From assembly GCF_003815675.1 (NCBI RefSeq), contig NZ_CP033918.1, forward strand, positions 1,364,001 through 1,428,000: 64,000 nt of DNA, written 5' to 3'. Below are positions 1 through 64,000 of the stretch, piece after piece. Source of the stretch: Chryseobacterium sp. G0186 (GTDB lineage: Bacteria > Bacteroidota > Bacteroidia > Flavobacteriales > Weeksellaceae). The notes under the pieces are model-generated. The model worked only from the letters and a program-made list of their open reading frames with translations. It was not told where the DNA came from and ran no database searches. Position numbers and translations under genes: made by a program. The stretch's first letter is position 1, and each line of letters begins with the position of its first letter.

Positions 1-1
1 G

Positions 2-2605
2 GCGAATCTCCAGTCAGGAATCTTAATGGAAGACGAGAAAAGACAAATAATCTTCACCAATGATTTGTTTTGCAAAATGTTTAACATCCCGGTTTCCGCT
101 GATGATATGATCGGAATAGATTGTACAAATTCTGCGGAAGAATCTAAAACTCTGTTTAAGAATGAAGATTATTTTGTCCAGAGAATTAATGAAATACTTA
201 AGGAAAAGAAAATCGTAACCAATGAACTCCTGGAAACCCGGAATGGGAAGTTTCTAGAAAGACATTATATTCCCATTTTCATTAAGGATCATTACAAAGG
301 ACATCTCTGGAAGTATAATGATGTAACGGAACGTGTTGTTACCCAAAACCTTCTCAGACAGAGTGAAGAACGCAACAGAATGATCATGGATTCTGCCATG
401 AGCGCAATCATCATTACCAACCACAAAGGGCAAATTACTTTTTGGAATAAGAGTGCGGCTTCTACCTTCGGCTGGTCAAAAGAAGAAGTAGAAGGCAAAA
501 AAATTCTTGAAAAAATTATTCCGAAAGCAGATAAAACGCTCCACACATCAATGCTAAATAAACAGCTGGAACGAAACATTATCAAAAAAAACGGAGAAGA
601 ACTTACAGTGGAAATATCAGTTATTGCTGTAGAACAGGATGATAACAAATATTTTTGCTACTTCATCAAAGATATTTCTGAAAGAAAAAGAGCAGAAGAT
701 CGCATCAAGAGACAAGAGGAAAAATACCGGAACATTATTGCCAATATGAATTTGGGATTGCTGGAAGTAGACAACAACGAAACGATTCGCTATGCCAATC
801 AAAGTTTTTGTGATGTATCCGGCTATGATCCGGATGAGCTAATCGGTAAAACTCCTTCACAGCTATTTGTATATGGAGACAATAATCTTGAGTTTGTAAA
901 AGAACAGATTCAATTAAGAAAAAAAGGAGTTTCAAGCGTATATCAGCTACCTGTAAAAAATAAGAGAGGAGAAATCAGATGGTGGGCAATAAGCGGAGCT
1001 CCGAATTATGATGACAACGGCAATCAGCTCGGTTCCATAGGAATCCATCTCGATATTACAGACCAAAAAAAACTGGAAGAAGAATTAAAACAGGAAAAAG
1101 CAAAAGCATTGGAGGCATCCAAAGCCAAAGAAGTTTTTCTGGCCAACATGAGCCATGAAATAAGAACACCTCTTAATGCTATTATAGGTTTTCTAAGAGA
1201 GCTGAAAAGAATAAGCCTTAATGCCACCCAAAAACAGTTTGTAGAAAACAGCTATCATGCTTCGCAACATTTGTTATCCATTATCAATAATATTCTTGAC
1301 ATTTCCAAAATCGAATCCGGTGAAATGTCTCTGGAAAGCAAAGGTTTTTCATTACAAGAAAGTATCGAAAATGTGATTACGATTCTACAACCTAAAGCAA
1401 AACAAAAAAAAATACGGCTATACGCGGTTTTTTCAAAGGCTCTTGATCCTGCACAAAAAGGAGACTCGTTAAAAATAGAACAGATCTTGTATAATATTAT
1501 CGGCAATTCGTTAAAATTTACAGATAAAGGTGAAATAAAAGTGGATTGTAATGTTGTTAAAGACTTTCCCCATTATCAGACAGTTTCTATCTGTATTACT
1601 GACACCGGAATCGGAATGAGCGAAGAGTATGTAAACAGTATCTTTAAAAAATTCAATCAGGAAGACAGCTCTATTTCCAGGAAATATGGCGGTACAGGCC
1701 TTGGAATGACCATTACTAAAGAACTGGTCTCATTAATGAAAGGAAAGATAGAAGTGAATAGTGAAAAAAATAAAGGAACTGCTATCACCATCACTTTTAA
1801 TATTGACAAAGGAAATGAAGAATTACGTTCAAAATCTTCCCAAAAGAAACAGAAAATTTCTATTCAGGGAGTTCATGTATTACTTGTTGAAGATAATGAA
1901 CTGAACCAGCTTGTTGCTGAGAATTCTTTGAAACATTTCAAATGCAGCGTTACAAAAGCTGACAATGGCAGAATAGCAGTAGATCTCTTAAGGAAAGAAC
2001 GGTTTGATATCATTCTGATGGATATCCAGATGCCTGATATGGATGGTATAGAAGCTACCAAAGTATTACGGAAAGAACTTGGAATCGAAACACCCATTAT
2101 CGCCCTTACCGCAAACGCTTTTAAAACCGAGATAGATAATTGTATCAGTGCAGGAATGGATGACTATATTACCAAACCGTTTATTGAAGAGAACCTGCTC
2201 AATATTATTCACAAATACACTAAAACTCAAAAAAGAACCAACACAACGATATCCAGTATGAGCGAAACACTTTATGATCTTAAAAACATACAGATCCTCA
2301 GCAGAGGAGATGAAGATTTTATTCAGAAAATGCTTTCCATATTTATTTCGCAGACCCAGGAAACAATTCCTTTGGTAGAAAAAGCATTTGAAGAGAAAGA
2401 CTATGCAGAAATAGCAAGGCTTATTCATAAGATCAAGCCCAGTATAGAAGGTATAGGTATATATTCCATTAAAGAAGAAGTAAAGACGCTGGAAGTATCA
2501 GCAAAAGGACAGCATACAGATCTTGCTGAACTGTATACGCTATTTGAAAATATAAAAAAGACGCTTACTACCGTAATCATTCAGCTGAAGGAGAAGATTA
2601 AATAA
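2..2605 (+). CDS. Hybrid sensor histidine kinase (PAS3-HisKA-HATPase-REC-HPt), 5' end missing
   Basis: This is a cytoplasmic-type phosphorelay kinase. The reading frame is open to the left edge, and the codons before the first ATG (26) encode ANLQSGIL, a normal PAS beginning, so the true start lies outside the window. Numbering from ATG 26, PAS domains lie at about 1-100, 107-225 and 230-350. The HisKA H-box MSHEIRTPLN has H377, and the HATPase domain has DTGIGM and GGTGLGM. A receiver follows with LLVEDNE and phospho-acceptor D666 (LMDIQMPDMDG), then a C-terminal HPt domain with H801 (RLIHKIKPS). The complete His-Asp-His chain implies relay to a separate receiver, and a stand-alone receiver follows 123 bp downstream at the head of the polysaccharide genes. 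The input signal is unknown. Architecture is certain; the link to the downstream genes is inferred from position. Confidence 0.93.
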   Translation, partial: ANLQSGILMEDEKRQIIFTNDLFCKMFNIPVSADDMIGIDCTNSAEESKTLFKNEDYFVQRINEILKEKKIVTNELLETRNGKFLERHYIPIFIKDHYKGHLWKYNDVTERVVTQNLLRQSEERNRMIMDSAMSAIIITNHKGQITFWNKSAASTFGWSKEEVEGKKILEKIIPKADKTLHTSMLNKQLERNIIKKNGEELTVEISVIAVEQDDNKYFCYFIKDISERKRAEDRIKRQEEKYRNIIANMNLGLLEVDNNETIRYANQSFCDVSGYDPDELIGKTPSQLFVYGDNNLEFVKEQIQLRKKGVSSVYQLPVKNKRGEIRWWAISGAPNYDDNGNQLGSIGIHLDITDQKKLEEELKQEKAKALEASKAKEVFLANMSHEIRTPLNAIIGFLRELKRISLNATQKQFVENSYHASQHLLSIINNILDISKIESGEMSLESKGFSLQESIENVITILQPKAKQKKIRLYAVFSKALDPAQKGDSLKIEQILYNIIGNSLKFTDKGEIKVDCNVVKDFPHYQTVSICITDTGIGMSEEYVNSIFKKFNQEDSSISRKYGGTGLGMTITKELVSLMKGKIEVNSEKNKGTAITITFNIDKGNEELRSKSSQKKQKISIQGVHVLLVEDNELNQLVAENSLKHFKCSVTKADNGRIAVDLLRKERFDIILMDIQMPDMDGIEATKVLRKELGIETPIIALTANAFKTEIDNCISAGMDDYITKPFIEENLLNIIHKYTKTQKRTNTTISSMSETLYDLKNIQILSRGDEDFIQKMLSIFISQTQETIPLVEKAFEEKDYAEIARLIHKIKPSIEGIGIYSIKEEVKTLEVSAKGQHTDLAELYTLFENIKKTLTTVIIQLKEKIK

Positions 2606-2633
2606 AGAAAAACCATCCAAAATCAAGACTTAA

Positions 2634-2648
2634 TTCCAAATTTTGGAA
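2634..2648. promoter_or_regulatory. 15-bp palindrome TTCCA-N5-TGGAA, copy 1
   Basis: TTCCAAATTTTGGAA is a dyad lying in the gap between the hybrid kinase and the receiver gene, 80 bp before the start codon at 2729. The same half-sites with the same 5-bp AT spacer recur at 9712 and 15132, each time in a gap before a new transcription unit of the polysaccharide locus. It is inferred to be a binding site for one dimeric regulator. Two further weak inverted repeats (CCTGT/ACAGG and ACAATAA/TTATTGT) lie between it and the gene and may form leader structure. No good -33/-7 promoter was found here. Confidence 0.55.
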
Positions 2649-2728
2649 AAGAAAGACATTTAAATACCTGTTTTTCAAATAATTAAATACAGGCACAATA
2701 ATAGACTTATTGTTTTCAAATTAAAAAA

Positions 2729-3169
2729 ATGGAAACAAATAAACAAAATTTAAAGTTTTTTATTGTAGATGATGACAGGTTCTGTGCAAATGTATATGAG
2801 CAATATTTGAAAAATCATCATTATGAAGACATTAATTGCTTTGGCAGTGGCGAAGAATCCCTGGATGAGCTTCAGCACAAGCCGGACATCATTTTTCTGG
2901 ATCACAACATGGAAGACCTGAACGGTTTTGAGGTTCTAAAGAAAATTAAGCGTTTTGACCCCAACATTTATGTGATCATGGTCTCTGCACAGGAAAACAT
3001 AGATACTGCAGTAAATGCGCTTAAATACGGAGCATTTGACTATCTGGTAAAAGATGCAAATGTTTGCGAAAAAATGACAGAAACTATAGACAAAATCTTG
3101 AAAATAAGAGAAGAAATGTCTCAAAACAAATTAAAAGGTTTCCGAAAATTCTTTTCAATTTTATTTTAA
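2729..3169 (+). CDS. Stand-alone response regulator receiver (REC)
   Basis: This 146-residue protein has one receiver domain (about residues 8-128) with acidic residues VDDD near the N terminus, phospho-acceptor D58 in IIFLDHNMEDLNG, the conserved Ser/Thr position in MVSAQ and Lys in LVKDA. After the domain there is only a short basic tail and no DNA-binding output. It therefore probably works as a phosphate shuttle or by protein contact. It is the first gene of the export operon, with 6 bp to the lipoprotein gene, and follows a kinase ending in an HPt domain. The simplest model is that the HPt phosphorylates this receiver to adjust polysaccharide output. The family is certain and the role is inferred. 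Confidence 0.92.
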   Translation: METNKQNLKFFIVDDDRFCANVYEQYLKNHHYEDINCFGSGEESLDELQHKPDIIFLDHNMEDLNGFEVLKKIKRFDPNIYVIMVSAQENIDTAVNALKYGAFDYLVKDANVCEKMTETIDKILKIREEMSQNKLKGFRKFFSILF

Positions 3170-3175
3170 AAAACT

Positions 3176-3907
3176 ATGGCCAAAAAATTCATCATATCAT
3201 TCATTTTCATGCTTTTACTTTTTTCCTGTAAAACATATAACGTGCTGGAAGAAGAGCAGCCATCACGAAATATGAAGGATTTCAGTTTCGACCCGAATTA
3301 CGAATACAAAATCCGCAAAGATGACAAAATAACACTTTCAGTTTGGGGGCAGGACGACCTTAGCGTGGGATCCGTATATGGTATTTATAACTCTAACGAG
3401 GTCTATGGAAAATGGCTTTTGGTGGATATTAACGGAAATATTGAAATTCCAAAATTAGGAACAACTTCTGTGATTGGAAAATCTTTGCCCGAGCTAAAGG
3501 AAGAAATAAAAACCAAACTTAAAAAATGGCTTGTAAACCCTATTGTGGATGTGAAAGTTCTTAACAAAGAAATTGCAGTGATGGGTGAAGTACGAAATCC
3601 TGCAGTGATTCAGGTCGATAAGGATCAGAATACATTGCTTGAACTCATCTCAAAAACAGGAGGTTTTGAAATGTATGCCAATTTAAAATCGGTGAAAATT
3701 TTAAGACAGGAAGGCGAAAATGTAAGGGTTACCAACATCGATCTTACCAAAATGAAAGATGTTCCCAATCAGAATATTATCCTTCATCCGGGAGACTATG
3801 TGATTGTACCTTCTAAGAAGAGTAAGGATTTTGATAAAAGAGTCTCTACCATTATTCCTTTTACAACAGTGACATCCGCCGCTGCTATATTAATTAATCT
3901 GCTGTAA
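3176..3907 (+). CDS. Polysaccharide export outer-membrane lipoprotein (Wza/OPX family)
   Basis: A lipoprotein signal peptide ends in LLFSC, with lipidated Cys18. The Poly_export domain follows (about residues 45-140; YKIRKDDKITLSVWGQDDL is typical), then an SLBB-type domain (about 147-210; VMGEVRNPAVIQV). The C-terminal segment TIIPFTTVTSAAAILINLL is hydrophobic. Wza-type proteins form the outer-membrane exit channel for capsule or exopolysaccharide and dock on the inner-membrane co-polymerase, here the next gene 8 bp downstream. At 243 residues it is shorter than E. coli Wza but normal for Bacteroidota. The family is well supported. Confidence 0.93.
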   Translation: MAKKFIISFIFMLLLFSCKTYNVLEEEQPSRNMKDFSFDPNYEYKIRKDDKITLSVWGQDDLSVGSVYGIYNSNEVYGKWLLVDINGNIEIPKLGTTSVIGKSLPELKEEIKTKLKKWLVNPIVDVKVLNKEIAVMGEVRNPAVIQVDKDQNTLLELISKTGGFEMYANLKSVKILRQEGENVRVTNIDLTKMKDVPNQNIILHPGDYVIVPSKKSKDFDKRVSTIIPFTTVTSAAAILINLL

Positions 3908-3915
3908 ATATTACC

Positions 3916-6060
3916 ATGATGAACAATGAAAATATCCGGTTTCTCAAACCTTTGCTAAGAGGTTTACCCATTGTAATCCTTGCCATGGTAATTTCTGTAT
4001 TGGTAGCAAAAAAATACCTTAATTATGTAACACCTATGTACGAAAGTACGGCAAAGCTAAAACTTGCTGATACTCAGCAGGGCGTTCCGAGTGCCAATCT
4101 TTTTAAAGATTTTGATGTGTTTGCCTCTGCCAATAAAATCAGCACAGAGATTGAGGTTTTAAAATCAACCTCACTGATTGAAAAAACACTCTCAAAGCTC
4201 CCCCTGTCTACAGAAATTTACAGAAAAGGAAAAGTTCAGTCGGTTGAACTTTTTAATGATTCGCCTATTAAAGTAGCAGCGACCTTCAGTGATAATAAAA
4301 ATAATGACAAAAAATTCCTGTTAAATGTCCTATCCAAACAAACCTACTCTATTAGCGTTCCCGGTACTACCAGACCTAAGAAAGGAAATTTCGGAACTCC
4401 GGTTCGTATAGCGAATGGGCAAATACTCATCAGCCTTAATGAAAATTACATTCAGACCAGACCAGATGTTAAAATCATTGATCAATATGAAATTGAATTT
4501 TTAAGCAGAGAAAAACTTCTGGATAACATCAATAAAAACCTGGATATCGTTTCTGTAGACAAAGACGTTCCGGTGATCCGGATCAATTATAAAAGCAATG
4601 TACCTGAAAAAGCGGCATTAATCGTCAATACCCTTGCAGAAACCTACATTCAGGATTATATTGAAAATAAATACCGTGCCGCCAATACCACTGTAGATTT
4701 CCTCAAAGGAGAAATTGGGCAGGCAAACCATAAACTTTCTGATGTAGAAAATCAGATTGAAAACTACAAAAATAAGGAACACATCATCAATGTTCCGCAG
4801 GAAACCGAAACGGATTTACGGAAAATATCCCAGCTCAAAATCCAAAAAAGCAACCTGAAAATGAGTCTGGATGCAATAAAGGATCTTAACGGATATATTG
4901 CACAGGGTAAAGACAATTATCTGGATCTTGCCACCAATTTTGAGGCTTTTAATGATCTTCTTTCTACAGAAATGATGAAAAATATAAAGCAGTTACAGGC
5001 AGAAAAAAAAGATCTTCTTCTCACCTATACCCCGGAACACGAAAAGGTAAAAATAATAGATACTAAAATCAAAGATCTTACAGACTACCAAACCGAAAGC
5101 ATCAGGAATACACAAAAAAATCTGCAGATCAAATACAATGATATCGATCAGGATATCCGTGTCGCTGAACAGGCTTTTGTAGGCTTACCGGAAAAAGAAA
5201 AGCTCCTTAACATTATGAACAGAGAGTTTAATCTTTATGAAAAAAATTATAATTTCCTTAATGAAAAAAGAATAGATGCCGAAATTGCCAAAGCAGCGAA
5301 AATTTCATTTCACAAAATTATTACCAGGGGAGAGATTTCTACCCATCCTGTATCTCCTATGCGTTCTATCATTATCATTGTAGCAGTTATAATGAGCATG
5401 ATAGGATCTATTGCACTTATCTATGCCATCCATTTTGCCAAAGCAAAAGTAAACGATGTTTATACGATTGAGAAAAACAGTTCCATTCCTATCGCTTTCA
5501 CAACGCCTTTTATTAAAAAAAGAGAAAGAATACCTTATTATTTTCTTGAGAATATTCTTGAAATGGAACTCAAAGGCATCATTGCGGAAAAAAATATCAT
5601 CTGTATAACTTCTTATGACAATCCCGAACATCATACCTTCCACTCCAAAAACCTCATTAAGGCACTACAGATGCAATCTAAAAAAGTATTGGTGATAGAT
5701 GTCTCCAATACCTTAAAAGATATTCAGGCAGAGCATTATATCAATTTTTCCGGGGACGAAAATCTTAAACTTACTTCAACGGATATTCATAACATGATCC
5801 GTGAAAAAATAAAAAGTGCAGACATTTGTATTATTAATAATCAGGCCATCAGACAAGGGAAAATGCCACTTCTTTTTCTGAAAATTGCCGATCAGAATCT
5901 TTTCCTTTTAGACAGCCGGAAAACTGCTGCCAAAAGTATTATGAGCGTAGAACTGCTAAAAGATGAATATAAGCTTGATAATCTATGGTTCATACTCAAT
6001 AAAGAAGACTACAATCCGAGCATCCTCACAACCGTAAAAAAATTAATCCAAAAAAAATAA
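3916..6060 (+). CDS. GumC/Wzz-type polysaccharide co-polymerase with degenerate BY-kinase domain
   Basis: This 714-residue inner-membrane protein controls chain length and bridges to the export lipoprotein. An N-terminal membrane helix (about 16-33) precedes the Wzz domain, a long periplasmic coiled-coil region (about 255-445) and a second helix (about 483-508) after the usual P-x-x-P turn (THPVSPMRS). The cytoplasmic tail keeps the fold order of a bacterial tyrosine kinase: ITS at 564-566, then a helix, then KVLVIDVS like a Walker A' strand. However, the P-loop position reads SYDNPEHHTFH, with no GK[ST], and there is no C-terminal tyrosine cluster. It is therefore predicted not to bind ATP in the normal way. 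No separate Wzc kinase lies in the window. The gene ends 3 bp before the flippase start. Confidence 0.9.
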   Translation: MMNNENIRFLKPLLRGLPIVILAMVISVLVAKKYLNYVTPMYESTAKLKLADTQQGVPSANLFKDFDVFASANKISTEIEVLKSTSLIEKTLSKLPLSTEIYRKGKVQSVELFNDSPIKVAATFSDNKNNDKKFLLNVLSKQTYSISVPGTTRPKKGNFGTPVRIANGQILISLNENYIQTRPDVKIIDQYEIEFLSREKLLDNINKNLDIVSVDKDVPVIRINYKSNVPEKAALIVNTLAETYIQDYIENKYRAANTTVDFLKGEIGQANHKLSDVENQIENYKNKEHIINVPQETETDLRKISQLKIQKSNLKMSLDAIKDLNGYIAQGKDNYLDLATNFEAFNDLLSTEMMKNIKQLQAEKKDLLLTYTPEHEKVKIIDTKIKDLTDYQTESIRNTQKNLQIKYNDIDQDIRVAEQAFVGLPEKEKLLNIMNREFNLYEKNYNFLNEKRIDAEIAKAAKISFHKIITRGEISTHPVSPMRSIIIIVAVIMSMIGSIALIYAIHFAKAKVNDVYTIEKNSSIPIAFTTPFIKKRERIPYYFLENILEMELKGIIAEKNIICITSYDNPEHHTFHSKNLIKALQMQSKKVLVIDVSNTLKDIQAEHYINFSGDENLKLTSTDIHNMIREKIKSADICIINNQAIRQGKMPLLFLKIADQNLFLLDSRKTAAKSIMSVELLKDEYKLDNLWFILNKEDYNPSILTTVKKLIQKK

Positions 6061-6063
6061 ACG

Positions 6064-7290
6064 GTGAAAAAGCTGAAAGAAATAGCGTCCAAACAATCAT
6101 CTCTGGTCTTCACAGATCAGCTGATATTCAGTGTATCCAACTTTCTGCTTACTTTTTTGCTGGCCAGGAAACTGAGTATTTCAGATTTTGGTTTGTTTTC
6201 TTCTGTCCTTTTGGTAACCTATCTTCTTGTGGGGATCTGCAATGCAGTTATTGTACAGCCGTTCCAGATTTCAGCGGCAAAAGAATTCAGCAGAAAATCG
6301 CTGGGATTTGTTTTTCAGGCTGCTTTCCTGTTGATTTTTATTTTTGCTTTGCTATTGTTTACAGTTAAGTTTTTACCTATTCCCTCCTTAGATTTTTTTA
6401 AGACAAACTTATCAGCGGTTATTCTTCTTACAACCGCCTATATTTTTCAGGATTTTGTCAGAAAGATCTTATTGACAGTTGATCGTATTTACCTCGTACT
6501 TTTTATTGACAGTATTTTTCTGGCTGTATTCCCTTTAATCTGGTTTGAACAGAACCTCAATGTATCCAAAAGTTTTTACATTATTGGGGTTATTAATTTT
6601 GTAGCATCCATTCCGGGAGTCATCTACTGCATCAGACATTCAGAATTTAGCCGAAAAAACAGCGCACTCTTCCACTATCATTTTATGGAAGGAAAATGGC
6701 TCCTGAGTGCCTCCGTTGTACAATGGTTTTCCAATAACTTCTTTACCCTTGTCGCAGGTATTTATCTTGGTATTAATGCATTGGGAGCATTAAGGCTTGT
6801 ACAGTCATTCTTTGGAGTCATCAACATCGTTCTACAAACTGTTGAAAACTATTATCTTCCGAAAACAGCTCAGCTTCATTATCAGAATAAAGAACAGGAA
6901 AAAAAAGAACTTCTTAAAAATATGTCAAAGGGAATGATGGTACTGGGAATTCTTATTGCCGGCTTCTTTATCTTTTCAGACCCTATTATAACTTTTCTCG
7001 GAGGACAAAAATACCATCAGTATGGTTTTGTTATCCGTCTGATATCAGTTTTGTATATCGTTATCCTGTATGGCTATCCTACCCGAATTGCTATCAGAGT
7101 TTTAGAACAAAATAAAGCTTTCTTTATCGGCTACTGCATTTCTTTTGTTTTCTCGCTCCTGAGTTTTCATTTCCTCTTAAAGTATTTTGAACTGTATGGA
7201 GCCGTTTCAGGACTTATGATCAATCAGATTCTAATGATTGTGTACTGGAAGATCCTTCTTAACAAAAAAAATATTTCTGTATGGGCATAG
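6064..7290 (+). CDS. Wzx-type polysaccharide flippase (MOP superfamily)
   Basis: This 408-residue protein is almost entirely hydrophobic, with about 12 predicted membrane helices and short charged loops. It begins KEIASKQSSLVFTDQLIFSVSNFLLTFLLAR, the normal start of polysaccharide flippases. The start codon is GTG, three bases after the preceding stop, and no in-frame ATG gives a complete first helix. Wzx proteins move undecaprenyl-linked repeat units across the inner membrane. It overlaps the next gene by 10 bp, which suggests translational coupling. Substrate specificity cannot be read from the sequence. Confidence 0.88.
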   Translation: MKKLKEIASKQSSLVFTDQLIFSVSNFLLTFLLARKLSISDFGLFSSVLLVTYLLVGICNAVIVQPFQISAAKEFSRKSLGFVFQAAFLLIFIFALLLFTVKFLPIPSLDFFKTNLSAVILLTTAYIFQDFVRKILLTVDRIYLVLFIDSIFLAVFPLIWFEQNLNVSKSFYIIGVINFVASIPGVIYCIRHSEFSRKNSALFHYHFMEGKWLLSASVVQWFSNNFFTLVAGIYLGINALGALRLVQSFFGVINIVLQTVENYYLPKTAQLHYQNKEQEKKELLKNMSKGMMVLGILIAGFFIFSDPIITFLGGQKYHQYGFVIRLISVLYIVILYGYPTRIAIRVLEQNKAFFIGYCISFVFSLLSFHFLLKYFELYGAVSGLMINQILMIVYWKILLNKKNISVWA

Positions 7291-8396
7291 TGCATATTAT
7301 ATTAGGTAAAGCCAATCCCGAAAAAATGAACGGGGTCAATAAAGTGGTGTACAATCTGGCAACCCAACAAGCTGAAAAGTCCGGAAAGGTAGAAGTATGG
7401 GGAATTGCTGAAAATACCGAGATCAACTATCCGGAAAGAAATTTTAAAACCAAAGTTTTTCAAAAAAGTAAGAACCCTTTTTCGATTCCTCAAAATCTTA
7501 AAAAAGAAATTCTGAAGGCTGATCATAACACCATTTTTCACCTTCATGGAGGATGGATTCCGGTATACTATTCTTTAAGTAAATTCCTGAAAAAACATCA
7601 GCGTAAATTTGTAATTACGCCTCACGGAGCCTATAATACGGTTGCCATGAACAAAAATAAATGGATAAAGAAGATTTATTTAAGGTTTTGTGAAAAGAAG
7701 GTAATCAGAAATGCATCGAAAATACACTGTATTGGTGAAAGTGAAATAGAAGGACTCCAATCTATATTTCCGACAGACAAAACTGTTCTTATCACTTATG
7801 GATTCGACAAAATAGTAAACAGCTTTCCTGAAAAAGCACACGACAGCTCTCTCCTGTTCGGCTTTATCGGAAGACTGGATATTTTTACCAAAGGACTGGA
7901 TATTCTTTTGGACAGCTTTTCAGATTTTATCAAAGAAATTCCTGATACAAAGCTATGGATCATTGGAGACAGTAATGAAAAGTATCAGCTTCAGCAAAAA
8001 ATAAAAGATCTTAAGCTTGAAAACAAAGTAAAACTATTGGGAAGTAAATTCGGAGATGAAAAGAATTCTCTATTAAGTCATATGGATGTCTTTGTACATC
8101 CTTCCAGAAATGAAGGACTGCCTGTTTCGGTCATAGAAGCTGCCAATTTTGGAAAGCCCTGCATCGTTACAAAAAATACCAATATCGGATATTTAATTGA
8201 TGAATATGGTGCCGGTATCAACATTCCCTACCCTGACCGAAAATTATTACTCCAGGCTATGCGGGATATGTACGCAATATGGACAGACAAAAACCAATAC
8301 AGCACAATGTCTCAGAATGCGTTGAAAATGGTTGAAGAATCATTCGATTGGGGGCATATCATCACTAAAATGAATTCTGGACTTTATCATCTTTAG
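7281..8396 (+). CDS. Glycosyltransferase family 4 (GT-B fold)
   Basis: This 371-residue protein has an N-terminal donor-side start IVHIILGKANPEKMNGVNKVVYNLA with the glycine-rich turn of GT4 enzymes. It also has HGGWIP and TPHGAYN acceptor-side motifs, the interdomain GFIGRLDIFTKGLDILLDSF segment, and the sugar-nucleotide signature HPSRNEGLPVSVIEAANFGKP (EGLPVSVIEA is the E-x7-E type motif). It probably adds a sugar to the lipid-linked repeat unit on the cytoplasmic face. The start overlaps the flippase end by 10 bp and the polymerase follows after 3 bp. The sugar transferred is unknown. Confidence 0.9.
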   Translation: MGIVHIILGKANPEKMNGVNKVVYNLATQQAEKSGKVEVWGIAENTEINYPERNFKTKVFQKSKNPFSIPQNLKKEILKADHNTIFHLHGGWIPVYYSLSKFLKKHQRKFVITPHGAYNTVAMNKNKWIKKIYLRFCEKKVIRNASKIHCIGESEIEGLQSIFPTDKTVLITYGFDKIVNSFPEKAHDSSLLFGFIGRLDIFTKGLDILLDSFSDFIKEIPDTKLWIIGDSNEKYQLQQKIKDLKLENKVKLLGSKFGDEKNSLLSHMDVFVHPSRNEGLPVSVIEAANFGKPCIVTKNTNIGYLIDEYGAGINIPYPDRKLLLQAMRDMYAIWTDKNQYSTMSQNALKMVEESFDWGHIITKMNSGLYHL

Positions 8397-8399
8397 AAC

Positions 8400-9689
8400 A
8401 TGGAAACACTTACTATCTCTCACCAAAAATTTTTAAAAACAATAAACAACCAACTCTTTATTGTTCTTTTATTAATGGTTGCCTGCTTTTTTACCTGGAG
8501 TGAGAATGTTGCCATTACAAGAGCCATAAAAGTAGTGGGAAGAATGGGAGTTATGTTTTCTTCCATACTTATCTATCAGAAAATAATCAGGTATGGCAGC
8601 ATCAATTCTCTGGCTTACAAAAATATCTTCTCTCCTATTCTTTACATGACCTATCTTACATTGGGGTTTATCTCCTTTTCGTGGAGTACCAACCCAGGCT
8701 TCAGCGCTCTCCAGTGGTTTATGACTTTCCAAAGTTTTGTTTTCGCCTATTTTTTTGTGAAAAGCCTTAAAATTCTGGATATTTATTTTGAAGGCCACAA
8801 TATCAGGCTCTATCATTTGCTTGGTAATTCTGTTTTTATTCTTCAATTGATTTTCGTCATTGGAATGTGGGTGTCTCCTGATGTTTTTTTCCGTCTCACA
8901 GATGGCGGTGAGGAAGCAAGACTTGGCGGAACTTTAATGAATCCTAACGAACTGGGAATGTTAGCCGGTGTAGGATGTGCCTGCCTTATTTTTGATCTTT
9001 ACCGCTTTAAAAATAAAATATGGACCATCATCAAAATTCTTATCATCATGTACGCTCTGTATATGACAGGATCCAGATCTTCTCTTATCGGAGTATTGCT
9101 CATCATATTTTTTCATGTGAACCAAACGAAAAAGAAAACCCTTAAATTCGGAATTATAGCCGTCGTAGCTGCAGTAGCACCATTTGCGGTATACAGTATC
9201 ATTTTGAAGGGAGGAGACCAATCCCGTCTGGAAGAAGTAATGAGTCTTACAGGAAGGCTTCCTTTCTGGAAGGCACTGATAACAGAAGGCTTACCAAGAG
9301 AACCGCTTTTAGGATTCGGTTTTATGCGGATCGATTACAAAGAATTTTTTCAGAGTGCCCATACCTATCCCGGAAAAATGACGCATAATACCTTTATGCA
9401 GGTACTGATGAATTTGGGATTCATTGGTTTTACAATTGTTTTATTTCAGGTGTTTTTTACCGTAAAATCTGTTTTATCTGAACAAAAAGAAATTAAGCTC
9501 ATGCTGATCGGAATTTTGATCCCTGTTGTTATTAATTCTTTTACAGAATTTGGAATCTTTGGTGAGAGTAATTATGGCATCATGTTTTACCAGATTATCA
9601 TTTTTTCCATTGCCTTCAGGAACAACAATCATCTTACCCGTCCGCAAAAAATTATACTAAGAAAAAAACGGCCGGATCTTACAATCTGA
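8400..9689 (+). CDS. Wzy-like polysaccharide polymerase (O-antigen ligase/polymerase family)
   Basis: This 429-residue integral membrane protein has about 10-12 helices. Its large periplasmic loop in the second half (GGDQSRLEEVMSLTGRLPFW, then GFGFMRIDY and AHTYPGKMTHNTFMQVLMNLG) carries the Arg, Gly and His/Asn pattern of the Wzy/WaaL family (H-N-x-x-x-x-x-x-x-G). It is inferred to join repeat units in the periplasm in a Wzx/Wzy pathway, consistent with the adjacent flippase and co-polymerase. It is the last gene of the first unit; 131 bp containing a palindrome follow. Polymerase is preferred over ligase because of the neighbours. Confidence 0.85.
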   Translation: METLTISHQKFLKTINNQLFIVLLLMVACFFTWSENVAITRAIKVVGRMGVMFSSILIYQKIIRYGSINSLAYKNIFSPILYMTYLTLGFISFSWSTNPGFSALQWFMTFQSFVFAYFFVKSLKILDIYFEGHNIRLYHLLGNSVFILQLIFVIGMWVSPDVFFRLTDGGEEARLGGTLMNPNELGMLAGVGCACLIFDLYRFKNKIWTIIKILIIMYALYMTGSRSSLIGVLLIIFFHVNQTKKKTLKFGIIAVVAAVAPFAVYSIILKGGDQSRLEEVMSLTGRLPFWKALITEGLPREPLLGFGFMRIDYKEFFQSAHTYPGKMTHNTFMQVLMNLGFIGFTIVLFQVFFTVKSVLSEQKEIKLMLIGILIPVVINSFTEFGIFGESNYGIMFYQIIIFSIAFRNNNHLTRPQKIILRKKRPDLTI

Positions 9690-9711
9690 AATTCCAGCAC
9701 TTACACTATTT

Positions 9712-9726
9712 TTCCATTTTTTGGAA
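9712..9726. promoter_or_regulatory. 15-bp palindrome TTCCA-N5-TGGAA, copy 2
   Basis: TTCCATTTTTTGGAA lies in the 131-bp gap after the polymerase gene, 94 bp before the start of the 769-residue fusion gene. It is identical to the copy at 15132 and differs from the copy at 2634 only in the AT spacer. The dyad is followed by very A-rich DNA. It is inferred to be an operator for the second transcription unit. Confidence 0.55.
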
Positions 9727-9820
9727 AATAAAAACAAAAAATAATATACAAAATACTGAAATACAAACACTTAAATACTTGGCAAACTATTTACATCCTT
9801 TTTAATATACAAGAAATGCC

Positions 9821-12130
9821 ATGAAAAATATATTTAAAAATACAGGATACAGATTGTTTGCGAAACAACAGCCGGGAGCAGTGAAAATTTCTTTTTCTTA
9901 CATCCCTAACCCCGATGGAAGTGTAAGATGGTTTTGGAATTCAAATTCAAAAAAACCACTGTTTTTAAAATTCTATAATGTGGCTACCCTGAAGGCAAAA
10001 CTCTTCTCATGGCTGGTAGAATTACTATTTGTACTGCATCTGCAGAAATTGGTTTTCAAAAAAGAAACTTTATATTATATAGCCGGTGAAAAACCTATTT
10101 TCGACATCGAAAATGACTGGGCAATTTTTACCGGAACCATAGGTCCTAATAATAAATGTCTTTTATACTCTAATGGGTGCTTTTATAAAATAGCAGACAC
10201 CATAAATGCAAAAAAACTTATTAAAAAAGAATGTACCGCTATTAGCTATGCCGCAAAAAGCAGCCTGTACACTATTCCATCGGCTTTACTTCATAATGAA
10301 AGCATTCTGCAGCTCAGCGATATTTCTGAAAACGGGAATAGAAAAAATGAGTTTGGGGAAATTCATGCCAAAGCTCTGCAGGGAATTAAAGAAAGATATC
10401 AGGGAAGCTGTAGAATATCAGAGTGGAAGTATTTTCAGAGCCTGAAAGAACATTTCAGTGCAATCAGAGACGAAAGGATCCCGCCCAATATGATAAGAAA
10501 ACTCAATACAATTCTTACCCATATCGATGAAAATGAAAGCATAGATCTTTCTTTTTCTCATGGTGATTTTACTTCCTGGAACTGTTATATAAAAGATCAT
10601 ACCCTGGCAATCTATGATTGGGAACTGGCATCCTTCGAAAAACCAAAAGGATTTGATTTTTTTCATTTCATCATCCAAAACGGTATTCTGATTCAGAAAA
10701 AGTCCTGGAAGAATATTTTTAATGAGATTAAGGAAAAAAATGCGATAGCCTTTCAGTATGATGATAAAGAACTTGAGAAATATTTAAAATTCTATCTTCT
10801 TACCAATACATTATCATATCTGAAAATATATTCTGAACAGGAAAAATGGCATCACCAGATCCATTGGCTTTTACAGACCTGGACTGAAGCTTTGAATATT
10901 TTTATCACAGAAAATAATACAGAAAGAGAACTTTTGATCATGGATATTTTTGATTATCTGTATCATACCGATTATGCTACATTAAAGTTTCATAACGAAG
11001 CGCCTGAAAATCTGAAATTAAATTCTGATATCGATATGATTATATCTTCCCGGAATGCAAAAAAGATGATTAAATTTTTAACTGCCAACAGTCTCGTACA
11101 AAACGTTATAACCGTTAAAAAATCGTTTATGTACTCCGTAAGAATTATCACGAAGTATCATGAAATTCTTAACCTTGACCTCATCTCTCAGTTGAAATGG
11201 AAATACCTGCAGATCATGAATGCAAATGAAGTTTTGACAAACAAATTTAAAAACAGTTTTGGAGTCTACAAAGTTTCTGAAAAAGATACAGCACGGTTTA
11301 TCGACCTGTTTTATCATCTTAATGAATCTGAAATTCCTGATCTGTATAAAAATTTTGTTTCAGAACATTTGAATCCTCGAAAAACAGATGATAAAAAAAT
11401 GATAATAAAAGCTATCAAAACGGAAGCTTCCAACAAAGGATTCCGTTTTCTGAAAAATGTATACCACTATCTGAAAGATTCTTTTTCAGAAAAAGGATTC
11501 ATCGTGACATTCAGTGGTGTGGACGGAGCAGGAAAATCAACCGTTATTTCTGAAGTTTCCGAGCTTATTGAGAAACGGTACCGAAGACCTGTAAAAGTAT
11601 TGAGACACAGACCTTCTCTTCTTCCTATTCTGAGTGTATGGACGAAAGGTAAAGAAAAAGCCCACGAGGATGCGGTAAATTCACTGCCAAGACAAGGAAA
11701 CAATAAGAGTTCTGTATCTTCTTTCTTCAGATTCGGGTATTATTACACAGATTATATTTTAGGGCAGTTTATTATTTACCTCAAATATGTCTTAAGAGGA
11801 AAAATAGTGCTGTATGACAGATATTACTTCGACTTTATTGCAGATGCCAAACGAAGCAATATCCAACTTCCAAAGATGCTAACTGAAACCGGATATCATC
11901 TGTTGATGAAACCGAAATTCAATTTCTTCCTGTATGCTGCTCCTGAAAAAATCCTCAGCAGAAAAAGAGAACTTTCTTATCGCTCTATATGTGACCTGAC
12001 TGCAGAATACAGCACATTGTTTTCAAAACTGGAACAGAGAAACCAAAATGTAAAATATCTTTCCATCGAAAATAATGATCTTGAAACCACTTTGGGCACT
12101 ATAATGAACACCATAATTACTGCAAAATGA
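9821..12130 (+). CDS. Fusion: phosphotransferase (APH-like) + nucleotidyltransferase-like + thymidylate kinase-like P-loop
   Basis: This 769-residue multidomain protein is predicted cytoplasmic. The middle of the first half has the kinase catalytic motif SHGDFTSWN (H247, D249, N254), followed by IYDWELASF as the metal-binding DFG-like Asp. Together these are the signature of aminoglycoside/choline-kinase-like phosphotransferases. At about residues 365-400 LKLNSDIDMIIS resembles a nucleotidyltransferase-fold Asp-x-Asp motif. From about 558 a P-loop kinase domain begins with GVDGAGKST (566-574), followed by LYDRYYFDF, the DR-Y motif of thymidylate kinases. It may make or modify an activated sugar or phosphorylate a glycan, but the substrate is not known. 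It shares 4 bp with the next gene (ATGA). Domain calls are solid for the first and third domains and tentative for the middle one. Confidence 0.82.
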   Translation: MKNIFKNTGYRLFAKQQPGAVKISFSYIPNPDGSVRWFWNSNSKKPLFLKFYNVATLKAKLFSWLVELLFVLHLQKLVFKKETLYYIAGEKPIFDIENDWAIFTGTIGPNNKCLLYSNGCFYKIADTINAKKLIKKECTAISYAAKSSLYTIPSALLHNESILQLSDISENGNRKNEFGEIHAKALQGIKERYQGSCRISEWKYFQSLKEHFSAIRDERIPPNMIRKLNTILTHIDENESIDLSFSHGDFTSWNCYIKDHTLAIYDWELASFEKPKGFDFFHFIIQNGILIQKKSWKNIFNEIKEKNAIAFQYDDKELEKYLKFYLLTNTLSYLKIYSEQEKWHHQIHWLLQTWTEALNIFITENNTERELLIMDIFDYLYHTDYATLKFHNEAPENLKLNSDIDMIISSRNAKKMIKFLTANSLVQNVITVKKSFMYSVRIITKYHEILNLDLISQLKWKYLQIMNANEVLTNKFKNSFGVYKVSEKDTARFIDLFYHLNESEIPDLYKNFVSEHLNPRKTDDKKMIIKAIKTEASNKGFRFLKNVYHYLKDSFSEKGFIVTFSGVDGAGKSTVISEVSELIEKRYRRPVKVLRHRPSLLPILSVWTKGKEKAHEDAVNSLPRQGNNKSSVSSFFRFGYYYTDYILGQFIIYLKYVLRGKIVLYDRYYFDFIADAKRSNIQLPKMLTETGYHLLMKPKFNFFLYAAPEKILSRKRELSYRSICDLTAEYSTLFSKLEQRNQNVKYLSIENNDLETTLGTIMNTIITAK

Positions 12131-12867
12131 AACCAATTGTTGAAAAAATCATAAGACTTAGAAATCCTGATTTTACGATCGATGGTGCATTGAACTCCGG
12201 AGCTATTCTTCAGCTGGTATGGATTCAGCTCTGGAGCATCATCAGGGGATTAAAGGTTATTTTCTTCTTTAAAAATCCAAAAGGAATGCTTTTAGGGAAA
12301 AGAACCAGCTTTTTTAATCCTTCAAAAATGAAATGGGGAAAATTCCTGAGACTGGGAAATGATGTCTATATTTCTGCCTTGTCAAAACAGGGAATAGATT
12401 TCGGAAACAATGTTTCCATTGGAGCTTTCAGCAGAATCATCGTTTCCACTTCTTTCAATAATATCGGAGAAAAGATAATAATAGGAAACAATGTGGGCAT
12501 TGGAGAATTTGCTTATCTGGGAGGTTCCGGAGGACTGGAAATCGGCGATGAATGCATCGTTGGGCAGTACCTGAGCTGTCATCCGGAAAATCATAATTAT
12601 GAGGATTTAGATATTTCCATAAGACATCAGGGAGTTAACAGAAAAGGAATCAAGATTGGGAAAAACTGCTGGATCGGCAGTAAAGTTACCATTTTGGATG
12701 GTGTAGAGATTGGTGATGGCTGCATTTTGGCGGCAGGAAGTGTGATTACAAAATCTTTTCCTGATAACAGCATTATAGGAGGCATTCCTGCAAAACTAAT
12801 AAAAACAAGAACTCATGGCAACCCATCAAACTATACTGGCAACTTGCTACGCAGTGAATCCTTATAA
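12127..12867 (+). CDS. Left-handed beta-helix (hexapeptide repeat) acyltransferase
   Basis: This 246-residue protein has imperfect hexapeptide repeats ([LIV]-G-x4) from about residue 75. They include IGNNVGIGEFAYLGGSGG, a histidine pair in the active-site region (SCHPENHNYED), IGKNCWIGSKVTILDGVEIG and the family ending GGIPAKLIK. This pattern matches WcaF/Maa/LpxA-type O-acetyl- or N-acyltransferases, which decorate sugars. The N-terminal 60 residues contain a hydrophobic segment (LQLVWIQLWSIIRGLKVIFFF) that may anchor it to the membrane. It starts inside the stop of the fusion gene, and its last 53 bp overlap the next glycosyltransferase, an unusually long overlap. Confidence 0.88.
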   Translation: MKPIVEKIIRLRNPDFTIDGALNSGAILQLVWIQLWSIIRGLKVIFFFKNPKGMLLGKRTSFFNPSKMKWGKFLRLGNDVYISALSKQGIDFGNNVSIGAFSRIIVSTSFNNIGEKIIIGNNVGIGEFAYLGGSGGLEIGDECIVGQYLSCHPENHNYEDLDISIRHQGVNRKGIKIGKNCWIGSKVTILDGVEIGDGCILAAGSVITKSFPDNSIIGGIPAKLIKTRTHGNPSNYTGNLLRSESL

Positions 12868-14047
12868 AGGTTCTGAAGATGCGATGGGCTGGAATTTTGT
12901 CTATCAAATTGCCAGATTCCGAAAAGTGATCGCTATTACAAGGGAAAATAACAGAGACCATATTGAGAAATATATGGCAGAAAATCCTGATACCGTTTAT
13001 CAGAATATGAGTTTTCTCTATTTTGATCTTCCCTATTGGATGCGTTTCTGGAAAAAGGGAAACCGGGGAGCCATGCTGTATTATTATCTTTGGCAGAAAG
13101 GAATTATCTCATTTATCAAAAAACAGAAACTGGATTTTGATATTGTACATAATGTCAATTTCCATAACGACTGGACGCCCAGTTTTTTATGGAAGCTTCA
13201 TAAGCCAATGGTCTGGGGACCTGTAGGACATCACCCAATTATTCCAAAACAGTATCTGCGAGATTATCCGAAGAAATATTTTATGAAAGACCGTCTCACG
13301 TGGATGGTGAAAAATTTCTTCTGGAACTTTTCACCTTCATTAAGGAACACGATCCAACATTCAGATCATATCTGGTGTATGAATACCGGAGTTCCTGAAA
13401 AGCTCGGTCTTCCTGAACATAAATATTCACTCTATCCGTCCGTAGCTTCGGAAGATTTTTTTCAAAGCAGTGAGATTCCTGTAAAATCTGATTTTACGGT
13501 GATCAGCGTGGGAAGATTTGTTCCGTTAAAAGGTTTTGATTTGACCATAAGATCATTTGCAGGGTTTATCAATAGCCTTCCGGAAAAAGACAGAGCGCAA
13601 TGCAGGCTGATCCTGGTAGGAACAGGTGAACAAAAAGAATTTTACCTGCGTCTTATTACCGAAAACCAGATGAATGATTATATTGAAATCATTGAATGGA
13701 TCGACCGAAGAGACCTGATGAAAATGTACCAAAAAGCTTCCGTATTTCTTTTTCCTTCACATGAAGGAGCTGGAATGGTGGTTCCGGAAGCGCTTTCTTT
13801 TGGATTACCGGTGGTATGTCTTCAAAATGAAGGCCCAGGAGAATTTGTGAATCAACAGTGTGGCATTACAGTTCCCCAGCAGGAATATAATAAGACCATA
13901 GAAGGTTTAAGCAGTGCATTGCTCAGATTATTCCTGGATAAAAATCTTCAGAAAGAAATGAGTATCGGAGCCAGAAAACATTATTTAGAAAGATTCTCCT
14001 GGGAAAAAAGAGGAGAACATCTCAACAACATTTATAACCAACTGTAA
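12815..14047 (+). CDS. Glycosyltransferase family 4 (GT-B fold)
   Basis: This 410-residue enzyme starts TILATCYAVNPYKGSEDAMGW, a common GT4 opening (AYACEPGKGSE-like). It contains WGPVGHHP in the acceptor domain, VISVGRFVPLKGFDLTIRSF at the domain joint, and FPSHEGAGMVVPEALSFGLP with the catalytic E-x7-E. The start at 12815 lies inside the upstream acyltransferase gene but is needed because the first beta strand would otherwise be lost. It is inferred to add a sugar to the repeat unit. The next gene follows after 1 bp. Confidence 0.9.
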   Translation: MATHQTILATCYAVNPYKGSEDAMGWNFVYQIARFRKVIAITRENNRDHIEKYMAENPDTVYQNMSFLYFDLPYWMRFWKKGNRGAMLYYYLWQKGIISFIKKQKLDFDIVHNVNFHNDWTPSFLWKLHKPMVWGPVGHHPIIPKQYLRDYPKKYFMKDRLTWMVKNFFWNFSPSLRNTIQHSDHIWCMNTGVPEKLGLPEHKYSLYPSVASEDFFQSSEIPVKSDFTVISVGRFVPLKGFDLTIRSFAGFINSLPEKDRAQCRLILVGTGEQKEFYLRLITENQMNDYIEIIEWIDRRDLMKMYQKASVFLFPSHEGAGMVVPEALSFGLPVVCLQNEGPGEFVNQQCGITVPQQEYNKTIEGLSSALLRLFLDKNLQKEMSIGARKHYLERFSWEKRGEHLNNIYNQL

Positions 14048-14048
14048 G

Positions 14049-15125
14049 ATGAAAAGAATTGTTGCCATCCATTTATTGAACGATTACAGCGGGAGTCCAA
14101 AAGTACTGATGCAGCTTTTGAAAGCATGGACAAAAAACGGAATTGATGCTCACCTTTTTACTTCCGGCGGAAGAACAGGGTTTCTCTCCGACATCCCCAA
14201 CGTTAAAAATCATTTCTTTTGGTATCGGTTTTCTCCCAATGCAATGGTCAGAATCTGTAATTTTTTCGTGAGTCAGTTTCTTTTGATGATCAATCTTTTA
14301 TATTTTCTAAAAAAGCAGGACATCGTCTATATCAATACGGTGCTTCCTTTTGGGGCAGCTATTGCGGGAAAAATAAAAGGCTGCAAAATCATTTACCATA
14401 TCCATGAAACCTCTGTAAAACCTAAAATATTTAAAAATTTTCTTTTCGGAATCGCAAAGTTCACGGCGGATAAGATCGTTTTTGTTTCAGATTATCTCTT
14501 AAAACAGGAATCTCTGATAGATCATCAGGTTCTTCTCTATAATGTTTTGGAAAGTGATTTTACCGATCAGGCAGATCAGTTCCGATATGTGGAAAAGCCG
14601 GTTCCGATTGTCCTGATGATCTGTTCTTTAAAAATATACAAAGGCGTTGACGAATTTTTAAAATTAGCAGAAAAAAATTACAGTTACCTATTCAAATTGG
14701 TTGTAAATGCTTCAGAAAAGGAAATTCAGGAGTATTTTAAAGGGAAAATAATTCCGGATAATATTACCATTTATCCTACACAAACCAATACCCATCCTTT
14801 TTATCTGGAAGCAAGCATCATCGTCAATTTGTCGCACCCTGATCTTTGGGTAGAGACTTTCGGACTGACAATTCTGGAAGGAATGCGTTACCGTCTCCCG
14901 GCTATTGTTCCTCCGGTTGGCGGGGTGACCGAATTGGTGAAAGACGGTAAAAACGGATTTTTGATTCATTCTAAAGATATCGACGAATTATCTGAAAAGA
15001 TTACGTATATATTGAGCAATGCATCCGTGTACCAGTCGCTCAGTGAGGCCTCTTACCAGACAAGTCTTTTGTTTTCAGAAGATTATTTTGAAAAAGAATC
15101 GCTGCAGATTATTTCCAATTTATAA
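14049..15125 (+). CDS. Glycosyltransferase family 4 (GT-B fold)
   Basis: This 358-residue protein opens with RIVAIHLLNDYSGSPKVLMQLLKAW, matching GT4 enzymes with a G-[SG]-P-K turn. It has YHIHETSVKP, a joint region VLMICSLKIYKGVDEFLKLAE and a donor-binding segment VETFGLTILEGMRYRLPAIVPPVGG, with the E-x7-E motif shifted to ETFGLTILEG. It is the last gene of the second unit; 126 bp with a palindrome and a promoter-like sequence follow. The sugar is unknown. Confidence 0.88.
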   Translation: MKRIVAIHLLNDYSGSPKVLMQLLKAWTKNGIDAHLFTSGGRTGFLSDIPNVKNHFFWYRFSPNAMVRICNFFVSQFLLMINLLYFLKKQDIVYINTVLPFGAAIAGKIKGCKIIYHIHETSVKPKIFKNFLFGIAKFTADKIVFVSDYLLKQESLIDHQVLLYNVLESDFTDQADQFRYVEKPVPIVLMICSLKIYKGVDEFLKLAEKNYSYLFKLVVNASEKEIQEYFKGKIIPDNITIYPTQTNTHPFYLEASIIVNLSHPDLWVETFGLTILEGMRYRLPAIVPPVGGVTELVKDGKNGFLIHSKDIDELSEKITYILSNASVYQSLSEASYQTSLLFSEDYFEKESLQIISNL

Positions 15126-15131
15126 TTTATT

Positions 15132-15146
15132 TTCCATTTTTTGGAA
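15132..15146. promoter_or_regulatory. 15-bp palindrome TTCCA-N5-TGGAA, copy 3
   Basis: TTCCATTTTTTGGAA is identical to the copy at 9712. It lies 105 bp before the glycosyltransferase start at 15252 and ends 32 bp before the TTG of a promoter-like sequence at 15178. This places its centre roughly 70-80 bp upstream of the expected transcription start, a position typical of activator sites. It supports the view that the palindrome is a regulatory site rather than a terminator. Confidence 0.58.
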
Positions 15147-15177
15147 CCTGGCATTAAAACCAAACAAGATTAATAAA

Positions 15178-15207
15178 TTGATTTTCAATTAGTTAAAAAT
15201 TATTTTG
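15178..15207 (+). promoter_or_regulatory. Candidate Bacteroidota promoter (TTG-N19-TTATTTTG)
   Basis: TTG at 15178-15180, a 19-bp spacer and TTATTTTG at 15200-15207 match the Bacteroidota consensus TTG-N19-TAnnTTTG with one mismatch. The predicted start site is near 15213, giving a leader of about 40 bases to the ATG at 15252. It would drive the last two genes of the locus. Confidence 0.45.
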
Positions 15208-15251
15208 CTTTTGGAATATAAATCGTAATACTGTTATCAAATACATCTATT

Positions 15252-16472
15252 ATGAAGACAAAAGTAGCCATCATCGGAACGGTAGGTTTACCTGCTAAAT
15301 ACGGAGGTTTTGAAACTTTAACGGCACATCTTGTAGAAGAGCTTGCCGACACTTATGATTTTACAGTGTACTGCTCATCAAAAAAATACACAAAAGAAGA
15401 AAGAACCGAAAGCTGGAAAGGGGCCAAACTAAAATATCTTCCTCTTGATGCCAACGGAATTCAAAGCATACCGTATGATACGTTATCAATTTTTCATGCT
15501 TTATTTACCAGTGATGTTTTATTGGTTTTAGGAGTTGCAGGCGCCTGGTTATTACCATTTGTAAAGTTATTTACCCGTAAAAAAATCATCATTTCGATTG
15601 ACGGTATAGAATGGAAAAGAGATAAATGGTCTTTACCTGCAAAATTATACCTGTGGTGGGCAGAAAAACTGGCCGTGAGATTTTCCCACATTGATATTTC
15701 TGATAATGAATCTATTCAGGATTATACTTCTTTACGATATAAAACGATCAGCAGGGTCATAGAATATGGTGCAGACCACACAAAAGTCAATTTGACCCCG
15801 ACTTCTGAAAATAGAGAAAAATACCCTTTTTTATCCGAAGAATATGCCGTAAAGGTCTGCAGAATAGAACCGGAAAATCATGTTCATACCATTTTAAAAG
15901 TGTTCAGTGAACTTCCTGACCGTACGCTGGTATTGGTTGGCAACTGGAAAAACAGCCCGTATGGAATTGATATGAAACAGCAATATTCAGGCTTTAAAAA
16001 TATTCATCTTCTGGATCCTATTTATGATCAGGAAATGATAGATCTTATCCGCGGAAATGCTTCTCTCTATATCCACGGACATTCTGCAGGAGGCACCAAT
16101 CCTTCTTTGGTAGAAGCAATGTTTTTAGGGCTGCCCATCATAAGCAATGGAGTTTCTTACAACAGAACCACGACTGAGGATCAGGCTTTTTATTTTTCCA
16201 ATGAAGAAGATCTTAAAAATATTTTAAATAAAATGACAAGAGAAGATCTCCGGAATTGTGCCGTACAGATGAAGAAAATAGCAGAGAGAAGATATACCTG
16301 GAAAAAAATAGCAAAAAAATACAGTCAGCTGATTGAAGAGACTTTTACAGTCAACAAAAAAACAAATGTTTACCCTATGATTTCAAAACTAGACAAAAAA
16401 ATTCTTGAAAAATATAACCTGGAACATTTGAAAAATATACAGCTGTTCAACAGTTCAAATAAAACCGCTTAA
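15252..16472 (+). CDS. Glycosyltransferase with DUF1972 N-terminal domain (rhamnosyltransferase-like)
   Basis: This 406-residue protein has the N terminus VAIIGTVGLPAKYGGFETL, diagnostic of the DUF1972 family of GT4-like enzymes. Its C-terminal half has RIEPENHVHTILKVFSELP, LVLVGNW and HGHSAGGTNPSLVEAMFLGLP (donor-binding Glu region). Related enzymes in streptococcal capsule loci add the second sugar, often rhamnose, to the lipid-linked first sugar. This fits its position directly before a WecA-like initiating enzyme, 11 bp away. The rhamnose assignment is only by family analogy. Confidence 0.88.
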   Translation: MKTKVAIIGTVGLPAKYGGFETLTAHLVEELADTYDFTVYCSSKKYTKEERTESWKGAKLKYLPLDANGIQSIPYDTLSIFHALFTSDVLLVLGVAGAWLLPFVKLFTRKKIIISIDGIEWKRDKWSLPAKLYLWWAEKLAVRFSHIDISDNESIQDYTSLRYKTISRVIEYGADHTKVNLTPTSENREKYPFLSEEYAVKVCRIEPENHVHTILKVFSELPDRTLVLVGNWKNSPYGIDMKQQYSGFKNIHLLDPIYDQEMIDLIRGNASLYIHGHSAGGTNPSLVEAMFLGLPIISNGVSYNRTTTEDQAFYFSNEEDLKNILNKMTREDLRNCAVQMKKIAERRYTWKKIAKKYSQLIEETFTVNKKTNVYPMISKLDKKILEKYNLEHLKNIQLFNSSNKTA

Positions 16473-16483
16473 AACCAAACGCC

Positions 16484-17551
16484 ATGAAAAATTGTATAGA
16501 ACTATCCATACTGGGAATCCTTGCTTTCACTTTATCGATGTGTATCATTCCACTGATGAGAGCGGCTGCCCAAAAACTTAAATTAGTAGATGTTCCCAAT
16601 TCAAGAAAAGTTCATCAGACGGCAATTCCTCTCATTGGAGGCTTAGTGATAGGCATTGTTGTTAGTTTACTGATGGGAGCTACCGTCAGTAACAGCCTGA
16701 AAGAGATACTTCCGATCATCATCACTTCATACATTATGCTGTTGGTAGGAACTTTAGATGACAAAACGGACATTAAGGCAATCTATAAGCTGGGGATACA
16801 ACTCTGTGTGAGTGTAATAATAGCAACATCCGGAATCAGAATATCTTCTTTGTACGGGCTATTCGGAGTTTATGAAATCAATATTTACCTGCAATACATT
16901 CTTACCGTTTTGGTTATTACCACTGCAGTGAACTCCTTTAATCTGATCGATGGAATAGACGGATTGGCAGGAAGCGTTGCAGGAATAGGTTTTGGTCTAT
17001 TTTTTATTATCACTCTTATAGAAGGCAACATTAGCCTTGCAAAAATTGGCATTTTGTTCATCGGCAGTATCCTGGCTTTCCTCAAATACAATTTTTCTCA
17101 AAAAAACAAAATATTTTTAGGGAACTCCGGGGCATTATTTTTAGGATACCTATTAATTTGTTTAGGTATTTATATTACGAAATTTGACCACAGTACGACT
17201 CATTTCCCTTATGGTATCTTCTTCATTCTGTTTGTATTTACCGTCCCGGTCATAGATTCTGTAAGAGTATATGCCGATAGAATTTTAAGAGGAAAATCTG
17301 CATTCAAAGCAGATAAAACACACATCCATCATCACCTTTTACAATTGGGTCTGTCTCACAAAAAAATTACTCTGATCTTTTTATCAATCAATGTTATCGT
17401 TCTTGCCATTCAGATCATTTTTTTCAACAACTACTCTATTTACACCATACTATTTTCTTTCCTTGCTTTTATCCTAATATTTAAGCTGATCAAAGCTATC
17501 AACCTTTTTTTAACCTGGAAAAATAACATCAAACAAATGGAAAATTCATAA
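16484..17551 (+). CDS. WecA/TagO-like undecaprenyl-phosphate HexNAc-1-phosphate transferase
   Basis: This 355-residue, roughly 11-helix membrane enzyme belongs to the MraY/WecA superfamily. Visible motifs are DVPNSRKVHQTAIPLIGG (periplasmic start), LVGTLDDKTDI (DD motif), NSFNLIDGIDGLAG (N-x-x-N-x-x-DG-x-DGLAG), FLGNSGALFLGYLL (the GN[ST]G loop) and HIHHHLLQLGLSHKK (HIHH substrate motif). It transfers a HexNAc-1-phosphate from a UDP-sugar to undecaprenyl phosphate, which starts repeat-unit synthesis. It is the only initiating enzyme seen in this locus and is its last gene. Confidence 0.92.
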   Translation: MKNCIELSILGILAFTLSMCIIPLMRAAAQKLKLVDVPNSRKVHQTAIPLIGGLVIGIVVSLLMGATVSNSLKEILPIIITSYIMLLVGTLDDKTDIKAIYKLGIQLCVSVIIATSGIRISSLYGLFGVYEINIYLQYILTVLVITTAVNSFNLIDGIDGLAGSVAGIGFGLFFIITLIEGNISLAKIGILFIGSILAFLKYNFSQKNKIFLGNSGALFLGYLLICLGIYITKFDHSTTHFPYGIFFILFVFTVPVIDSVRVYADRILRGKSAFKADKTHIHHHLLQLGLSHKKITLIFLSINVIVLAIQIIFFNNYSIYTILFSFLAFILIFKLIKAINLFLTWKNNIKQMENS

Positions 17552-18104
17552 ACATATCTTATAAAATGAAAATAGAATCATATAAAAACTGACATTTATT
17601 TTTTTTTATAGTTTTTTTCAGAAACTAAAATGATTTGGCTGTAAAACAATTGAAATCCTCTGTAAATATTTCACTGCATAATTCGATACTTCTTTGGTTG
17701 TGGGTACAAGACCATTCAAGCCATCTAATTATTGGAAAACTGATAATTTAACTTTTGATGAATGTTAGAAATTAAATTGATAAAAATGAGCCTTGTAATT
17801 CTTGTTTAATTTGGCTTAAACGAATTAAATCATCGATAAAAGTGTTTGAAGATACGCTCGTTAAGGTCACCAAAACCCAAATGGCGCCACTTAAAACAAG
17901 TGGCGCCATTTATTTTTAGAATCTTTTCATTGAAGTATTAAGACACTTAAAATCATGAAAATTTAACTTGATTTTGATCATGATGAATTTAAATATATCT
18001 GATTACAAAATGAGTTTTTATAAAGAAATACAACATACTGCATGAAAGCTAAATAGAGCTCATACATCCATCTCTATCTGTTATTAGTCCATTTATTTTT
18101 AATA
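17552..18104. other. 553-bp intergenic region, possibly with gene remnants
   Basis: No convincing gene lies between the WecA-like gene and the MarR-like gene. A weak hairpin with a T tract (AAAAACT/AGTTTTT, 17584-17616) may end the polysaccharide unit. Further on, stop-free stretches of about 40-45 codons occur on both strands around 17,772-17,917. One of them begins with an ATG on the minus strand at 17909, but that ATG lies in the stem of the strong hairpin listed separately. The stretch may be decayed coding DNA or the body of an unannotated RNA. Confidence 0.3.
17879..17917 (+). terminator. Strong intrinsic terminator, perfect 14-bp stem
   Basis: The left arm AAATGGCGCCACTT (17879-17892), a 5-base loop AAAAC and the right arm (17898-17911) pair perfectly, and ATTTTT follows. 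The GC-rich core stands out in AT-rich DNA. It lies 328 bp after the last polysaccharide gene and about 190 bp from the end of the convergent MarR-like gene, so it is not tight against either. It could end a long 3' untranslated region or a separate small RNA. Confidence 0.7.
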
Positions 18105-18791
18105 CTAAGAATCCATAAATACATACTCATCGTTTACAGTATCGATAAGCTGATCCGAATTAATATTTCGTGAAAAAATAGGATAATGAAAACGATCCAG
18201 CTTATTAAGAATACGTATAAGCTCCATCTTTTCATAATAATTGAGATTTCCTGCAACGATATTGGTAGCTTGCCGAATTTTTTTCATTTGATTTTCTAAA
18301 ATCTCCAATCCTCTTCCGGTAATACGGATTAGTTTACTGCGTTTGTCTAACTCAGAATCTGTCTGTTCCACAAGTCCCAGCCTTAAAAGCCTGGCTATAA
18401 TAAGCATACCTACCGGCTTATCATGGATATTTCTTTTGATAAGAGCCATTTTTGTCATCTCCCCAAAAGCCTTAAGATTTATCAGATAAATAAAGTCTTC
18501 CTGTGTAGAAAATTCAGAATCTGAGATGGCTGATTTCGAGTAGGTTTTCGCATATCGATTAAGATGAACAAGCAATGTACTTATAGCACTTTCCGCTGTT
18601 CTCCCGTTCTCTTTACCCTCCCAATAAGGCTCTTCAAAATGTTCTTTCCGGCAAACATTCTCATTATTAGAAATCCAATCCTTAAATCCCTGAATAGTTT
18701 CCGGATATAAACCGGGAGAGGTACGAATTTCTGTTTCAAATTCCTGTAACAGGTCAATAGAATCTTTAATAAGTTTATAATCCATTTTCAT
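18105..18791 (-). CDS. MarR-type winged-helix transcriptional regulator
   Basis: This 228-residue protein has an extended N-terminal helical region. It continues with a winged-helix segment at about 105-165 (MTKMALIKRNIHDKPVGMLIIARLLRLGLVEQ as recognition region, then RSKLIRITGRGLEILE as wing) and a C-terminal dimerisation helix, in the MarR layout. It is longer than classical MarR proteins (about 140-150 residues). Two starts are possible, at 18791 or at 18785, where the second Met falls (MDYKL). A TATATTTG element sits just upstream. No target gene is adjacent in the same direction, so its regulon is unknown. Confidence 0.75.
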   Translation of the reverse strand: MKMDYKLIKDSIDLLQEFETEIRTSPGLYPETIQGFKDWISNNENVCRKEHFEEPYWEGKENGRTAESAISTLLVHLNRYAKTYSKSAISDSEFSTQEDFIYLINLKAFGEMTKMALIKRNIHDKPVGMLIIARLLRLGLVEQTDSELDKRSKLIRITGRGLEILENQMKKIRQATNIVAGNLNYYEKMELIRILNKLDRFHYPIFSRNINSDQLIDTVNDEYVFMDS

Positions 18792-18803
18792 TAAAATAGT
18801 TTA

Positions 18804-18811
18804 CAAATATA
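18804..18811 (-). promoter_or_regulatory. TAnnTTTG -7 element upstream of the MarR-type gene
   Basis: Read on the minus strand the sequence is TATATTTG, a full match to the Bacteroidota -7 element. No TTG is seen 19 bp upstream. It would give a very short leader to the ATG at 18785 and an even shorter one to 18791, which slightly favours the downstream start. Confidence 0.3.
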
Positions 18812-18851
18812 CCTAATTTCAGATTATAATTGTTTAAATGATTAAGTCACT

Positions 18852-18977
18852 CTATCTAAAGAAACCTGAATCCCTTTTTGATTCTTTCAAAATAATAAAC
18901 AGAAATAGCATCCCAATGAACCCTGATCCTATTAAAAGCAAGATCAGTCCTTCAAGGAATTTAGAGTGATAATTTCC
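18852..18977 (-). pseudogene. Possible remnant of a small membrane protein
   Basis: The minus strand has an open frame encoding KFLEGLILLLIGSGFIGMLF followed by LFIILKESKRDSGFFR and a stop. This is a hydrophobic helix with a basic tail, as in small membrane proteins. No ATG precedes the helix; an in-frame stop lies at 18978-18980 and the only ATG is in mid-helix. It may be a gene with a lost start, or one using TTG within the helix. It is reported because the composition is not random. Confidence 0.25.
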
Positions 18978-19047
18978 TTATTCTGAATTCTTAAAATATT
19001 GTGTACGGCATAAAACTTGTTTGAAATAAATAACTATAATAATTGTC

Positions 19048-19335
19048 ATGGACCGGATAGAAAGCAAACCATTACATTTAAAAAGCGATAAAAAAATAAT
19101 TGACGAATATTTCAATTTAGTTATTAAAAAGGAATTGAATATTGACCTCAATGTCAACGCGGAATACATGGTTGTACAAAATATTGTTTCAAAAAAATTA
19201 ATTCTTGTCAAAACATTTTCAGACAACACCCTGGAAAACCCATCACTTTATCTTTTATTATCTTCTTTAATTCAACAAATCAACACCGATTCGTTAACGA
19301 AAGGAAAGATTATTACAGCACTAGAAAAAAAATAA
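19048..19335 (+). CDS. Small hypothetical protein (95 aa)
   Basis: This 95-residue protein is predicted cytoplasmic, with mixed charge and no signal peptide or membrane helix (begins MDRIESKPLHLKSDKKII, ends KGKIITALEKK). No family was recognised. It is followed at once by a terminator-like hairpin shared with the convergent receiver gene, which supports it being a real transcription unit. An overlapping open frame on the other strand has no protein-like features. Confidence 0.55.
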   Translation: MDRIESKPLHLKSDKKIIDEYFNLVIKKELNIDLNVNAEYMVVQNIVSKKLILVKTFSDNTLENPSLYLLLSSLIQQINTDSLTKGKIITALEKK

Positions 19336-19337
19336 AA

Positions 19338-19361
19338 AATCCCTCAACGTTTTGAGAGATT
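19338..19361. terminator. Bidirectional terminator between convergent genes
   Basis: AATCCCTCAA and TTGAGAGATT form a 10-bp stem with one mismatch and a 4-base loop, with A-rich DNA on the left and TTTATT on the right. It lies between the 95-residue gene and the convergent end of the phosphorelay operon. Confidence 0.55.
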
Positions 19362-19386
19362 TTATTGATGAACTATTGGGTATCTA

Positions 19387-19758
19387 TTATGCTGGTTCTT
19401 TTATATGTTTTGCTACCATTGCTTCAAGATCATCCAGGTTAAATGGTTTTGAAACATAATCATCGGCACGGGCCTCGGATGCTAAAGCAACAATATCATT
19501 ATTAGCTGTAACATAAATTACCGGAATATGTTTAAATTCTTCTGTACTTTTAAGAAGTTTTGTAGCTTCTACGCCTCCTATTTTTGGAATCCAGTTATCC
19601 ATCAAAATAACATCCGGCTGATAGTCTGCCACTTTCTCAAGAATATCGTGTGATGTTTCTGAGATTTTAACATCATATCCATTTTCTTCAAATATGATGG
19701 TGATCACTTCTAAAATAGCTGTATCATCATCAAAAATTAAAATTTTCTTTTTATTCAT
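19387..19758 (-). CDS. Stand-alone receiver (last gene of phosphorelay operon)
   Basis: This 123-residue receiver has ILIFDDD, phospho-acceptor Asp in VILMDNWIPKIGG, Thr in YVTAN and Lys in VSKPF. It has no output domain. The phospho-site loop is less standard (DNWIPKIGG instead of DMMMPxMDG). It is the final gene of a six-gene minus-strand operon with CheB, CheR and two hybrid kinases, and is probably a phosphate sink or output adaptor for them. The gap to the CheB-like gene is 27 bp. Confidence 0.9.
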   Translation of the reverse strand: MNKKKILIFDDDTAILEVITIIFEENGYDVKISETSHDILEKVADYQPDVILMDNWIPKIGGVEATKLLKSTEEFKHIPVIYVTANNDIVALASEARADDYVSKPFNLDDLEAMVAKHIKEPA

Positions 19759-19785
19759 ATTATTTAGATTATTTATATTCTTATA

Positions 19786-20355
19786 TTATAACTGTTTTAT
19801 ATAGCCCGCTAAAGTAGCAGGGGTGATAATCAAATCATAATCAATTTCTTCTATAGCATGTCGGGGCATATATTCCACTTCTGCTGTTTCCGGATCCTGA
19901 ATCCAGACTTTTCCATGATGCTTTTTGATATATCCCAGCCCTTCCACTCCATCGGCATTAGCTCCTGATAAAAGGACACCAATCACATTTTCGCCATAGA
20001 TCTCTGCTGCAGACCTGAATGTCACATCTATAGAGGGACGGGAATAATTCATTTTTTCGGAACTGTCTAATGACATATTTTTATTATTCTCAAACAATAA
20101 ATGATAATCGGCAGGAACAATATATATTTTATTTTCTTCCAGTTCTGTTTTATCCTCAACCTCCACAACAGCTATTCTGGTAAACTGCTGCAGTAAGGTC
20201 CTAAGAACATCTCCAGATTGTGCTTTACGATGAATCACCAGTATAATAGGAATCTGAATTTTATTATCCAGATTTTTAATCATTTCAATAATAACCTGCA
20301 GACTTCCTGCAGATCCTCCGATAACAATTAATTTCATATTGGTTTGTGAATTCAT
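19786..20355 (-). CDS. CheB-type protein-glutamate methylesterase (catalytic domain only)
   Basis: This 189-residue protein equals the CheB C-terminal catalytic domain without the usual N-terminal receiver. Visible catalytic features are IGGSAGSLQ (Ser nucleophile region), ILVIHRKAQS (catalytic His), and GVLLSGANADGVEGL (catalytic Asp), with YIVPADYHLL and RPSIDVTFRSAA typical of the family. CheB removes methyl groups from glutamates, or deamidates glutamine, on signalling coiled coils. It lies 11 bp after cheR in an operon without any visible chemoreceptor. Its phosphorylation control could come from one of the separate receivers. Confidence 0.92.
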   Translation of the reverse strand: MNSQTNMKLIVIGGSAGSLQVIIEMIKNLDNKIQIPIILVIHRKAQSGDVLRTLLQQFTRIAVVEVEDKTELEENKIYIVPADYHLLFENNKNMSLDSSEKMNYSRPSIDVTFRSAAEIYGENVIGVLLSGANADGVEGLGYIKKHHGKVWIQDPETAEVEYMPRHAIEEIDYDLIITPATLAGYIKQL

Positions 20356-20366
20356 CGCAGTAAATA

Positions 20367-21197
20367 TTAATGGTGGTCAATTTTTTTCCAGATCTTCTGA
20401 TCTTCCATCTGATGATAATTCTTGTCAATAGTAGAAAACCGAAGGGTCTCTTTCGCTCCCAAGGCAAGAAAGCCCAAATTCTCCAGGCTGTTATCAAAAA
20501 GCCTGAATACTCTTTCCTGAAGATCTCTGTCAAAATAGATCAGTACATTTCTGCATACAATCAGCTGAAAGCTATTAAAGGAACTGTCTGATACAAGATT
20601 GTGAGTTGATAAAATTAATTTTTCCTGTAGGCTTTTATCAAATCTTACGCTATCGTAATTAGCTGTATAATAATCGGAGAAGTCTTTTATACCACCGGAA
20701 AGCATATAATTTTCTGAATAAAGTTTCATTTGCTGTAAAGGAAAAATCCCTGCTCTTGCCGTTTCAAGAACTGCGGGATTCAGGTCGGTACCATAAATCA
20801 AAGACTTATTATAAAGGCCTGCTTCTTTGAGCAGAATAGCAATAGAATAAGCCTCCTCTCCGGTTGAGCAACCTGCAATCCAGATTCTGATTAACGGATA
20901 GGTGCCTAGCTGAGGTAATATTTTCTCCCTTAATGTTTTAAAAAAAGAGGGATCTCTGAACATTTCCGTAACATTCACTGTAACTTCCTCAACAAAGCGT
21001 TTTAAATATTCAACATCATTTATAATGGTGTATCTGAGCTCTGCAAAACTGGTAAACCTGTCCAGGAGGCATATACGGTTTACTCTTCTTTTAAAGGAAG
21101 CTCTGCTGTAGCCAGAAAAATCATAGCCATACAGATCATAAACATCTCTGATGAGATATTCTACTTCTTCATCCTTTACAATACTTGGTTCCAGCAT
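20367..21197 (-). CDS. CheR-type protein-glutamate O-methyltransferase
   Basis: This 276-residue protein has an N-terminal helical CheR domain (YGYDFSGYSRASFKRRVNRI) and a SAM-binding methyltransferase domain with RIWIAGCSTGEEAYSIA (the glycine-rich AdoMet motif), YGTDLNPAVLETARAG and LIVCRNVLIYFDRDLQERV. CheR uses SAM to methylate glutamates. It is directly adjacent to the upstream receiver gene, with start and stop codons touching at 21197/21198. Its target is not obvious here; the coiled coil of the neighbouring long kinase is a candidate. Confidence 0.93.
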   Translation of the reverse strand: MLEPSIVKDEEVEYLIRDVYDLYGYDFSGYSRASFKRRVNRICLLDRFTSFAELRYTIINDVEYLKRFVEEVTVNVTEMFRDPSFFKTLREKILPQLGTYPLIRIWIAGCSTGEEAYSIAILLKEAGLYNKSLIYGTDLNPAVLETARAGIFPLQQMKLYSENYMLSGGIKDFSDYYTANYDSVRFDKSLQEKLILSTHNLVSDSSFNSFQLIVCRNVLIYFDRDLQERVFRLFDNSLENLGFLALGAKETLRFSTIDKNYHQMEDQKIWKKIDHH

Positions 21198-21563
21198 CTA
21201 TGAAATTTTTTCTATTGCCATTATTAAAAGATCTACATCAATCGGTTTTGAAACATAATCATTTGCTCCTGCTTCCAAACATTTCTGACGGTCTTCAGGC
21301 ATTGCCTGTGCAGTGACAGCAATTACAGGAACGTGCTTGATTTCTGAATTATTTCTTATCATCCTGACTGCTTCATAGCCATCTATTCCCGGCATCATCA
21401 TGTCCATCAGAACAATATAAGACTGGGAGCCCGATTTCAGGATTTCTAAAGCCTCCTGAGCCATTGTACAGGATTCAACTGCATATCCACGCGCTTTAAG
21501 AGTTAACTTCAATGCAAATATATTGCGTGGGTCATCATCCACGATTAAGATTTTCTTATTCAT
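21198..21563 (-). CDS. Stand-alone response regulator receiver
   Basis: This 121-residue CheY-like receiver has ILIVDDD, phospho-acceptor Asp in VLMDMMMPGIDGYEA, Thr/Ala in AVTAQA and Lys in YVSKPID. It is very similar in motif wording to the third receiver of the kinase encoded just upstream (LMDMMMPEMDGYE, YISKPVD), suggesting duplication. Its stop touches the CheR start, and 15 bp separate it from the kinase gene. Confidence 0.92.
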   Translation of the reverse strand: MNKKILIVDDDPRNIFALKLTLKARGYAVESCTMAQEALEILKSGSQSYIVLMDMMMPGIDGYEAVRMIRNNSEIKHVPVIAVTAQAMPEDRQKCLEAGANDYVSKPIDVDLLIMAIEKIS

Positions 21564-21578
21564 CAGAATTTTATCTGT

Positions 21579-24500
21579 TTAACTTTCATACAACCAAACA
21601 CGAAGGAGTGATAATAACTGATCAATATCTACTGGTTTTGAGATATAGTCTGAAGCTCCTGCTGTAATACATTTTTCACGTTCTCCAATCATAGATTTTG
21701 CGGTAATGGCTATAATAGGCAGCTTTTTAAATGCCTGCATTTTTCTTAATTCCTTAATGGTTTCATAGCCATCCATTTCCGGCATCATCATGTCCATCAA
21801 AACCACATCCACATCTGGATTTTGGTTTATTTGTTCCAGAGCGTGTTTCCCATCCATGGCTACAATTACTTCCACTTTATATTTTTCCAACGCCTTGGTT
21901 AAAGAAAAAATATTACGTACATCATCATCAGTAATCAATATTTTTTTGCCACTCAAAACTTCCGTTAAAGAACCCAGCATTCGTCCTCTGTTATTTTCAG
22001 CTGAACCATTTTTCTCTTCTACCAGATGTAAGAATAACCCTACTTCATCCAAAACTCTCTGATAAGAATGTGCTGTTTTTACTACAATGGAATCGGCATA
22101 CTGTTTTATTTTGAGCTCTTCTTCCTTAGATAAATGGTGCTCAGTAAAAATAATGATCGGGAGATTCTCCAGTCCATCATAACTTTTGATTGACTCAATG
22201 ATATGATAATCATCTCCTTTTGCACTTCCAACATCCAGAATTACACAATCAACAAGGTTTGAAGTCAATGCTTTTACACTATCTTCAACATTGTGCTCCA
22301 CTGATAAGGAAATGTTAAAATTACTCAGAAAATAGGATAATGCATTGGCATGCTTGGCATTTTCTTCAACAATCAAAACTTTTTGAGGCCCCTTTTGTAG
22401 TGCTTCTTCAATTTTCCTGAATACATCAGTCATTCTATCAAGCGCTACCGGCTTATTGATAAAATCAACAGCTCCCTTCATAAGACTTTCTTTTTTCACA
22501 TGCAGAGCAGACATCATGTGGACCGGAATATGCTTCACATAAGGATCCGACTTCAATTCATCCATTACTTCCCAACCGTCTTTTACAGGAAGCTGAACAT
22601 CCAATAAAATGGCATGAGGACGATATTGCTGAGCTGCTGAAAGAGCATAATCTCCTCTTACTACCACAACACCTTTATAGTCCTGTAAATGGGCATATTT
22701 TAATAAAGCTTTTGCAAAATTAGTATCATCTTCAATAATCAGAATAATCTTATCTCCTTCCTGAATATTATCTCTGTCATCCTCTACATCATCAGGAATT
22801 TGCAGCGTATTCAACGAAACAACTTCTTTCTCATCAAGAATGTTCTGAATTTCTTCAACATCTTCACGGATAATCTCTACCAGATCCTGGTCCGTTTCGG
22901 AATGAGCAATTTCGGTTACAGGATGTACAGGAATAGTAAAACTGAATTCACTGCCTTTATTCACCTCACTTTTCAGAGCCAATTCACCTCCTAAAAGCCT
23001 TGCAATTTCCCGACTTATTGAAAGTCCGAGGCCGGTACCTCCAAATTTCCTTTTTGTAGATCCATCAGCCTGCTGAAAAGCTTCAAATATAATTTTTTGC
23101 TTATCTTCTGCGATTCCGATACCTGTATCCTTTACTGAAAATATAATAAATTCAGGCTTTTCCAAATCTTTTTTGATATGAAGATCAATACTTCCCTTTG
23201 TTGTAAATTTTAAAGCATTAGACAATAGATTTCTTAAAACCTGATCAATTCGGAGACGGTCACTTTCAACCACTTTCTGGACATCTGAATCTATCTGAAT
23301 ATTGAATGGAAGCATTTTCTCCTGGAATACAGGAATGAAAAGGCTTTTCAGATCTTTTACGATGTCTTCAACGACTACTTCCTGATATTCCAGGGTCATT
23401 TTGCCGGATTCTATTTTTGCGAGGTCAAGAATTTCATCTATTAACGTCAATAAACTTGTTCCTGAACTTTGAATAACTTTAGCAGATTCCACCTGATCTT
23501 CATTAAGGTTTTCCTCGGGATTTTCTGCCATTAACCTTGATAAAAGAAGGATTGAATTAAGAGGGGTGCGTAATTCATGGGATATATTAGCCAGAAATTC
23601 AGATTTGTACTTGGTACTGAGTGCCAGCTCCTCTACTTTTTTCTGAATCTCATTATTCCGTTCTGCAATTAAATGATTTTTTTCTTCCAGCAATCGTGAA
23701 CGTTCTTCCAGTTCTGCATTGGCCTGCATTAATTCTTCCTGCTGTACTTTTAATTCTTCTTCCGAGGCCTGAAGTTTTTGGGTCTGAGCTTCCAATTCAG
23801 TATTGAGATTTTCAAGTTCAGAGTGCTGTACCTGTAATTCTTCAGACTGTGCCTGGGTTTCCTCCAGGAGCTGTTGCTCTTTTTCTCTTCCTTTCGCAGA
23901 ATTCAGGGCAATTCCTATATTCACAGAGCATTCCTCAAAATAGCTGATTCGGTCTTCATCAAAATTAGAGGTAGATCCCAGTTCAATAACCCCTATTGCA
24001 TGTCCATCTGCGAAAACCGGTAGCAGAACTATTCCATAGATTTTAATGGTACTGCTGGCAAACGTTACTACAAAATCATCTTCATGAAGATTATTGTATA
24101 CCTGCGTTTTAGCATTCGTGAAAGCCTGCCCTACCATTCCCTCTCCGGGATCAAAAGTTCTTTTCATATTGGCTTCTAATCCAAATGCTTTATTAAGCTT
24201 TAGAACACCCTCATCAAAAAGATATAATGAACCATTGATGCAATTTCCATATTCAATCAACTGATGTAAAGCTTTATCAGAAACTTCCTTTACAGATTTA
24301 TTTCCTACAAGGGATTCATTCATTAAAGCAAGTCCTTTCTGACGCCAATCGCTTTTATTAATTTTATCAAAAGATATTTTAAGGGATTCGGTCATGTGAT
24401 TAAGAGATTCCACAAGATCTCCGAGATCATCCTCTGCATTATCTACAGCTTTTTCATTATAATCACCATTGGCCACTCTATTGGCTATTTTTTGAATAGC

Positions 24501-25181
24501 GCTTACACGCCTTGTCATTTCCTGATCTTTATCTCTCAGCATTTTCTCAAGTTCATCTCTCCGGATGAGATCTGCACGCATTTTAAAGTAGAAAAATGTA
24601 GTTACCACTACTGCTGCCAGTGCAGAAAAAACAATAAACAAAACAGTTGTTTCTGATGATCGTGCTAAATCCTTATTTTTGATTTCAACCTGATCCTCTT
24701 CATATTGCACAAAATCTCTTACAATTTTACGGCACTCGTCCATATAAGCTTTACCTGTAACAATCTGCTGCTGGGTCATCACAATTCCTCTTCGTCTGCT
24801 TTCCACCAAATTCTTCAGATTATCCATCACTTGACCGACTGCTATTTTTAATCCGGCCAGTCTTTCCTGTTGGTTCTTATCTTTTACGCCAAGTGATTCT
24901 GCAAGGACCAAAGCTTTAGAATATTCTCTTAGTCCACGCTTGTATGGCTCCAGAAAGTCTTCCCTCCCGGTAAGCTGATACCCTCTGTTTCCTGTTTCTG
25001 CATCCAGCAGGGCCACCAGGACATCCTTAACTGCTGTTACAGAACGTCTGCTTTGGGAAAGGCTTTCACGATGATTCATCTGGTTCTGAATACTCCAGTA
25101 TGATGCTACTGAACTGGCTATTAAGATCAGAAGTGAAAGACCTATTCCAAATTGAAGATTTCGTATAATTTTTTTCGGCAT
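21579..25181 (-). CDS. Membrane hybrid histidine kinase: CHASE3-HAMP-GAF-coiled coil-HisKA-HATPase-REC3
   Basis: This 1200-residue protein has a first membrane helix at about 13-30, a CHASE3 sensor domain to about 175 (LLDAETGNRGYQLTGREDFL is diagnostic), a second helix at about 180-203 and HAMP at about 205-265. A GAF domain (about 295-435) and a Gln/Glu-rich coiled coil (about 440-525) follow. HisKA has H535 in NISHELRTPLNS, and HATPase has DTGIGIAEDKQ and FGGTGLGLS. The three receivers have acceptors D861 (LLDVQLPVKDG), D982 (ILDVGSAKGDD, divergent) and D1130 (LMDMMMPEMDG). It is the central sensor of the operon. The CheR/CheB pair encoded downstream suggests its coiled coil may be methylated. 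Confidence 0.94.
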   Translation of the reverse strand: MPKKIIRNLQFGIGLSLLILIASSVASYWSIQNQMNHRESLSQSRRSVTAVKDVLVALLDAETGNRGYQLTGREDFLEPYKRGLREYSKALVLAESLGVKDKNQQERLAGLKIAVGQVMDNLKNLVESRRRGIVMTQQQIVTGKAYMDECRKIVRDFVQYEEDQVEIKNKDLARSSETTVLFIVFSALAAVVVTTFFYFKMRADLIRRDELEKMLRDKDQEMTRRVSAIQKIANRVANGDYNEKAVDNAEDDLGDLVESLNHMTESLKISFDKINKSDWRQKGLALMNESLVGNKSVKEVSDKALHQLIEYGNCINGSLYLFDEGVLKLNKAFGLEANMKRTFDPGEGMVGQAFTNAKTQVYNNLHEDDFVVTFASSTIKIYGIVLLPVFADGHAIGVIELGSTSNFDEDRISYFEECSVNIGIALNSAKGREKEQQLLEETQAQSEELQVQHSELENLNTELEAQTQKLQASEEELKVQQEELMQANAELEERSRLLEEKNHLIAERNNEIQKKVEELALSTKYKSEFLANISHELRTPLNSILLLSRLMAENPEENLNEDQVESAKVIQSSGTSLLTLIDEILDLAKIESGKMTLEYQEVVVEDIVKDLKSLFIPVFQEKMLPFNIQIDSDVQKVVESDRLRIDQVLRNLLSNALKFTTKGSIDLHIKKDLEKPEFIIFSVKDTGIGIAEDKQKIIFEAFQQADGSTKRKFGGTGLGLSISREIARLLGGELALKSEVNKGSEFSFTIPVHPVTEIAHSETDQDLVEIIREDVEEIQNILDEKEVVSLNTLQIPDDVEDDRDNIQEGDKIILIIEDDTNFAKALLKYAHLQDYKGVVVVRGDYALSAAQQYRPHAILLDVQLPVKDGWEVMDELKSDPYVKHIPVHMMSALHVKKESLMKGAVDFINKPVALDRMTDVFRKIEEALQKGPQKVLIVEENAKHANALSYFLSNFNISLSVEHNVEDSVKALTSNLVDCVILDVGSAKGDDYHIIESIKSYDGLENLPIIIFTEHHLSKEEELKIKQYADSIVVKTAHSYQRVLDEVGLFLHLVEEKNGSAENNRGRMLGSLTEVLSGKKILITDDDVRNIFSLTKALEKYKVEVIVAMDGKHALEQINQNPDVDVVLMDMMMPEMDGYETIKELRKMQAFKKLPIIAITAKSMIGEREKCITAGASDYISKPVDIDQLLSLLRVWLYES

Positions 25182-25186
25182 GAAAA

Positions 25187-26677
25187 TTAATTTAAAGGTA
25201 GGGTAAAATAAAATGTAGATCCCTCATCTACAATACTTGAAACGCCAACATTTCCATGATGCTGCTTAATGATTTCAGCACATATAAACAGGCCAATTCC
25301 CATTCCCTGGAACTGCAATGAAGATTCTTCTACACGATAGAATTTCTTGAATACTGCATCCTGTTTAAAATCGGGGATTCCAATCCCAAAATCAGTCACA
25401 TTTACTCTTACTTCCTGGGCTTCATCATCTACAAAGGTGGTTACAATCACCTGATTATTCTTCGGGGAATATTTAATGGCATTCGTCAGAAAGTTAATCA
25501 GTACCTGTTCGATACGGATTTCATCCAATGGAATTAAAATGTCTGGTTTTGTTCCGTGACGATCAATTCTTACCTCCCGTTCATCATGGGTCTGTAATAT
25601 TGTTTCGACTGCATTACTGATTACACTTTCAAGATTAACCGGCTTTTTATTAATCTTCAGCTTTCCATTTTCAATTTTCGATACGTCCAGAAGATCGGTG
25701 ATAAGGGTATTTAGCTTTTCAATCTGGCCCTGAACCTTTGTAACAAATCCTGCTTCCGGGCTTTCTTTATCTAATTTCAGCTTTCTTTCCAATAGCTGAA
25801 CGTATGCTTTAATACTGGTTAAAGGAGTTTTTAATTCATGGCTTGCGATGCTTAAAAATTCATCTTTTTCCTTTTCTACTTTTTTCTGATCATCAATATC
25901 AGTAAATGTTCCTACCCAGTTTTTGATACGATTTTCATCATATACCGGAGTTATTCTCAGCAAATGATAACGGTAATTACCTGAGACTATATTTTTAATT
26001 CTGATTTCTAATTCGAGAGCTTTTCCTTTTTTTCTACATCTTTCCAATTCTTCTCTGATATCATGGTCATCAGGATGCGTCTCAGGAAAAACCTGTTCCA
26101 CGTCAGAATACTGATACCATTTACCATTAACAAAATCAACGATTCCGTCTTCATTAAGTGTAAATGCAATCTGAGGAAGTGACTCTAGCATCAGATGAAA
26201 ATGATCTATCTGAGATTTCATGGTAACCTGAGATTCGCGTCTTCCCTTCACTTCAAGTTCAAGATTCTGCTGTGTCTTTTTCATGGCAAGATTCTTCTCC
26301 TGAAGATTATAGAATGTTTTTACTTTAAGCAAAAGAATTTCAGGGTCTACCGGCTTGGTTACATAATCTTTACCTCCCGAAGCGTACCCTTGGGTTATAA
26401 ATTTTTTATCTGTATTGACAGCGGATAAAAATATAATAGGAACATCTTTAGTTTTGCTATAATCTGCAAGTGTTTCCGCAACTTCAAAGCCATCCATATC
26501 CGGCATCTGAACATCTAAAATAATTAAGGCATAGTCATTCTTCAGTGCTTTACCAAGAGCCTCTTCACCAGAGCCTGCCGTTTCTACCTGAAAATCCTTA
26601 GATTCAAGTAATTTTTGAAGTGAATAAAGGTTACTTTGGTTGTCATCAACAATTAAAATCATAGAAATTAAAATCAA
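25187..26677 (-). CDS. Receiver-PAS-histidine kinase (first gene of phosphorelay operon)
   Basis: This 496-residue soluble protein has an N-terminal receiver (LIVDDNQ; LDVQMPDMDGFEV; FLSA; YVTKPVD), a coiled linker, a PAS domain (about 155-270) and HisKA with H280 in SIASHELKTPLTS. HATPase motifs are NAIKYSP, DFGIGI and GMGIGLFI. Placing the receiver at the N terminus suggests the kinase is controlled by phosphorylation from another kinase. Two in-frame ATGs, at 26677 and 26662, lie in a 15-bp near-direct repeat; the second gives the more usual start MILIVDDN. The gap to the next gene is 5 bp. Confidence 0.92.
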   Translation of the reverse strand: MILISMILIVDDNQSNLYSLQKLLESKDFQVETAGSGEEALGKALKNDYALIILDVQMPDMDGFEVAETLADYSKTKDVPIIFLSAVNTDKKFITQGYASGGKDYVTKPVDPEILLLKVKTFYNLQEKNLAMKKTQQNLELEVKGRRESQVTMKSQIDHFHLMLESLPQIAFTLNEDGIVDFVNGKWYQYSDVEQVFPETHPDDHDIREELERCRKKGKALELEIRIKNIVSGNYRYHLLRITPVYDENRIKNWVGTFTDIDDQKKVEKEKDEFLSIASHELKTPLTSIKAYVQLLERKLKLDKESPEAGFVTKVQGQIEKLNTLITDLLDVSKIENGKLKINKKPVNLESVISNAVETILQTHDEREVRIDRHGTKPDILIPLDEIRIEQVLINFLTNAIKYSPKNNQVIVTTFVDDEAQEVRVNVTDFGIGIPDFKQDAVFKKFYRVEESSLQFQGMGIGLFICAEIIKQHHGNVGVSSIVDEGSTFYFTLPLN

Positions 26678-26702
26678 TAATTAGTTACGGATACTTTAGC
26701 TT

Positions 26703-26732
26703 CAAAAATACTCACAATATTTCGAAAAGCAG
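26703..26732 (-). promoter_or_regulatory. Candidate promoter of the phosphorelay operon
   Basis: On the minus strand CTG-N19-TATTTTTG matches the Bacteroidota promoter (TTG-N19-TAnnTTTG) with one mismatch in the -33 element. The predicted start is near 26697, about 20 bases before the first ATG and 35 before the second. Confidence 0.4.
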
Positions 26733-26904
26733 TAATTTTTAAAGGATAATCCTTAAGAATTCCATACCACATTTTACATGAAAAAAAATCCATTGCACAG
26801 AGATTGGAATTGTTTATCATATTTTAAAAAAAACACTCAGAATTTCAGAAACATTGAATAGCATTATTAAAAATTTACGTATATTCCTTTCCAATAATTG
26901 CAAC

Positions 26905-27354
26905 ATGAAACATTTATTTTTTTATTTTTTTTTATGTGCTGTTTCTTTGTTTAAAGCACAAGAAACAAGCCCTCCTTCTATTGCAGCTTCAAGCTCTCCC
27001 ACGAAATCTATCATTATTGATGAAATTATAAAGGTGACGGATTTTGAAAAGTATTTTAATGAATATTGTAAACGAAAAATCAATCAAAAAGCTAAGGAGA
27101 ATTCATGGGATGAAAATAAAACGAACAAAACAATTCAAAGTGTAGATTTTAAATTTTACAGGCCCTCAATTTATAACGCTTTCACATTTGACACTGAAGA
27201 AAATTTAAAGGAAGTTCTTGAATTATTTAAAAAAGTAAATACAAATAGGCAGCATTCCATGTCAAAGCTTTTTCCTTTCGATGCGTTAATGCAATATAAT
27301 CTGGAAGGATATGTACAAATGGTTATCGATGGAAAATATATAGAAAAAAAGTAA
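26905..27354 (+). CDS. Secreted hypothetical protein
   Basis: The start at 26905 is chosen because it yields a clean signal peptide, MKHLFFYFFLCAVSLFKAQ, with cleavage after KAQ as is common in Flavobacteriia. A longer frame from 26854 adds 17 unlikely residues. The mature part is about 130 residues, with a Ser/Pro-rich beginning, then a mixed alpha/beta-like region. It contains YNAFTFDTEENLKEVLELF and ends LEGYVQMVIDGKYIEKK, slightly resembling the end of TonB-type energy-transfer folds, but no family is claimed. Its stop codon abuts an IS1182-type element. Confidence 0.65.
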   Translation: MKHLFFYFFLCAVSLFKAQETSPPSIAASSSPTKSIIIDEIIKVTDFEKYFNEYCKRKINQKAKENSWDENKTNKTIQSVDFKFYRPSIYNAFTFDTEENLKEVLELFKKVNTNRQHSMSKLFPFDALMQYNLEGYVQMVIDGKYIEKK

Positions 27355-29144
27355 GAGGCTGTCCAAAAAGGTCAGCCTCTTTTTTATGTTTTCAGGCTGC
27401 GTTATATTTATGCGGCAAATTTATACTTTTGGTTTTCTATATACTCAGTGAAAGAATGTCTAGTTTTTTTACCTTTAAGCGTACGTAGCCAATTTTTACG
27501 GGTAAGTTTTCTGTTTTTCGCTAATTTTCTAAAATTATGCGCCAATGCCATTAATCCAAATTCAATATTTACTTTTTCAAGTCCTTTTAGAGTAAATCTT
27601 GAAAATTTATTATTGCTTTTTAGTTGTCCGAATACAGCTTCTACTTCTATAGGCCGTTTACTTCTGTGGTAATGTCCTTTTTCAGATATCAGCCTTTGCC
27701 TGGCTTTCATTCTGTGATGGTTCAGATTATAATTCACTTCGATTAACCGATTATCCTGGCTTTGATGGCAGCTTTCTCTAAGAGGACAACCCTGACAGCT
27801 GAAAGCCTGATAATAATGTACCTGAGATTCATATCCGTTACTGCTGATTCTTTTGCCTTTACCGATAAAGTTCATTTGCTGTCCAAAGGGACATACATAG
27901 AAGTTATTTTCTTTATTATGATACAAGTTCTGTACAGCAAACGCATTGTTCTTCTCACTGCGTTTCTGTTCTTTATGAAAATTATTATATTTTACATACC
28001 CCTCTATAGCTTTTTCTGCCATCATTTCGTAATTCTCTTCACTTCCATATCCGGCATCTGCTACTACCTCTTTACTTTGTTTGTGGTACTGATTTTCAAA
28101 ACCGTTAAGATGATCCTTCAATGTAGTGGTATCTCCAGGAGTCTGATGAATGCTGTAATGTGTGATAAACTGGTTTTCAGTACTGATCTGTGCATTATAG
28201 GCTGGCTTAAGCTGTCCATTTTTCATATGGTCGTCTTTGAGCCGCATGAAGCAGGCATCGGGATCTGTCTTACTATAACTATTGCGGCCTGAGAGTATTT
28301 TTAACTGATCTTCATACTTCTGTAATCTGGGCAGGTCCTGATGCTGAAGCTTTTTGATAAGCTTCTTACCGGTTTTATTGTCCTGTGCCACATCGTGATT
28401 AAGCTCTGCTATTTTATCCTGAAGCTCTCTGCTGTCAATAGATTTTGGAAGGACCTTTTCATGGGATTCATAACGTTCTTCTTTGATTTGAGATTCAATT
28501 TCTTCAAGTACGGAATGAATTTGGGCTTCCAGTTTTAATTTATTCTTTTCTACAGATTTTTTCCATACAAAGCTGTATCGGTTGGCCGATGATTCTATTT
28601 TTGTCCCATCTATATATTGAACAGTTAAACTTACGTAACCCAAATGCTGCAAAACAACGGTAACATCTGCAAAAAGACGATGAATATGGTTTTTAAGCCG
28701 TTTGCTCCTAAAGTAATTGATGGTTCTGTAATCAGGCTTACTGTTCCCGGAAAGCCACATGAAATGAATATTTTCTCCAAGTGCCTTTTCTATTTTACGG
28801 CATGAATAAATATTGTTGAAATAGGCATAGAATAAAACTTTGATCATCATACGGGGGTGAAAGCTTGTCGTTCCACCGCCTTTATATTCACTCATTATAT
28901 GATCGATATTTAAGCTATCCACTAATTCATTGATAAGACGTACAGGATGATCAGAACCGATCTTATCAAAAATATCTTCAGGAAATAAGCTGGGAGTATT
29001 GGAGGGTAAAGATTTAAAACGTACTTTCATATCAATGTTTGTTTGGCTGCACCTTAAAGATAAATCTTAAAGGACAAACAACAAAAAAATCCCCGAAACT
29101 TTTTAAGTGACGGGGATATTTTTTGAGACTTTTTAGACAGCCTC
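27355..29144 (-). mobile_element. Complete IS1182-family insertion sequence (about 1.79 kb)
   Basis: The ends are inverted repeats: GAGGCTGTCCAAAAAG on the left and GAGGCTGTCTAAAAAG (reverse complement) on the right, 15 of 16 identical. The element holds one intact transposase gene. The flanks are not direct repeats but inverted ones: AAAAAAGTAA on the left and TTACTTTTTT on the right. This indicates insertion in the middle of a palindrome, probably a bidirectional terminator between two convergent genes. A terminator-like hairpin lies inside each end (GAGGCTG/CAGCCTC with T6; ATCCCCG/CGGGGAT with a T tract). Confidence 0.88.
27408..29030 (-). CDS. IS1182-family transposase
   Basis: The 540-residue DDE transposase is intact. 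The N terminus (FKSLPSNTPSLFPEDIFDKI, then HPRMMIKVLFYAYFNNIYSCRKIE) is the standard IS1182/InsH-type N-terminal domain. The catalytic acidic residues are visible as YIDGTKIES (D), VVADAGYGSEENYE (D) and EVEAVFGQLKSN (E). A zinc-like cysteine cluster (FSCQGCPLRESCH) lies between the second and third. Full length and an unbroken frame suggest it could still be active. Long antisense frames inside it are not considered genes. Confidence 0.95.
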   Translation of the reverse strand: MKVRFKSLPSNTPSLFPEDIFDKIGSDHPVRLINELVDSLNIDHIMSEYKGGGTTSFHPRMMIKVLFYAYFNNIYSCRKIEKALGENIHFMWLSGNSKPDYRTINYFRSKRLKNHIHRLFADVTVVLQHLGYVSLTVQYIDGTKIESSANRYSFVWKKSVEKNKLKLEAQIHSVLEEIESQIKEERYESHEKVLPKSIDSRELQDKIAELNHDVAQDNKTGKKLIKKLQHQDLPRLQKYEDQLKILSGRNSYSKTDPDACFMRLKDDHMKNGQLKPAYNAQISTENQFITHYSIHQTPGDTTTLKDHLNGFENQYHKQSKEVVADAGYGSEENYEMMAEKAIEGYVKYNNFHKEQKRSEKNNAFAVQNLYHNKENNFYVCPFGQQMNFIGKGKRISSNGYESQVHYYQAFSCQGCPLRESCHQSQDNRLIEVNYNLNHHRMKARQRLISEKGHYHRSKRPIEVEAVFGQLKSNNKFSRFTLKGLEKVNIEFGLMALAHNFRKLAKNRKLTRKNWLRTLKGKKTRHSFTEYIENQKYKFAA

Positions 29145-29152
29145 TTACTTTT

Positions 29153-29614
29153 TTATTTCAAATATTGCAAAATGTAATCATTTCTATTGGTCACGAATTC
29201 CTTTCCGTCATCGTTAATTCTGGATACCAGAACTCCCTGATTATGGGTATCCCAAACTTTAAATTTATATACTTTTTTACGGGTAAAAATATTTATAAAA
29301 TACTCTTTTCTTTTAATGGGATGATTAACCCAGCTGAACTTATCATATTTTAAACCTTCAAAAAACATTTTGTACTGTTCTTTATCTACCATAACATTGT
29401 TTATTGAAATTCCTGTCACATCAGAAAAATCCTCCCGATTATACGATTGATAATTTTTAATATCTGCAGTTACTTTCAGGCTATAAAAAAACAGCACTAT
29501 GATGTAAATCCCAATGGGAATATAAAATTTCACAGTCTTAAGTCTTAAAACAGCTATCAACAATACGGTTGCAATAAAACAAACGAATATAATTCCTATA
29601 TAAATACTTCCCAT
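29153..29614 (-). CDS. Small two-helix membrane protein, candidate immunity protein of the RHS operon
   Basis: This 153-residue protein has two hydrophobic helices (about 5-24 and 30-48) and then a soluble C-terminal domain of about 100 residues with no recognised family. It starts 4 bp after the stop of the RHS-core gene on the same strand, exactly where immunity genes of polymorphic toxins sit. A membrane location would suit protection from a toxin acting in the periplasm or at the membrane. This role is inferred from position only. The IS1182 element begins 8 bp beyond its stop codon. Confidence 0.6.
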   Translation of the reverse strand: MGSIYIGIIFVCFIATVLLIAVLRLKTVKFYIPIGIYIIVLFFYSLKVTADIKNYQSYNREDFSDVTGISINNVMVDKEQYKMFFEGLKYDKFSWVNHPIKRKEYFINIFTRKKVYKFKVWDTHNQGVLVSRINDDGKEFVTNRNDYILQYLK

Positions 29615-29618
29615 ATTA

Positions 29619-32600
29619 TTATCTTATTCTCCACATTAGCGATTTATCTGTATAAGAAGCACTTTGAGAAGCACTTGGAATACCAAGTTTTCCTCGGCCT
29701 ATACCAAAATAATTATACGTTGCTGCACTTCCCCAGTTGGCATTGATATTAGACCTTAATTGAGGCACCGGAATGCTGATCGAGTTATTTTTTTGCCATC
29801 CTGCAAAATCTGAAAAATGCATATAATTATCAAATGGGTTTGTATTCTGATAGATATTGAAATTGATGGATGTAGACCTTCCATCAGAATCTGTACCCAG
29901 TCCTGGGCCAGCGGATAAAAAGCCTCCACCTTCACCACTGTCTGTCATAACAAGACTTCCGGACACCGCACCGTATGTTTTGGGTAAATAAAGATTTTGC
30001 TCAAATGAAAAGGATAATTCAAATGCTCCCCAACGCAGATCTCCATCTCTTGGCATCAAAATTCCGGAAGTTGTGATATGACTTCGATCTCCCCAGGTAT
30101 TTTGATAACTGTCTTCCATGGCATTACTATAATCATTGAATGATTTTGCCTGCTCTTCAATAGCACGAGCGTGATTATAATCGACCCCTGCAGGACCATG
30201 TTCCGGAGCTGTAAATTCTTCTCCGTTTCTAATCCATGTTCTATTTGACGACAAAAGGACATATCCGTCTGTAGTAGGATATCCAAAGGTATTCGGAGCA
30301 TGGTAAATGGCATTACTCCCATACAATATACTGGTTTTAAAAGGATCCGTTGCCCTACTATCCCAGAATACACTTCCGTTAACCTCAACCCAGTCATAAG
30401 GAGTTCTTCCGTCAGGATCAATAAATCTAAGCGGATTATTAAAAGCATAGTTATAGGGACTTTGGCTCGTCATTTTTTCGGATTTCGGATCTATAGATCC
30501 CCATTTGCCCAAATCCGGCATATAAAACCTTGCGCCATAATCATACATTCCCGACTCCTGCAATTCCTTGCCATTGTACTTATAACTATATAATGCTCCA
30601 AAATTAGCAAGACCAAACATTCCTGAAATATGGTTTAATCCAAATGGATAATAATTGTTTGTATCTGTAACTTCAAGAACACCTGTGCTGCCCTTTGCAA
30701 AACTTACCCTGGCATTGCCTAAATGATCTTTATACTGGTAAATATAACGATTTTCTGTAAAGCTATAAAAACCTTCTGCAGTGGGTACAAACTCAAGCGT
30801 CCATCTAGGTGTTCCCCCCAGATCAGGAAAAATTTTCCCAAGACTTCCATACGCTTGCTCTTCAAAAGCAGATTCTGTACGACAGGTTATACATATTCCT
30901 CCTCCTTCTCGATATGAATATTGGAAGCCATCCAAATAATCAGTTGTCGTATAGCTCGTCAAACCTCTCACTGGTCTGCTTGAATAGACCTTTCTCAATT
31001 TCGTTCCATCTGCACGATAAAGGTAATCTAAGCCTATATACATAGTAAGTCCAAAACTTTTGTTTTCAATTGAATAAGAATTGGGTAAATTAAGATAATT
31101 ATAAGCAAGAGTATTTATTCCTTTATCCAACATATTAACCATATTTCCATTTGTGTCATAACCAATCATATTATTACCTCCCTCATATCCTGTATCATTC
31201 ATTGCAGATTCTATCACCTGATTTAAACGATTTCCCGTATACTTATATTCAAGATTATCCACCAATGCAGAGGTTTGACCTGATACTGGGGTAGCTGTTC
31301 TTTGCAGGGTCTTAATGTTTCCATTCAGATCATAGGTAAGGTACTCATCAAAATTACCATTGGCAGGATTAGTAACATTAGGTTCTGAGTAGAAGCCGTT
31401 TTTTAACCTGTTTAGTCTATCATATGCATAGTTATATCTTTTCAATAAATTTTCCGAACCATTATTCCAGTTTACCTCTGCAACATTACCATTAAATCTC
31501 CCAGGGGCAATATTTGAAGATATCGGATTGTTGTATCTGAGTTCATATCCGAATAATTTCCCATTAAGATTGGCAGGATCATTAATTTTGGTCATCCAGC
31601 CCCGGATGTTATATTGATAATCGATACTTTGTAAAAAACCGCCTCCATTGAGTGAAGCATCGCCTCCAACCTTTTTATTACTTAACTGCGAAAGTTCATT
31701 ATACGTGTTCTGTGCTAATGTCTCAACAGGATTGCCGTCAATCTGATGGGTGTGTTTCAATAATCTGTTCTGGAAATCATAAGTGAAATTCTCTGTAATA
31801 ATCTTTTCTGGATCGGTGGTTAATCTTTTATGCTTGGTAATCTTCTTTTTGACAATACCAGAAAAATCCAGTTCAGATTCTACTCTTGTAAAACCTCCCA
31901 AAAAATTTACGGAATGGTTTGCTATAACCTTTCCCTTAAAATCATAATAGGTATAACTTCTGGTCCAGTTGTCATCTTCAATATTTTTAGTAAAAGAAGC
32001 TGTGAGAAGATTCTTGGTCTTGAACTGTGCTGTATTCAAATCACTTAATACATTTTGGCCCATAATGGAAGATACGGGATCAGGCTTTAGTTGCGGATAA
32101 GTATCATAATAGTTCACACTTAATATTTTTGATAAAGATGTCGGGTATGCCGTATTACTATATTCTAAAACCATTCCACTTAGTGACAGACTGCCACCTC
32201 TGGATTCAAAATCGACAGCTTGTCCATCTACATAATTTTGAATGTCTTTTCGGCTCGTTCCATCTCTTGAAATACCGGTATATGTAATTCTTCCATACTT
32301 GTCATATTTAGTGAAAACCCATGCTTCATTTTCAATAAACCCGGGAATTCCATTTTTCAAATTGGCATCTCTATAAAGAACAATTTTACCACTTTTATTA
32401 TAGACCATCTGTTCCCATCCTTTCCCAGGAAGCTTTTTCTCTACCAATCTGCTTCTTTCATCAAATTTGTACTGATAACATAAATCGTTAAGTGTTTGCT
32501 CATTCAGCAATAAATTATCTGCTAAAGGAGGAATAATAAATGCAAGCTGATCATAATTATTATACACATAATATGTATCTGCATAGACAGTATCGCTGAT

Positions 32601-33254
32601 CACCTTCCTAACTAACAAGGTTTTACCTTGAGAATTTGTAAATTCAATAATTTTGTTACCATCTTCATCAATGATTGTGTTTTTGTGCAGTAGATTTTCT
32701 GCATATGTGCCTGACAAAGAGATATCAGACTTAAATGTTGAATAGTTGAAAGTCGCTGTATACCTTTTTACCTCACCGTTGATATTGGTATCATATTCAT
32801 ATTTGATTGGTTTTGTAGTCCAATCATTTCCCACGTTTATTTTTTCTTTGATTCTGTCTAAGGGAGAATTTTCTAATATTTTTTCAGAATAAAATTTCTC
32901 ACTACCGTAGATATTCGGATTCGCACCATTCATTAACGGATCTGTAAAGAACTCTCCGTTTTGTGTGGTATTTTGTGGTATCGGAAGATAATTAATGGCC
33001 TGTCTGCCAAAATCATCAAATACTGCGTGATTTACAATATCATTACCTAGGGGAGATGCTTTTACATTAACTGATTGTTTTACTCTTCCTAAACCATCAT
33101 AATACTCCACAATCTGAATCTGCTTCGCAGTAGAGCTTGTAGTCGTTACGGGTTCAAGATACGTTTTAGTCTGCAAGTAGTTCTCAGTATTGGTTTGCCC
33201 ATACAATACTCCCGTCGCAAATAAGATTCCGACTGGTATAATTATTTTTTTCAT
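29619..33254 (-). CDS. RHS repeat protein (DUF6443 N-terminal, RHS core, unrecognised C-terminal domain)
   Basis: This 1211-residue protein has a signal peptide (KKIIIPVGILFATGVLYGQ), a DUF6443-like region (YLEPVTTTSSTAKQIQIVEYYDGLGR) and many YD/RHS-type repeats (YDYDGLGR-like, YDLNGNI, YDRLNRL). The RHS-associated core (YKDHLGNARVSF, YPFGLNH, YNGKELQESGMYDYGARFY, WGSIDPKSE) ends at DPDG (946-949). The 262-residue tail after this boundary is Gly/Ser/Asn-rich, with repeated aromatic residues, and matches no toxin fold I recognise. RHS shells enclose variable C-terminal effectors, so this tail is a candidate toxin. No T9SS sorting domain is seen. It is third in a four-gene operon. Confidence 0.88.
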   Translation of the reverse strand: MKKIIIPVGILFATGVLYGQTNTENYLQTKTYLEPVTTTSSTAKQIQIVEYYDGLGRVKQSVNVKASPLGNDIVNHAVFDDFGRQAINYLPIPQNTTQNGEFFTDPLMNGANPNIYGSEKFYSEKILENSPLDRIKEKINVGNDWTTKPIKYEYDTNINGEVKRYTATFNYSTFKSDISLSGTYAENLLHKNTIIDEDGNKIIEFTNSQGKTLLVRKVISDTVYADTYYVYNNYDQLAFIIPPLADNLLLNEQTLNDLCYQYKFDERSRLVEKKLPGKGWEQMVYNKSGKIVLYRDANLKNGIPGFIENEAWVFTKYDKYGRITYTGISRDGTSRKDIQNYVDGQAVDFESRGGSLSLSGMVLEYSNTAYPTSLSKILSVNYYDTYPQLKPDPVSSIMGQNVLSDLNTAQFKTKNLLTASFTKNIEDDNWTRSYTYYDFKGKVIANHSVNFLGGFTRVESELDFSGIVKKKITKHKRLTTDPEKIITENFTYDFQNRLLKHTHQIDGNPVETLAQNTYNELSQLSNKKVGGDASLNGGGFLQSIDYQYNIRGWMTKINDPANLNGKLFGYELRYNNPISSNIAPGRFNGNVAEVNWNNGSENLLKRYNYAYDRLNRLKNGFYSEPNVTNPANGNFDEYLTYDLNGNIKTLQRTATPVSGQTSALVDNLEYKYTGNRLNQVIESAMNDTGYEGGNNMIGYDTNGNMVNMLDKGINTLAYNYLNLPNSYSIENKSFGLTMYIGLDYLYRADGTKLRKVYSSRPVRGLTSYTTTDYLDGFQYSYREGGGICITCRTESAFEEQAYGSLGKIFPDLGGTPRWTLEFVPTAEGFYSFTENRYIYQYKDHLGNARVSFAKGSTGVLEVTDTNNYYPFGLNHISGMFGLANFGALYSYKYNGKELQESGMYDYGARFYMPDLGKWGSIDPKSEKMTSQSPYNYAFNNPLRFIDPDGRTPYDWVEVNGSVFWDSRATDPFKTSILYGSNAIYHAPNTFGYPTTDGYVLLSSNRTWIRNGEEFTAPEHGPAGVDYNHARAIEEQAKSFNDYSNAMEDSYQNTWGDRSHITTSGILMPRDGDLRWGAFELSFSFEQNLYLPKTYGAVSGSLVMTDSGEGGGFLSAGPGLGTDSDGRSTSINFNIYQNTNPFDNYMHFSDFAGWQKNNSISIPVPQLRSNINANWGSAATYNYFGIGRGKLGIPSASQSASYTDKSLMWRIR

Positions 33255-33260
33255 TTCTTA

Positions 33261-36200
33261 TTAGTTTTTATCGTATTCAAAAGTGAGAGATATAGGTCCT
33301 GAAGATGCACCTCCTGTAGATCTCAAAGTAACCTCCCCTGTTGGTGCAATTGAAATAGACCATGAACTTCCTGAAGATGTTGCGGATATACTTTTATAAG
33401 ATGAGGGTCTGCATAAAGGGCCTAAAGTCCCAATAAATACACCGTTAGACCAATTCGGCGCAGCGCCACCGCTTGAGTTTGTTAATGGTAGGCTTAAAAA
33501 AGCTCTAAAGTGGTTGGTCGATAGCTCTTGAAATGAGGAGTAGTAAATATCTGCAAGATAAGTGGGTGTAATGTTGCAGACATATGCTGTACAAACCCCA
33601 TTCATATCAGCATAGCTCTGTCCATTTGACATTAAATCGTTTTCCGCCTGCTGATCGGCATCCTCCTGGCTAATCAGGGAGGTATATTTCCCTGCTGTTA
33701 CCGCATACGTAGCTGTTCCAGCTGTGGTACCCGGACCACAGTTCATTCTAGTAAAGGTTTTACTTTTTTCTGCACTGGAAAATACAATTGGAATATAATT
33801 ATACTTATACTCTTTAAGAATATTACCATTGATATCCTTCACTTTTTCCAGCCTGTTAGAACTGTCGTAATAATAATTTTCCCTAATACCTGACGGCGGG
33901 GTAATTGTTGATATACCAACCGAAGGTTTATAAGTATAAGTCGTTATTTGATAATCAGAAAGTTGAGGGTCACTACTCAGAAGATTAAGCTTCGCAATGA
34001 GTGTACTTTCATCTCCGTTATTTGAAGCTGTAATCGCAGGTTCAACACTTGGAATATCCTTGATATCATCATATCTGGCCCCTTTCACAACAGCTATTGC
34101 ATAAGCATTATTATAGCCATTAATGTACGAGGTATATTGCCCGTTTTGATCTTGTGTTTCTGCAACTGTATTATAATAATTGAGTTTAGTTACTTTATCA
34201 CTAACGACCGGAAAATTTGTTCCGTCAATACCTGTCAGGGAATGTGTTTTAATGATGGGATAAGTCACCACATCTGCACAACCTGAAGGCATTCCAAAAA
34301 AATCTCTGTAGCATTCCAACCTTTTAGACCCTATCATTTCATACACATTTTTTTCTGAGGAAATGATCAATCCATCCTTTTTTTTAGTGGTTAGTGCCAG
34401 AGGGTTTATGCTATTATTTCCCAGAAATGCTGAGCCTATAAAGTCGTTAATTTCATGGGCATATTGGTAGCTGGTTTCGTATTCATTGATGCCATCGCTT
34501 TCCGTCTTTTTATTGAGAAGATTTTTGTTATTATAAAGAAGATTTGTTACCCTCTTAACTTCCTTCCCATTATAAAGTATTACATCAGTTTGCTTTTTTA
34601 GGGGCATGTTGATCTGCCGTATTGTATATACTCCCCCTTCACCCCTTCTTGCAAAAAGGAACTTATCTTCAGAGACGTTAATATCATAATCGAAAAACGA
34701 TTCGCTGACTTTTTGTCCTGTATTGCTAAAGTTTCCAACATAGAGTAATTTTCCGTTAACCAGATTAAAATGATCTCTTGAATTTAGATAAGGATAGCCT
34801 CCAGTTTGTTTATTATAGAAAAAAGTATTTCCACTGTTATTACCGGATGAACCTGATCTGGTCACTGTATACCCTGTTAACAGGTCCGATTTATAAATTG
34901 AATTTCCCAAAGGAATAGGTCCAGTAGCGGGTATATCTTTAAATACGTTATATTTATATACTGTAGAATCTTTTACTATATTATTTTTTGATTTTGTAAT
35001 TTCAGTAACAAATTCATAATATACATCGGATGCTAAAGGGTCAATTTTACGACCATTCGACTCCGTACTGGTATTAAAATAAGCGTGTCCTACACCCTTA
35101 TTTCCATACTTAAATTCTTTACTATACTCCTGATCCCTTGTTTTGGTAATAATTTTTTGAATTCTGACTCCAGCTCCTGTTGTACGTGAAGAAGGTCCTT
35201 GATTCCCTTTTTGATAGTAGTTAGGTTCATAATAAAAACTCTGCAATGCATCATTAGTCTCGATACTTTTTAAATTCCCAATAATAGTGTCATCAAAAAA
35301 AGGATCTGAAGCGCTGCCTGGAGAACCATAGAACTTTGTATATCCATACCCGTCTTGTGCTCCGCCTATTTTTATCGGTATTTTATTGACATCTCCATAA
35401 TACTTAAACCTATAATATTTTTCATTTTTGTTTTCTTTATTCTTGAATAAAACATTATCAAGGTGCATCCTTTTGTATATAGCATCATCTTTGTTTGGAT
35501 CAGCTCCGGCGGACTGTGAATAAAAATAATTTAATTTAACTGTACTTAATAAATTAAAATTGCTTAAATCATTAACCGCTAAAGAAACAGGGATCGTCCA
35601 GGTAATATCTGTATTTTTAAGTTTATTAACATCATAAATTTCTATTGACTCAATTTCCGGCAGATTACTTACGTATCCATTATTAAGTACATCTTGTCTT
35701 AATTTTGGCATTTTAAATAATATTGCTGTACTATTTGTATAAATGAGGTTAAGCATCGGCATCGTATACTTTGTTAAAGATACTCCACTCTTTTTTATAC
35801 TCCAGCCTAAAACATTATGAACCCCATAATTAAAGTTAATTTCTTCCCCGAACTGATTGACAATTTTACTTAGATACCATGCTGTAGATACCTGCTCATT
35901 CAATAAATTCTGTTGGGTTATTGTTAGTGGATCACAAGATGAAAGTCTTTCGGGAGCGAATTTAAAAGGAGTGTTTTTCGGTATACTAACATAATCTTGG
36001 TTTGAAGTACCATCCGTAGTAGCCTCATAATTGCTAAAGTAAAACGTTATTCCGTCAGCATTTTTAATGGTGAATCCACTAAAGTGATTACCCGTTTGAC
36101 TATAGGTGATAATATAGTTGCTATAATCTCCCGATTTTATTTTTACTTTTTTATCTAAATCAAAATAAAACTCAAAGAATTCACCATTAGGAAGACTTAC

Positions 36201-36773
36201 CTTAAAAATATCCGGCTCAGTGTCAATATCTAGCATAGAATCATCATATGGAGCAGGATAGCCAATGGAAATAGTTCCTGAAGCATACCATCGCTGTAAA
36301 GGGAAAGTATGTATATTATTGACAGCATTTTGTGTATTTGATTTTAAAGCTGACAAATTATAAAAAAGCCCCTGATTATCTTTAATATTAACGTTATAAC
36401 ACTTGTCGTAGCAAATGTAATTTCCATTTCCATCTGGCGGACAATGGGTATTTATAACATAATGCCCTGTTGTTTTAACTTCATCTCCACCATCTCTCAC
36501 TTCTCTCACAATTAATCCTAAACCTGAAAAATTCCAATTAAGGCCTACAACACCAGCATCAGCATTTACCAATACTCCTTTTGTATTATAAGTTAATCCT
36601 AAGTTCAGTTTATACCCGTCAATGGATACATCTTTAATAGGAACCCGGACATTTGCAGTTCCTTCGCTTAAATTTTCAGTGGTCATTTTTTGCATCAAAT
36701 TCTCACTAAAAGAACTTTGTGAAAATAGTATACATGATATGCATATAAACAATAATAATATTATTTTTTTCAT
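33261..36773 (-). CDS. Large secreted SpvB/RHS-shell-like protein with DUF5977-type segment
   Basis: This 1170-residue protein has a signal peptide (KKIILLLFICISCILFSQ). The N-terminal part (VRVPIKDVSIDGYKLNLGLT, GVLVNADAGVVGLNWNF) is typical of the Bacteroidota proteins related to SpvB/TcdB-like toxin shells. The middle contains RHS-like strands (YYDSSNRLEKVKDINGNILKEY). Near residues 1025-1085 a segment with CGPGTTAGTATYAVTAGKY and DADQQAENDLMSNGQ resembles DUF5977. The gap to the RHS-core gene is 6 bp and to the upstream T9SS protein 2 bp. It probably forms a shell or partner with the RHS protein. Function beyond this is not known. Confidence 0.8.
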   Translation of the reverse strand: MKKIILLLFICISCILFSQSSFSENLMQKMTTENLSEGTANVRVPIKDVSIDGYKLNLGLTYNTKGVLVNADAGVVGLNWNFSGLGLIVREVRDGGDEVKTTGHYVINTHCPPDGNGNYICYDKCYNVNIKDNQGLFYNLSALKSNTQNAVNNIHTFPLQRWYASGTISIGYPAPYDDSMLDIDTEPDIFKVSLPNGEFFEFYFDLDKKVKIKSGDYSNYIITYSQTGNHFSGFTIKNADGITFYFSNYEATTDGTSNQDYVSIPKNTPFKFAPERLSSCDPLTITQQNLLNEQVSTAWYLSKIVNQFGEEINFNYGVHNVLGWSIKKSGVSLTKYTMPMLNLIYTNSTAILFKMPKLRQDVLNNGYVSNLPEIESIEIYDVNKLKNTDITWTIPVSLAVNDLSNFNLLSTVKLNYFYSQSAGADPNKDDAIYKRMHLDNVLFKNKENKNEKYYRFKYYGDVNKIPIKIGGAQDGYGYTKFYGSPGSASDPFFDDTIIGNLKSIETNDALQSFYYEPNYYQKGNQGPSSRTTGAGVRIQKIITKTRDQEYSKEFKYGNKGVGHAYFNTSTESNGRKIDPLASDVYYEFVTEITKSKNNIVKDSTVYKYNVFKDIPATGPIPLGNSIYKSDLLTGYTVTRSGSSGNNSGNTFFYNKQTGGYPYLNSRDHFNLVNGKLLYVGNFSNTGQKVSESFFDYDINVSEDKFLFARRGEGGVYTIRQINMPLKKQTDVILYNGKEVKRVTNLLYNNKNLLNKKTESDGINEYETSYQYAHEINDFIGSAFLGNNSINPLALTTKKKDGLIISSEKNVYEMIGSKRLECYRDFFGMPSGCADVVTYPIIKTHSLTGIDGTNFPVVSDKVTKLNYYNTVAETQDQNGQYTSYINGYNNAYAIAVVKGARYDDIKDIPSVEPAITASNNGDESTLIAKLNLLSSDPQLSDYQITTYTYKPSVGISTITPPSGIRENYYYDSSNRLEKVKDINGNILKEYKYNYIPIVFSSAEKSKTFTRMNCGPGTTAGTATYAVTAGKYTSLISQEDADQQAENDLMSNGQSYADMNGVCTAYVCNITPTYLADIYYSSFQELSTNHFRAFLSLPLTNSSGGAAPNWSNGVFIGTLGPLCRPSSYKSISATSSGSSWSISIAPTGEVTLRSTGGASSGPISLTFEYDKN

Positions 36774-36775
36774 GG

Positions 36776-38317
36776 TTATTTCTTAATTAATTTAGCATTA
36801 GCTGCTTTATGGTTATCCGTTTTTATCGCCACCAGGTAAGCTCCCTGAACCAGATTTTGGGTGTTAATCTTGGTTACCTTATTCTTTGTTTTTAAGCTTT
36901 GAAGCTGTCTTCCTCCCATATCATACAGCATAATATCAGCTTCCTTGAAGTCAAAACCTATTTCTACATAGGCATAATCTGAAACAGGATTCGGATAAAT
37001 CTTGATGTCCTGCTTTTCAATTAACTGATCAAGCTGCTTATCTCCCAGCTTTACGATCTTCCAATTCTCTTTTCCAAGTTCATCCGCGCTGGTTCCGGCT
37101 AAAACAATTGAACCGTCCCGGTTTAATTTGATATCCGAAAGTCTCTCTTCTTTTTTTCTGGATTCTCCTTTTACATATTTTCGCCATTGCTCATTGCCTT
37201 CCTGATCCAGATACAACATCCAGAAAGTTTCATCATCGGTCTGTATTCTTCCTTCTGCCTGAGTATAGCCTCCTAAAAGAATTCCTTTGGAAGATTTATC
37301 ATCTGCCGAATGAAGCACGCTTGTTCCCATCAGAATATCTCTGTTTCCGAAATTGTAGGATTTTTGCCATAATTCTTCACCTCTCTCATTTAAGGAAATA
37401 AGCCAAAGATCAGTTCCGTCTTCAAGCCCTACGGTTTTACTACCTGATCTTTCTGATCTTGATTCACCTCCGATGAGATAACCTGTGGAAGTTAGAGCCA
37501 TCGTCCTTACATGGTCATCACCTTTGCCTCCATAGTTCTTTTCCCATTCCACCTTTCCGTCTTTGTTCAGCTTAATGATCCAGTAATCACCTTCACCATA
37601 GTTTTCTGTTTTTTTTGATCCTCCTGCATTACTTCTTGAATACATCCCCAGTAAAGCTCCACCATCTTTTGTAGGAATCATTTTTTCCACTTGATCCAGT
37701 CCTTTTCCACCTAAAATAAGCTGGGATAGTTCTTTCCCGTTTTTATCAAGACGTATAATCAAAACATCTTTTGATCCATAACCTTTGGTGACATTCTGTA
37801 TATTTCCGGCTACAAAAAAGCCCAAATCTGTCGTCTGGATAACTGATCTTGCTTCTTCATCAGAAGCTCCCCCAATAGTTTTTTGCCACAGCTCATCCCC
37901 AAATTCATTGATCCGGATCAGCCAGAAATCAGATCCACCTTTAGAATCATCTTTCTTATCCAGACTTTTTCCTGAGTAGGATGTTCCTGCTAATAAAAAA
38001 CCTCCATCTTGAGTAGTCACTGTTGCTGATAAATAATCGTGGTTTTCTCCTGAAAAATATTTTTCCCACACTTCTTCACCCTGTTGATTCAGTTTCACCA
38101 CATGGAAATCATAGCCGGTATTCTGTTTGTTTTCTGTAGAAATCTTTTTTGATTGGATTGAGCTTCCGGTAATTAGGTATTGCTGATCAATGGTCGTGAT
38201 GACTTGGGAAAGAAAATCCTGAGTCGAGGATTTGATGTCTTTCTGCCACACCACTTCTTGGGCATAGGTAGCCGTAAGAGCACCTATAGACAGTGCACCT
38301 ACATAGAGTCTTTTCAT
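36776..38317 (-). CDS. T9SS-secreted repeat protein with type A sorting domain
   Basis: This 513-residue protein has a signal peptide (KRLYVGALSIGALTATYAQ), then six or seven repeats of about 50-65 residues, each with a G-G-x-[DS]-[FY]-W-[LI]-[IV]-[KR]-[LI]-[ND] strand and a GE-x-x-W-x-K pair. This is a propeller-like pattern seen in many secreted Bacteroidota proteins. The C terminus (about 435-513) is a T9SS type A sorting domain: IYPNPVSDYAYVEI, DMGGRQLQSL, GAYLVAIKT, AKLIKK. It should be exported through the outer membrane and is the first gene of the RHS operon, so surface display of the operon products is plausible. Confidence 0.88.
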   Translation of the reverse strand: MKRLYVGALSIGALTATYAQEVVWQKDIKSSTQDFLSQVITTIDQQYLITGSSIQSKKISTENKQNTGYDFHVVKLNQQGEEVWEKYFSGENHDYLSATVTTQDGGFLLAGTSYSGKSLDKKDDSKGGSDFWLIRINEFGDELWQKTIGGASDEEARSVIQTTDLGFFVAGNIQNVTKGYGSKDVLIIRLDKNGKELSQLILGGKGLDQVEKMIPTKDGGALLGMYSRSNAGGSKKTENYGEGDYWIIKLNKDGKVEWEKNYGGKGDDHVRTMALTSTGYLIGGESRSERSGSKTVGLEDGTDLWLISLNERGEELWQKSYNFGNRDILMGTSVLHSADDKSSKGILLGGYTQAEGRIQTDDETFWMLYLDQEGNEQWRKYVKGESRKKEERLSDIKLNRDGSIVLAGTSADELGKENWKIVKLGDKQLDQLIEKQDIKIYPNPVSDYAYVEIGFDFKEADIMLYDMGGRQLQSLKTKNKVTKINTQNLVQGAYLVAIKTDNHKAANAKLIKK

Positions 38318-38459
38318 GGTTAGTATTATTTGAGTGTATTATTAATTTTTAAAACAGCGTAAAAGTATCCCTTTTTATCACACTTTAAAGATTTATTACG
38401 GTTTTTTTAAGGTGAAATTTATCATATAAAAAATCATTCTGGGACAAAGATAAATCCCT

Positions 38460-38494
38460 ATAACGACAGAACGTGTCGCGTTATATTTTTTACT
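38460..38494 (+). terminator. GC-rich imperfect hairpin followed by a T tract
   Basis: ATAACGACA-gaacg-TGTCGCGTTAT pairs with a two-base bulge and is followed by a run of T. It lies about 145 bp upstream of the RHS operon start and before the gene remnant at 38552. It may be a terminator for leftward-displaced plus-strand transcription or an operator for a TetR-like protein. The remaining DNA up to 38909, apart from the remnant, shows nothing definable. Confidence 0.35.
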
Positions 38495-38551
38495 TCCAAA
38501 ATTGATCTTACTTCATGTAATATTCGTAAAAAGTATCTTATATATTCAAAG

Positions 38552-38858
38552 GTGAAAGTAAAAACAGATCCAATTTCCATACTCAAGAAGAATATTTCTG
38601 AAGATTTGATTCTGCCCTTAACTATAATAGAAAAATTGCTGCAAATATGATGAATGGTCCATTTTTATCAAATGGTTTTATGGTAAAAAAAATCATTCTA
38701 GTAAAACTATCGACTTCAATACAGATTCTTACGCTGTGGAAATATTAGATACTGACGATTTTTATTTCAAAACTTTTAAATGGCTGACGGATGCAATAAC
38801 AGGACATTCACCATTACCGCTTTCTTTATCCCAATGCCAGGCAACGGAAACATTATGA
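38552..38858 (+). pseudogene. Frame-broken remnant of an unrecognised gene
   Basis: Two overlapping plus-strand frames look protein-like but neither is a gene alone. The first runs from a GTG at 38552 to a stop at 38650 (contains DPISILKKNISEDLILPLT). The second is open from 38631 to a stop at 38858 and has no Met (contains TIDFNTDSYAVEILDTDDFY and FKWLTDAITGHSPLPLSL). One frameshift near 38,631-38,650 would join them into a protein of about 100 residues. The family was not recognised. Decay would fit the accessory character of the region. Confidence 0.3.
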
Positions 38859-38909
38859 TCACGATATAGATTTAATAAAACACTATTAGTATTAAAAACA
38901 TTGTAAATT

Positions 38910-40142
38910 TTAATCTTTAGCTTCCTTTTTACTTTTTTGTCGAAAAGAAAAATATATAATAATTACACTCATAAACATTAAAACGGATGCCAGAAAAAAT
39001 GGAGCTCCTGAAAATTGAAATGGCGCTTTATCATGAGTGAAATAATAGAATAAGTTGGTCATCAGTGGAGGCCCCAAAATAGAGGTAGCGCTCACTAAAC
39101 TTGATAATGCTCCCTGCAGTTCCCCCTGTTCATTGGCTGGAACATTTTTACTGATTATTGATTGAAGTGCAGGCCCACAGATCCCACCTAGGGAATAGGG
39201 AACGAGAAACACAAACATCATCCATCCTTGATTCGTAAATGCAAAGAGCATTAAACCTAAAGCATAAAATAGCAAGCCAAAATAGACACTTTTATATTCT
39301 CCTAATTTTGGAGTCGTCCATCTAATTAAAATTCCTTGTACCAATCCAAGCAATAAACCCAGCAAACCAAGCGAAAGACCTACTGTTCTTTCCGTCCAAT
39401 TAAATTGATACATCGTAAAAAAATGCCAATTGCTTTGTACAGCGTGGAGGGCAACATACACTAAAATTAAAGCGATAACAAGATTTGATATTTTAGACTG
39501 TTTCCTCAAAAAATTAACTGTTCCAATAGGGTTTGCACGCTTCCAGTTAAATGGCCTACGTTGATCTTTTTCTAAACTTTCCGGTAGTATAAGCAGTCCG
39601 TAAAGAAAATTCCCCATGCATAATAGAGCAGCGAAATAAAAGGGAACTCTTGCTCCATAATGTCCCAGTAAACCACCTATTACCGGACCTAAAATAAATC
39701 CTAGTCCAAAAGCTGCGCCGATTAAGCCGAAATTTTTAGTTCTATCTTCATCGGTGGATATATCAGCTATATATGCACTAGCTGTTGAAATACTAGCCCC
39801 AGTAAGACCGGCAATGATTCTTCCAAAAAACAACCACCCAATAGAAGGTGCTAATGCTAATAATACATAATCAATAGCAAATGCAAAAAGAGAAATTAAA
39901 ATAATTGGGCGTCTTCCATACTTATCACTGAGATTGCCCACTATAGGTGCAAATATAAATTGTGTAATAGCGTAAGCGAAACCAAGCCAGCCTCCATATT
40001 TTGCAGCTTCACTAAGGTCACTATGGATAAGTTCTCCAATGAGTTTAGGAACCACGGGAAGTATAATTCCCCAACCCGTAATATCAATCAACATCGTGAT
40101 AAATATAAATCCAATAGCTGCTTTTTTACCTGTTTTTTTCAT
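38910..40142 (-). CDS. TetA-type MFS drug efflux transporter
   Basis: This 410-residue protein has 12 membrane helices. Helix 1 carries MLIDITGWGIILPVVPKL as in TetA-class pumps, and the helix 2-3 loop has the MFS motif GNLSDKYGRRPIILIS. Motif GPVIGGLLGHYG is in helix 5 and RIIAGLTGAS in helix 4. These features place it in the TCR/Tet family of proton-driven drug antiporters. The actual substrate cannot be read from the sequence. An AraC-type regulator gene lies 123 bp upstream on the same strand and may control it. Confidence 0.88.
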   Translation of the reverse strand: MKKTGKKAAIGFIFITMLIDITGWGIILPVVPKLIGELIHSDLSEAAKYGGWLGFAYAITQFIFAPIVGNLSDKYGRRPIILISLFAFAIDYVLLALAPSIGWLFFGRIIAGLTGASISTASAYIADISTDEDRTKNFGLIGAAFGLGFILGPVIGGLLGHYGARVPFYFAALLCMGNFLYGLLILPESLEKDQRRPFNWKRANPIGTVNFLRKQSKISNLVIALILVYVALHAVQSNWHFFTMYQFNWTERTVGLSLGLLGLLLGLVQGILIRWTTPKLGEYKSVYFGLLFYALGLMLFAFTNQGWMMFVFLVPYSLGGICGPALQSIISKNVPANEQGELQGALSSLVSATSILGPPLMTNLFYYFTHDKAPFQFSGAPFFLASVLMFMSVIIIYFSFRQKSKKEAKD

Positions 40143-40265
40143 GTTGTAAAATTAAAACAGAGATAAAAAGCTGGTATTAACAATTTAATGGTGTTTACGT
40201 ACAATCTGAAAGCTAATACTATTCAGCGATTTGTAAACAGTGGAGACATAAAAGAATATAAATTA

Positions 40266-41144
40266 TTATTCGTTTCTATAGGTTTTTGGCGACATTCCCA
40301 CTATTCTTTTAAAATATCTGCAAAAGACACTTGTTTCCTCAAAATGAAGCTCATTGCTAATTTCTTTAATTGATAAATTAGAAGATTTCAATAGTGTTTT
40401 AGCATGTAGAATTGTGATATGATCAATCCACTGTAAGACAGATTTTCCCGTTTTCTGTTTCAGGAAGGTGGAAAGATATTGTGGTGTTAAATGTAGTTTA
40501 TTAGCATAAAATGCAACGCTTCTTTCTTGGCTGGCATGCTTTGAAATGAGTAGATAAAAATCATCTATAATCTCATGTGTCCGGTTTTTCACCAGGCTTT
40601 TGTTACTCGGTAAACAAGAATATACTTCAGAAATCATACTCATAAGAACCATAACAAGATGTCTAAGCATTTCCGTTTTATTATGGCTAGTTTTTTTATT
40701 GTAGAACTTCTGTATAAGCGCCAATAATTCATTTTGCAACTTTATTTCTTCAGGCTGAAGCCTTATAACTGGCTGCCATCTAATTTGGTTGTTCATTATA
40801 AACTCACGCAAAACTGGAAATGCTGTAATAAAGTCTAATGAAAGACCAATTGTAACAATTTGGGCATCTTCACTCAATGATTTGGTGTCGATCATCAATT
40901 GCGGCTGTAAAATAGCAATATCACCAGCGTTTATTTCATATTCTAAAAAATGAATCTGTGCTTTCATGGATCCTTGTATCAAGAACCCTAGCAATAAACC
41001 ATCAAATAGGCGGCTATTATTTGTAAATGCCTTTTTTGGATCATTTTGTTGATTCAGAATAATTATTCCTTCCGTCTTTTTTGAAGGATCAAGATTGTAC
41101 AATTTATAGACATTATCCAAAGTTATCAATAGAGCCATGTGCAA
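40266..41144 (-). CDS. AraC-family transcriptional regulator
   Basis: This 292-residue protein has an N-terminal cupin-like sensing region (about 20-110, FLIQGSMKAQIHFLEYEINAGDIAILQPQ). Its C-terminal double helix-turn-helix (about 195-292) contains VAFYANKLHLTPQYLSTFLKQKTGKSVLQW and ISNELHFEETSVFCRYFKRIVGMSPKTYR, the AraC signature. Starts at 41144 or 41138 (second Met) are possible. It precedes the efflux gene on the same strand and diverges from gnd. Control of the efflux pump is a positional inference. Confidence 0.9.
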   Translation of the reverse strand: MHMALLITLDNVYKLYNLDPSKKTEGIIILNQQNDPKKAFTNNSRLFDGLLLGFLIQGSMKAQIHFLEYEINAGDIAILQPQLMIDTKSLSEDAQIVTIGLSLDFITAFPVLREFIMNNQIRWQPVIRLQPEEIKLQNELLALIQKFYNKKTSHNKTEMLRHLVMVLMSMISEVYSCLPSNKSLVKNRTHEIIDDFYLLISKHASQERSVAFYANKLHLTPQYLSTFLKQKTGKSVLQWIDHITILHAKTLLKSSNLSIKEISNELHFEETSVFCRYFKRIVGMSPKTYRNE

Positions 41145-41409
41145 ATATCTAAAAAAATGAACTCATATATTAAGTTAATAAGATGCTAAATCAGGAGTAA
41201 AAGGTAATTTATCTCATTATCAAAAACATGCACCCAATGAACCTCCAAGAAAAGAAATCCTTTTCCCAATATAATGATCGTGTAAACTAAATAGCTGAAA
41301 TGGATTATATGAATGTATTTCCAATGTTTGTAGATTTTTCAGTTGATGATAACTACTATAATGATTGAAAGAAAATTTTGTATAATTTTTTTACTGGTAT
41401 GCATTTCCG

Positions 41410-41417
41410 TAAATTTG
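41410..41417 (+). promoter_or_regulatory. TAnnTTTG -7 element upstream of gnd
   Basis: TAAATTTG is a perfect Bacteroidota -7 match; TTT rather than TTG lies 19 bp upstream. The predicted start is near 41424, which is after the longest possible start codon (41343) and 30 bases before the ATG at 41454. This supports 41454 as the real gnd start. Confidence 0.4.
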
Positions 41418-41453
41418 ATCTGTAAAAATAAAATAAATCTTAAAAAGATAAGA

Positions 41454-42872
41454 ATGGAAAAGTATAATTACGGGGTCATCGGTCTCGGAGTAATGGGAAG
41501 AAACCTGCTTTACAATATTGCCGATAACGGTTTTTCTACAGCGGGATTCGATTTGGATGAGGAAAAAGTAAGAGAACTCCATCATGGGGCAACTCCGGGA
41601 ACTTCAGTGAAGGGAACTGTTTCTCTGGAAGAGTTCGTCTCGGTTTTGGACAGCCCGAGAAAAATTATTTTAATGGTGCCTGCAGGAAAACCTGTAGACG
41701 CTGTTCTGGAAAGCATTACACCGCTTCTCAGTCCAAAAGATATCGTAATTGATGCCGGGAATTCTTATTTCAAGGATACTGAAAGACGCATTGCTGATTT
41801 AGCTTCTAAAAATCTACACTTCATGGGAATGGGGGTTTCAGGAGGAGAGCAAGGCGCAAGAAGAGGGCCAAGCATTATGCCTGGTGGTGATTTGGAAGCT
41901 TTCAACCTGTTAAAACCTATGTTGGAATTAATTGCAGCAAAAGTTAACGGTGAAGCTTGTACCGCTTACATGGGCAAAGGTGCTGCCGGAAACTACGTAA
42001 AAATGGTTCACAATGGAATTGAGTATGCCATCATGCAATTGATCAGTGAGGCGTATGATTTACTGAGAAAAGGAGCTCATCTGAACAATGATCAGCTTTA
42101 TGAAGTGTTCAAAACATGGAATGAAGGAGAGATGAATTCTTTCCTTATTGAAATCACAAGGGATATCTTCCAGCAAAAAGATGATCTAACAGACGGTTTT
42201 CTTGTTGATCAAATTCTGGATAAAGCCGGAGCGAAAGGAACCGGAAAATGGACATCCGAACAGGCAATGGAAATCGGAGTTTCTATCCCGACTATTGATA
42301 TTGCAGTAACTTCAAGAATTTTATCAGCTTATAAAGAGGAGAGAATAAAAGCATCTCAATTGTATCCTAAAGGAGCAATAGCAATTCCGGAAAACACAGA
42401 AGCATTCATCAAAGAAGTGGGTGATGCCTTGTATTTGGCTACTTTAATCAGCTACGCTCAAGGTTTGGCTTTACTGGTAAAAGCATCTGAAGAATATCAG
42501 TTTGAAATTCCTTTAAAGGATGTTGTCAAAATATGGAGAGGCGGATGTATTATCCGTTCTGTTTTATTAGAAAAATTCTATTCAGCCTATTCTAAAGATC
42601 AGAATTTATCTAATATTCTATTGGATCAGGGGATTTCAGAAATTGTAAAAGATAAGATTCCTGCATTAAGAAAAATGGCTGCTTTTGCTGCATCAAACGG
42701 AATCCCGGGCTTAGGAATTCAGTCAGCTTTAGGATATTTCGAAGCTTACACCACAGAATCTTTACCCATCAATTTGCTTCAGGCTCAGCGGGATTATTTT
42801 GGTGCACATACGTACCAAAGAATTGACAGAGAGGGCGTTTTTCACACTTCATGGCAAAACCTAAATAAATAA
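41454..42872 (+). CDS. gnd: 6-phosphogluconate dehydrogenase (decarboxylating)
   Basis: It oxidises 6-phosphogluconate to ribulose-5-phosphate and CO2 with NADP. The start is set at 41454, giving MEKYNYGVIGLGVMGRNL with the Rossmann GxGxxG at the very N terminus and 472 residues, the usual length. A longer frame from 41343 would add 37 hydrophobic residues that look unrelated. Family motifs are GVSGGEQGARRGPSIMPGG, VKMVHNGIEYAIMQLISEAYD and WRGGCIIRS. It is the first gene of an operon with zwf (9 bp) and pgl (18 bp), so the whole oxidative branch of the pentose phosphate pathway is encoded together. Confidence 0.96.
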   Translation: MEKYNYGVIGLGVMGRNLLYNIADNGFSTAGFDLDEEKVRELHHGATPGTSVKGTVSLEEFVSVLDSPRKIILMVPAGKPVDAVLESITPLLSPKDIVIDAGNSYFKDTERRIADLASKNLHFMGMGVSGGEQGARRGPSIMPGGDLEAFNLLKPMLELIAAKVNGEACTAYMGKGAAGNYVKMVHNGIEYAIMQLISEAYDLLRKGAHLNNDQLYEVFKTWNEGEMNSFLIEITRDIFQQKDDLTDGFLVDQILDKAGAKGTGKWTSEQAMEIGVSIPTIDIAVTSRILSAYKEERIKASQLYPKGAIAIPENTEAFIKEVGDALYLATLISYAQGLALLVKASEEYQFEIPLKDVVKIWRGGCIIRSVLLEKFYSAYSKDQNLSNILLDQGISEIVKDKIPALRKMAAFAASNGIPGLGIQSALGYFEAYTTESLPINLLQAQRDYFGAHTYQRIDREGVFHTSWQNLNK

Positions 42873-42881
42873 ATTCGGAAA

Positions 42882-44363
42882 ATGAGCGACAATACAATCC
42901 TGCATCCCACGACAATTGTTATTTTTGGTGCAACGGGGGATTTGGCAAAAAGAAAGCTTTTTCCTGCATTTTACAATTTATATATTGATGGCAGAATGCC
43001 CAAAGGCTTTAATATTTTAGCGTTGGGAAGAGCCGAAAATACGGATGAAAAATTCAGAGCCTATATTAAAGAAAATCTGGAGAGCTTTTCAAGAAAAACC
43101 GTAACCAAGGAAGATTGGGCTGGTTTTCAGGCTCACATCAGTTATTTTCAGCATCAGTTGGATGAAGAAGATTCTTATCAAAAGTTGTATCAAAAATTAG
43201 AAAATTTCGACAAAGTTTACGGAATAAGAGGAAACAGGTTATTTTACCTTTCTATTGCACCGAACTTTGTATCAGTCATTTCAAATCATATCAAGAATAC
43301 TTCTATCGCTTCCGATCCTGCAAAAGATCGAATTATTATCGAAAAACCTTTTGGCCACAATAAGGAATCTGCTATAGAACTGAATAATCTTCTTGCACAA
43401 ACCTTTCAGGAAGAACAGATTTACCGTATCGACCATTATTTAGGAAAAGAAACCGTTCAGAATATTTTAGCATTCAGGTTTGGAAACTCAATTTTTGAAC
43501 CTTTATGGAATCACAGACATATAGAATCCGTCCAGATCACCGTTGCAGAAGAAGTAGGCGTGGAAACAAGAGCCAGTTTTTATGAGCAGACAGGGGCTTT
43601 ACGTGATATGATTCAGAATCATCTTTTACAAATTCTTTGCATGGTTGCCATGGAACCGCCTGTTTCACTGGAGTCTGGGGAAATCAGAGACCGTAAAGTT
43701 GATGTTTTAAAATCAATCCGCAGAATTTCATCGGATAAAGTAGATCATTATGCTGTTCGGGGACAGTACGGAAGAGGAAAGGTAAACGGAGTTAAGGTAA
43801 ACGGCTATCGTCAGGAAGAAGGAATTGCTGCTGATTCCAATACCGAAACATTTGCTGCCATCAAATTTTATCTGGATAACGAGAGATGGAAAAACGTTCC
43901 TTTCTATGTTCGTACCGGAAAGAAGATGAAAGAAAAGCATTCTTATATTACGATTCAGTTTAAACCGCTTCCCCATTCTACATTTTCAGAAAGTTCATCC
44001 CTTTTATCAGCTAACCGACTGATTATTAATATTCAGCCGCAAATGGATATCAGGTTACAGTTTATGTCGAAAAAACCAGGCCTTTCATTAGAATTGAAAC
44101 CGGTAGAAATGATTTTTGATAATTTTGCCTGCCAGACAGATACTCCGGAAGCTTATGAAACCCTTTTATTAGAGGCTCTTGTAGGTGATCTTACGCTGTT
44201 TATGCGTTCTGATCAGGTAGAAGAAGCCTGGGATGTTGTAAAAACGATCCAGGAAACCTGGGAAACAACTAAGGATTCCTCTTTTCCGAATTACGATGCA
44301 GGAAGCTGGGGACCTGATGACAGCAATGCCTTGGTAGAGAGACAAGGACATGAATGGGTTTAG
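42882..44363 (+). CDS. zwf: Glucose-6-phosphate 1-dehydrogenase
   Basis: It oxidises glucose-6-phosphate to 6-phosphogluconolactone with reduction of NADP. This 493-residue protein has the N-terminal dinucleotide motif [12 protein letters not shown] (GASGDLA type), the active site [13 protein letters not shown], and [20 protein letters not shown] and [11 protein letters not shown] in the substrate domain. All key residues are present and the length is normal. It sits between gnd and pgl, which catalyse the following steps. Expression is expected to be shared with gnd. Confidence 0.97.
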
Positions 44364-44381
44364 AATTTAACTAAGAAAAAA

Positions 44382-45092
44382 ATGAATATTACAATATTTA
44401 ATACACTCGATACTTTATATCAAAAAGCAGCAGATACATTTGTTGAGCTTTCAGAACAGTCTATTCAAAAAAATGGAAAATTTGCAGTCGCGGTGAGCGG
44501 TGGTTCTTCTCCGAAAGCTATTTTCAGTTTATTGGCGACTCCGGAATATGCAGATAAAATAGATTGGAGCAAGGTTTACATTTTCTGGGTGGATGAAAGA
44601 TGGGTTGCCCTTGATGACGAAAAGAGTAATTTTAAAATGACTCTGGAAACCCTTTTGAATAAAGTTCCTGTCATTAAAGATCAGATTTTTCCAATGTATA
44701 AAAACGGAATCGAGCCTGAAGAGTATGCGAAAGAATATGAAATGCAGATCAGAAACACATTAGGCGAAGAAGGCATATTTGATTTCATTCTTTTAGGAAT
44801 GGGCGATGATGGTCATACCGCTTCTTTATTTCCGGGAGAAGCCGTTCTGGATGAAAAAGAAAAATGGGTGGCAGCTTATTATCTGAAACCTCAGGAAATG
44901 TTCAGAATTACTTTGACTGAGCCAATCATCAATAAAGCTGACCATATTTTGATTGTCACATTCGGTGCCTCTAAAAAACATGCTCTGAACGAAGTTTTAA
45001 ATGGAGAGTACAATCCGAAACTGTATCCGCTTCAGTTAATTGAAAAGAAAGACAGCGTTCAGATTTTTACAGACAAAGAGGCTGGAGCTTAA
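44382..45092 (+). CDS. pgl: 6-phosphogluconolactonase
   Basis: It hydrolyses 6-phosphogluconolactone, the product of Zwf, to 6-phosphogluconate, the substrate of Gnd. The 236-residue protein is of the DevB/SOL type related to glucosamine-6-phosphate isomerases, with AVSGGSSPKAIF, FWVDERWVALDDEKSNF and LLGMGDDGHTASLFPG. It is last in the operon, 18 bp after zwf, and a strong bidirectional terminator follows. Confidence 0.95.
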   Translation: MNITIFNTLDTLYQKAADTFVELSEQSIQKNGKFAVAVSGGSSPKAIFSLLATPEYADKIDWSKVYIFWVDERWVALDDEKSNFKMTLETLLNKVPVIKDQIFPMYKNGIEPEEYAKEYEMQIRNTLGEEGIFDFILLGMGDDGHTASLFPGEAVLDEKEKWVAAYYLKPQEMFRITLTEPIINKADHILIVTFGASKKHALNEVLNGEYNPKLYPLQLIEKKDSVQIFTDKEAGA

Positions 45093-45147
45093 TGTCATAA
45101 AGGTTTTTCACCCGGTCAAAAACATACAATATCAAAATTTCAAACAA

Positions 45148-45178
45148 AAAATCCCGGATTAACCGGGATTTTAATTTT
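45148..45178. terminator. Bidirectional intrinsic terminator after pgl
   Basis: AAAATCCCGG and CCGGGATTTT form a perfect 10-bp stem with a 5-base loop (ATTAA), with A-rich DNA before and T-rich after. It lies between pgl and the convergent DUF2911 gene and can serve both. Confidence 0.85.
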
Positions 45179-45190
45179 TTATACTGAGAT

Positions 45191-45709
45191 CTATTTTATC
45201 TCTACAGGAACTGAGATTTTATCCCAATCCATGGTAAATCCATTACTGTTTACTTTATACACTAAAGTTTCCTGTGTTGCCGGTAAAGCTTTTGTTTTAA
45301 CATCTACACGTAAAGCGTCTTTAGCTTCTTCATATTTATAAGCGCCCCATTGCTTTGGCTCTTTGTTAAAAATTGCAGTCCAGGTTCCGTTTTCTTTAGG
45401 GATCAAGAAAAAGCTATATTTTCCTGCAGGCAGTGCTTTACCCTGAACGGTAATATTTTTATCCGTTTCAAAAGTAGTGGCTTCATTGGCACCCGCACGC
45501 CAAACTTTATTATAAGCTTCTAAACCACCCCAGATCGTGCGTCCTTTAACAGAAGGACTGCTATAGGCAATGGTAATGGTTGCATCTTTAATTTTTCCCG
45601 TAGCAGTAGCCGGAGGGCTCGCAGGTTTTTTAGCCTCCTGAGCAAAGGCATTTACTGAAATCGTCATTGCAGCAAAAACCATGGTAGCAGATTTGATCAT
45701 TGTTTTCAT
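45191..45709 (-). CDS. DUF2911 secreted protein
   Basis: This 172-residue protein has a signal peptide ([17 protein letters not shown]). The mature protein carries the DUF2911 pattern: [50 protein letters not shown], and [15 protein letters not shown], followed by a [21 protein letters not shown] end. The domain is common in Bacteroidota and its biochemical role is unknown. It is predicted periplasmic. It lies 26 bp downstream of the symporter gene in the same direction and could be part of that operon. Confidence 0.88.
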
Positions 45710-45735
45710 AATACTTTTGTTTGTTTATAGTTTGT

Positions 45736-47427
45736 TTACGAATTTACTTCTTTCGGCTTATAAAACAATAACCCGATTGCCGAAAATATAATTACCGCTG
45801 CAGCCCCTATTACATTAAGCCAAAGGAAAGAAACGATATCGAACTGATACACGGCAATCACCGCAATTTCTGATAAAATTGCAGCAATAAATACATTGGA
45901 ACCGGTTATTTTTTTATAGTAAAAGGCAACAAGAAAAATCCCCAATATCGGGCCGTAGAAAAGAGATCCCAACACATTAACCGCTTCAATAAGGGATCCC
46001 ATCTGTGTGGCAAACATGGCTACGCCGATTGAGAAAATACCCCATGCTAAAGTGTGCAGACGGCTATACTTCAATTCGGTGGCATCATCAGGAACTTCTT
46101 TTTTAAATATCAAGTGAACATCCTTTAATGAGCAGGCGGCAAGGGAATTCAGTGCTGCCGAAATGGAACCCCAGCTGGCCAGAAAAATGACGGCGAACAG
46201 TAACCCGATCATTCCTACAGGCAGGGTACTTTTTACGAAATACAGGAAAATGTAATTCGTATCTGTTTTTTCAGCGTTGTAGTTTGATTTATTGATTGCT
46301 TCTTCTACCCTGCCATGCAGTGCTTTCACCTGGGATTGTGTATTTTTAAAATCCTGAATAGTATTCTTGAGTTGAGGAGAATGAGTTTCTTTCAACTTTA
46401 GAATTTCTTTCGATTCTGCATTAAATTTGAGTTGTAAATCCTGATGCTCTTTTTCAAAAACTGCAGCCTGCCCAGGCTTTGTTTCCTTTAAGTATTGATA
46501 AGAACGCTCGTTAAAATAAATTGGAGCCGGTTTTAAAGAGAAGAAAGCAAAAAGTAAGGCCCCAATCAGGAGAATGGCAAACTGCATCGGAATCTTAACC
46601 AATCCGTTCAATAGCAAGCCCATTTTTGCATTGGTATTGTCTTTCGCAGTAATATACCTCCCAACCTGGCTCTGGTCAGTACCAAAGTAAGACAGTGCCA
46701 GAAAAAAACCACCAATCAGCCCGCTCCAGATATTGTATTTATCCTTCCAATCGAATTCTGTGGTAATGACATTAAGCTTTCCGGATTTTCCCGCCAGATA
46801 AAGCGCATCCGTAAAACCAATTCCATTCGGCATATTCTGAATAAGCAGATACCCTGCAAAAGCCATTGTTCCCAGAATAATAAGAAACTGTAATTTTTGA
46901 GTGTGAGCAATCGCTTTTGCTCCGCCAATATAGGTGTAAATCAACAAGATTCCCCCTGTTAAAACATTGGTTAAATAAATATCCCAGTTTAAAACGCTTG
47001 ACAGGATGATACTTGGAGCATAAATGCTGATTCCTGTTGATAAACCTCTCGAAAAAAGAAAAAGCAGTGAAGTGAGTACCCTTGTTTTCTTATCAAAACG
47101 GTTTTCCAGGTACTCATAAGCTGTGTAAACATTTAAGCGCTGAAAAATCGGGATGAAAGTGATACAGATCACAATCATCGCCAAAGGCAACCCAAAGTAA
47201 TACTGAACGAAACGCATTCCGTCTGTATACGCCTGGCCCGGCGCTGAAAGAAATGTAATGGCACTTGCCTGAGTAGCCATAATCCCTATAAGTACAATGT
47301 ACCAGGGCATTTTATTATCTGCTTTCAGGTAGGATTCGTTGCTTTTTTGGCCACGACCGATGAATACGCCGTACACCACCACTGCAACAAGTGTAAAAAT
47401 CAAAACTGTCCAATCTATAGTACTCAT
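45736..47427 (-). CDS. Sodium:solute symporter (SSS family)
   Basis: This 563-residue protein has about 13 membrane helices. Diagnostic segments are MPWYIVLIGIMATQASAITFLSAPGQAYTDG (helix 1 region with sodium-site residues) and YFGTDQSQVGRYITAKD (the SSS signature region). A predicted coiled-coil hydrophilic insertion of about 65 residues (about 320-385) lies between membrane helices. SSS proteins take up sugars, amino acids or organic acids with sodium. The neighbouring PIG-L deacetylase-like gene suggests an amino sugar or glycoside as substrate. Its start codon overlaps the stop of a 34-residue membrane protein gene (ATGA). Confidence 0.9.
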   Translation of the reverse strand: MSTIDWTVLIFTLVAVVVYGVFIGRGQKSNESYLKADNKMPWYIVLIGIMATQASAITFLSAPGQAYTDGMRFVQYYFGLPLAMIVICITFIPIFQRLNVYTAYEYLENRFDKKTRVLTSLLFLFSRGLSTGISIYAPSIILSSVLNWDIYLTNVLTGGILLIYTYIGGAKAIAHTQKLQFLIILGTMAFAGYLLIQNMPNGIGFTDALYLAGKSGKLNVITTEFDWKDKYNIWSGLIGGFFLALSYFGTDQSQVGRYITAKDNTNAKMGLLLNGLVKIPMQFAILLIGALLFAFFSLKPAPIYFNERSYQYLKETKPGQAAVFEKEHQDLQLKFNAESKEILKLKETHSPQLKNTIQDFKNTQSQVKALHGRVEEAINKSNYNAEKTDTNYIFLYFVKSTLPVGMIGLLFAVIFLASWGSISAALNSLAACSLKDVHLIFKKEVPDDATELKYSRLHTLAWGIFSIGVAMFATQMGSLIEAVNVLGSLFYGPILGIFLVAFYYKKITGSNVFIAAILSEIAVIAVYQFDIVSFLWLNVIGAAAVIIFSAIGLLFYKPKEVNS

Positions 47428-47528
47428 GCCCAGAATTTAGTAAACCAATAATAAAATGCGATCTGACCTACTAATGCAACAGCTAATAGTAGGTACCAGA
47501 TATTCCAGTTTTTAAGTTGTTTGTTCAT
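47424..47528 (-). CDS. 34-residue single-helix membrane microprotein
   Basis: The frame encodes MNKQLKNWNIWYLLLAVALV followed by GQIAFYYWFTKFWA, a short positive N terminus, one long hydrophobic helix and an aromatic end. Its ATG overlaps the stop of the upstream deacetylase-like gene (TGATG) and its stop overlaps the ATG of the symporter gene (ATGA), so it is translationally coupled on both sides. That tight fit argues strongly that it is real. It may be a small subunit of the symporter, like the small partners known for some other SSS transporters, but I recognise no family. Confidence 0.75.
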   Translation of the reverse strand: MNKQLKNWNIWYLLLAVALVGQIAFYYWFTKFWA

Positions 47529-50029
47529 CAGTTTTTCTGTGCAGATAAAAAGTTTAAAAATAAACGTGCTGCCCCTACATTTCCTGCAGGCAGCTGTCTG
47601 AAAAATGCCAATGGCGTATAAATAAAATTACCCTTTCCGTATTTGGCATATAAAGTTGATCCCTGAAGAGGCTCTTCATCGGTATCGTGCATTTCAAACA
47701 GCGGCTCATATGCTGCATCCCATTGAGCAGGGAAATAGGCACCACGCTCCTGTACCCAGCCTTTAAAATCATCCGCAGTAATTTTGTTTGGAAAGTTCAG
47801 TAATTTATGATTGGGTTTTAACAACGTAACCACAGCATTTTCCTCAGTAACGCGCTTATTGGCAATACTGAAATTGTACATTCCCAATTGATCAACGGTT
47901 GTATCCTGATTGGTGTTATACTGCATCACCAAATTGCCTCCGTCTTTTGCATAAGACCATAAAAAAGGCATCCAGCGACCCAACTTTTTCTCCGTGTTAT
48001 TGGCACGAACACCAAGCACGATGGCATCATATTGCGACAACTTATTTTGGCTGCCGTTTCCGCCGGATTCATCTAAATTGCCATAAAAATCTTCGTCTTT
48101 CAATACCTCTACCTGAATGCCTGCCATGCGAAGGAAGTCTGGAATGAAATCGCCCGCACCTTCTATGTACCCTACTTTTTTAACCTTCGCCTGAATATCG
48201 CCTTTCATTACGGTTACCGTTGCTGGCGCAAAATATTGTAAGGAAGGGAGATGCGGATACTGAATTAATACTTGTTTTTTATTGTAAGTTACTCCGTCTG
48301 CAATATAATTGGCATCCAGTTGTAAACGGGATGAGTTTATTGTGGCAAGCTTAGTTTTTGGAATTACGTAATTGATGGTCGTATCTTTTCCATTGAGTGA
48401 ACTGACATTAGCACTTCCAACTTTCTCCCCGTTATACATCAGGTTTAGAATCCCATTACTGTAAGGTTTGTTAGAATTCACCTTAACATTGAGACTCAAA
48501 TGTAAATCTTCATTTTCTTTGACTATATACAATGGTTGTGTAAATTTCAGTTCCAATGCAGGAACAATGCGTAGGGCTTCTACCACATCACCACGCACCG
48601 GGTCTAATTTCTTGAAAGATAAGGGAAGTTTAACCTGAAAATTCTCCGAACCGATTTTTAAACCAAGTACAACATTCAATGGTGATTCTGATTCAGGCAA
48701 ACCGATTAAAGTATCATTGGGAACGGAGAAAGTGGCTGCATTTGCGGCTGGTTTTGCCAACCAGTAAGGCTCTGTGAGAGCTGAATCAGCAGGAAGCTGA
48801 ATGTCATGCTGAATGGTAATTAAAGAATCTTTTGACAGTTTTCTGTTGAGGTTTTCCGACTGATTCAACCATTTTACATGCTCTAAAACGACAGGATTTT
48901 CAGCTCTTGAAACCAGATTTAATCTGAATTTATAATGATCTCCGGCAACAGCTTCTGCCTGATTGGTCACTACCTCGCCCATAAATCCTGCACAGCTTAA
49001 AATAATATTGTCAAGTGATTTAAGTTTATCCTGTTTTACCTCTGCATCTTTTAATGCCATCACTTTTTTTCGTAAAGCAAGCAATGCAGGCAGGCTAAGG
49101 TCCGGATTATTGAAATTGAAAGCAGAAATAATTTTATCTAATGAATCATCAATATCAGCATTTCCTTGTGAAGTCCAGGTTTTAACGACTCCGTCAAAAA
49201 GGGTTGTTTTTGCAGGTTCGCCAGCAACGTGGGAAAAATATTCAGTTCTGATCCCGGCCACAGACTGTGTTCCCGCTCCCTGACTTTTATGTAAACTTCT
49301 GCTTAATCCTGCCAGTTCACCATAGCCCATTCCCAGTTGTGCATCATATTGCCCAACAGTAACTTTCAGTTGATTTTCAGCTGTTGTATTAACCCCGCCA
49401 AATCGGAAAGTATTCCACAATACGCGTTTTGGCTGCCATACATTTACATATTTCAGTTGATCGGGGAAAGCATTTTTATCACCTGCCAGTTTAAAAGCTT
49501 TTTCCGCAACCACAGCCGAAGCCGCATGTTGTCCGTGACCTGCCGCAGCAGTAGGCGGAAAACGACAAATGATAACATCAGGGCGGAATTTACGGATGAC
49601 CCAGACTACATCCGCCGTAATGCTGTCTGCATTCCATTGTTTAAAGGTATCGGTTGTATTTTTAGAGAACCCGAAATCAATCGCACGGGTAAAAAACTGT
49701 TGGGCACCGTCTAATTTCCTTGCCTCTAAAAGCTCATGTGTTCTGATTAAACCCAATGCAGGGCCTTGTTCTGTGCCCAATAAATTCTGACCGCCATCCC
49801 CTCTGGTTAAAGACAAATAGCCCGTTTCTACATTTTGATCGTTGATTAACCAGGAGAGTAATCCTGTATTTTCATCATCGGGATGAGCCGCAAGGTATAA
49901 AACTTTAGGCAGATGTTTAAGGGTTTTGAGTTCACGGTAAATTTCAGATGATTTTGAAGGTCGAACCTGTTGGGCTGAAAAAACCGTATGAAAGCCGAGG
50001 ATAAATACAGTACTTACTTTTTTGAACAT
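47528..50029 (-). CDS. Large secreted PIG-L/LmbE-family deacetylase-like protein
   Basis: This 833-residue protein has a signal peptide (VSTVFILGFHTVFSAQ). The LmbE/PIG-L domain (about 40-290) has the zinc motif AAHPDDE (H49, D51, D52), RGDGGQNLLG and a second His region FPPTAAAGHGQHAASA. PIG-L enzymes remove N-acetyl groups from GlcNAc-like sugars. The middle part looks like beta-sandwich domains. The C-terminal part (about 620-833) resembles a class I amidotransferase-like fold used as a binding domain (YDAIVLGVRANNT, GGNLVMQYNTNQ). It is encoded first in an operon with the microprotein and symporter, implying coupled cleavage and uptake of an acetylated sugar compound. Confidence 0.88.
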   Translation of the reverse strand: MFKKVSTVFILGFHTVFSAQQVRPSKSSEIYRELKTLKHLPKVLYLAAHPDDENTGLLSWLINDQNVETGYLSLTRGDGGQNLLGTEQGPALGLIRTHELLEARKLDGAQQFFTRAIDFGFSKNTTDTFKQWNADSITADVVWVIRKFRPDVIICRFPPTAAAGHGQHAASAVVAEKAFKLAGDKNAFPDQLKYVNVWQPKRVLWNTFRFGGVNTTAENQLKVTVGQYDAQLGMGYGELAGLSRSLHKSQGAGTQSVAGIRTEYFSHVAGEPAKTTLFDGVVKTWTSQGNADIDDSLDKIISAFNFNNPDLSLPALLALRKKVMALKDAEVKQDKLKSLDNIILSCAGFMGEVVTNQAEAVAGDHYKFRLNLVSRAENPVVLEHVKWLNQSENLNRKLSKDSLITIQHDIQLPADSALTEPYWLAKPAANAATFSVPNDTLIGLPESESPLNVVLGLKIGSENFQVKLPLSFKKLDPVRGDVVEALRIVPALELKFTQPLYIVKENEDLHLSLNVKVNSNKPYSNGILNLMYNGEKVGSANVSSLNGKDTTINYVIPKTKLATINSSRLQLDANYIADGVTYNKKQVLIQYPHLPSLQYFAPATVTVMKGDIQAKVKKVGYIEGAGDFIPDFLRMAGIQVEVLKDEDFYGNLDESGGNGSQNKLSQYDAIVLGVRANNTEKKLGRWMPFLWSYAKDGGNLVMQYNTNQDTTVDQLGMYNFSIANKRVTEENAVVTLLKPNHKLLNFPNKITADDFKGWVQERGAYFPAQWDAAYEPLFEMHDTDEEPLQGSTLYAKYGKGNFIYTPLAFFRQLPAGNVGAARLFLNFLSAQKN

Positions 50030-50240
50030 ATGAATTTGCTTTGCGGGATAAATATAAGTAAATCATTTTTCTTTCAGTTTTAAAAGAAAAACAACACTCT
50101 CTTTGCTATGCCCACTTCGATTGTTTTTAATGCTTAAAGTTAAATGACAAGAAGCTTTATCAACAAGAAAATTTTTGATTGGCTTCTTTTTAATTCAATT
50201 TACTTGTTAAATTTACCTAACTAATGATTAATTTGCATTA

Positions 50241-51098
50241 ATGGACATACAACAGCTCAAATATTTTCTGGCATTGGCCAAAGAACTTCATTTCTGGAAT
50301 ACATCCGCGAAAATGAATATTACACAATCTGCACTGAGCCGACACATTCAGTCTTTAGAAAATGAGCTGGGAGTTCAGTTGTTTTATCGCGATAAACGAA
50401 ATGTAAAACTTACCCCTGCAGGAAAGTTTTTGCAGGAAAAATGGGGCAAGGAAATTAGTCAGATGGAATCTTTTCATCAGTTGGCCCGGCAAATTCATTT
50501 AGGTGAATCCGGAACGATAAGAATTGCGCATCCCGATTCCATCTCCTCTTCGGTGTTGCCCGATTTTATAAAAAAAGTTTCCGCAGCTTTTCCCAATCTT
50601 AATCTGGAATTGTTTCAGCTGACGAATGAGATCCAGGAAGATTATCTTAAAAATTACAAAATAGATCTGGCATTTTCACGGGATATCAATACGTATTCAG
50701 CCATTCATGAAAAGAAATTATGCCATGAGAATCTATCTTTCGTTGTTCCCGAAAATCATCATTTTAAAACCCTTGCTGATATTTCTGAAGAAACCTTGAA
50801 AGAGCAAAAATTTCTTCTCACAACAGGAGATGACGGCAGCAGCTATGATGTATTGGTGCAGGAAGTTCTCGATTTTTATAAAATCAATCTTAGCTCTTAC
50901 ATTCGCTGTGAGTTTGGATCTACCATTATTTCATTGATTAAAAACGGATTAGGCATTTCGATTCTGCCCCATTCTTATCATCTTCACCAAAATACCGGAA
51001 TCCGTTTTATACCGCTTCCCTTTGTTACCAATTTGTACATTCAATGGCGAAAAGACGACCCTAATCCGATTCTTAAGAATATTCTGGAATTAGTGTAA
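50241..51098 (+). CDS. LysR-family transcriptional regulator
   Basis: This 285-residue protein has the N-terminal winged helix typical of LysR (MDIQQLKYFLALAKELHFWN, then NITQSALSRHIQSLENELGVQLFYRD). A substrate-binding domain of periplasmic-binding-protein type follows from about residue 90 (GESGTIRIAHPDSISSSVLPDFI). It is transcribed divergently from the PIG-L/symporter operon across 211 bp, the classical arrangement for LysR control of the adjacent operon. Its stop overlaps the convergent GNAT gene by 9 bp. Confidence 0.93.
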   Translation: MDIQQLKYFLALAKELHFWNTSAKMNITQSALSRHIQSLENELGVQLFYRDKRNVKLTPAGKFLQEKWGKEISQMESFHQLARQIHLGESGTIRIAHPDSISSSVLPDFIKKVSAAFPNLNLELFQLTNEIQEDYLKNYKIDLAFSRDINTYSAIHEKKLCHENLSFVVPENHHFKTLADISEETLKEQKFLLTTGDDGSSYDVLVQEVLDFYKINLSSYIRCEFGSTIISLIKNGLGISILPHSYHLHQNTGIRFIPLPFVTNLYIQWRKDDPNPILKNILELV

Positions 51099-52061
51099 AA
51101 CCATTTCTATATGCGGGATTCCGTCTTCATCGTAAGGTTCTCCTACTACTTTGAAACCCAGAGAATTGTAAAACTTCAACAGGTACAATTGTGCACTGAT
51201 CCGAATGGTTGATTCCTTAAGAAAGTCTTTACAGCCTTGGATAGAATGTTCCATCAATTGTTTTCCCAGTCCCAATCCTCTATACTCCGAACCTATCACA
51301 ACACGGCCAATTGAAGCGTCTTCATACGTTAAACCAGGCGGAACAATTCTGGTATATCCTGCCAAATTTCCATCCACCAAACATATCAAATGATGACATT
51401 TTAAATCTTTATCATCAATATCCTGATAGACACAATTTTGTTCTATAATAAATATTTCGTTTCTTAATTTTAATATCTTGTAGAGTTCAGTAGTGGATAA
51501 TTCATCAAATGATTTTACAAAAAATTCAATTTTCAATGCGTCGGTTTTCAACTCCAGTTTCATCATAATATCGGTCTGGTCTTCATTTCCAAGTCTGAAA
51601 ATATGCTTATCAAATTCTTTAAATCCATTTTTCTCATAGAATCCAATAGCCCGCAAATTGTTTTCCCAAACGCCCAGCCAAACGTAATCTACCTTTTTTT
51701 CCTTGGCAATGGCCATAGCCTTGTCATAAAGAGCCTGTCCTACCTTCTTTCCGTGAAAATCCCTGGAAACATATATCCTTTCTATTTCAAGGGCATTATC
51801 TCCTTTAACTTCAGTTTGTGAAGCGCCCGTGTTGAGCTTTATATATCCGATAACATTATGATCTACCCTTGCCAGATAGAATTCGGAGTTTTCATCGTTC
51901 ACTTCAGCCCTCAGTTTTTCTGTTGCAAAACTTGTTTCAAGATATTGCGCCATACTTTCTTCCGTATTACTTTCGGAAAATGTTTCAGAGAATGTTTTTT
52001 TGCCAATCTCCTGTAATACTGCTATTTCGTTTTCCTTAATTTTTGTTATACTTATTTCCAT
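51090..52061 (-). CDS. Tandem GNAT acetyltransferase (GNAT + ElaA-like GNAT)
   Basis: This 323-residue protein contains two acetyl-CoA-dependent GNAT domains. The first (about 1-170) has IERIYVSRDFHGKKVGQALY with the Q/RxxGxG/A acyl-CoA loop and ends NGFKEFDKHIFRLGNEDQTD. The second (about 175-323) begins LYKILKLRNEIFIIEQNCVYQDIDDKD, which is the ElaA signature, and has IGRVVIGSEYRGLGLGKQLM. The two domains usually occur as separate proteins, so this is a fusion. Substrates are unknown. It lies 3 bp after another GNAT gene on the same strand. Confidence 0.9.
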   Translation of the reverse strand: MEISITKIKENEIAVLQEIGKKTFSETFSESNTEESMAQYLETSFATEKLRAEVNDENSEFYLARVDHNVIGYIKLNTGASQTEVKGDNALEIERIYVSRDFHGKKVGQALYDKAMAIAKEKKVDYVWLGVWENNLRAIGFYEKNGFKEFDKHIFRLGNEDQTDIMMKLELKTDALKIEFFVKSFDELSTTELYKILKLRNEIFIIEQNCVYQDIDDKDLKCHHLICLVDGNLAGYTRIVPPGLTYEDASIGRVVIGSEYRGLGLGKQLMEHSIQGCKDFLKESTIRISAQLYLLKFYNSLGFKVVGEPYDEDGIPHIEMVLH

Positions 52062-52064
52062 TTT

Positions 52065-52514
52065 CTATATATTCCATTCGTAATTCAACCAATCCTTATT
52101 TTCTTTTGCTCCCAGCCGGTTATAGAATTTTTGCCCAGCCTCATTCCAGGGTGCAACGGTCCATTTTATTTGTGAGCAATTGTTTATTTGAGCCTCGGTT
52201 TTCAAGGCATCCATAAGCTGTTCCCCAATTTTCTGACCGCGATAGTTTTCGTCTACATAAAGCTCCTTCATATAGATGGCAGGCTTGTTTTGTGCCGTGT
52301 AAGGAAGAAAATAATACACCAATATTCCTGCAATTTCACCTTCATCTTCCGCAACTAAACAATAAAAATCCGGTGGACTTTTTCTAAAACCGGATTCTTT
52401 TACCACTTCAGGGGTAATGTCAAAACTATCGATGTAATTTTCGAAAATGGCCAATTGCTCCATCAAAACCCAGATTTTTTCACTGTCGGATTCTACTGCT
52501 TTTCTAATTATCAT
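52065..52514 (-). CDS. GNAT-family N-acetyltransferase
   Basis: The start is taken as ATG at 52514 (MIIRKAVESDSEKIWVLMEQ), which is where GNAT domains begin. A longer frame would need a TTG at 52535 and adds only seven residues. The domain has ELYVDENYRGQKIGEQLMDALK with the acetyl-CoA loop RGQKIG and the typical C-terminal NRLGAKENKDWLNYEW. It is most like diamine/spermidine-type GNATs (AEDEGEIAGILVYYF, IYMKELYVD), but the substrate is not certain. It heads a two-gene operon with the tandem GNAT. Confidence 0.88.
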   Translation of the reverse strand: MIIRKAVESDSEKIWVLMEQLAIFENYIDSFDITPEVVKESGFRKSPPDFYCLVAEDEGEIAGILVYYFLPYTAQNKPAIYMKELYVDENYRGQKIGEQLMDALKTEAQINNCSQIKWTVAPWNEAGQKFYNRLGAKENKDWLNYEWNI

Positions 52515-52693
52515 ATTGGTATTCAACTTAATCAATTTATGGCAGCAAAATTAGCAGACTGAGTAATGCGAAAAAATGCTATTTTCTGATTATTTGATTT
52601 GTTTTTTGCATTAAAGAGTTTCTATTGGGTACGCTTACATGGCCATAAAAATTTACCCTATTCTCAGCTATTTTTGATTGATTAAAAAGATTA

Positions 52694-52859
52694 AACGCAA
52701 AGTTTATTAATAATGCTGCTTTATTTTAGGTAGGCAAAGTGATGCGACTTTGTCGCTGATGAAGTGGTACGCTTATTCCTATGCTTCGACGAAGCAACGA
52801 ACTTGATTCTATCCTTTACTCTCTTATAATCTACAGTTTCAACAATGAAGACTTTGTGG
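52694..52859. repeat. MITE-like repeat unit 1 (degenerate ends)
   Basis: The unit begins AACGCAAAGTTT and ends with a decayed counterpart (GAAGACTTTGTGG). It shares with unit 2, 208-210 bp further on, a 31-bp identical block (52734-52764, containing the small dyad GCGACTTTGTCGC) and a later block around 52,803-52,842. It encodes nothing. Confidence 0.65.
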
Positions 52860-52903
52860 CAGAAATAGATCGTGTTTGAAATTATTTTTTAATTAAAAGA
52901 TTA

Positions 52904-53067
52904 AACGCAAAGTTTTAATAATTTCGCTTTATTTTGAGTGAGCAAAGTGATGCGACTTTGTCGCTGATGAAGCGGGATGATTACACGAACGCTTCAGCAA
53001 ATCAACGAAGTTGATTCTATCCTTTGCTCTCTTACAATCTACAGTTTCAAAAATGAAACTTTGCGTT
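52904..53067. repeat. MITE-like repeat unit 2 with perfect 12-bp terminal inverted repeats
   Basis: AACGCAAAGTTT at 52904-52915 and its exact reverse complement at 53056-53067 bound a 164-bp non-coding unit. It is a diverged copy of the unit at 52694. It resembles a short non-autonomous mobile element or a species-specific intergenic repeat family. Small open frames inside it (for example 52929-53111 minus) are not supported as genes. Confidence 0.65.
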
Positions 53068-53430
53068 AGAAAAAAGCGTAGTCTGTACATTTTCTTTTTT
53101 TTTGAAATCAAACCACTACAAAAAGAATTTAAAAATCAAAATAAGAGAAAATTCTGACGAGAGTTAGGATTTTTTTGTTATTTAAATATTTCATGTAAAA
53201 CATCCAAACGTTCAGTAAAAATACTGAGTTTTTATAAACAGTAATCTTATATATTTACTCTTGTATGTTTATAAAAAATAGAATCTTAATTACTCAAAAA
53301 TTCTTGAGAGATATCGATACGGTTTTCCGTAAGTAACATAAAAGAGATAATTATAAATTTGAACATTATAAAATCTAAAGAATCTATTGGCATTTATTTA
53401 AATATTTAAAGCATTATAAAAAAATAATCT
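53068..53430. other. 363-bp AT-rich leader region of the PHP/ATPase gene
   Basis: No gene or structural RNA is visible. The DNA is more AT-rich than the region to the left of the repeats. TATGTTTA near 53265 is one base from a -7 element, but no good -33 partner was found. Confidence 0.35.
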
Positions 53431-56409
53431 ATGATAAACAGAGGCTCAGAATGGAGAAAATGGAATTTCCATGTACATACTAAAGGTACTAATAAAAATG
53501 ATCAATTTACTTCCAAAACTTTAGATGAATTCTTTTACACATTTTTTAAAAAAGCATATGACAATAACGTTCAGGCAATCGGAATAACAGACTATTTCTC
53601 TATTGATCGATATAAAGATTCTTTGGAATATGTCTCACAAATTCAAACAAAAATTAATTCTACAACTGGAGCACAGTTGTTTACAGATGAAGAAATTAAC
53701 TTTATTAAGAATATATTTATTTTTCCTAATGTAGAACTTAGAATGTTACCTGCCACAGATAGAGCTCGTCTAATAAATATACATTGTATTTTTAATCCCG
53801 ACTACGTTGAACATCTTGAAAACGATTTTTTTGGTCACCTTACGAACCAAGATGGAAAAAAAATGAATAAACATGGTTTAATTGATTATGGACAAGAACT
53901 AGATGCGAATTTAGAAACAGATACTCTTAGATATAAAAAAGGAGTTGATAATTTTGTAATCGATTTAACATCCTTAAAAAAACTTATTAATGGAAATAAA
54001 AAATTTAATGAGAACTGCATATTAGTAGTTAGCAATTCAAACCAAGATGGAGCTTCTGGAGTTCAACAACATTATGATGTGTTTGAAAATGAAGATGGTT
54101 CATTAATGGGCCTAAGAACTTCTATTTATAAAATTTCGCATTGTATCTTTTCAACCAATCCAAAAGATATCAAATATTTTCTAGGAAAAAGATTAGAGGG
54201 TTCAAAAGATTATAACGAAGACATATATAAAAAAGAAGTTGAAGAAGTAATAAATAATAGAGGTTCTTTAAAGCCTTGCCTTGTTGGATGTGACTCCCAC
54301 TCAGAAACCACTCTTTTCAATAAGTTTACGTGGATTAAAGCAGATTTAACATTTGAAGGGTTACGCCAGATATGCTTTGAGCCTGAGCAAAGAGTTAAAA
54401 TACAAACTTATAAACCTGACTTTAAAGAAGAAAAAGTGATTATTGATAAGGTTAAATTTATTTCTCCTAATAAAAAATTTTTAGATACTGAAATTTATCT
54501 AAATTCAAACCTAAATGTAATTATTGGAGGTAAGTCTTCAGGAAAATCAATCCTCTTATATTCAGTCGCAAAAACACTTCTTCCCGATCAGGAAATATTA
54601 TTGACAGATATTGCAGAAGAGAAATATGATTTAAAATCAATAGATAGTGGATTTAATTTTGAAATCACTTCAAGATCAGGTATTTCACAATTAATGTTTA
54701 GAGATTTGGAGGAAAACTCAATTATGCCCGATATAAAATATATTCCACAAAACTACTTAGTTAAACTAGCCGAACCAGAACTTAATAAGAAAGGACGACC
54801 TCTTAATAAACTTGTAAGAGAGTTGATTAACGAAAATCCTGACTCTAAATCAAGATACAATAATTTTATTAAAAATGTCAAAAACTTTGATAAAGAAAGA
54901 GAGGATCTAATTAATCATTACTTTGATTTGAATGATGAAATTCACAAAATAGAAGCAAATTTAAAAACTAAGTCGAATAAAGAAGTTCTAGAAACAAACA
55001 TCAAAACGAATACTGAAAAAGTTGAAGAATTGAATAAAGAAGCTGGATTATCTGATGAAGAATTAATAAAATATAAAGAAGTACAAGGAAAAAAGGCTGA
55101 TAACAATCAAAAAAAAGAAGAATTCAAGGAAGATTTTAAACATACTAATGAATCTTTAAAAGAAATTGGACAGCAGGTTGATAACTTAAACACTTCGAAA
55201 AATACATTTATTAATGGTATTAAAGATGAGGGTATAAAAAAATATTACTGTCAAAAATTAGATTTGATTTCAAATCTTAAACATGAGATAGATTCTATGG
55301 TAGAAGAAATTAAGTTAGTGTCAGACGAAGAAGGGAAGAAATCCTTTACTAAGGATAATAAATTTAAAGAGCTTGTATCTACTATTGAACATACATCTAA
55401 GATTATTAACGAAGAATTGAAACCTTTTCAAAAAAATGAACAAATTCAACAACAGGTTAAAGTATTAAATGATTCTATATCTTCTGATAAAAAAACACTG
55501 ACTGAAATTGACCAACTCAATAAAGAAAAGGTAGAAAAGAATGAATCATTAACAAAATGTAAAGAGGATATATTTAAGATATATGATAGTACCTATCAAG
55601 AATATCAGCAAATTATTACTGATCTCAAAGGAAGAACAACAGATCTAGAAAAAGATGGACTAAAAATAGAAGGTATATCTCAATTTAATTTTGTGAAATT
55701 ATATAAAAATATTTTTGAAATTAGTGATGGTAGAAAAGCTCATTATAATTACTATCCAGAGATATTTAATGAACAAAAAAAGGCAACTTCAGATTTTGAA
55801 TATGCAATAATCAAAGCAGAGTTAGAAAAGATTTTCGACGAGATTTGTAATGGTAATTTTGCTATTCTTCCAAAAGTAAATAGAAAAGATGGAATAAAAA
55901 TATTATTGGATGATTATTTCTTTGATTACTGGAGAATAACTTATAAAAATGATAAACTAGGAGAAATGTCAACAGGTAAAGCTAGTTTTGTAATTTTAAT
56001 GTTGATTATTGGACTAAGTATATCGAAATCTCCTATTTTAATAGATCAACCAGAAGACAATTTAGATAACAGATCGATCACACGTGATTTAGTATTTTAT
56101 TTAAAGAATAAAAAACTGGAACGTCAAATCATTGTAGTAACCCACAATGCTAATATTGTAGTAAACTCAGATGCAGAAAACATTATTGTAGCCAATCAAA
56201 AAGGTCAAAATGATGTTGAATCTTCTAGTGAGTTTTTATTTGATTATATAAATGGAGCGATTGAAAATAGTTCACCAATAAATAAAGAAGAAAAAGACCT
56301 TTTAAAATCAATGGGAATCAGAGAACATATTGCTGACATTGTAGAAGGAGGTAAAGATGCTTTTCTCCTTAGAGAAAAAAGATACCGTTTCGAAAAATTA
56401 TTATCATAA
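53431..56409 (+). CDS. TrlF-like protein: PHP hydrolase domain fused to SMC/ABC-type ATPase
   Basis: This 992-residue protein has an N-terminal PHP domain with metal-binding NFHVHTKGT (H14, H16) and GCDSH (D288, H290). Then comes an SMC/RecN-like ATPase split by a long coiled coil (about 475-760): Walker A GGKSSGKS (366-373), ABC signature MSTGKAS, Walker B PILIDQPEDN (D872, E875) and H-loop VTHNAN. This is the layout of TrlF-type proteins, found in variable genome regions and often near defence genes. It probably senses DNA or RNA and cleaves nucleic acid or nucleotides, but this is inference. The gene is notably A-rich with codon use unlike its neighbours, and sits beside repeats, which suggests horizontal gain. 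Confidence 0.85.
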   Translation: MINRGSEWRKWNFHVHTKGTNKNDQFTSKTLDEFFYTFFKKAYDNNVQAIGITDYFSIDRYKDSLEYVSQIQTKINSTTGAQLFTDEEINFIKNIFIFPNVELRMLPATDRARLINIHCIFNPDYVEHLENDFFGHLTNQDGKKMNKHGLIDYGQELDANLETDTLRYKKGVDNFVIDLTSLKKLINGNKKFNENCILVVSNSNQDGASGVQQHYDVFENEDGSLMGLRTSIYKISHCIFSTNPKDIKYFLGKRLEGSKDYNEDIYKKEVEEVINNRGSLKPCLVGCDSHSETTLFNKFTWIKADLTFEGLRQICFEPEQRVKIQTYKPDFKEEKVIIDKVKFISPNKKFLDTEIYLNSNLNVIIGGKSSGKSILLYSVAKTLLPDQEILLTDIAEEKYDLKSIDSGFNFEITSRSGISQLMFRDLEENSIMPDIKYIPQNYLVKLAEPELNKKGRPLNKLVRELINENPDSKSRYNNFIKNVKNFDKEREDLINHYFDLNDEIHKIEANLKTKSNKEVLETNIKTNTEKVEELNKEAGLSDEELIKYKEVQGKKADNNQKKEEFKEDFKHTNESLKEIGQQVDNLNTSKNTFINGIKDEGIKKYYCQKLDLISNLKHEIDSMVEEIKLVSDEEGKKSFTKDNKFKELVSTIEHTSKIINEELKPFQKNEQIQQQVKVLNDSISSDKKTLTEIDQLNKEKVEKNESLTKCKEDIFKIYDSTYQEYQQIITDLKGRTTDLEKDGLKIEGISQFNFVKLYKNIFEISDGRKAHYNYYPEIFNEQKKATSDFEYAIIKAELEKIFDEICNGNFAILPKVNRKDGIKILLDDYFFDYWRITYKNDKLGEMSTGKASFVILMLIIGLSISKSPILIDQPEDNLDNRSITRDLVFYLKNKKLERQIIVVTHNANIVVNSDAENIIVANQKGQNDVESSSEFLFDYINGAIENSSPINKEEKDLLKSMGIREHIADIVEGGKDAFLLREKRYRFEKLLS

Positions 56410-56500
56410 TTTATTACTATTCCCTAGCTCTCCAAAGCCTTCCAACTTTGAAACAAGTTGAAAAAAAATGCCCTTATTTACCAGCTAAAAGTCAGAAGAT

Positions 56501-56554
56501 TTACGCAGAAAAAAATAAAAACCACTTATTTTTTTCTAATTGTATTCTGCGTAA
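56501..56554. terminator. Long bidirectional hairpin between convergent genes
   Basis: An inner stem of 12 bp (AGAAAAAAATAA with TTATTTTTTTCT, 7-base loop) is nested between TTACGCAGAA and TTCTGCGTAA, which also pair perfectly. The structure reaches into the last codons of the ceramidase-like gene (stop at 56526-56528). It would end transcription from both sides. Confidence 0.6.
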
Positions 56555-57197
56555 GACTGATATAATTAAACATACAAAAGGTAGCTGCTGCCCCAAACGT
56601 ATGCCATAAAAAGTGGGTTCCGAAACTCAGCCATCCCCATTTATCCGCTATGCGGAAAGTAAGGGCAAAAACAAATGATAATAGGGCAAAACCCACCCAT
56701 TTGCCGGCTTTCCATTGGGTATAGATTAAATAACTCAATACCGAGAAAAGGACAAATGAAGCCATGATGGCGTAATTGACGTTGATAAAAAGAGAGGTGT
56801 TATCAATCATAATCCAGTTTCTCAAGGCAAACATGAGTATCAGATATACGAGAACCATCACAACAGCATAGTACCATTTGGTGACCTGAGCGACAAAATA
56901 AAATCCGGCAGACAGACAGAGCAACATAATGGGCATCCAGTCCATCATAATAAATACCGGCCATTGTCTGAATGAATGATAAATAGTTCCCCCTATGGCA
57001 CCAATATATAATAAAACCAGGCAGTAGGCTAAAAAAGGATATTCTTTAAAGTTGCCTTTTATTTTAATGGTCCAAAAAATGGCTAAGACTAAAAAAAACA
57101 CGGCAGTTACTGCATTTAACGGCTCCGGAAAAAACTGAGCCATATCTGTTTCTTTATATAACATGCCTCCGTCAGGAGGTATTTGGTTTATCGGCAT
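56526..57197 (-). CDS. Ceramidase-like (CREST superfamily) seven-helix membrane protein
   Basis: This 223-residue protein has seven hydrophobic helices and little else. The zinc-site pattern of alkaline ceramidases and relatives is visible: GTIYHSFR in helix 2-3, MMDWMPI (Asp) in the next helix and FGTHFLWHTFGAA (His pair) in the last helix. It begins with an EPLNAVTAVFF segment like the E-P-x-N start of ceramidases. Members of this superfamily are metal-dependent lipid amide hydrolases. Bacteroidota make sphingolipids, so a ceramide-type lipid is a reasonable substrate, but this is not shown. It is a single gene. Confidence 0.78.
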   Translation of the reverse strand: MPINQIPPDGGMLYKETDMAQFFPEPLNAVTAVFFLVLAIFWTIKIKGNFKEYPFLAYCLVLLYIGAIGGTIYHSFRQWPVFIMMDWMPIMLLCLSAGFYFVAQVTKWYYAVVMVLVYLILMFALRNWIMIDNTSLFINVNYAIMASFVLFSVLSYLIYTQWKAGKWVGFALLSFVFALTFRIADKWGWLSFGTHFLWHTFGAAATFCMFNYISLTQNTIRKK

Positions 57198-57468
57198 TGT
57201 CTTTAATATACTTCTTCTAAATATAGAAAAAATTATGGGATGATATACCTGGATGTATCCGATTCCATTTTATAAAATTGTTAATTCTACTTCTCATCCC
57301 AATAAACCAGATTGATTATAAACAAATATTGTTTTTTGATTCGTACATTTAAATATATCGCTTTCTGTTTTTATGGCGCCATATGCATTTTGATTAGAAA
57401 CTTCCATTCAAAATCAAAAATTCCCAGTTACAACAAAATTATACTTTCTTACAATGGATAGATTTATT

Positions 57469-58797
57469 TCACTGCATTAACTTGATCCCGGTTACTATTC
57501 CTTTTTTATTGAGTAAAAACCTGAGTTTTGCATTGGCTTCCAATGAATAAAACTCATTTTCTCCGGTTCTCTTCAGGAGTACCTTCCGGCTTTCCTTAGC
57601 ATCTTCTTTTTCATTGTCATGCATTGCAAGATATAAATGGTTTTTCCCGGCCTGCGTTATTCTGAACTTTCCAATGCTGATAATTCCTGCTAATTTCGCA
57701 CTGTAAACCCCTGTGTAGATTTGTGTGTGAGGTACATTTATATTTTCATATGCCGTAAGATCCGGTCTTTGATATGGAGTATGATAATATTTTGAGGCTA
57801 TCCCTAATGCGATATCATTCAGTTTAATATTCGTTCCATTTGTAAGAATAGTCAACGTCAGATGATCTGTGGTAAAGTAGATTGTAGCTGCCCGAAATTC
57901 ATCAATTCTTCCGGTATGACCGTATCCATTTTTATCATGAAAGGGTGTTCTGAACAACCCATACCCGATCCCGGTCTGCAAATCTGTCTTTTCCATTTGT
58001 TCCAATGATTTTTTGGACACCAGATTCCCACTAAAAAGAGCCAACATCAGTCTGGACAAATCTTCAGTAGTAGAAACCATTGCCCCTGCAGCAAGTGTAA
58101 AACTTGGGTGGGTATCATTTTCTCTCAACCAGACTTCTCCATCAAATTTATAGGAATTATTTCGCTTAAAGCTTTCTCTTTCATCTGTTTCGTAATACGT
58201 ATTTTGAAGCCCCAATGGATTGATAATACGGGATTTTATATTTTCCGAATACCCCTTTTTCGTTATATCTTCTATGATATACCCCAATAACGTATAATTG
58301 GAGTTGCTATAGGAGCTTTCCCGATTAGGTTTAGATTCAGGTTTACCCTGCTTTATGAGTTTCAGTATATTTTCTTTGGGGTAGATATGACTTTTCTGGT
58401 TGTAATAGTCTTCCCACTCTAAATAATTATAAATTCCGCTGGTATGGCTCAGAAGATTTCCGATTGTTATTTCATCAGCATTTTGTATGGTCGGATAAAA
58501 CGTACTGAGTTTCGTGTCAAGTCTCAGTTTTCCTTCCTCAATAAGCTGAAAAACAACAACTGCAGTGAAAATTTTAGTAATTGACCCTATTCTGTAGGTA
58601 TCAGTACCGTTTGGAAACTTATTGAACTCTCCTCTATAAATAGTTTCTCTGTCTTTTTGAAGCAAGACACTCCCTGAAAAAGCGTTGTTTTCCTGAAAAT
58701 AATTCATCAGGCTGTCAATTGATCTTTTGTAATCAGCACTTTGCGAAGAAGTGATTCCAAAGAAGTGGAAGATAAGTAAAAGAAAGAGTCTTTTCAT
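57469..58797 (-). CDS. Serine hydrolase, class C beta-lactamase-like
   Basis: This 442-residue protein has a signal peptide (KRLFLLLIFHFFGITSSQS). The beta-lactamase-related domain has SITK (S72, K75), YSN (163-165) and GHTGR in place of the KTG box. This full catalytic set is seen in D-Ala-D-Ala peptidase and esterase relatives. The C-terminal 100 residues form an extra beta-rich domain (YTGVYSAKLAGIISIGKFRI). Activity on beta-lactams cannot be concluded from the sequence. It is divergent from a LytS/LytTR pair, with a probable LytTR binding site 59 bp before its start. Confidence 0.88.
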   Translation of the reverse strand: MKRLFLLLIFHFFGITSSQSADYKRSIDSLMNYFQENNAFSGSVLLQKDRETIYRGEFNKFPNGTDTYRIGSITKIFTAVVVFQLIEEGKLRLDTKLSTFYPTIQNADEITIGNLLSHTSGIYNYLEWEDYYNQKSHIYPKENILKLIKQGKPESKPNRESSYSNSNYTLLGYIIEDITKKGYSENIKSRIINPLGLQNTYYETDERESFKRNNSYKFDGEVWLRENDTHPSFTLAAGAMVSTTEDLSRLMLALFSGNLVSKKSLEQMEKTDLQTGIGYGLFRTPFHDKNGYGHTGRIDEFRAATIYFTTDHLTLTILTNGTNIKLNDIALGIASKYYHTPYQRPDLTAYENINVPHTQIYTGVYSAKLAGIISIGKFRITQAGKNHLYLAMHDNEKEDAKESRKVLLKRTGENEFYSLEANAKLRFLLNKKGIVTGIKLMQ

Positions 58798-58855
58798 AGT
58801 TCAGTTTTTATGCTCACAAATGAAAGAATAACTCTTTATCATTTTTCATTTTTTT

Positions 58856-58885
58856 GACCAACAACATCATCATAGGGACCAACAA
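58856..58885. promoter_or_regulatory. Direct repeat 9-12-9 bp, probable LytTR-regulator binding site
   Basis: GACCAACAA occurs at 58856-58864 and again at 58877-58885, with exactly 12 bp between (21-bp pitch). LytTR-domain regulators such as AgrA, AlgR and YpdB bind pairs of 9-bp direct repeats spaced 12-13 bp. The site lies in the 200-bp divergent region between the serine hydrolase gene and the LytS/LytTR operon. It probably serves autoregulation and control of the hydrolase. Confidence 0.62.
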
Positions 58886-58997
58886 TTTGGACACTATTTT
58901 TCTTGTGTTTGTCAATGATTAATGCCCATTCGTCCAAAAAAAAATTAGTAACCATTGAAAATATTTAACTTTACCATCTTATAAAAATAAATAACCA

Positions 58998-60038
58998 TTG
59001 AACAGATATAGTTTTCTGAGAATATTTGTAAACCTTGTGTTTATCATCTGTATATTTTCAGCCCCTGTAATTAATCATGATAAGAATATTCCTGTAGGTT
59101 TTATTTTCTTTTATAACATTCTGCTTTTCGCTCCTGCGTGGCTGAATAATTTATGGCTTCTCCCCAAGCTTCAATACAATAAAAGGATACAGCAGTATTG
59201 TGTTTCTATAATTACCATCATCTTATGTACTACATTCATATTAGGTCAATATTTACAATGGTTATATCAGAGCTTTCATACTACAGAACTGATTAATTTC
59301 ACTTCGGTTGCAGCCACCTCTTCTGCTCCGGCAGGACTAGAAAAGTACCAGTATTATTTTGATGTTTTTCCAGGAATTATTATTGTTTTGGGAATCATGA
59401 TGATTGGGTATGCCATTCAACAATTTGTATTGAAAATCAAAAAAGAAAAACAAATACAGACTCAGCAAACCATTGCAGAACTTAGTGTATTAAAATCACA
59501 AATCAGCCCTCACTTTCTCTTCAATGTACTCAATAGCCTGTACTCTTTATCTCTTAAAAAATCAGATGAAACCCCGGATGTTGTTTTAAAACTCTCTGAT
59601 ATTCTGCGTTATTCTTTATACGAAACACATGTAAAAGAAGTTTCCGTCACCGATGAAATACATATTCTGAATACCTATATCGATATTGAAAGACTAAGAA
59701 TGCCTGAAAATGTAAGGATCACATTTCAATACGATGATATAAAAAAACACGTCAGGATTACCCCCATGCTATTACTTCCCTTGTTAGAAAATGCATTCAA
59801 ACATGGCACAGATTCTACGGTTGGACATTCTTACATCCATGCAAAACTAAGCTGCAATGATATTAACCTTATCTTTACTTGTGAAAATAATTTTAAAGAA
59901 TCGAGGCGGAAAGATGTAGGCGGAATTGGAATTGAAAACATCCGCAAACGTTTACATTTGATGTATCCCACAAGGCATCAATTTCAAATTGAAAAAAGCG
60001 ATGATGTTTTTAAAGTAATGCTTGAAATCAAATTCTAG
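58998..60038 (+). CDS. LytS/YehU-type sensor histidine kinase
   Basis: This 346-residue protein has four membrane helices in the first 150 residues and no recognised extracellular domain. The PF06580-type kinase domain has SQISPHFLFNVLNSLYSLS (phospho-accepting His in the ISPHFLFN box), and ATP-binding LLPLLENAFKHG and GGIGIENIRKRL. The start codon is TTG; a stop lies two codons upstream and no ATG would give the first helix. It is followed after 3 bp by its LytTR partner. The signal is unknown. Confidence 0.9.
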   Translation: MNRYSFLRIFVNLVFIICIFSAPVINHDKNIPVGFIFFYNILLFAPAWLNNLWLLPKLQYNKRIQQYCVSIITIILCTTFILGQYLQWLYQSFHTTELINFTSVAATSSAPAGLEKYQYYFDVFPGIIIVLGIMMIGYAIQQFVLKIKKEKQIQTQQTIAELSVLKSQISPHFLFNVLNSLYSLSLKKSDETPDVVLKLSDILRYSLYETHVKEVSVTDEIHILNTYIDIERLRMPENVRITFQYDDIKKHVRITPMLLLPLLENAFKHGTDSTVGHSYIHAKLSCNDINLIFTCENNFKESRRKDVGGIGIENIRKRLHLMYPTRHQFQIEKSDDVFKVMLEIKF

Positions 60039-60041
60039 AAA

Positions 60042-60773
60042 ATGACAAAAATAAAATGTTTAGTAGTAGATGATGAAAAACTGGCTCAGGATGTTCTGAT
60101 TCATCACATTTCAAAATTTGAAATTTTGCAGGTAGAAAGTGTTTGTAATAATGTTTTTGAATTGATTACTTTTCTCAATAGAAACAAAGACATCGATTTA
60201 ATTTTTCTGGATATTAAAATGCCGGAAATCAGCGGAACAGATTTCGTTAATCTATTTAATCATCCACCTGCTATTATCTATACCACAGCATACAATCAAT
60301 ATGCATTAGATGCATTTGACCAAAGTGCTATTGATTATTTGCTTAAACCCATCTCTTTAGAACGTTTTGCCAAAAGCATCCAAAAAGTAACTCAATTCCT
60401 GAGACCTGTACAGCAGAATCAACCTCTCATCAATGCAGAAAAAGAGAATGAGAGCTTTTATGTGAAAAGTGATAAACGTTTGATGAAAATTAATCCTGCA
60501 GAATTAATTTATATTGAAGGAATGGGCAATTACTTGAATCTACACACCGAAACCGATACGATAATGATTCACGCAACCTTAACTTCCTTTGAAGAAAACT
60601 TAAAACACCTCCATTATATTTCTAGGGTTCATAAATCATTTTTTATCAATCTCAATAAAATAAATTATCTCGAACAGCATGTCATTATATTGAACAATAA
60701 AAAAAGTATCCCCATAGGATTAAGTTACCGTCAACAGTTTTATGATCGGTTGAAAATAATGCAGATAAAATAG
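60042..60773 (+). CDS. LytTR-family response regulator
   Basis: This 243-residue protein has a receiver domain (1-120) with VVDDE, phospho-acceptor D57 in IFLDIKMPEISG, and YTTAYNQYALDAFDQSAIDYLLKPI. A LytTR DNA-binding domain follows (about 140-240; FYVKSDKRLMKINPAELIYIEGMGNYL, ISRVHKSFFINLNKI). It is the cognate regulator of the upstream kinase. A 9-12-9 direct repeat of the kind bound by LytTR domains lies before the kinase gene. The S41-type protease gene 112 bp downstream may be a further target. Confidence 0.94.
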   Translation: MTKIKCLVVDDEKLAQDVLIHHISKFEILQVESVCNNVFELITFLNRNKDIDLIFLDIKMPEISGTDFVNLFNHPPAIIYTTAYNQYALDAFDQSAIDYLLKPISLERFAKSIQKVTQFLRPVQQNQPLINAEKENESFYVKSDKRLMKINPAELIYIEGMGNYLNLHTETDTIMIHATLTSFEENLKHLHYISRVHKSFFINLNKINYLEQHVIILNNKKSIPIGLSYRQQFYDRLKIMQIK

Positions 60774-60885
60774 ATCAAAAACACGAAATCAGCGATGTGA
60801 ATATTACAATCTTGCAGAAGTTTTCGAATTAATCAACCCGTCTACAATACTATATTAGTTACTATTTTTATGAAAGTTTTACAGT

Positions 60886-62313
60886 ATGAAAGTTAAAGTT
60901 TTATTTCTGCTCTTATTTTTGAAAATAAATTTCAGTGTTGCACAAAGCAGCTCTTTGTTTGATAAATCCTTAAAAAAAGACAGTATTACTTCTGAATTTA
61001 CAGAGTTGTACAACCTGATCAATACGATTCATCCCGGACAGTTTATGTTTACTTCGAAAAAAGAGTTTGACAAAACCTATTTTGATTTAAAAAGCTCAAT
61101 CAAAAATGATTTATCAATTGTAGAATACTATAAACTGACTGCTACATTGATGGCAAAAATTAAAGATGGGCATACAGCAGTTGACAGAGGTAACATTTCA
61201 ACATTACTAAAAGAAAAGTTAGTTTTCCCATTCAGCATTTACAAAATTGAGGATCAATATTATTTTGACAGATCAATTGCAGAAAACAACAATTATACAG
61301 GTTTACAGATCCTTACAATAAACGGAAAAAACATTCATTCAGTGGTAAACGAAATCAAACAGTTTATTCATCTTGAAGGAAATAATGAAACGGGATTAAA
61401 TACAAGGTTTAAAAATTTTCCTTTCTATTATTTTATATATAATCAATCCGAAGGATTTGAAATCGAATATATTGATGAGAATAAACGTGTTCAAAAAGCA
61501 ATTTTTAAGGGAATTACTTATGATACCTTTACAAAAAACACTGCCGAAAATATTCTGCCATTAACGACAGACTTCAGAGTCAATAACATTGCCATACTTA
61601 AATTTCATTCTTTTGAAAATGGCTACAACGAAGCTGATAGAAAGGCTGCCCAAGAACAGTTAGATACTTTTTTTGCAAAGATTGACAGTCTAAAAATCAA
61701 AAATTTGGTTATAGACCTACGTGACAACAGTGGTGGTGCGGCGGAAATAGCCAATTACTTATTTTCATATCTGGTGAATGTACCCTATTCTTATCTTGAG
61801 TACATGGGTGCAAAATACAACAGTGGAAAAGACTGGAAACACTACGCACAGTTTCCTGCTAATATTGAAGAAATAAATTTAGGAGAAACTAAACGTATAA
61901 ACGGACTCAATTGTTATACCTCTACAAACAGTCCAGACGATTACTGGTGGTTTAAAAAACAAGAAAATAAAGCAAATTTCTACAAAGGAAAAATCAGTGT
62001 TTTGATGAATGGTGGATGTTTTTCAACAACCGGACATTTATTGTCATTAATGCGGGAGTATAAAATTGGAAAATTCTACGGTGAATACTCTCAAGGAAGT
62101 AACTATAGTAATTCAGGAGGGCAGGCATTTATTTTACCCTATTCGAAAACACGGGTTTGGATCCCTACTTTTCAATACAAAATGAAAACGCCTAATTTTA
62201 TTAATGATCCAAAAGGAATAAAACCAGATATTGAAATACAAATACAACCCAACGACCTGAAGACAAAATTTGATAGACAAATGGATTTTGTAATAAAATC
62301 CATCCAAAAATAG
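60886..62313 (+). CDS. S41-family (C-terminal processing-type) peptidase-like secreted protein
   Basis: This 475-residue protein has a signal peptide (VKVLFLLLFLKINFSVAQ). It has a helical N-terminal region and a S41-like core: KNLVIDLRDNSGGAAEIANYL, the strand KISVLMNGGCFSTTGHLLSL with the expected nucleophile Ser in the CFSTTG turn, and GEYSQGSNYSNSGG. KGIKPDIEIQ near the end is typical of the family. It is probably a periplasmic or surface protease. It follows the LytS/LytTR pair and may respond to it. Confidence 0.85.
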   Translation: MKVKVLFLLLFLKINFSVAQSSSLFDKSLKKDSITSEFTELYNLINTIHPGQFMFTSKKEFDKTYFDLKSSIKNDLSIVEYYKLTATLMAKIKDGHTAVDRGNISTLLKEKLVFPFSIYKIEDQYYFDRSIAENNNYTGLQILTINGKNIHSVVNEIKQFIHLEGNNETGLNTRFKNFPFYYFIYNQSEGFEIEYIDENKRVQKAIFKGITYDTFTKNTAENILPLTTDFRVNNIAILKFHSFENGYNEADRKAAQEQLDTFFAKIDSLKIKNLVIDLRDNSGGAAEIANYLFSYLVNVPYSYLEYMGAKYNSGKDWKHYAQFPANIEEINLGETKRINGLNCYTSTNSPDDYWWFKKQENKANFYKGKISVLMNGGCFSTTGHLLSLMREYKIGKFYGEYSQGSNYSNSGGQAFILPYSKTRVWIPTFQYKMKTPNFINDPKGIKPDIEIQIQPNDLKTKFDRQMDFVIKSIQK

Positions 62314-62497
62314 GTATCCAACATTTTGATTATCAGCATTAAATAAAAACATGTTAGTTTATAACAAATTAATTAAAAACAGGAATTCTTCTCCAGGATT
62401 TTCTTTGATAGCAACAACAAATACCTTGGCTGTAAATCTTTTTACATAGCTACAATTAATACCAGTATATTTATATTCTAAAAATCATTTAAAGTCA

Positions 62498-63565
62498 ATG
62501 AAAATAAGCTTGTGTCTAATTGTGAAAAATGAGGAGAAAGTTCTAGGCAGATGTTTAGAGAATGTAGCAAAATTTGCAGATGAAATCATCATTGTAGATA
62601 CCGGCTCTACGGATAACACCAAAGAAATTGCTCAACAATTTACAGACAAAGTTTTCGATTTCGAATGGATTAATGATTTTTCGGCAGCGCGTAATTTTGC
62701 ATTTTCCAAAGCGGTTATGGATTATCAGATGTGGCTGGATGCTGATGATGTTGTTCCGGAAAAATCAGTTGCAGAAATCAATGAGCTGAAGAAAACCCTG
62801 AAAGATCATGTTGAAATGGTCACTATGAAATATGTTTTGTCCTTTGACCAAAACAACAATCCTGTTTTTCATTCAACACGGGAAAGATTATTTAAAAGAA
62901 GTAAAAATTATCAATGGATGGATCCGGTTCACGAATGCATTCCTTTGATCGGTAATTTACATTATACGGATATTGAAATTTGGCACAAAAAGGCAAAGTC
63001 TGAAGAGCCTTCTACGAGAAATATAGATATATACAGAACTTTAGAGAAGAATGGAAAAGAGTTTTCTGCAAGACAATGGTATTATTATGCCAGGGAACTG
63101 AAAGACCATCAAGAGACCACTAAAGCTGTAGCCTGTTATGAAAAGTTTTTAAATTTAGGTTCGGGCTGGGTAGAAGATATCATCACGGCTTGTCATCAGC
63201 TAGCCATTGAATATAAAAAGATGGGTGCTAGAGAAAAAATCCTGCCGATCTTATTCAAAAGCTTTGAATATGATATACCGAGACCGGAAATATGTTGTGA
63301 ATTAGGATATTACTATAAAGAGGAGCAAAATTATCACCAGGCATTTAAATGGTTTGATTTGGCGACAAGGCTTCCTGATTCTAATCCTGTAGGTTTTGTA
63401 TTTTCTGATTATTCAGGATATATTCCTAATATTGAGGCTTGTGTTTGTTTATCTTTTTTAGGAGAATATAAAAAAGCCAACGAATACAATGAGAAAGCCT
63501 CCCTTTCAAGACCAGACTGTTCTTCTGTAAGACAAAATAGAGAGTATTTAAGAGATCGAATGTAA
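62498..63565 (+). CDS. Glycosyltransferase family 2 with C-terminal TPR-like helices
   Basis: This 355-residue protein has an N-terminal GT-A domain with MKISLCLIVKNEEKVLGRCL, IIVDTGSTDNT (nucleotide-binding Asp), and MWLDADDVVP, the D-x-D-D metal motif. After about residue 190 it changes to helical repeats (WYYYARELKDHQETTKAVACYEKFL, EQNYHQAFKWFDLATRL) of TPR type. This is the SunS/YtcC-like group of GT2 proteins, which act on proteins, peptides or cell-surface molecules. It is a single gene and not part of the polysaccharide locus. The acceptor is unknown. Confidence 0.9.
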   Translation: MKISLCLIVKNEEKVLGRCLENVAKFADEIIIVDTGSTDNTKEIAQQFTDKVFDFEWINDFSAARNFAFSKAVMDYQMWLDADDVVPEKSVAEINELKKTLKDHVEMVTMKYVLSFDQNNNPVFHSTRERLFKRSKNYQWMDPVHECIPLIGNLHYTDIEIWHKKAKSEEPSTRNIDIYRTLEKNGKEFSARQWYYYARELKDHQETTKAVACYEKFLNLGSGWVEDIITACHQLAIEYKKMGAREKILPILFKSFEYDIPRPEICCELGYYYKEEQNYHQAFKWFDLATRLPDSNPVGFVFSDYSGYIPNIEACVCLSFLGEYKKANEYNEKASLSRPDCSSVRQNREYLRDRM

Positions 63566-63693
63566 TGAATCTCTCCTTTTTCCTAATTTTTATCAATCTG
63601 TTTTAATCTCAAGTCATCTGATAACAGAAACAGTAAAAAAATATCTTGTATTTTTTTTAATTATAAATTAATATAGTTATCATAATATAATTA

Positions 63694-63701
63694 TATATTT
63701 G
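63694..63701 (+). promoter_or_regulatory. TAnnTTTG -7 element upstream of the last gene
   Basis: TATATTTG is a full match to the Bacteroidota -7 element, 40 bp before the ATG at 63741. No TTG lies at the expected -33 distance. Confidence 0.35.
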
Positions 63702-63740
63702 ATAAATAATAAAAACTAATAATATATACCTCAATATGAC

Positions 63741-64000
63741 ATGAAAACTACACTTTATACACTTTCCTTGTTTCTTGTCAGTTTCTCGATTCAGGTTTCG
63801 GGACAAGAAACCCTAAATACGAGCGGCATTAATATGTCAGGTACCTCAGGGAATGTCTCCGCTTCTTTAGGTCAGACTTTTTACGAAACGGCGTCTTCTC
63901 CTGCGGGAAATATTGCAACAGGTGTTCAGCATTCTTATGAAATTACACCCACATTAGGCGTTGGTATCACCGAAATCAGTTTAAATCTTAATATCTACCC
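63741..64000 (+). CDS. Secreted T9SS protein, cut by the right edge
   Basis: The ATG at 63741 begins KTTLYTLSLFLVSFSIQVSGQ, a signal peptide. The mature part contains LNTSGINMSGTSGNVSASLG and QTFYETASSPAGNIATGVQH, the common short beta-domain of Flavobacteriia that precedes a sorting signal. The last readable residues, ITEISLNLNIYP, are the start of the NIYPNP box of a T9SS type A sorting domain. The gene is open at the window end, and probably about 70 residues are missing. Confidence 0.82.
   Translation, partial: MKTTLYTLSLFLVSFSIQVSGQETLNTSGINMSGTSGNVSASLGQTFYETASSPAGNIATGVQHSYEITPTLGVGITEISLNLNIY

Follow-up and report, generated by a model that had tools for sequence, protein, structure and literature searches.

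A conserved palindrome before three exopolysaccharide operons of Chryseobacterium sp. G0186 as a candidate enhancer site of an adjacent NtrC-type sigma-54 activator

In Chryseobacterium sp. G0186, an exopolysaccharide (EPS) locus has three long gaps, each of which contains the palindrome TTCCA-N5-TGGAA; this raises the question of what protein might act there. In the 64-kb stretch of DNA analysed (the window), exact matches were located at bp 2634–2648 (TTCCAAATTTTGGAA), bp 9712–9726 and bp 15132–15146 (TTCCATTTTTTGGAA in both), none assigned to a strand, and they lay 80, 94 and 105 nt before the next start codon, respectively. This window-wide scan gave only these three, as the initial annotation had described them: situated in the longest gaps, 80–105 bp before start codons, with no fourth copy seen and with two copies identical including the all-T spacer, which are the second and third. 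The palindromes are candidate upstream activator sites of three units, all on the + strand. Unit 1 starts with a receiver-only response regulator (bp 2729–3169; Response_reg being its sole Pfam match) and continues with Poly_export/Wza-like, Wzz-like, Polysacc_synt flippase, glycosyltransferase (GT) group 1 and Wzy_C proteins (bp 3176–9689). Unit 2 (bp 9821–15125) encodes a 769-aa protein with a P-loop stretch, a hexapeptide transferase and two GT group 1 proteins, and unit 3 (bp 15252–17551) a DUF1972/GT group 1 transferase and a WecA-like sugar-phosphate transferase.

Within the window, three exact palindromes compare with 0.21 expected, and at least three were obtained in 0 of 100 shuffles; with up to 2 mismatches allowed, the 66 palindrome-like sites were at chance level (55.7 expected). 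Scanning of the whole genome (G000) revealed 21 copies of the 15-mer versus about 17 expected (the window expectation scaled) and 16 for the reversed control, and 17 of the 21 fell within open reading frames 80 aa or longer. It was also noticed that one genomic copy forms the stem of a terminator-like hairpin. The palindrome combined with TGG-N10-G was likewise non-specific, having matches in 162 of 173 genus genomes; among those listed and viewed, most appeared coding-like by eye. The case for the palindrome is therefore built on position and not on frequency. A genome scan had been proposed as a check by the initial annotation: the bare 15-mer was not enriched, whereas conservation in relatives was present, as follows.

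Upstream of receiver genes, the exact palindrome was present in 36 of 38 regions, the counts being 31 of 32 for unit-2 genes and 15 of 18 for unit-3 genes. The regions compared were those of the window, of a further 21 genomes of the genus and of loci L061–L076 (the unit-3 set being 17 genus loci plus L076), and before unit-2 genes the conservation of the palindrome spans Chryseobacterium, Flavobacterium and Pedobacter. L076 was the sole unit-2 miss, with 3 mismatches, and had one mismatch at unit 3. The loci came from a search by short peptide patterns and do not constitute a census. Left out of the sets were a spirochaete locus (L077, 35% identity), which had no site, and L046–L060, 13 of which apparently match genus genomes already counted; exact receiver-gene sites were present in 13 of these 15, L052 and L058 being without, and of the two that had no such match, L051 had the site and L058 did not. 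In the 17 complete genus loci, i.e. those with all 12 locus genes detected, the palindrome occurred in the first, second and third long gap of 16, 17 and 15 loci, respectively, with the gap before the receiver gene set at a fixed 160 bp. The inner gaps lacking it spanned 0–23 bp, and the 12 genes themselves, 248 kb in total, contained 9 copies (0.36 per 10 kb). That the palindromes arose by chance in AT-rich gaps, as the missing genome-wide enrichment might suggest, appears to be contradicted by this positional conservation across genera, since only 0.02–0.03% of shuffled 155-nt stretches contained the palindrome; we regard chance as a negligible prospect.

The half-sites were near-invariant, the stem being unchanged in 82 of 87 sites; together with the positional conservation this supports the proposal of the initial annotation that one dimeric regulator serves three operons. 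The same stem could act as RNA, in an attenuator or a terminator hairpin ending the preceding operon. The copies start 6–28 nt past a stop codon, folding of the 71-nt stretches is more favourable than that of most shuffles (z = -2.95, -2.16 and -1.98), and a small hairpin is present in the predicted folds of copies 2 and 3, but copy 1 is predicted to pair its right arm with RNA lying upstream. Moreover, the five altered stems were changed on one side only, and thus showed no compensatory change, none of the three copies was among 13 terminator-like sites, and a -24 element follows downstream at set distances. A role as RNA is accordingly very improbable.

Examination of the sequences downstream of the palindromes revealed sigma-54-like elements on the + strand, at bp 2691–2706 (AGGCACAATAATAGAC; GG at bp 2692–2693, G at bp 2704), bp 9780–9795 (-24 element TGGCA; GG at bp 9781–9782) and bp 15212–15227 (TGGAATATAAATCGTA; GG at bp 15213–15214, G at bp 15225). 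The -24 GG was conserved at all three promoters and the -12 G at those of units 1 and 3, the unit-2 promoter being without it. Counted at 40–76 nt, a range picked post hoc from the data, GG-N10-G occurred in 37 of 38 unit-1 regions (10.5% of shuffles), 3 of 32 unit-2 regions and 18 of 18 unit-3 regions (6.0% of shuffles). For WGGCW at -24 the counts were 25/38, 28/32 (versus 8.9% of shuffles) and 2/18, respectively. Unit 3 has GGAA at -24 instead of GGCA, and the C following the -12 G is often missing, while the -12 element of unit 2, TTACA, departs from TTGCA, which we take to be the sigma-54 consensus. The best match to the sigma-54 consensus, as we assume it, coincided with the conserved GG in 33/38, 26/31 and 17/18 regions of units 1, 2 and 3; single matches were moderate, exceeding 95% of their own shuffles in only 15/38, 6/31 and 4/18. 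Palindrome and -24/-12-like element together match the arrangement of sigma-54 promoters that have an upstream activator site, although the departures at units 2 and 3 and the moderate single matches weigh against this reading.

Between palindrome and promoter lies a further dyad, TGA-N3-TCA, on the + strand at bp 2669–2677 (TGTTTTTCA; exact in 15/38 regions), bp 9757–9765 (TGAAATACA; 8/31) and bp 15179–15187 (TGATTTTCA; 9/18). It resembles the IHF consensus, and the genome encodes two PF00216 proteins; IHF was considered as its binder but set aside. The distance from the palindrome end to the GG was 42–45 (18 loci), 54–57 (13), 61–62 (4), 72 and 74 for the receiver gene, 54–58 (30) for unit 2, and 65–67 (15), 54, 55 and 57 for unit 3. 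Nine lineage values (44, 55, 72, 55, 56, 66, 57, 55 and 54), a collapse of our own from which 61, 62, 62 and 62 (L105–L108) and 74 (L071) were omitted, gave p = 0.025 under a uniform null, with the best period (10.0) at the edge of the scanned range, so helical phasing of palindrome and promoter is suggestive only. By eye, L105–L108 and L071 have a second, decayed palindrome copy 18–19 bp closer to the promoter.

Upstream of the receiver gene lies a group of putative regulatory genes. An NtrC-type activator gene (L078:10584–11939, corresponding to G000:C1:1360583–1361938), situated outside the window about 2.06 kb before its start, is followed by genes for a FIST protein (L078:11940–13082, also outside) and a hybrid histidine kinase, and then by the receiver gene. 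The kinase, which contains GAF, PAS, kinase, receiver and Hpt domains, starts before the window (L078:13085), and its 3′ part (PAS, HisKA, HATPase, receiver, Hpt) occupies bp 2–2605 on the + strand. The activator matched PF00158 (Sigma54_activat) with an E value of 1.3e-70 and has GAFTGA in its translation; the genome encodes one rpoN match (PF04552, above cut-off), four PF00158 proteins with more than 229 bits and four more at 28–37 bits. For the activator beside the locus, PF02954 (Fis-type, E = 0.16) and HTH_17 (E = 0.003) were both below cut-off, whereas two other activators of the genome gave PF02954 E values of 4e-13 and 2.6e-14; its DNA-binding part thus appears to be divergent or atypical. 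The fourth activator had no HTH match at E ≤ 1. The alignment of the candidate with the PrsR model is full-length (TIGR02915, to residue 449), that with the NtrC model reaching residue 405. The C-terminal motif LDIGKST[IV]Y was present in 28 of 29 extracted activators (LDIGKSTIY in 22), the exception, L063, having another C-terminus. In G016, the activator match ends at residue 300 of a 311-aa frame although the sites are kept, which counts against the activator as their owner.

Orthologs of the activator (E ≤ 1e-150) were found in 22 of 173 genus genomes, which are the same 22 with a receiver ortholog, and the unit-2 gene in 18 of 173, every one within those 22. Two other activators of the genome were found at the same cut-off in 169 and 171 of the 173, some matches of the first being just about 60% identical. 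Activator and kinase were both present on 30 of 32 fetched loci, and the FIST protein on 29. This co-distribution bears on another possibility, that a different dimeric regulator binds the palindrome and the operons use the usual Bacteroidota promoters, for which we assume the pattern TTTG / TAnnTTTG. A 15-bp dyad could suit many dimeric regulators, the HTH of the adjacent activator is divergent, and a MarR-like gene is located at bp 18105–18791. In addition, a promoter-like TTG-N19-TTATTTTG had been noted at copy 3; the sequence is present here, but it was found in only 1 of 18 orthologous regions, which leaves it unsupported as a promoter, and no region had a suitably spaced TANNTTTG-type promoter (0/38, 0/32 and 0/18). 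Both promoter types were rejected as not conserved. The MarR-like gene was rejected as the owner of the palindrome, being absent from all 21 stretches, each about 19.9 kb long, of other genomes of the genus; it was also absent from 16 further loci, but these stop about 10 kb past the receiver gene. A different regulator is thus unlikely. The regulator left unnamed by the initial annotation is most likely the adjacent NtrC-type sigma-54 activator, and we consider it probable that the palindrome is the enhancer site of this dedicated activator encoded upstream in the same gene cluster.

Parts of this arrangement resemble known systems. NosP/NahK-type pairs of a FIST protein and a hybrid kinase control biofilms in Pseudomonas and others, and here too the FIST protein gene adjoins a hybrid kinase gene; however, the FIST family is all they have in common (NosP model on residues 21–354, 40.5 bits versus a cut-off of 450), and in this locus a sigma-54 activator is encoded next to them. 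Comparison with the NosP model gave no sign of a link of the FIST protein to NO or haem, no sequence relative was found in PDB at E 0.001, and an NO-sensing reading was rejected, the similarity to NosP being at family level only. NtrC / NR(I) shares the receiver–AAA+ order and a C-terminal DNA-binding stretch with the candidate activator (380 bits to TIGR01818), which falls below the equivalog cut-off of 559 and has other target genes; the NtrC / NR(I) site also differs from TTCCA-N5-TGGAA. A further such system is PrsK/PrsR with the PEP-CTERM cis-regulatory site of Proteobacteria, for which the relevant sections of Haft et al. (2006, PMC1569441) describe a 17-nt motif 1, a spacer averaging 62.8 nt and a -24/-12 motif. 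Both systems have an NtrC-type activator near EPS genes, an upstream motif, a spacer and a -24/-12 motif (a sigma-54-like one here), and in both, going by those sections, activator and site are co-distributed across genomes. In contrast, motif 1 ends in TTTACA there (PMC1569441), the activator here scored 375.8 bits versus the TIGR02915 cut-off of 502.6, and in the present case, in Bacteroidota, the EPS operons are themselves the probable targets. Exosortase/EpsH (PF09721) had no match in G000 and was found in 1 of 14 control genomes; PEP-CTERM (PF07589) had none in G000 and none in the 14 controls either. Control by sigma-54 is described as less explored outside Pseudomonadota in the abstract of PMC12316311, and passages of PMC10710014 mention rpoN, wza and wzc for a single Chryseobacterium genome without linking them. 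At the level of titles and abstract openings, with few subscription papers included, the literature did not connect EPS loci of Chryseobacterium or Flavobacterium with sigma-54 or with an activator site.

In the working that we propose, FIST protein and hybrid kinase may sense a signal and, if paired with the activator, would phosphorylate its receiver. Activator dimers would then bind TTCCA-N5-TGGAA, centred about 75–100 bp upstream of the predicted transcription start. With the DNA perhaps bent at the TGA-N3-TCA dyad, the AAA+ domain of the activator would act at the -24/-12 element to open sigma-54 RNA polymerase, and all three EPS operons would be switched on jointly in a sigma-54-dependent manner. 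The receiver-only protein, as the first product of unit 1, could be a feedback or phosphate-sink partner. The regulator had been suggested to act downstream of the kinase and the receiver at the start of the locus; the kinase is a plausible input, whereas Pfam search revealed no DNA-binding domain in the receiver-only protein (bp 2729–3169), whose gene lies downstream of a palindrome and is itself a target candidate. A more far-reaching reading, which we offer tentatively and hold to be rather doubtful, is a self-contained, patchily distributed Bacteroidota EPS switch made up of FIST sensor, hybrid kinase, activator with divergent HTH and receiver-only feedback protein. It would use sigma-54 promoters of a local style, with a strict -24 GG and a relaxed -12 (no G at unit 2), and would hold enhancer, TGA-N3-TCA dyad and promoter in helical register, the dyad being bound by a further partner and not just by an IHF/HU-like protein. 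Activator, candidate site, promoters and probable targets can be read from one locus and across dozens of loci; if the proposal is true, the EPS switch is compact and testable, and removing a single gene should shut off production of the entire polymer.

Two further observations bear on the enhancer-site reading. Against it, receiver-gene sites were kept in five genomes with EPS genes missing or reduced (G011, G058, G162, G167 and G019); in its favour, in two MAGs (L062 and L063) the palindrome lay upstream of the activator gene itself.

The EPS (exopolysaccharide) cluster consists of three units; the closest named relatives belong to Chryseobacterium. Unit 1 (2729–9689) encodes a receiver protein (2729–3169, + strand), Wza-like and Wzz-like proteins, a flippase, a glycosyltransferase and a Wzy-like protein; unit 2 (9821–15125) encodes a protein of 769 aa containing a P-loop stretch, along with a hexapeptide transferase and two glycosyltransferases; and unit 3 (15252–17551) encodes a glycosyltransferase and a WecA-like transferase. 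The 769-aa protein (9821–12130) had a weak thymidylate-kinase match, under the cut-off, and no further family match in Pfam or NCBIfam; its gene is conserved together with the EPS locus. It was also noticed that the C-terminal part of the Wzz-type chain-length protein (3916–6060) has no kinase family match in Pfam, and that a long GC-rich hairpin, terminator-like on both strands, lies 3′ of unit 3 (17879–17912).

As stated in the initial annotation, exact copies of the palindrome TTCCA-N5-TGGAA were located at 2634, 9712 and 15132, being 80, 94 and 105 nt from the start codons of units 1, 2 and 3, respectively. The 64-kb window had no fourth copy (0.21 expected; three reached in none of 100 shuffles). 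Genome-wide, the motif was not enriched, there being 21 copies in 5.04 Mb versus 16 for the reversed control pattern. Seventeen of these 21 fell inside ORFs of at least 80 aa, three were the EPS-locus copies, and the sole further non-ORF copy (C1:1513571) was in the stem of a terminator-like hairpin, GC-rich and followed by Ts (L009, a fetched stretch, 1490–1530). The palindrome is special by position, not by frequency.

The expected conservation in relatives did hold: 36 of the 38 related loci (Chryseobacterium, Flavobacterium, a Pedobacter, Bacteroidetes MAGs and a Saprospiraceae MAG) carried the exact palindrome upstream of the receiver gene, as did 31/32 upstream of the unit-2 gene and 15/18 upstream of the unit-3 gene (Chryseobacterium loci and the Saprospiraceae MAG), compared with 0.02–0.03% of shuffled 155-nt stretches. 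The Saprospiraceae MAG had one mismatch at the unit-3 palindrome and lacked the unit-2 site. In the 17 genus loci in which all 12 genes were found, the three long gaps contained the palindrome in 16, 17 and 15 cases, respectively, the remaining inner gaps (0–23 bp, mostly too short for a 15-mer) contained none, and nine copies lay within the 12 locus genes (248 kb in total). Among 87 sites, the half-sites were invariant in 82, and the spacer took 25 forms with G/C at 24 of 435 letters, as would be expected if a protein recognised the site through both arms. The palindrome is real and conserved, and is very likely functional.

Aligning the upstream regions on a GG dinucleotide revealed a −24/−12 promoter layout. 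Within 40–76 nt past the palindrome, a range picked post hoc with the data already seen, GG-N10-G was present in 37/38 receiver-gene regions (shuffles, 10.5%) and 18/18 unit-3 regions (shuffles, 6.0%), and the top match to the sigma-54 consensus fell on that GG in 33/38 receiver-gene, 26/31 unit-2 and 17/18 unit-3 regions. WGGCW was present in 28/32 unit-2 regions (shuffles, 8.9%). Counter-evidence to the sigma-54 reading is provided by the unit-2 −12 (GG-N10-G in just 3/32), by the unit-3 −24 (GGAA instead of GGCA; WGGCW in 2/18) and by the moderate single promoter scores, which were above 95% of their own shuffles in 15/38, 6/31 and 4/18 regions, respectively. The promoter TTG-N19-TTATTTTG, previously proposed at copy 3, was found in 1 of 18 unit-3 regions and is not retained. 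Between palindrome and promoter, an exact TGA-N3-TCA occurred in 15/38, 8/31 and 9/18 regions versus 0.43, 0.19 and 0.34 expected, and the palindrome-to-GG distances clustered at 42–45, 54–58 and 65–67 nt, about one helical turn between groups, with outliers at 61–62 (four loci), 72 and 74 (helical spacing test on nine collapsed distances, p = 0.025, leaving out 61, 62, 62, 62 and 74). This middle element and the grouped distances suggest that a bent or looped complex may be formed. Overall, a dedicated sigma-54 EPS regulon appears the most likely reading, and a probable activator was identified.

The genome has one rpoN match and, among PF00158 proteins, four above 229 bits and four weak ones at 28–37 bits. 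One of the high-scoring four is the candidate activator (451 aa; receiver, AAA+ and C-terminal helix region; L078:10584–11939), encoded about 2.06 kb ahead of the window and followed by a FIST protein and then the hybrid kinase whose 3′ part begins the window. Its ortholog (E ≤ 1e-150) was found in 22 of 173 genus genomes, the same 22 having the receiver ortholog (at least 64% identity; 23 matches, with G085 excluded at 32%); all 18 genomes with the unit-2 gene were among them. At the same threshold, two other activators of this strain had matches in 169/173 and 171/173, and the fourth lacked any HTH match at E ≤ 1. The 32 fetched loci contained the activator in 30, the kinase in 30 and the FIST protein in 29, the gaps being a 4-kb contig (L073), a distant relative (L077) and a locus without the FIST protein (L076). 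Of the 29 activators extracted, 28, ranging from Chryseobacterium to the Saprospiraceae MAG, shared the C-terminal stretch LDIGKST[IV]Y, as expected if these 28 read the same half-site; this stretch was absent from all three other activators of the strain. An exact palindrome also precedes the activator gene in two MAGs (L062:4262 and L063:4326), suggesting autoregulation there; none was found at this position in 15 Chryseobacterium loci (L046–L060).

The following observations also count against this reading. The HTH of the candidate appears divergent, its Fis-type match being weak (E = 0.16) next to those of two other activators of the strain (4e-13 and 2.6e-14). In G016, the activator match (C1:2075497–2076387) covers residues 4–300 in a 311-aa frame and is apparently cut, with the palindromes kept; some locus genes there (L116) read in pieces, so this locus is either decayed or poorly assembled. 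In addition, five of the 22 genomes (G011, L117; G058, L088; G162, L111; G167, L102; G019, L115) keep the activator, the receiver gene and its palindrome with the EPS genes lost or reduced, which reflects either decay or another target; in G167 a truncated wza adjoins part of wecA, and in G162 an internal stop interrupts the receiver gene.

Among published systems, PrsR and its two-part site, described ahead of proteobacterial PEP-CTERM genes (PMC1569441), come closest in design; RpoN dependence has experimental support for one PEP-CTERM gene (PMC9850573). Sigma-54 has been linked in general to exopolysaccharide and other exterior functions (PMC3162934). The present locus would work in a similar way, but the candidate scores below the PrsR cut-off, no exosortase was found in this genome and the site differs from that of PrsR; the locus is therefore not a member of the PrsR system. 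The FIST-kinase pairing resembles that of NosP/NahK, with only the FIST family in common.

Inspection of translations by eye revealed a second signalling block adjoining the EPS locus (19387–26677, − strand), with receiver, CheB-like, CheR-like and large hybrid-kinase genes, as well as a transposase-like gene (27408–29030) and a large RHS-repeat-like protein (29619–33254).
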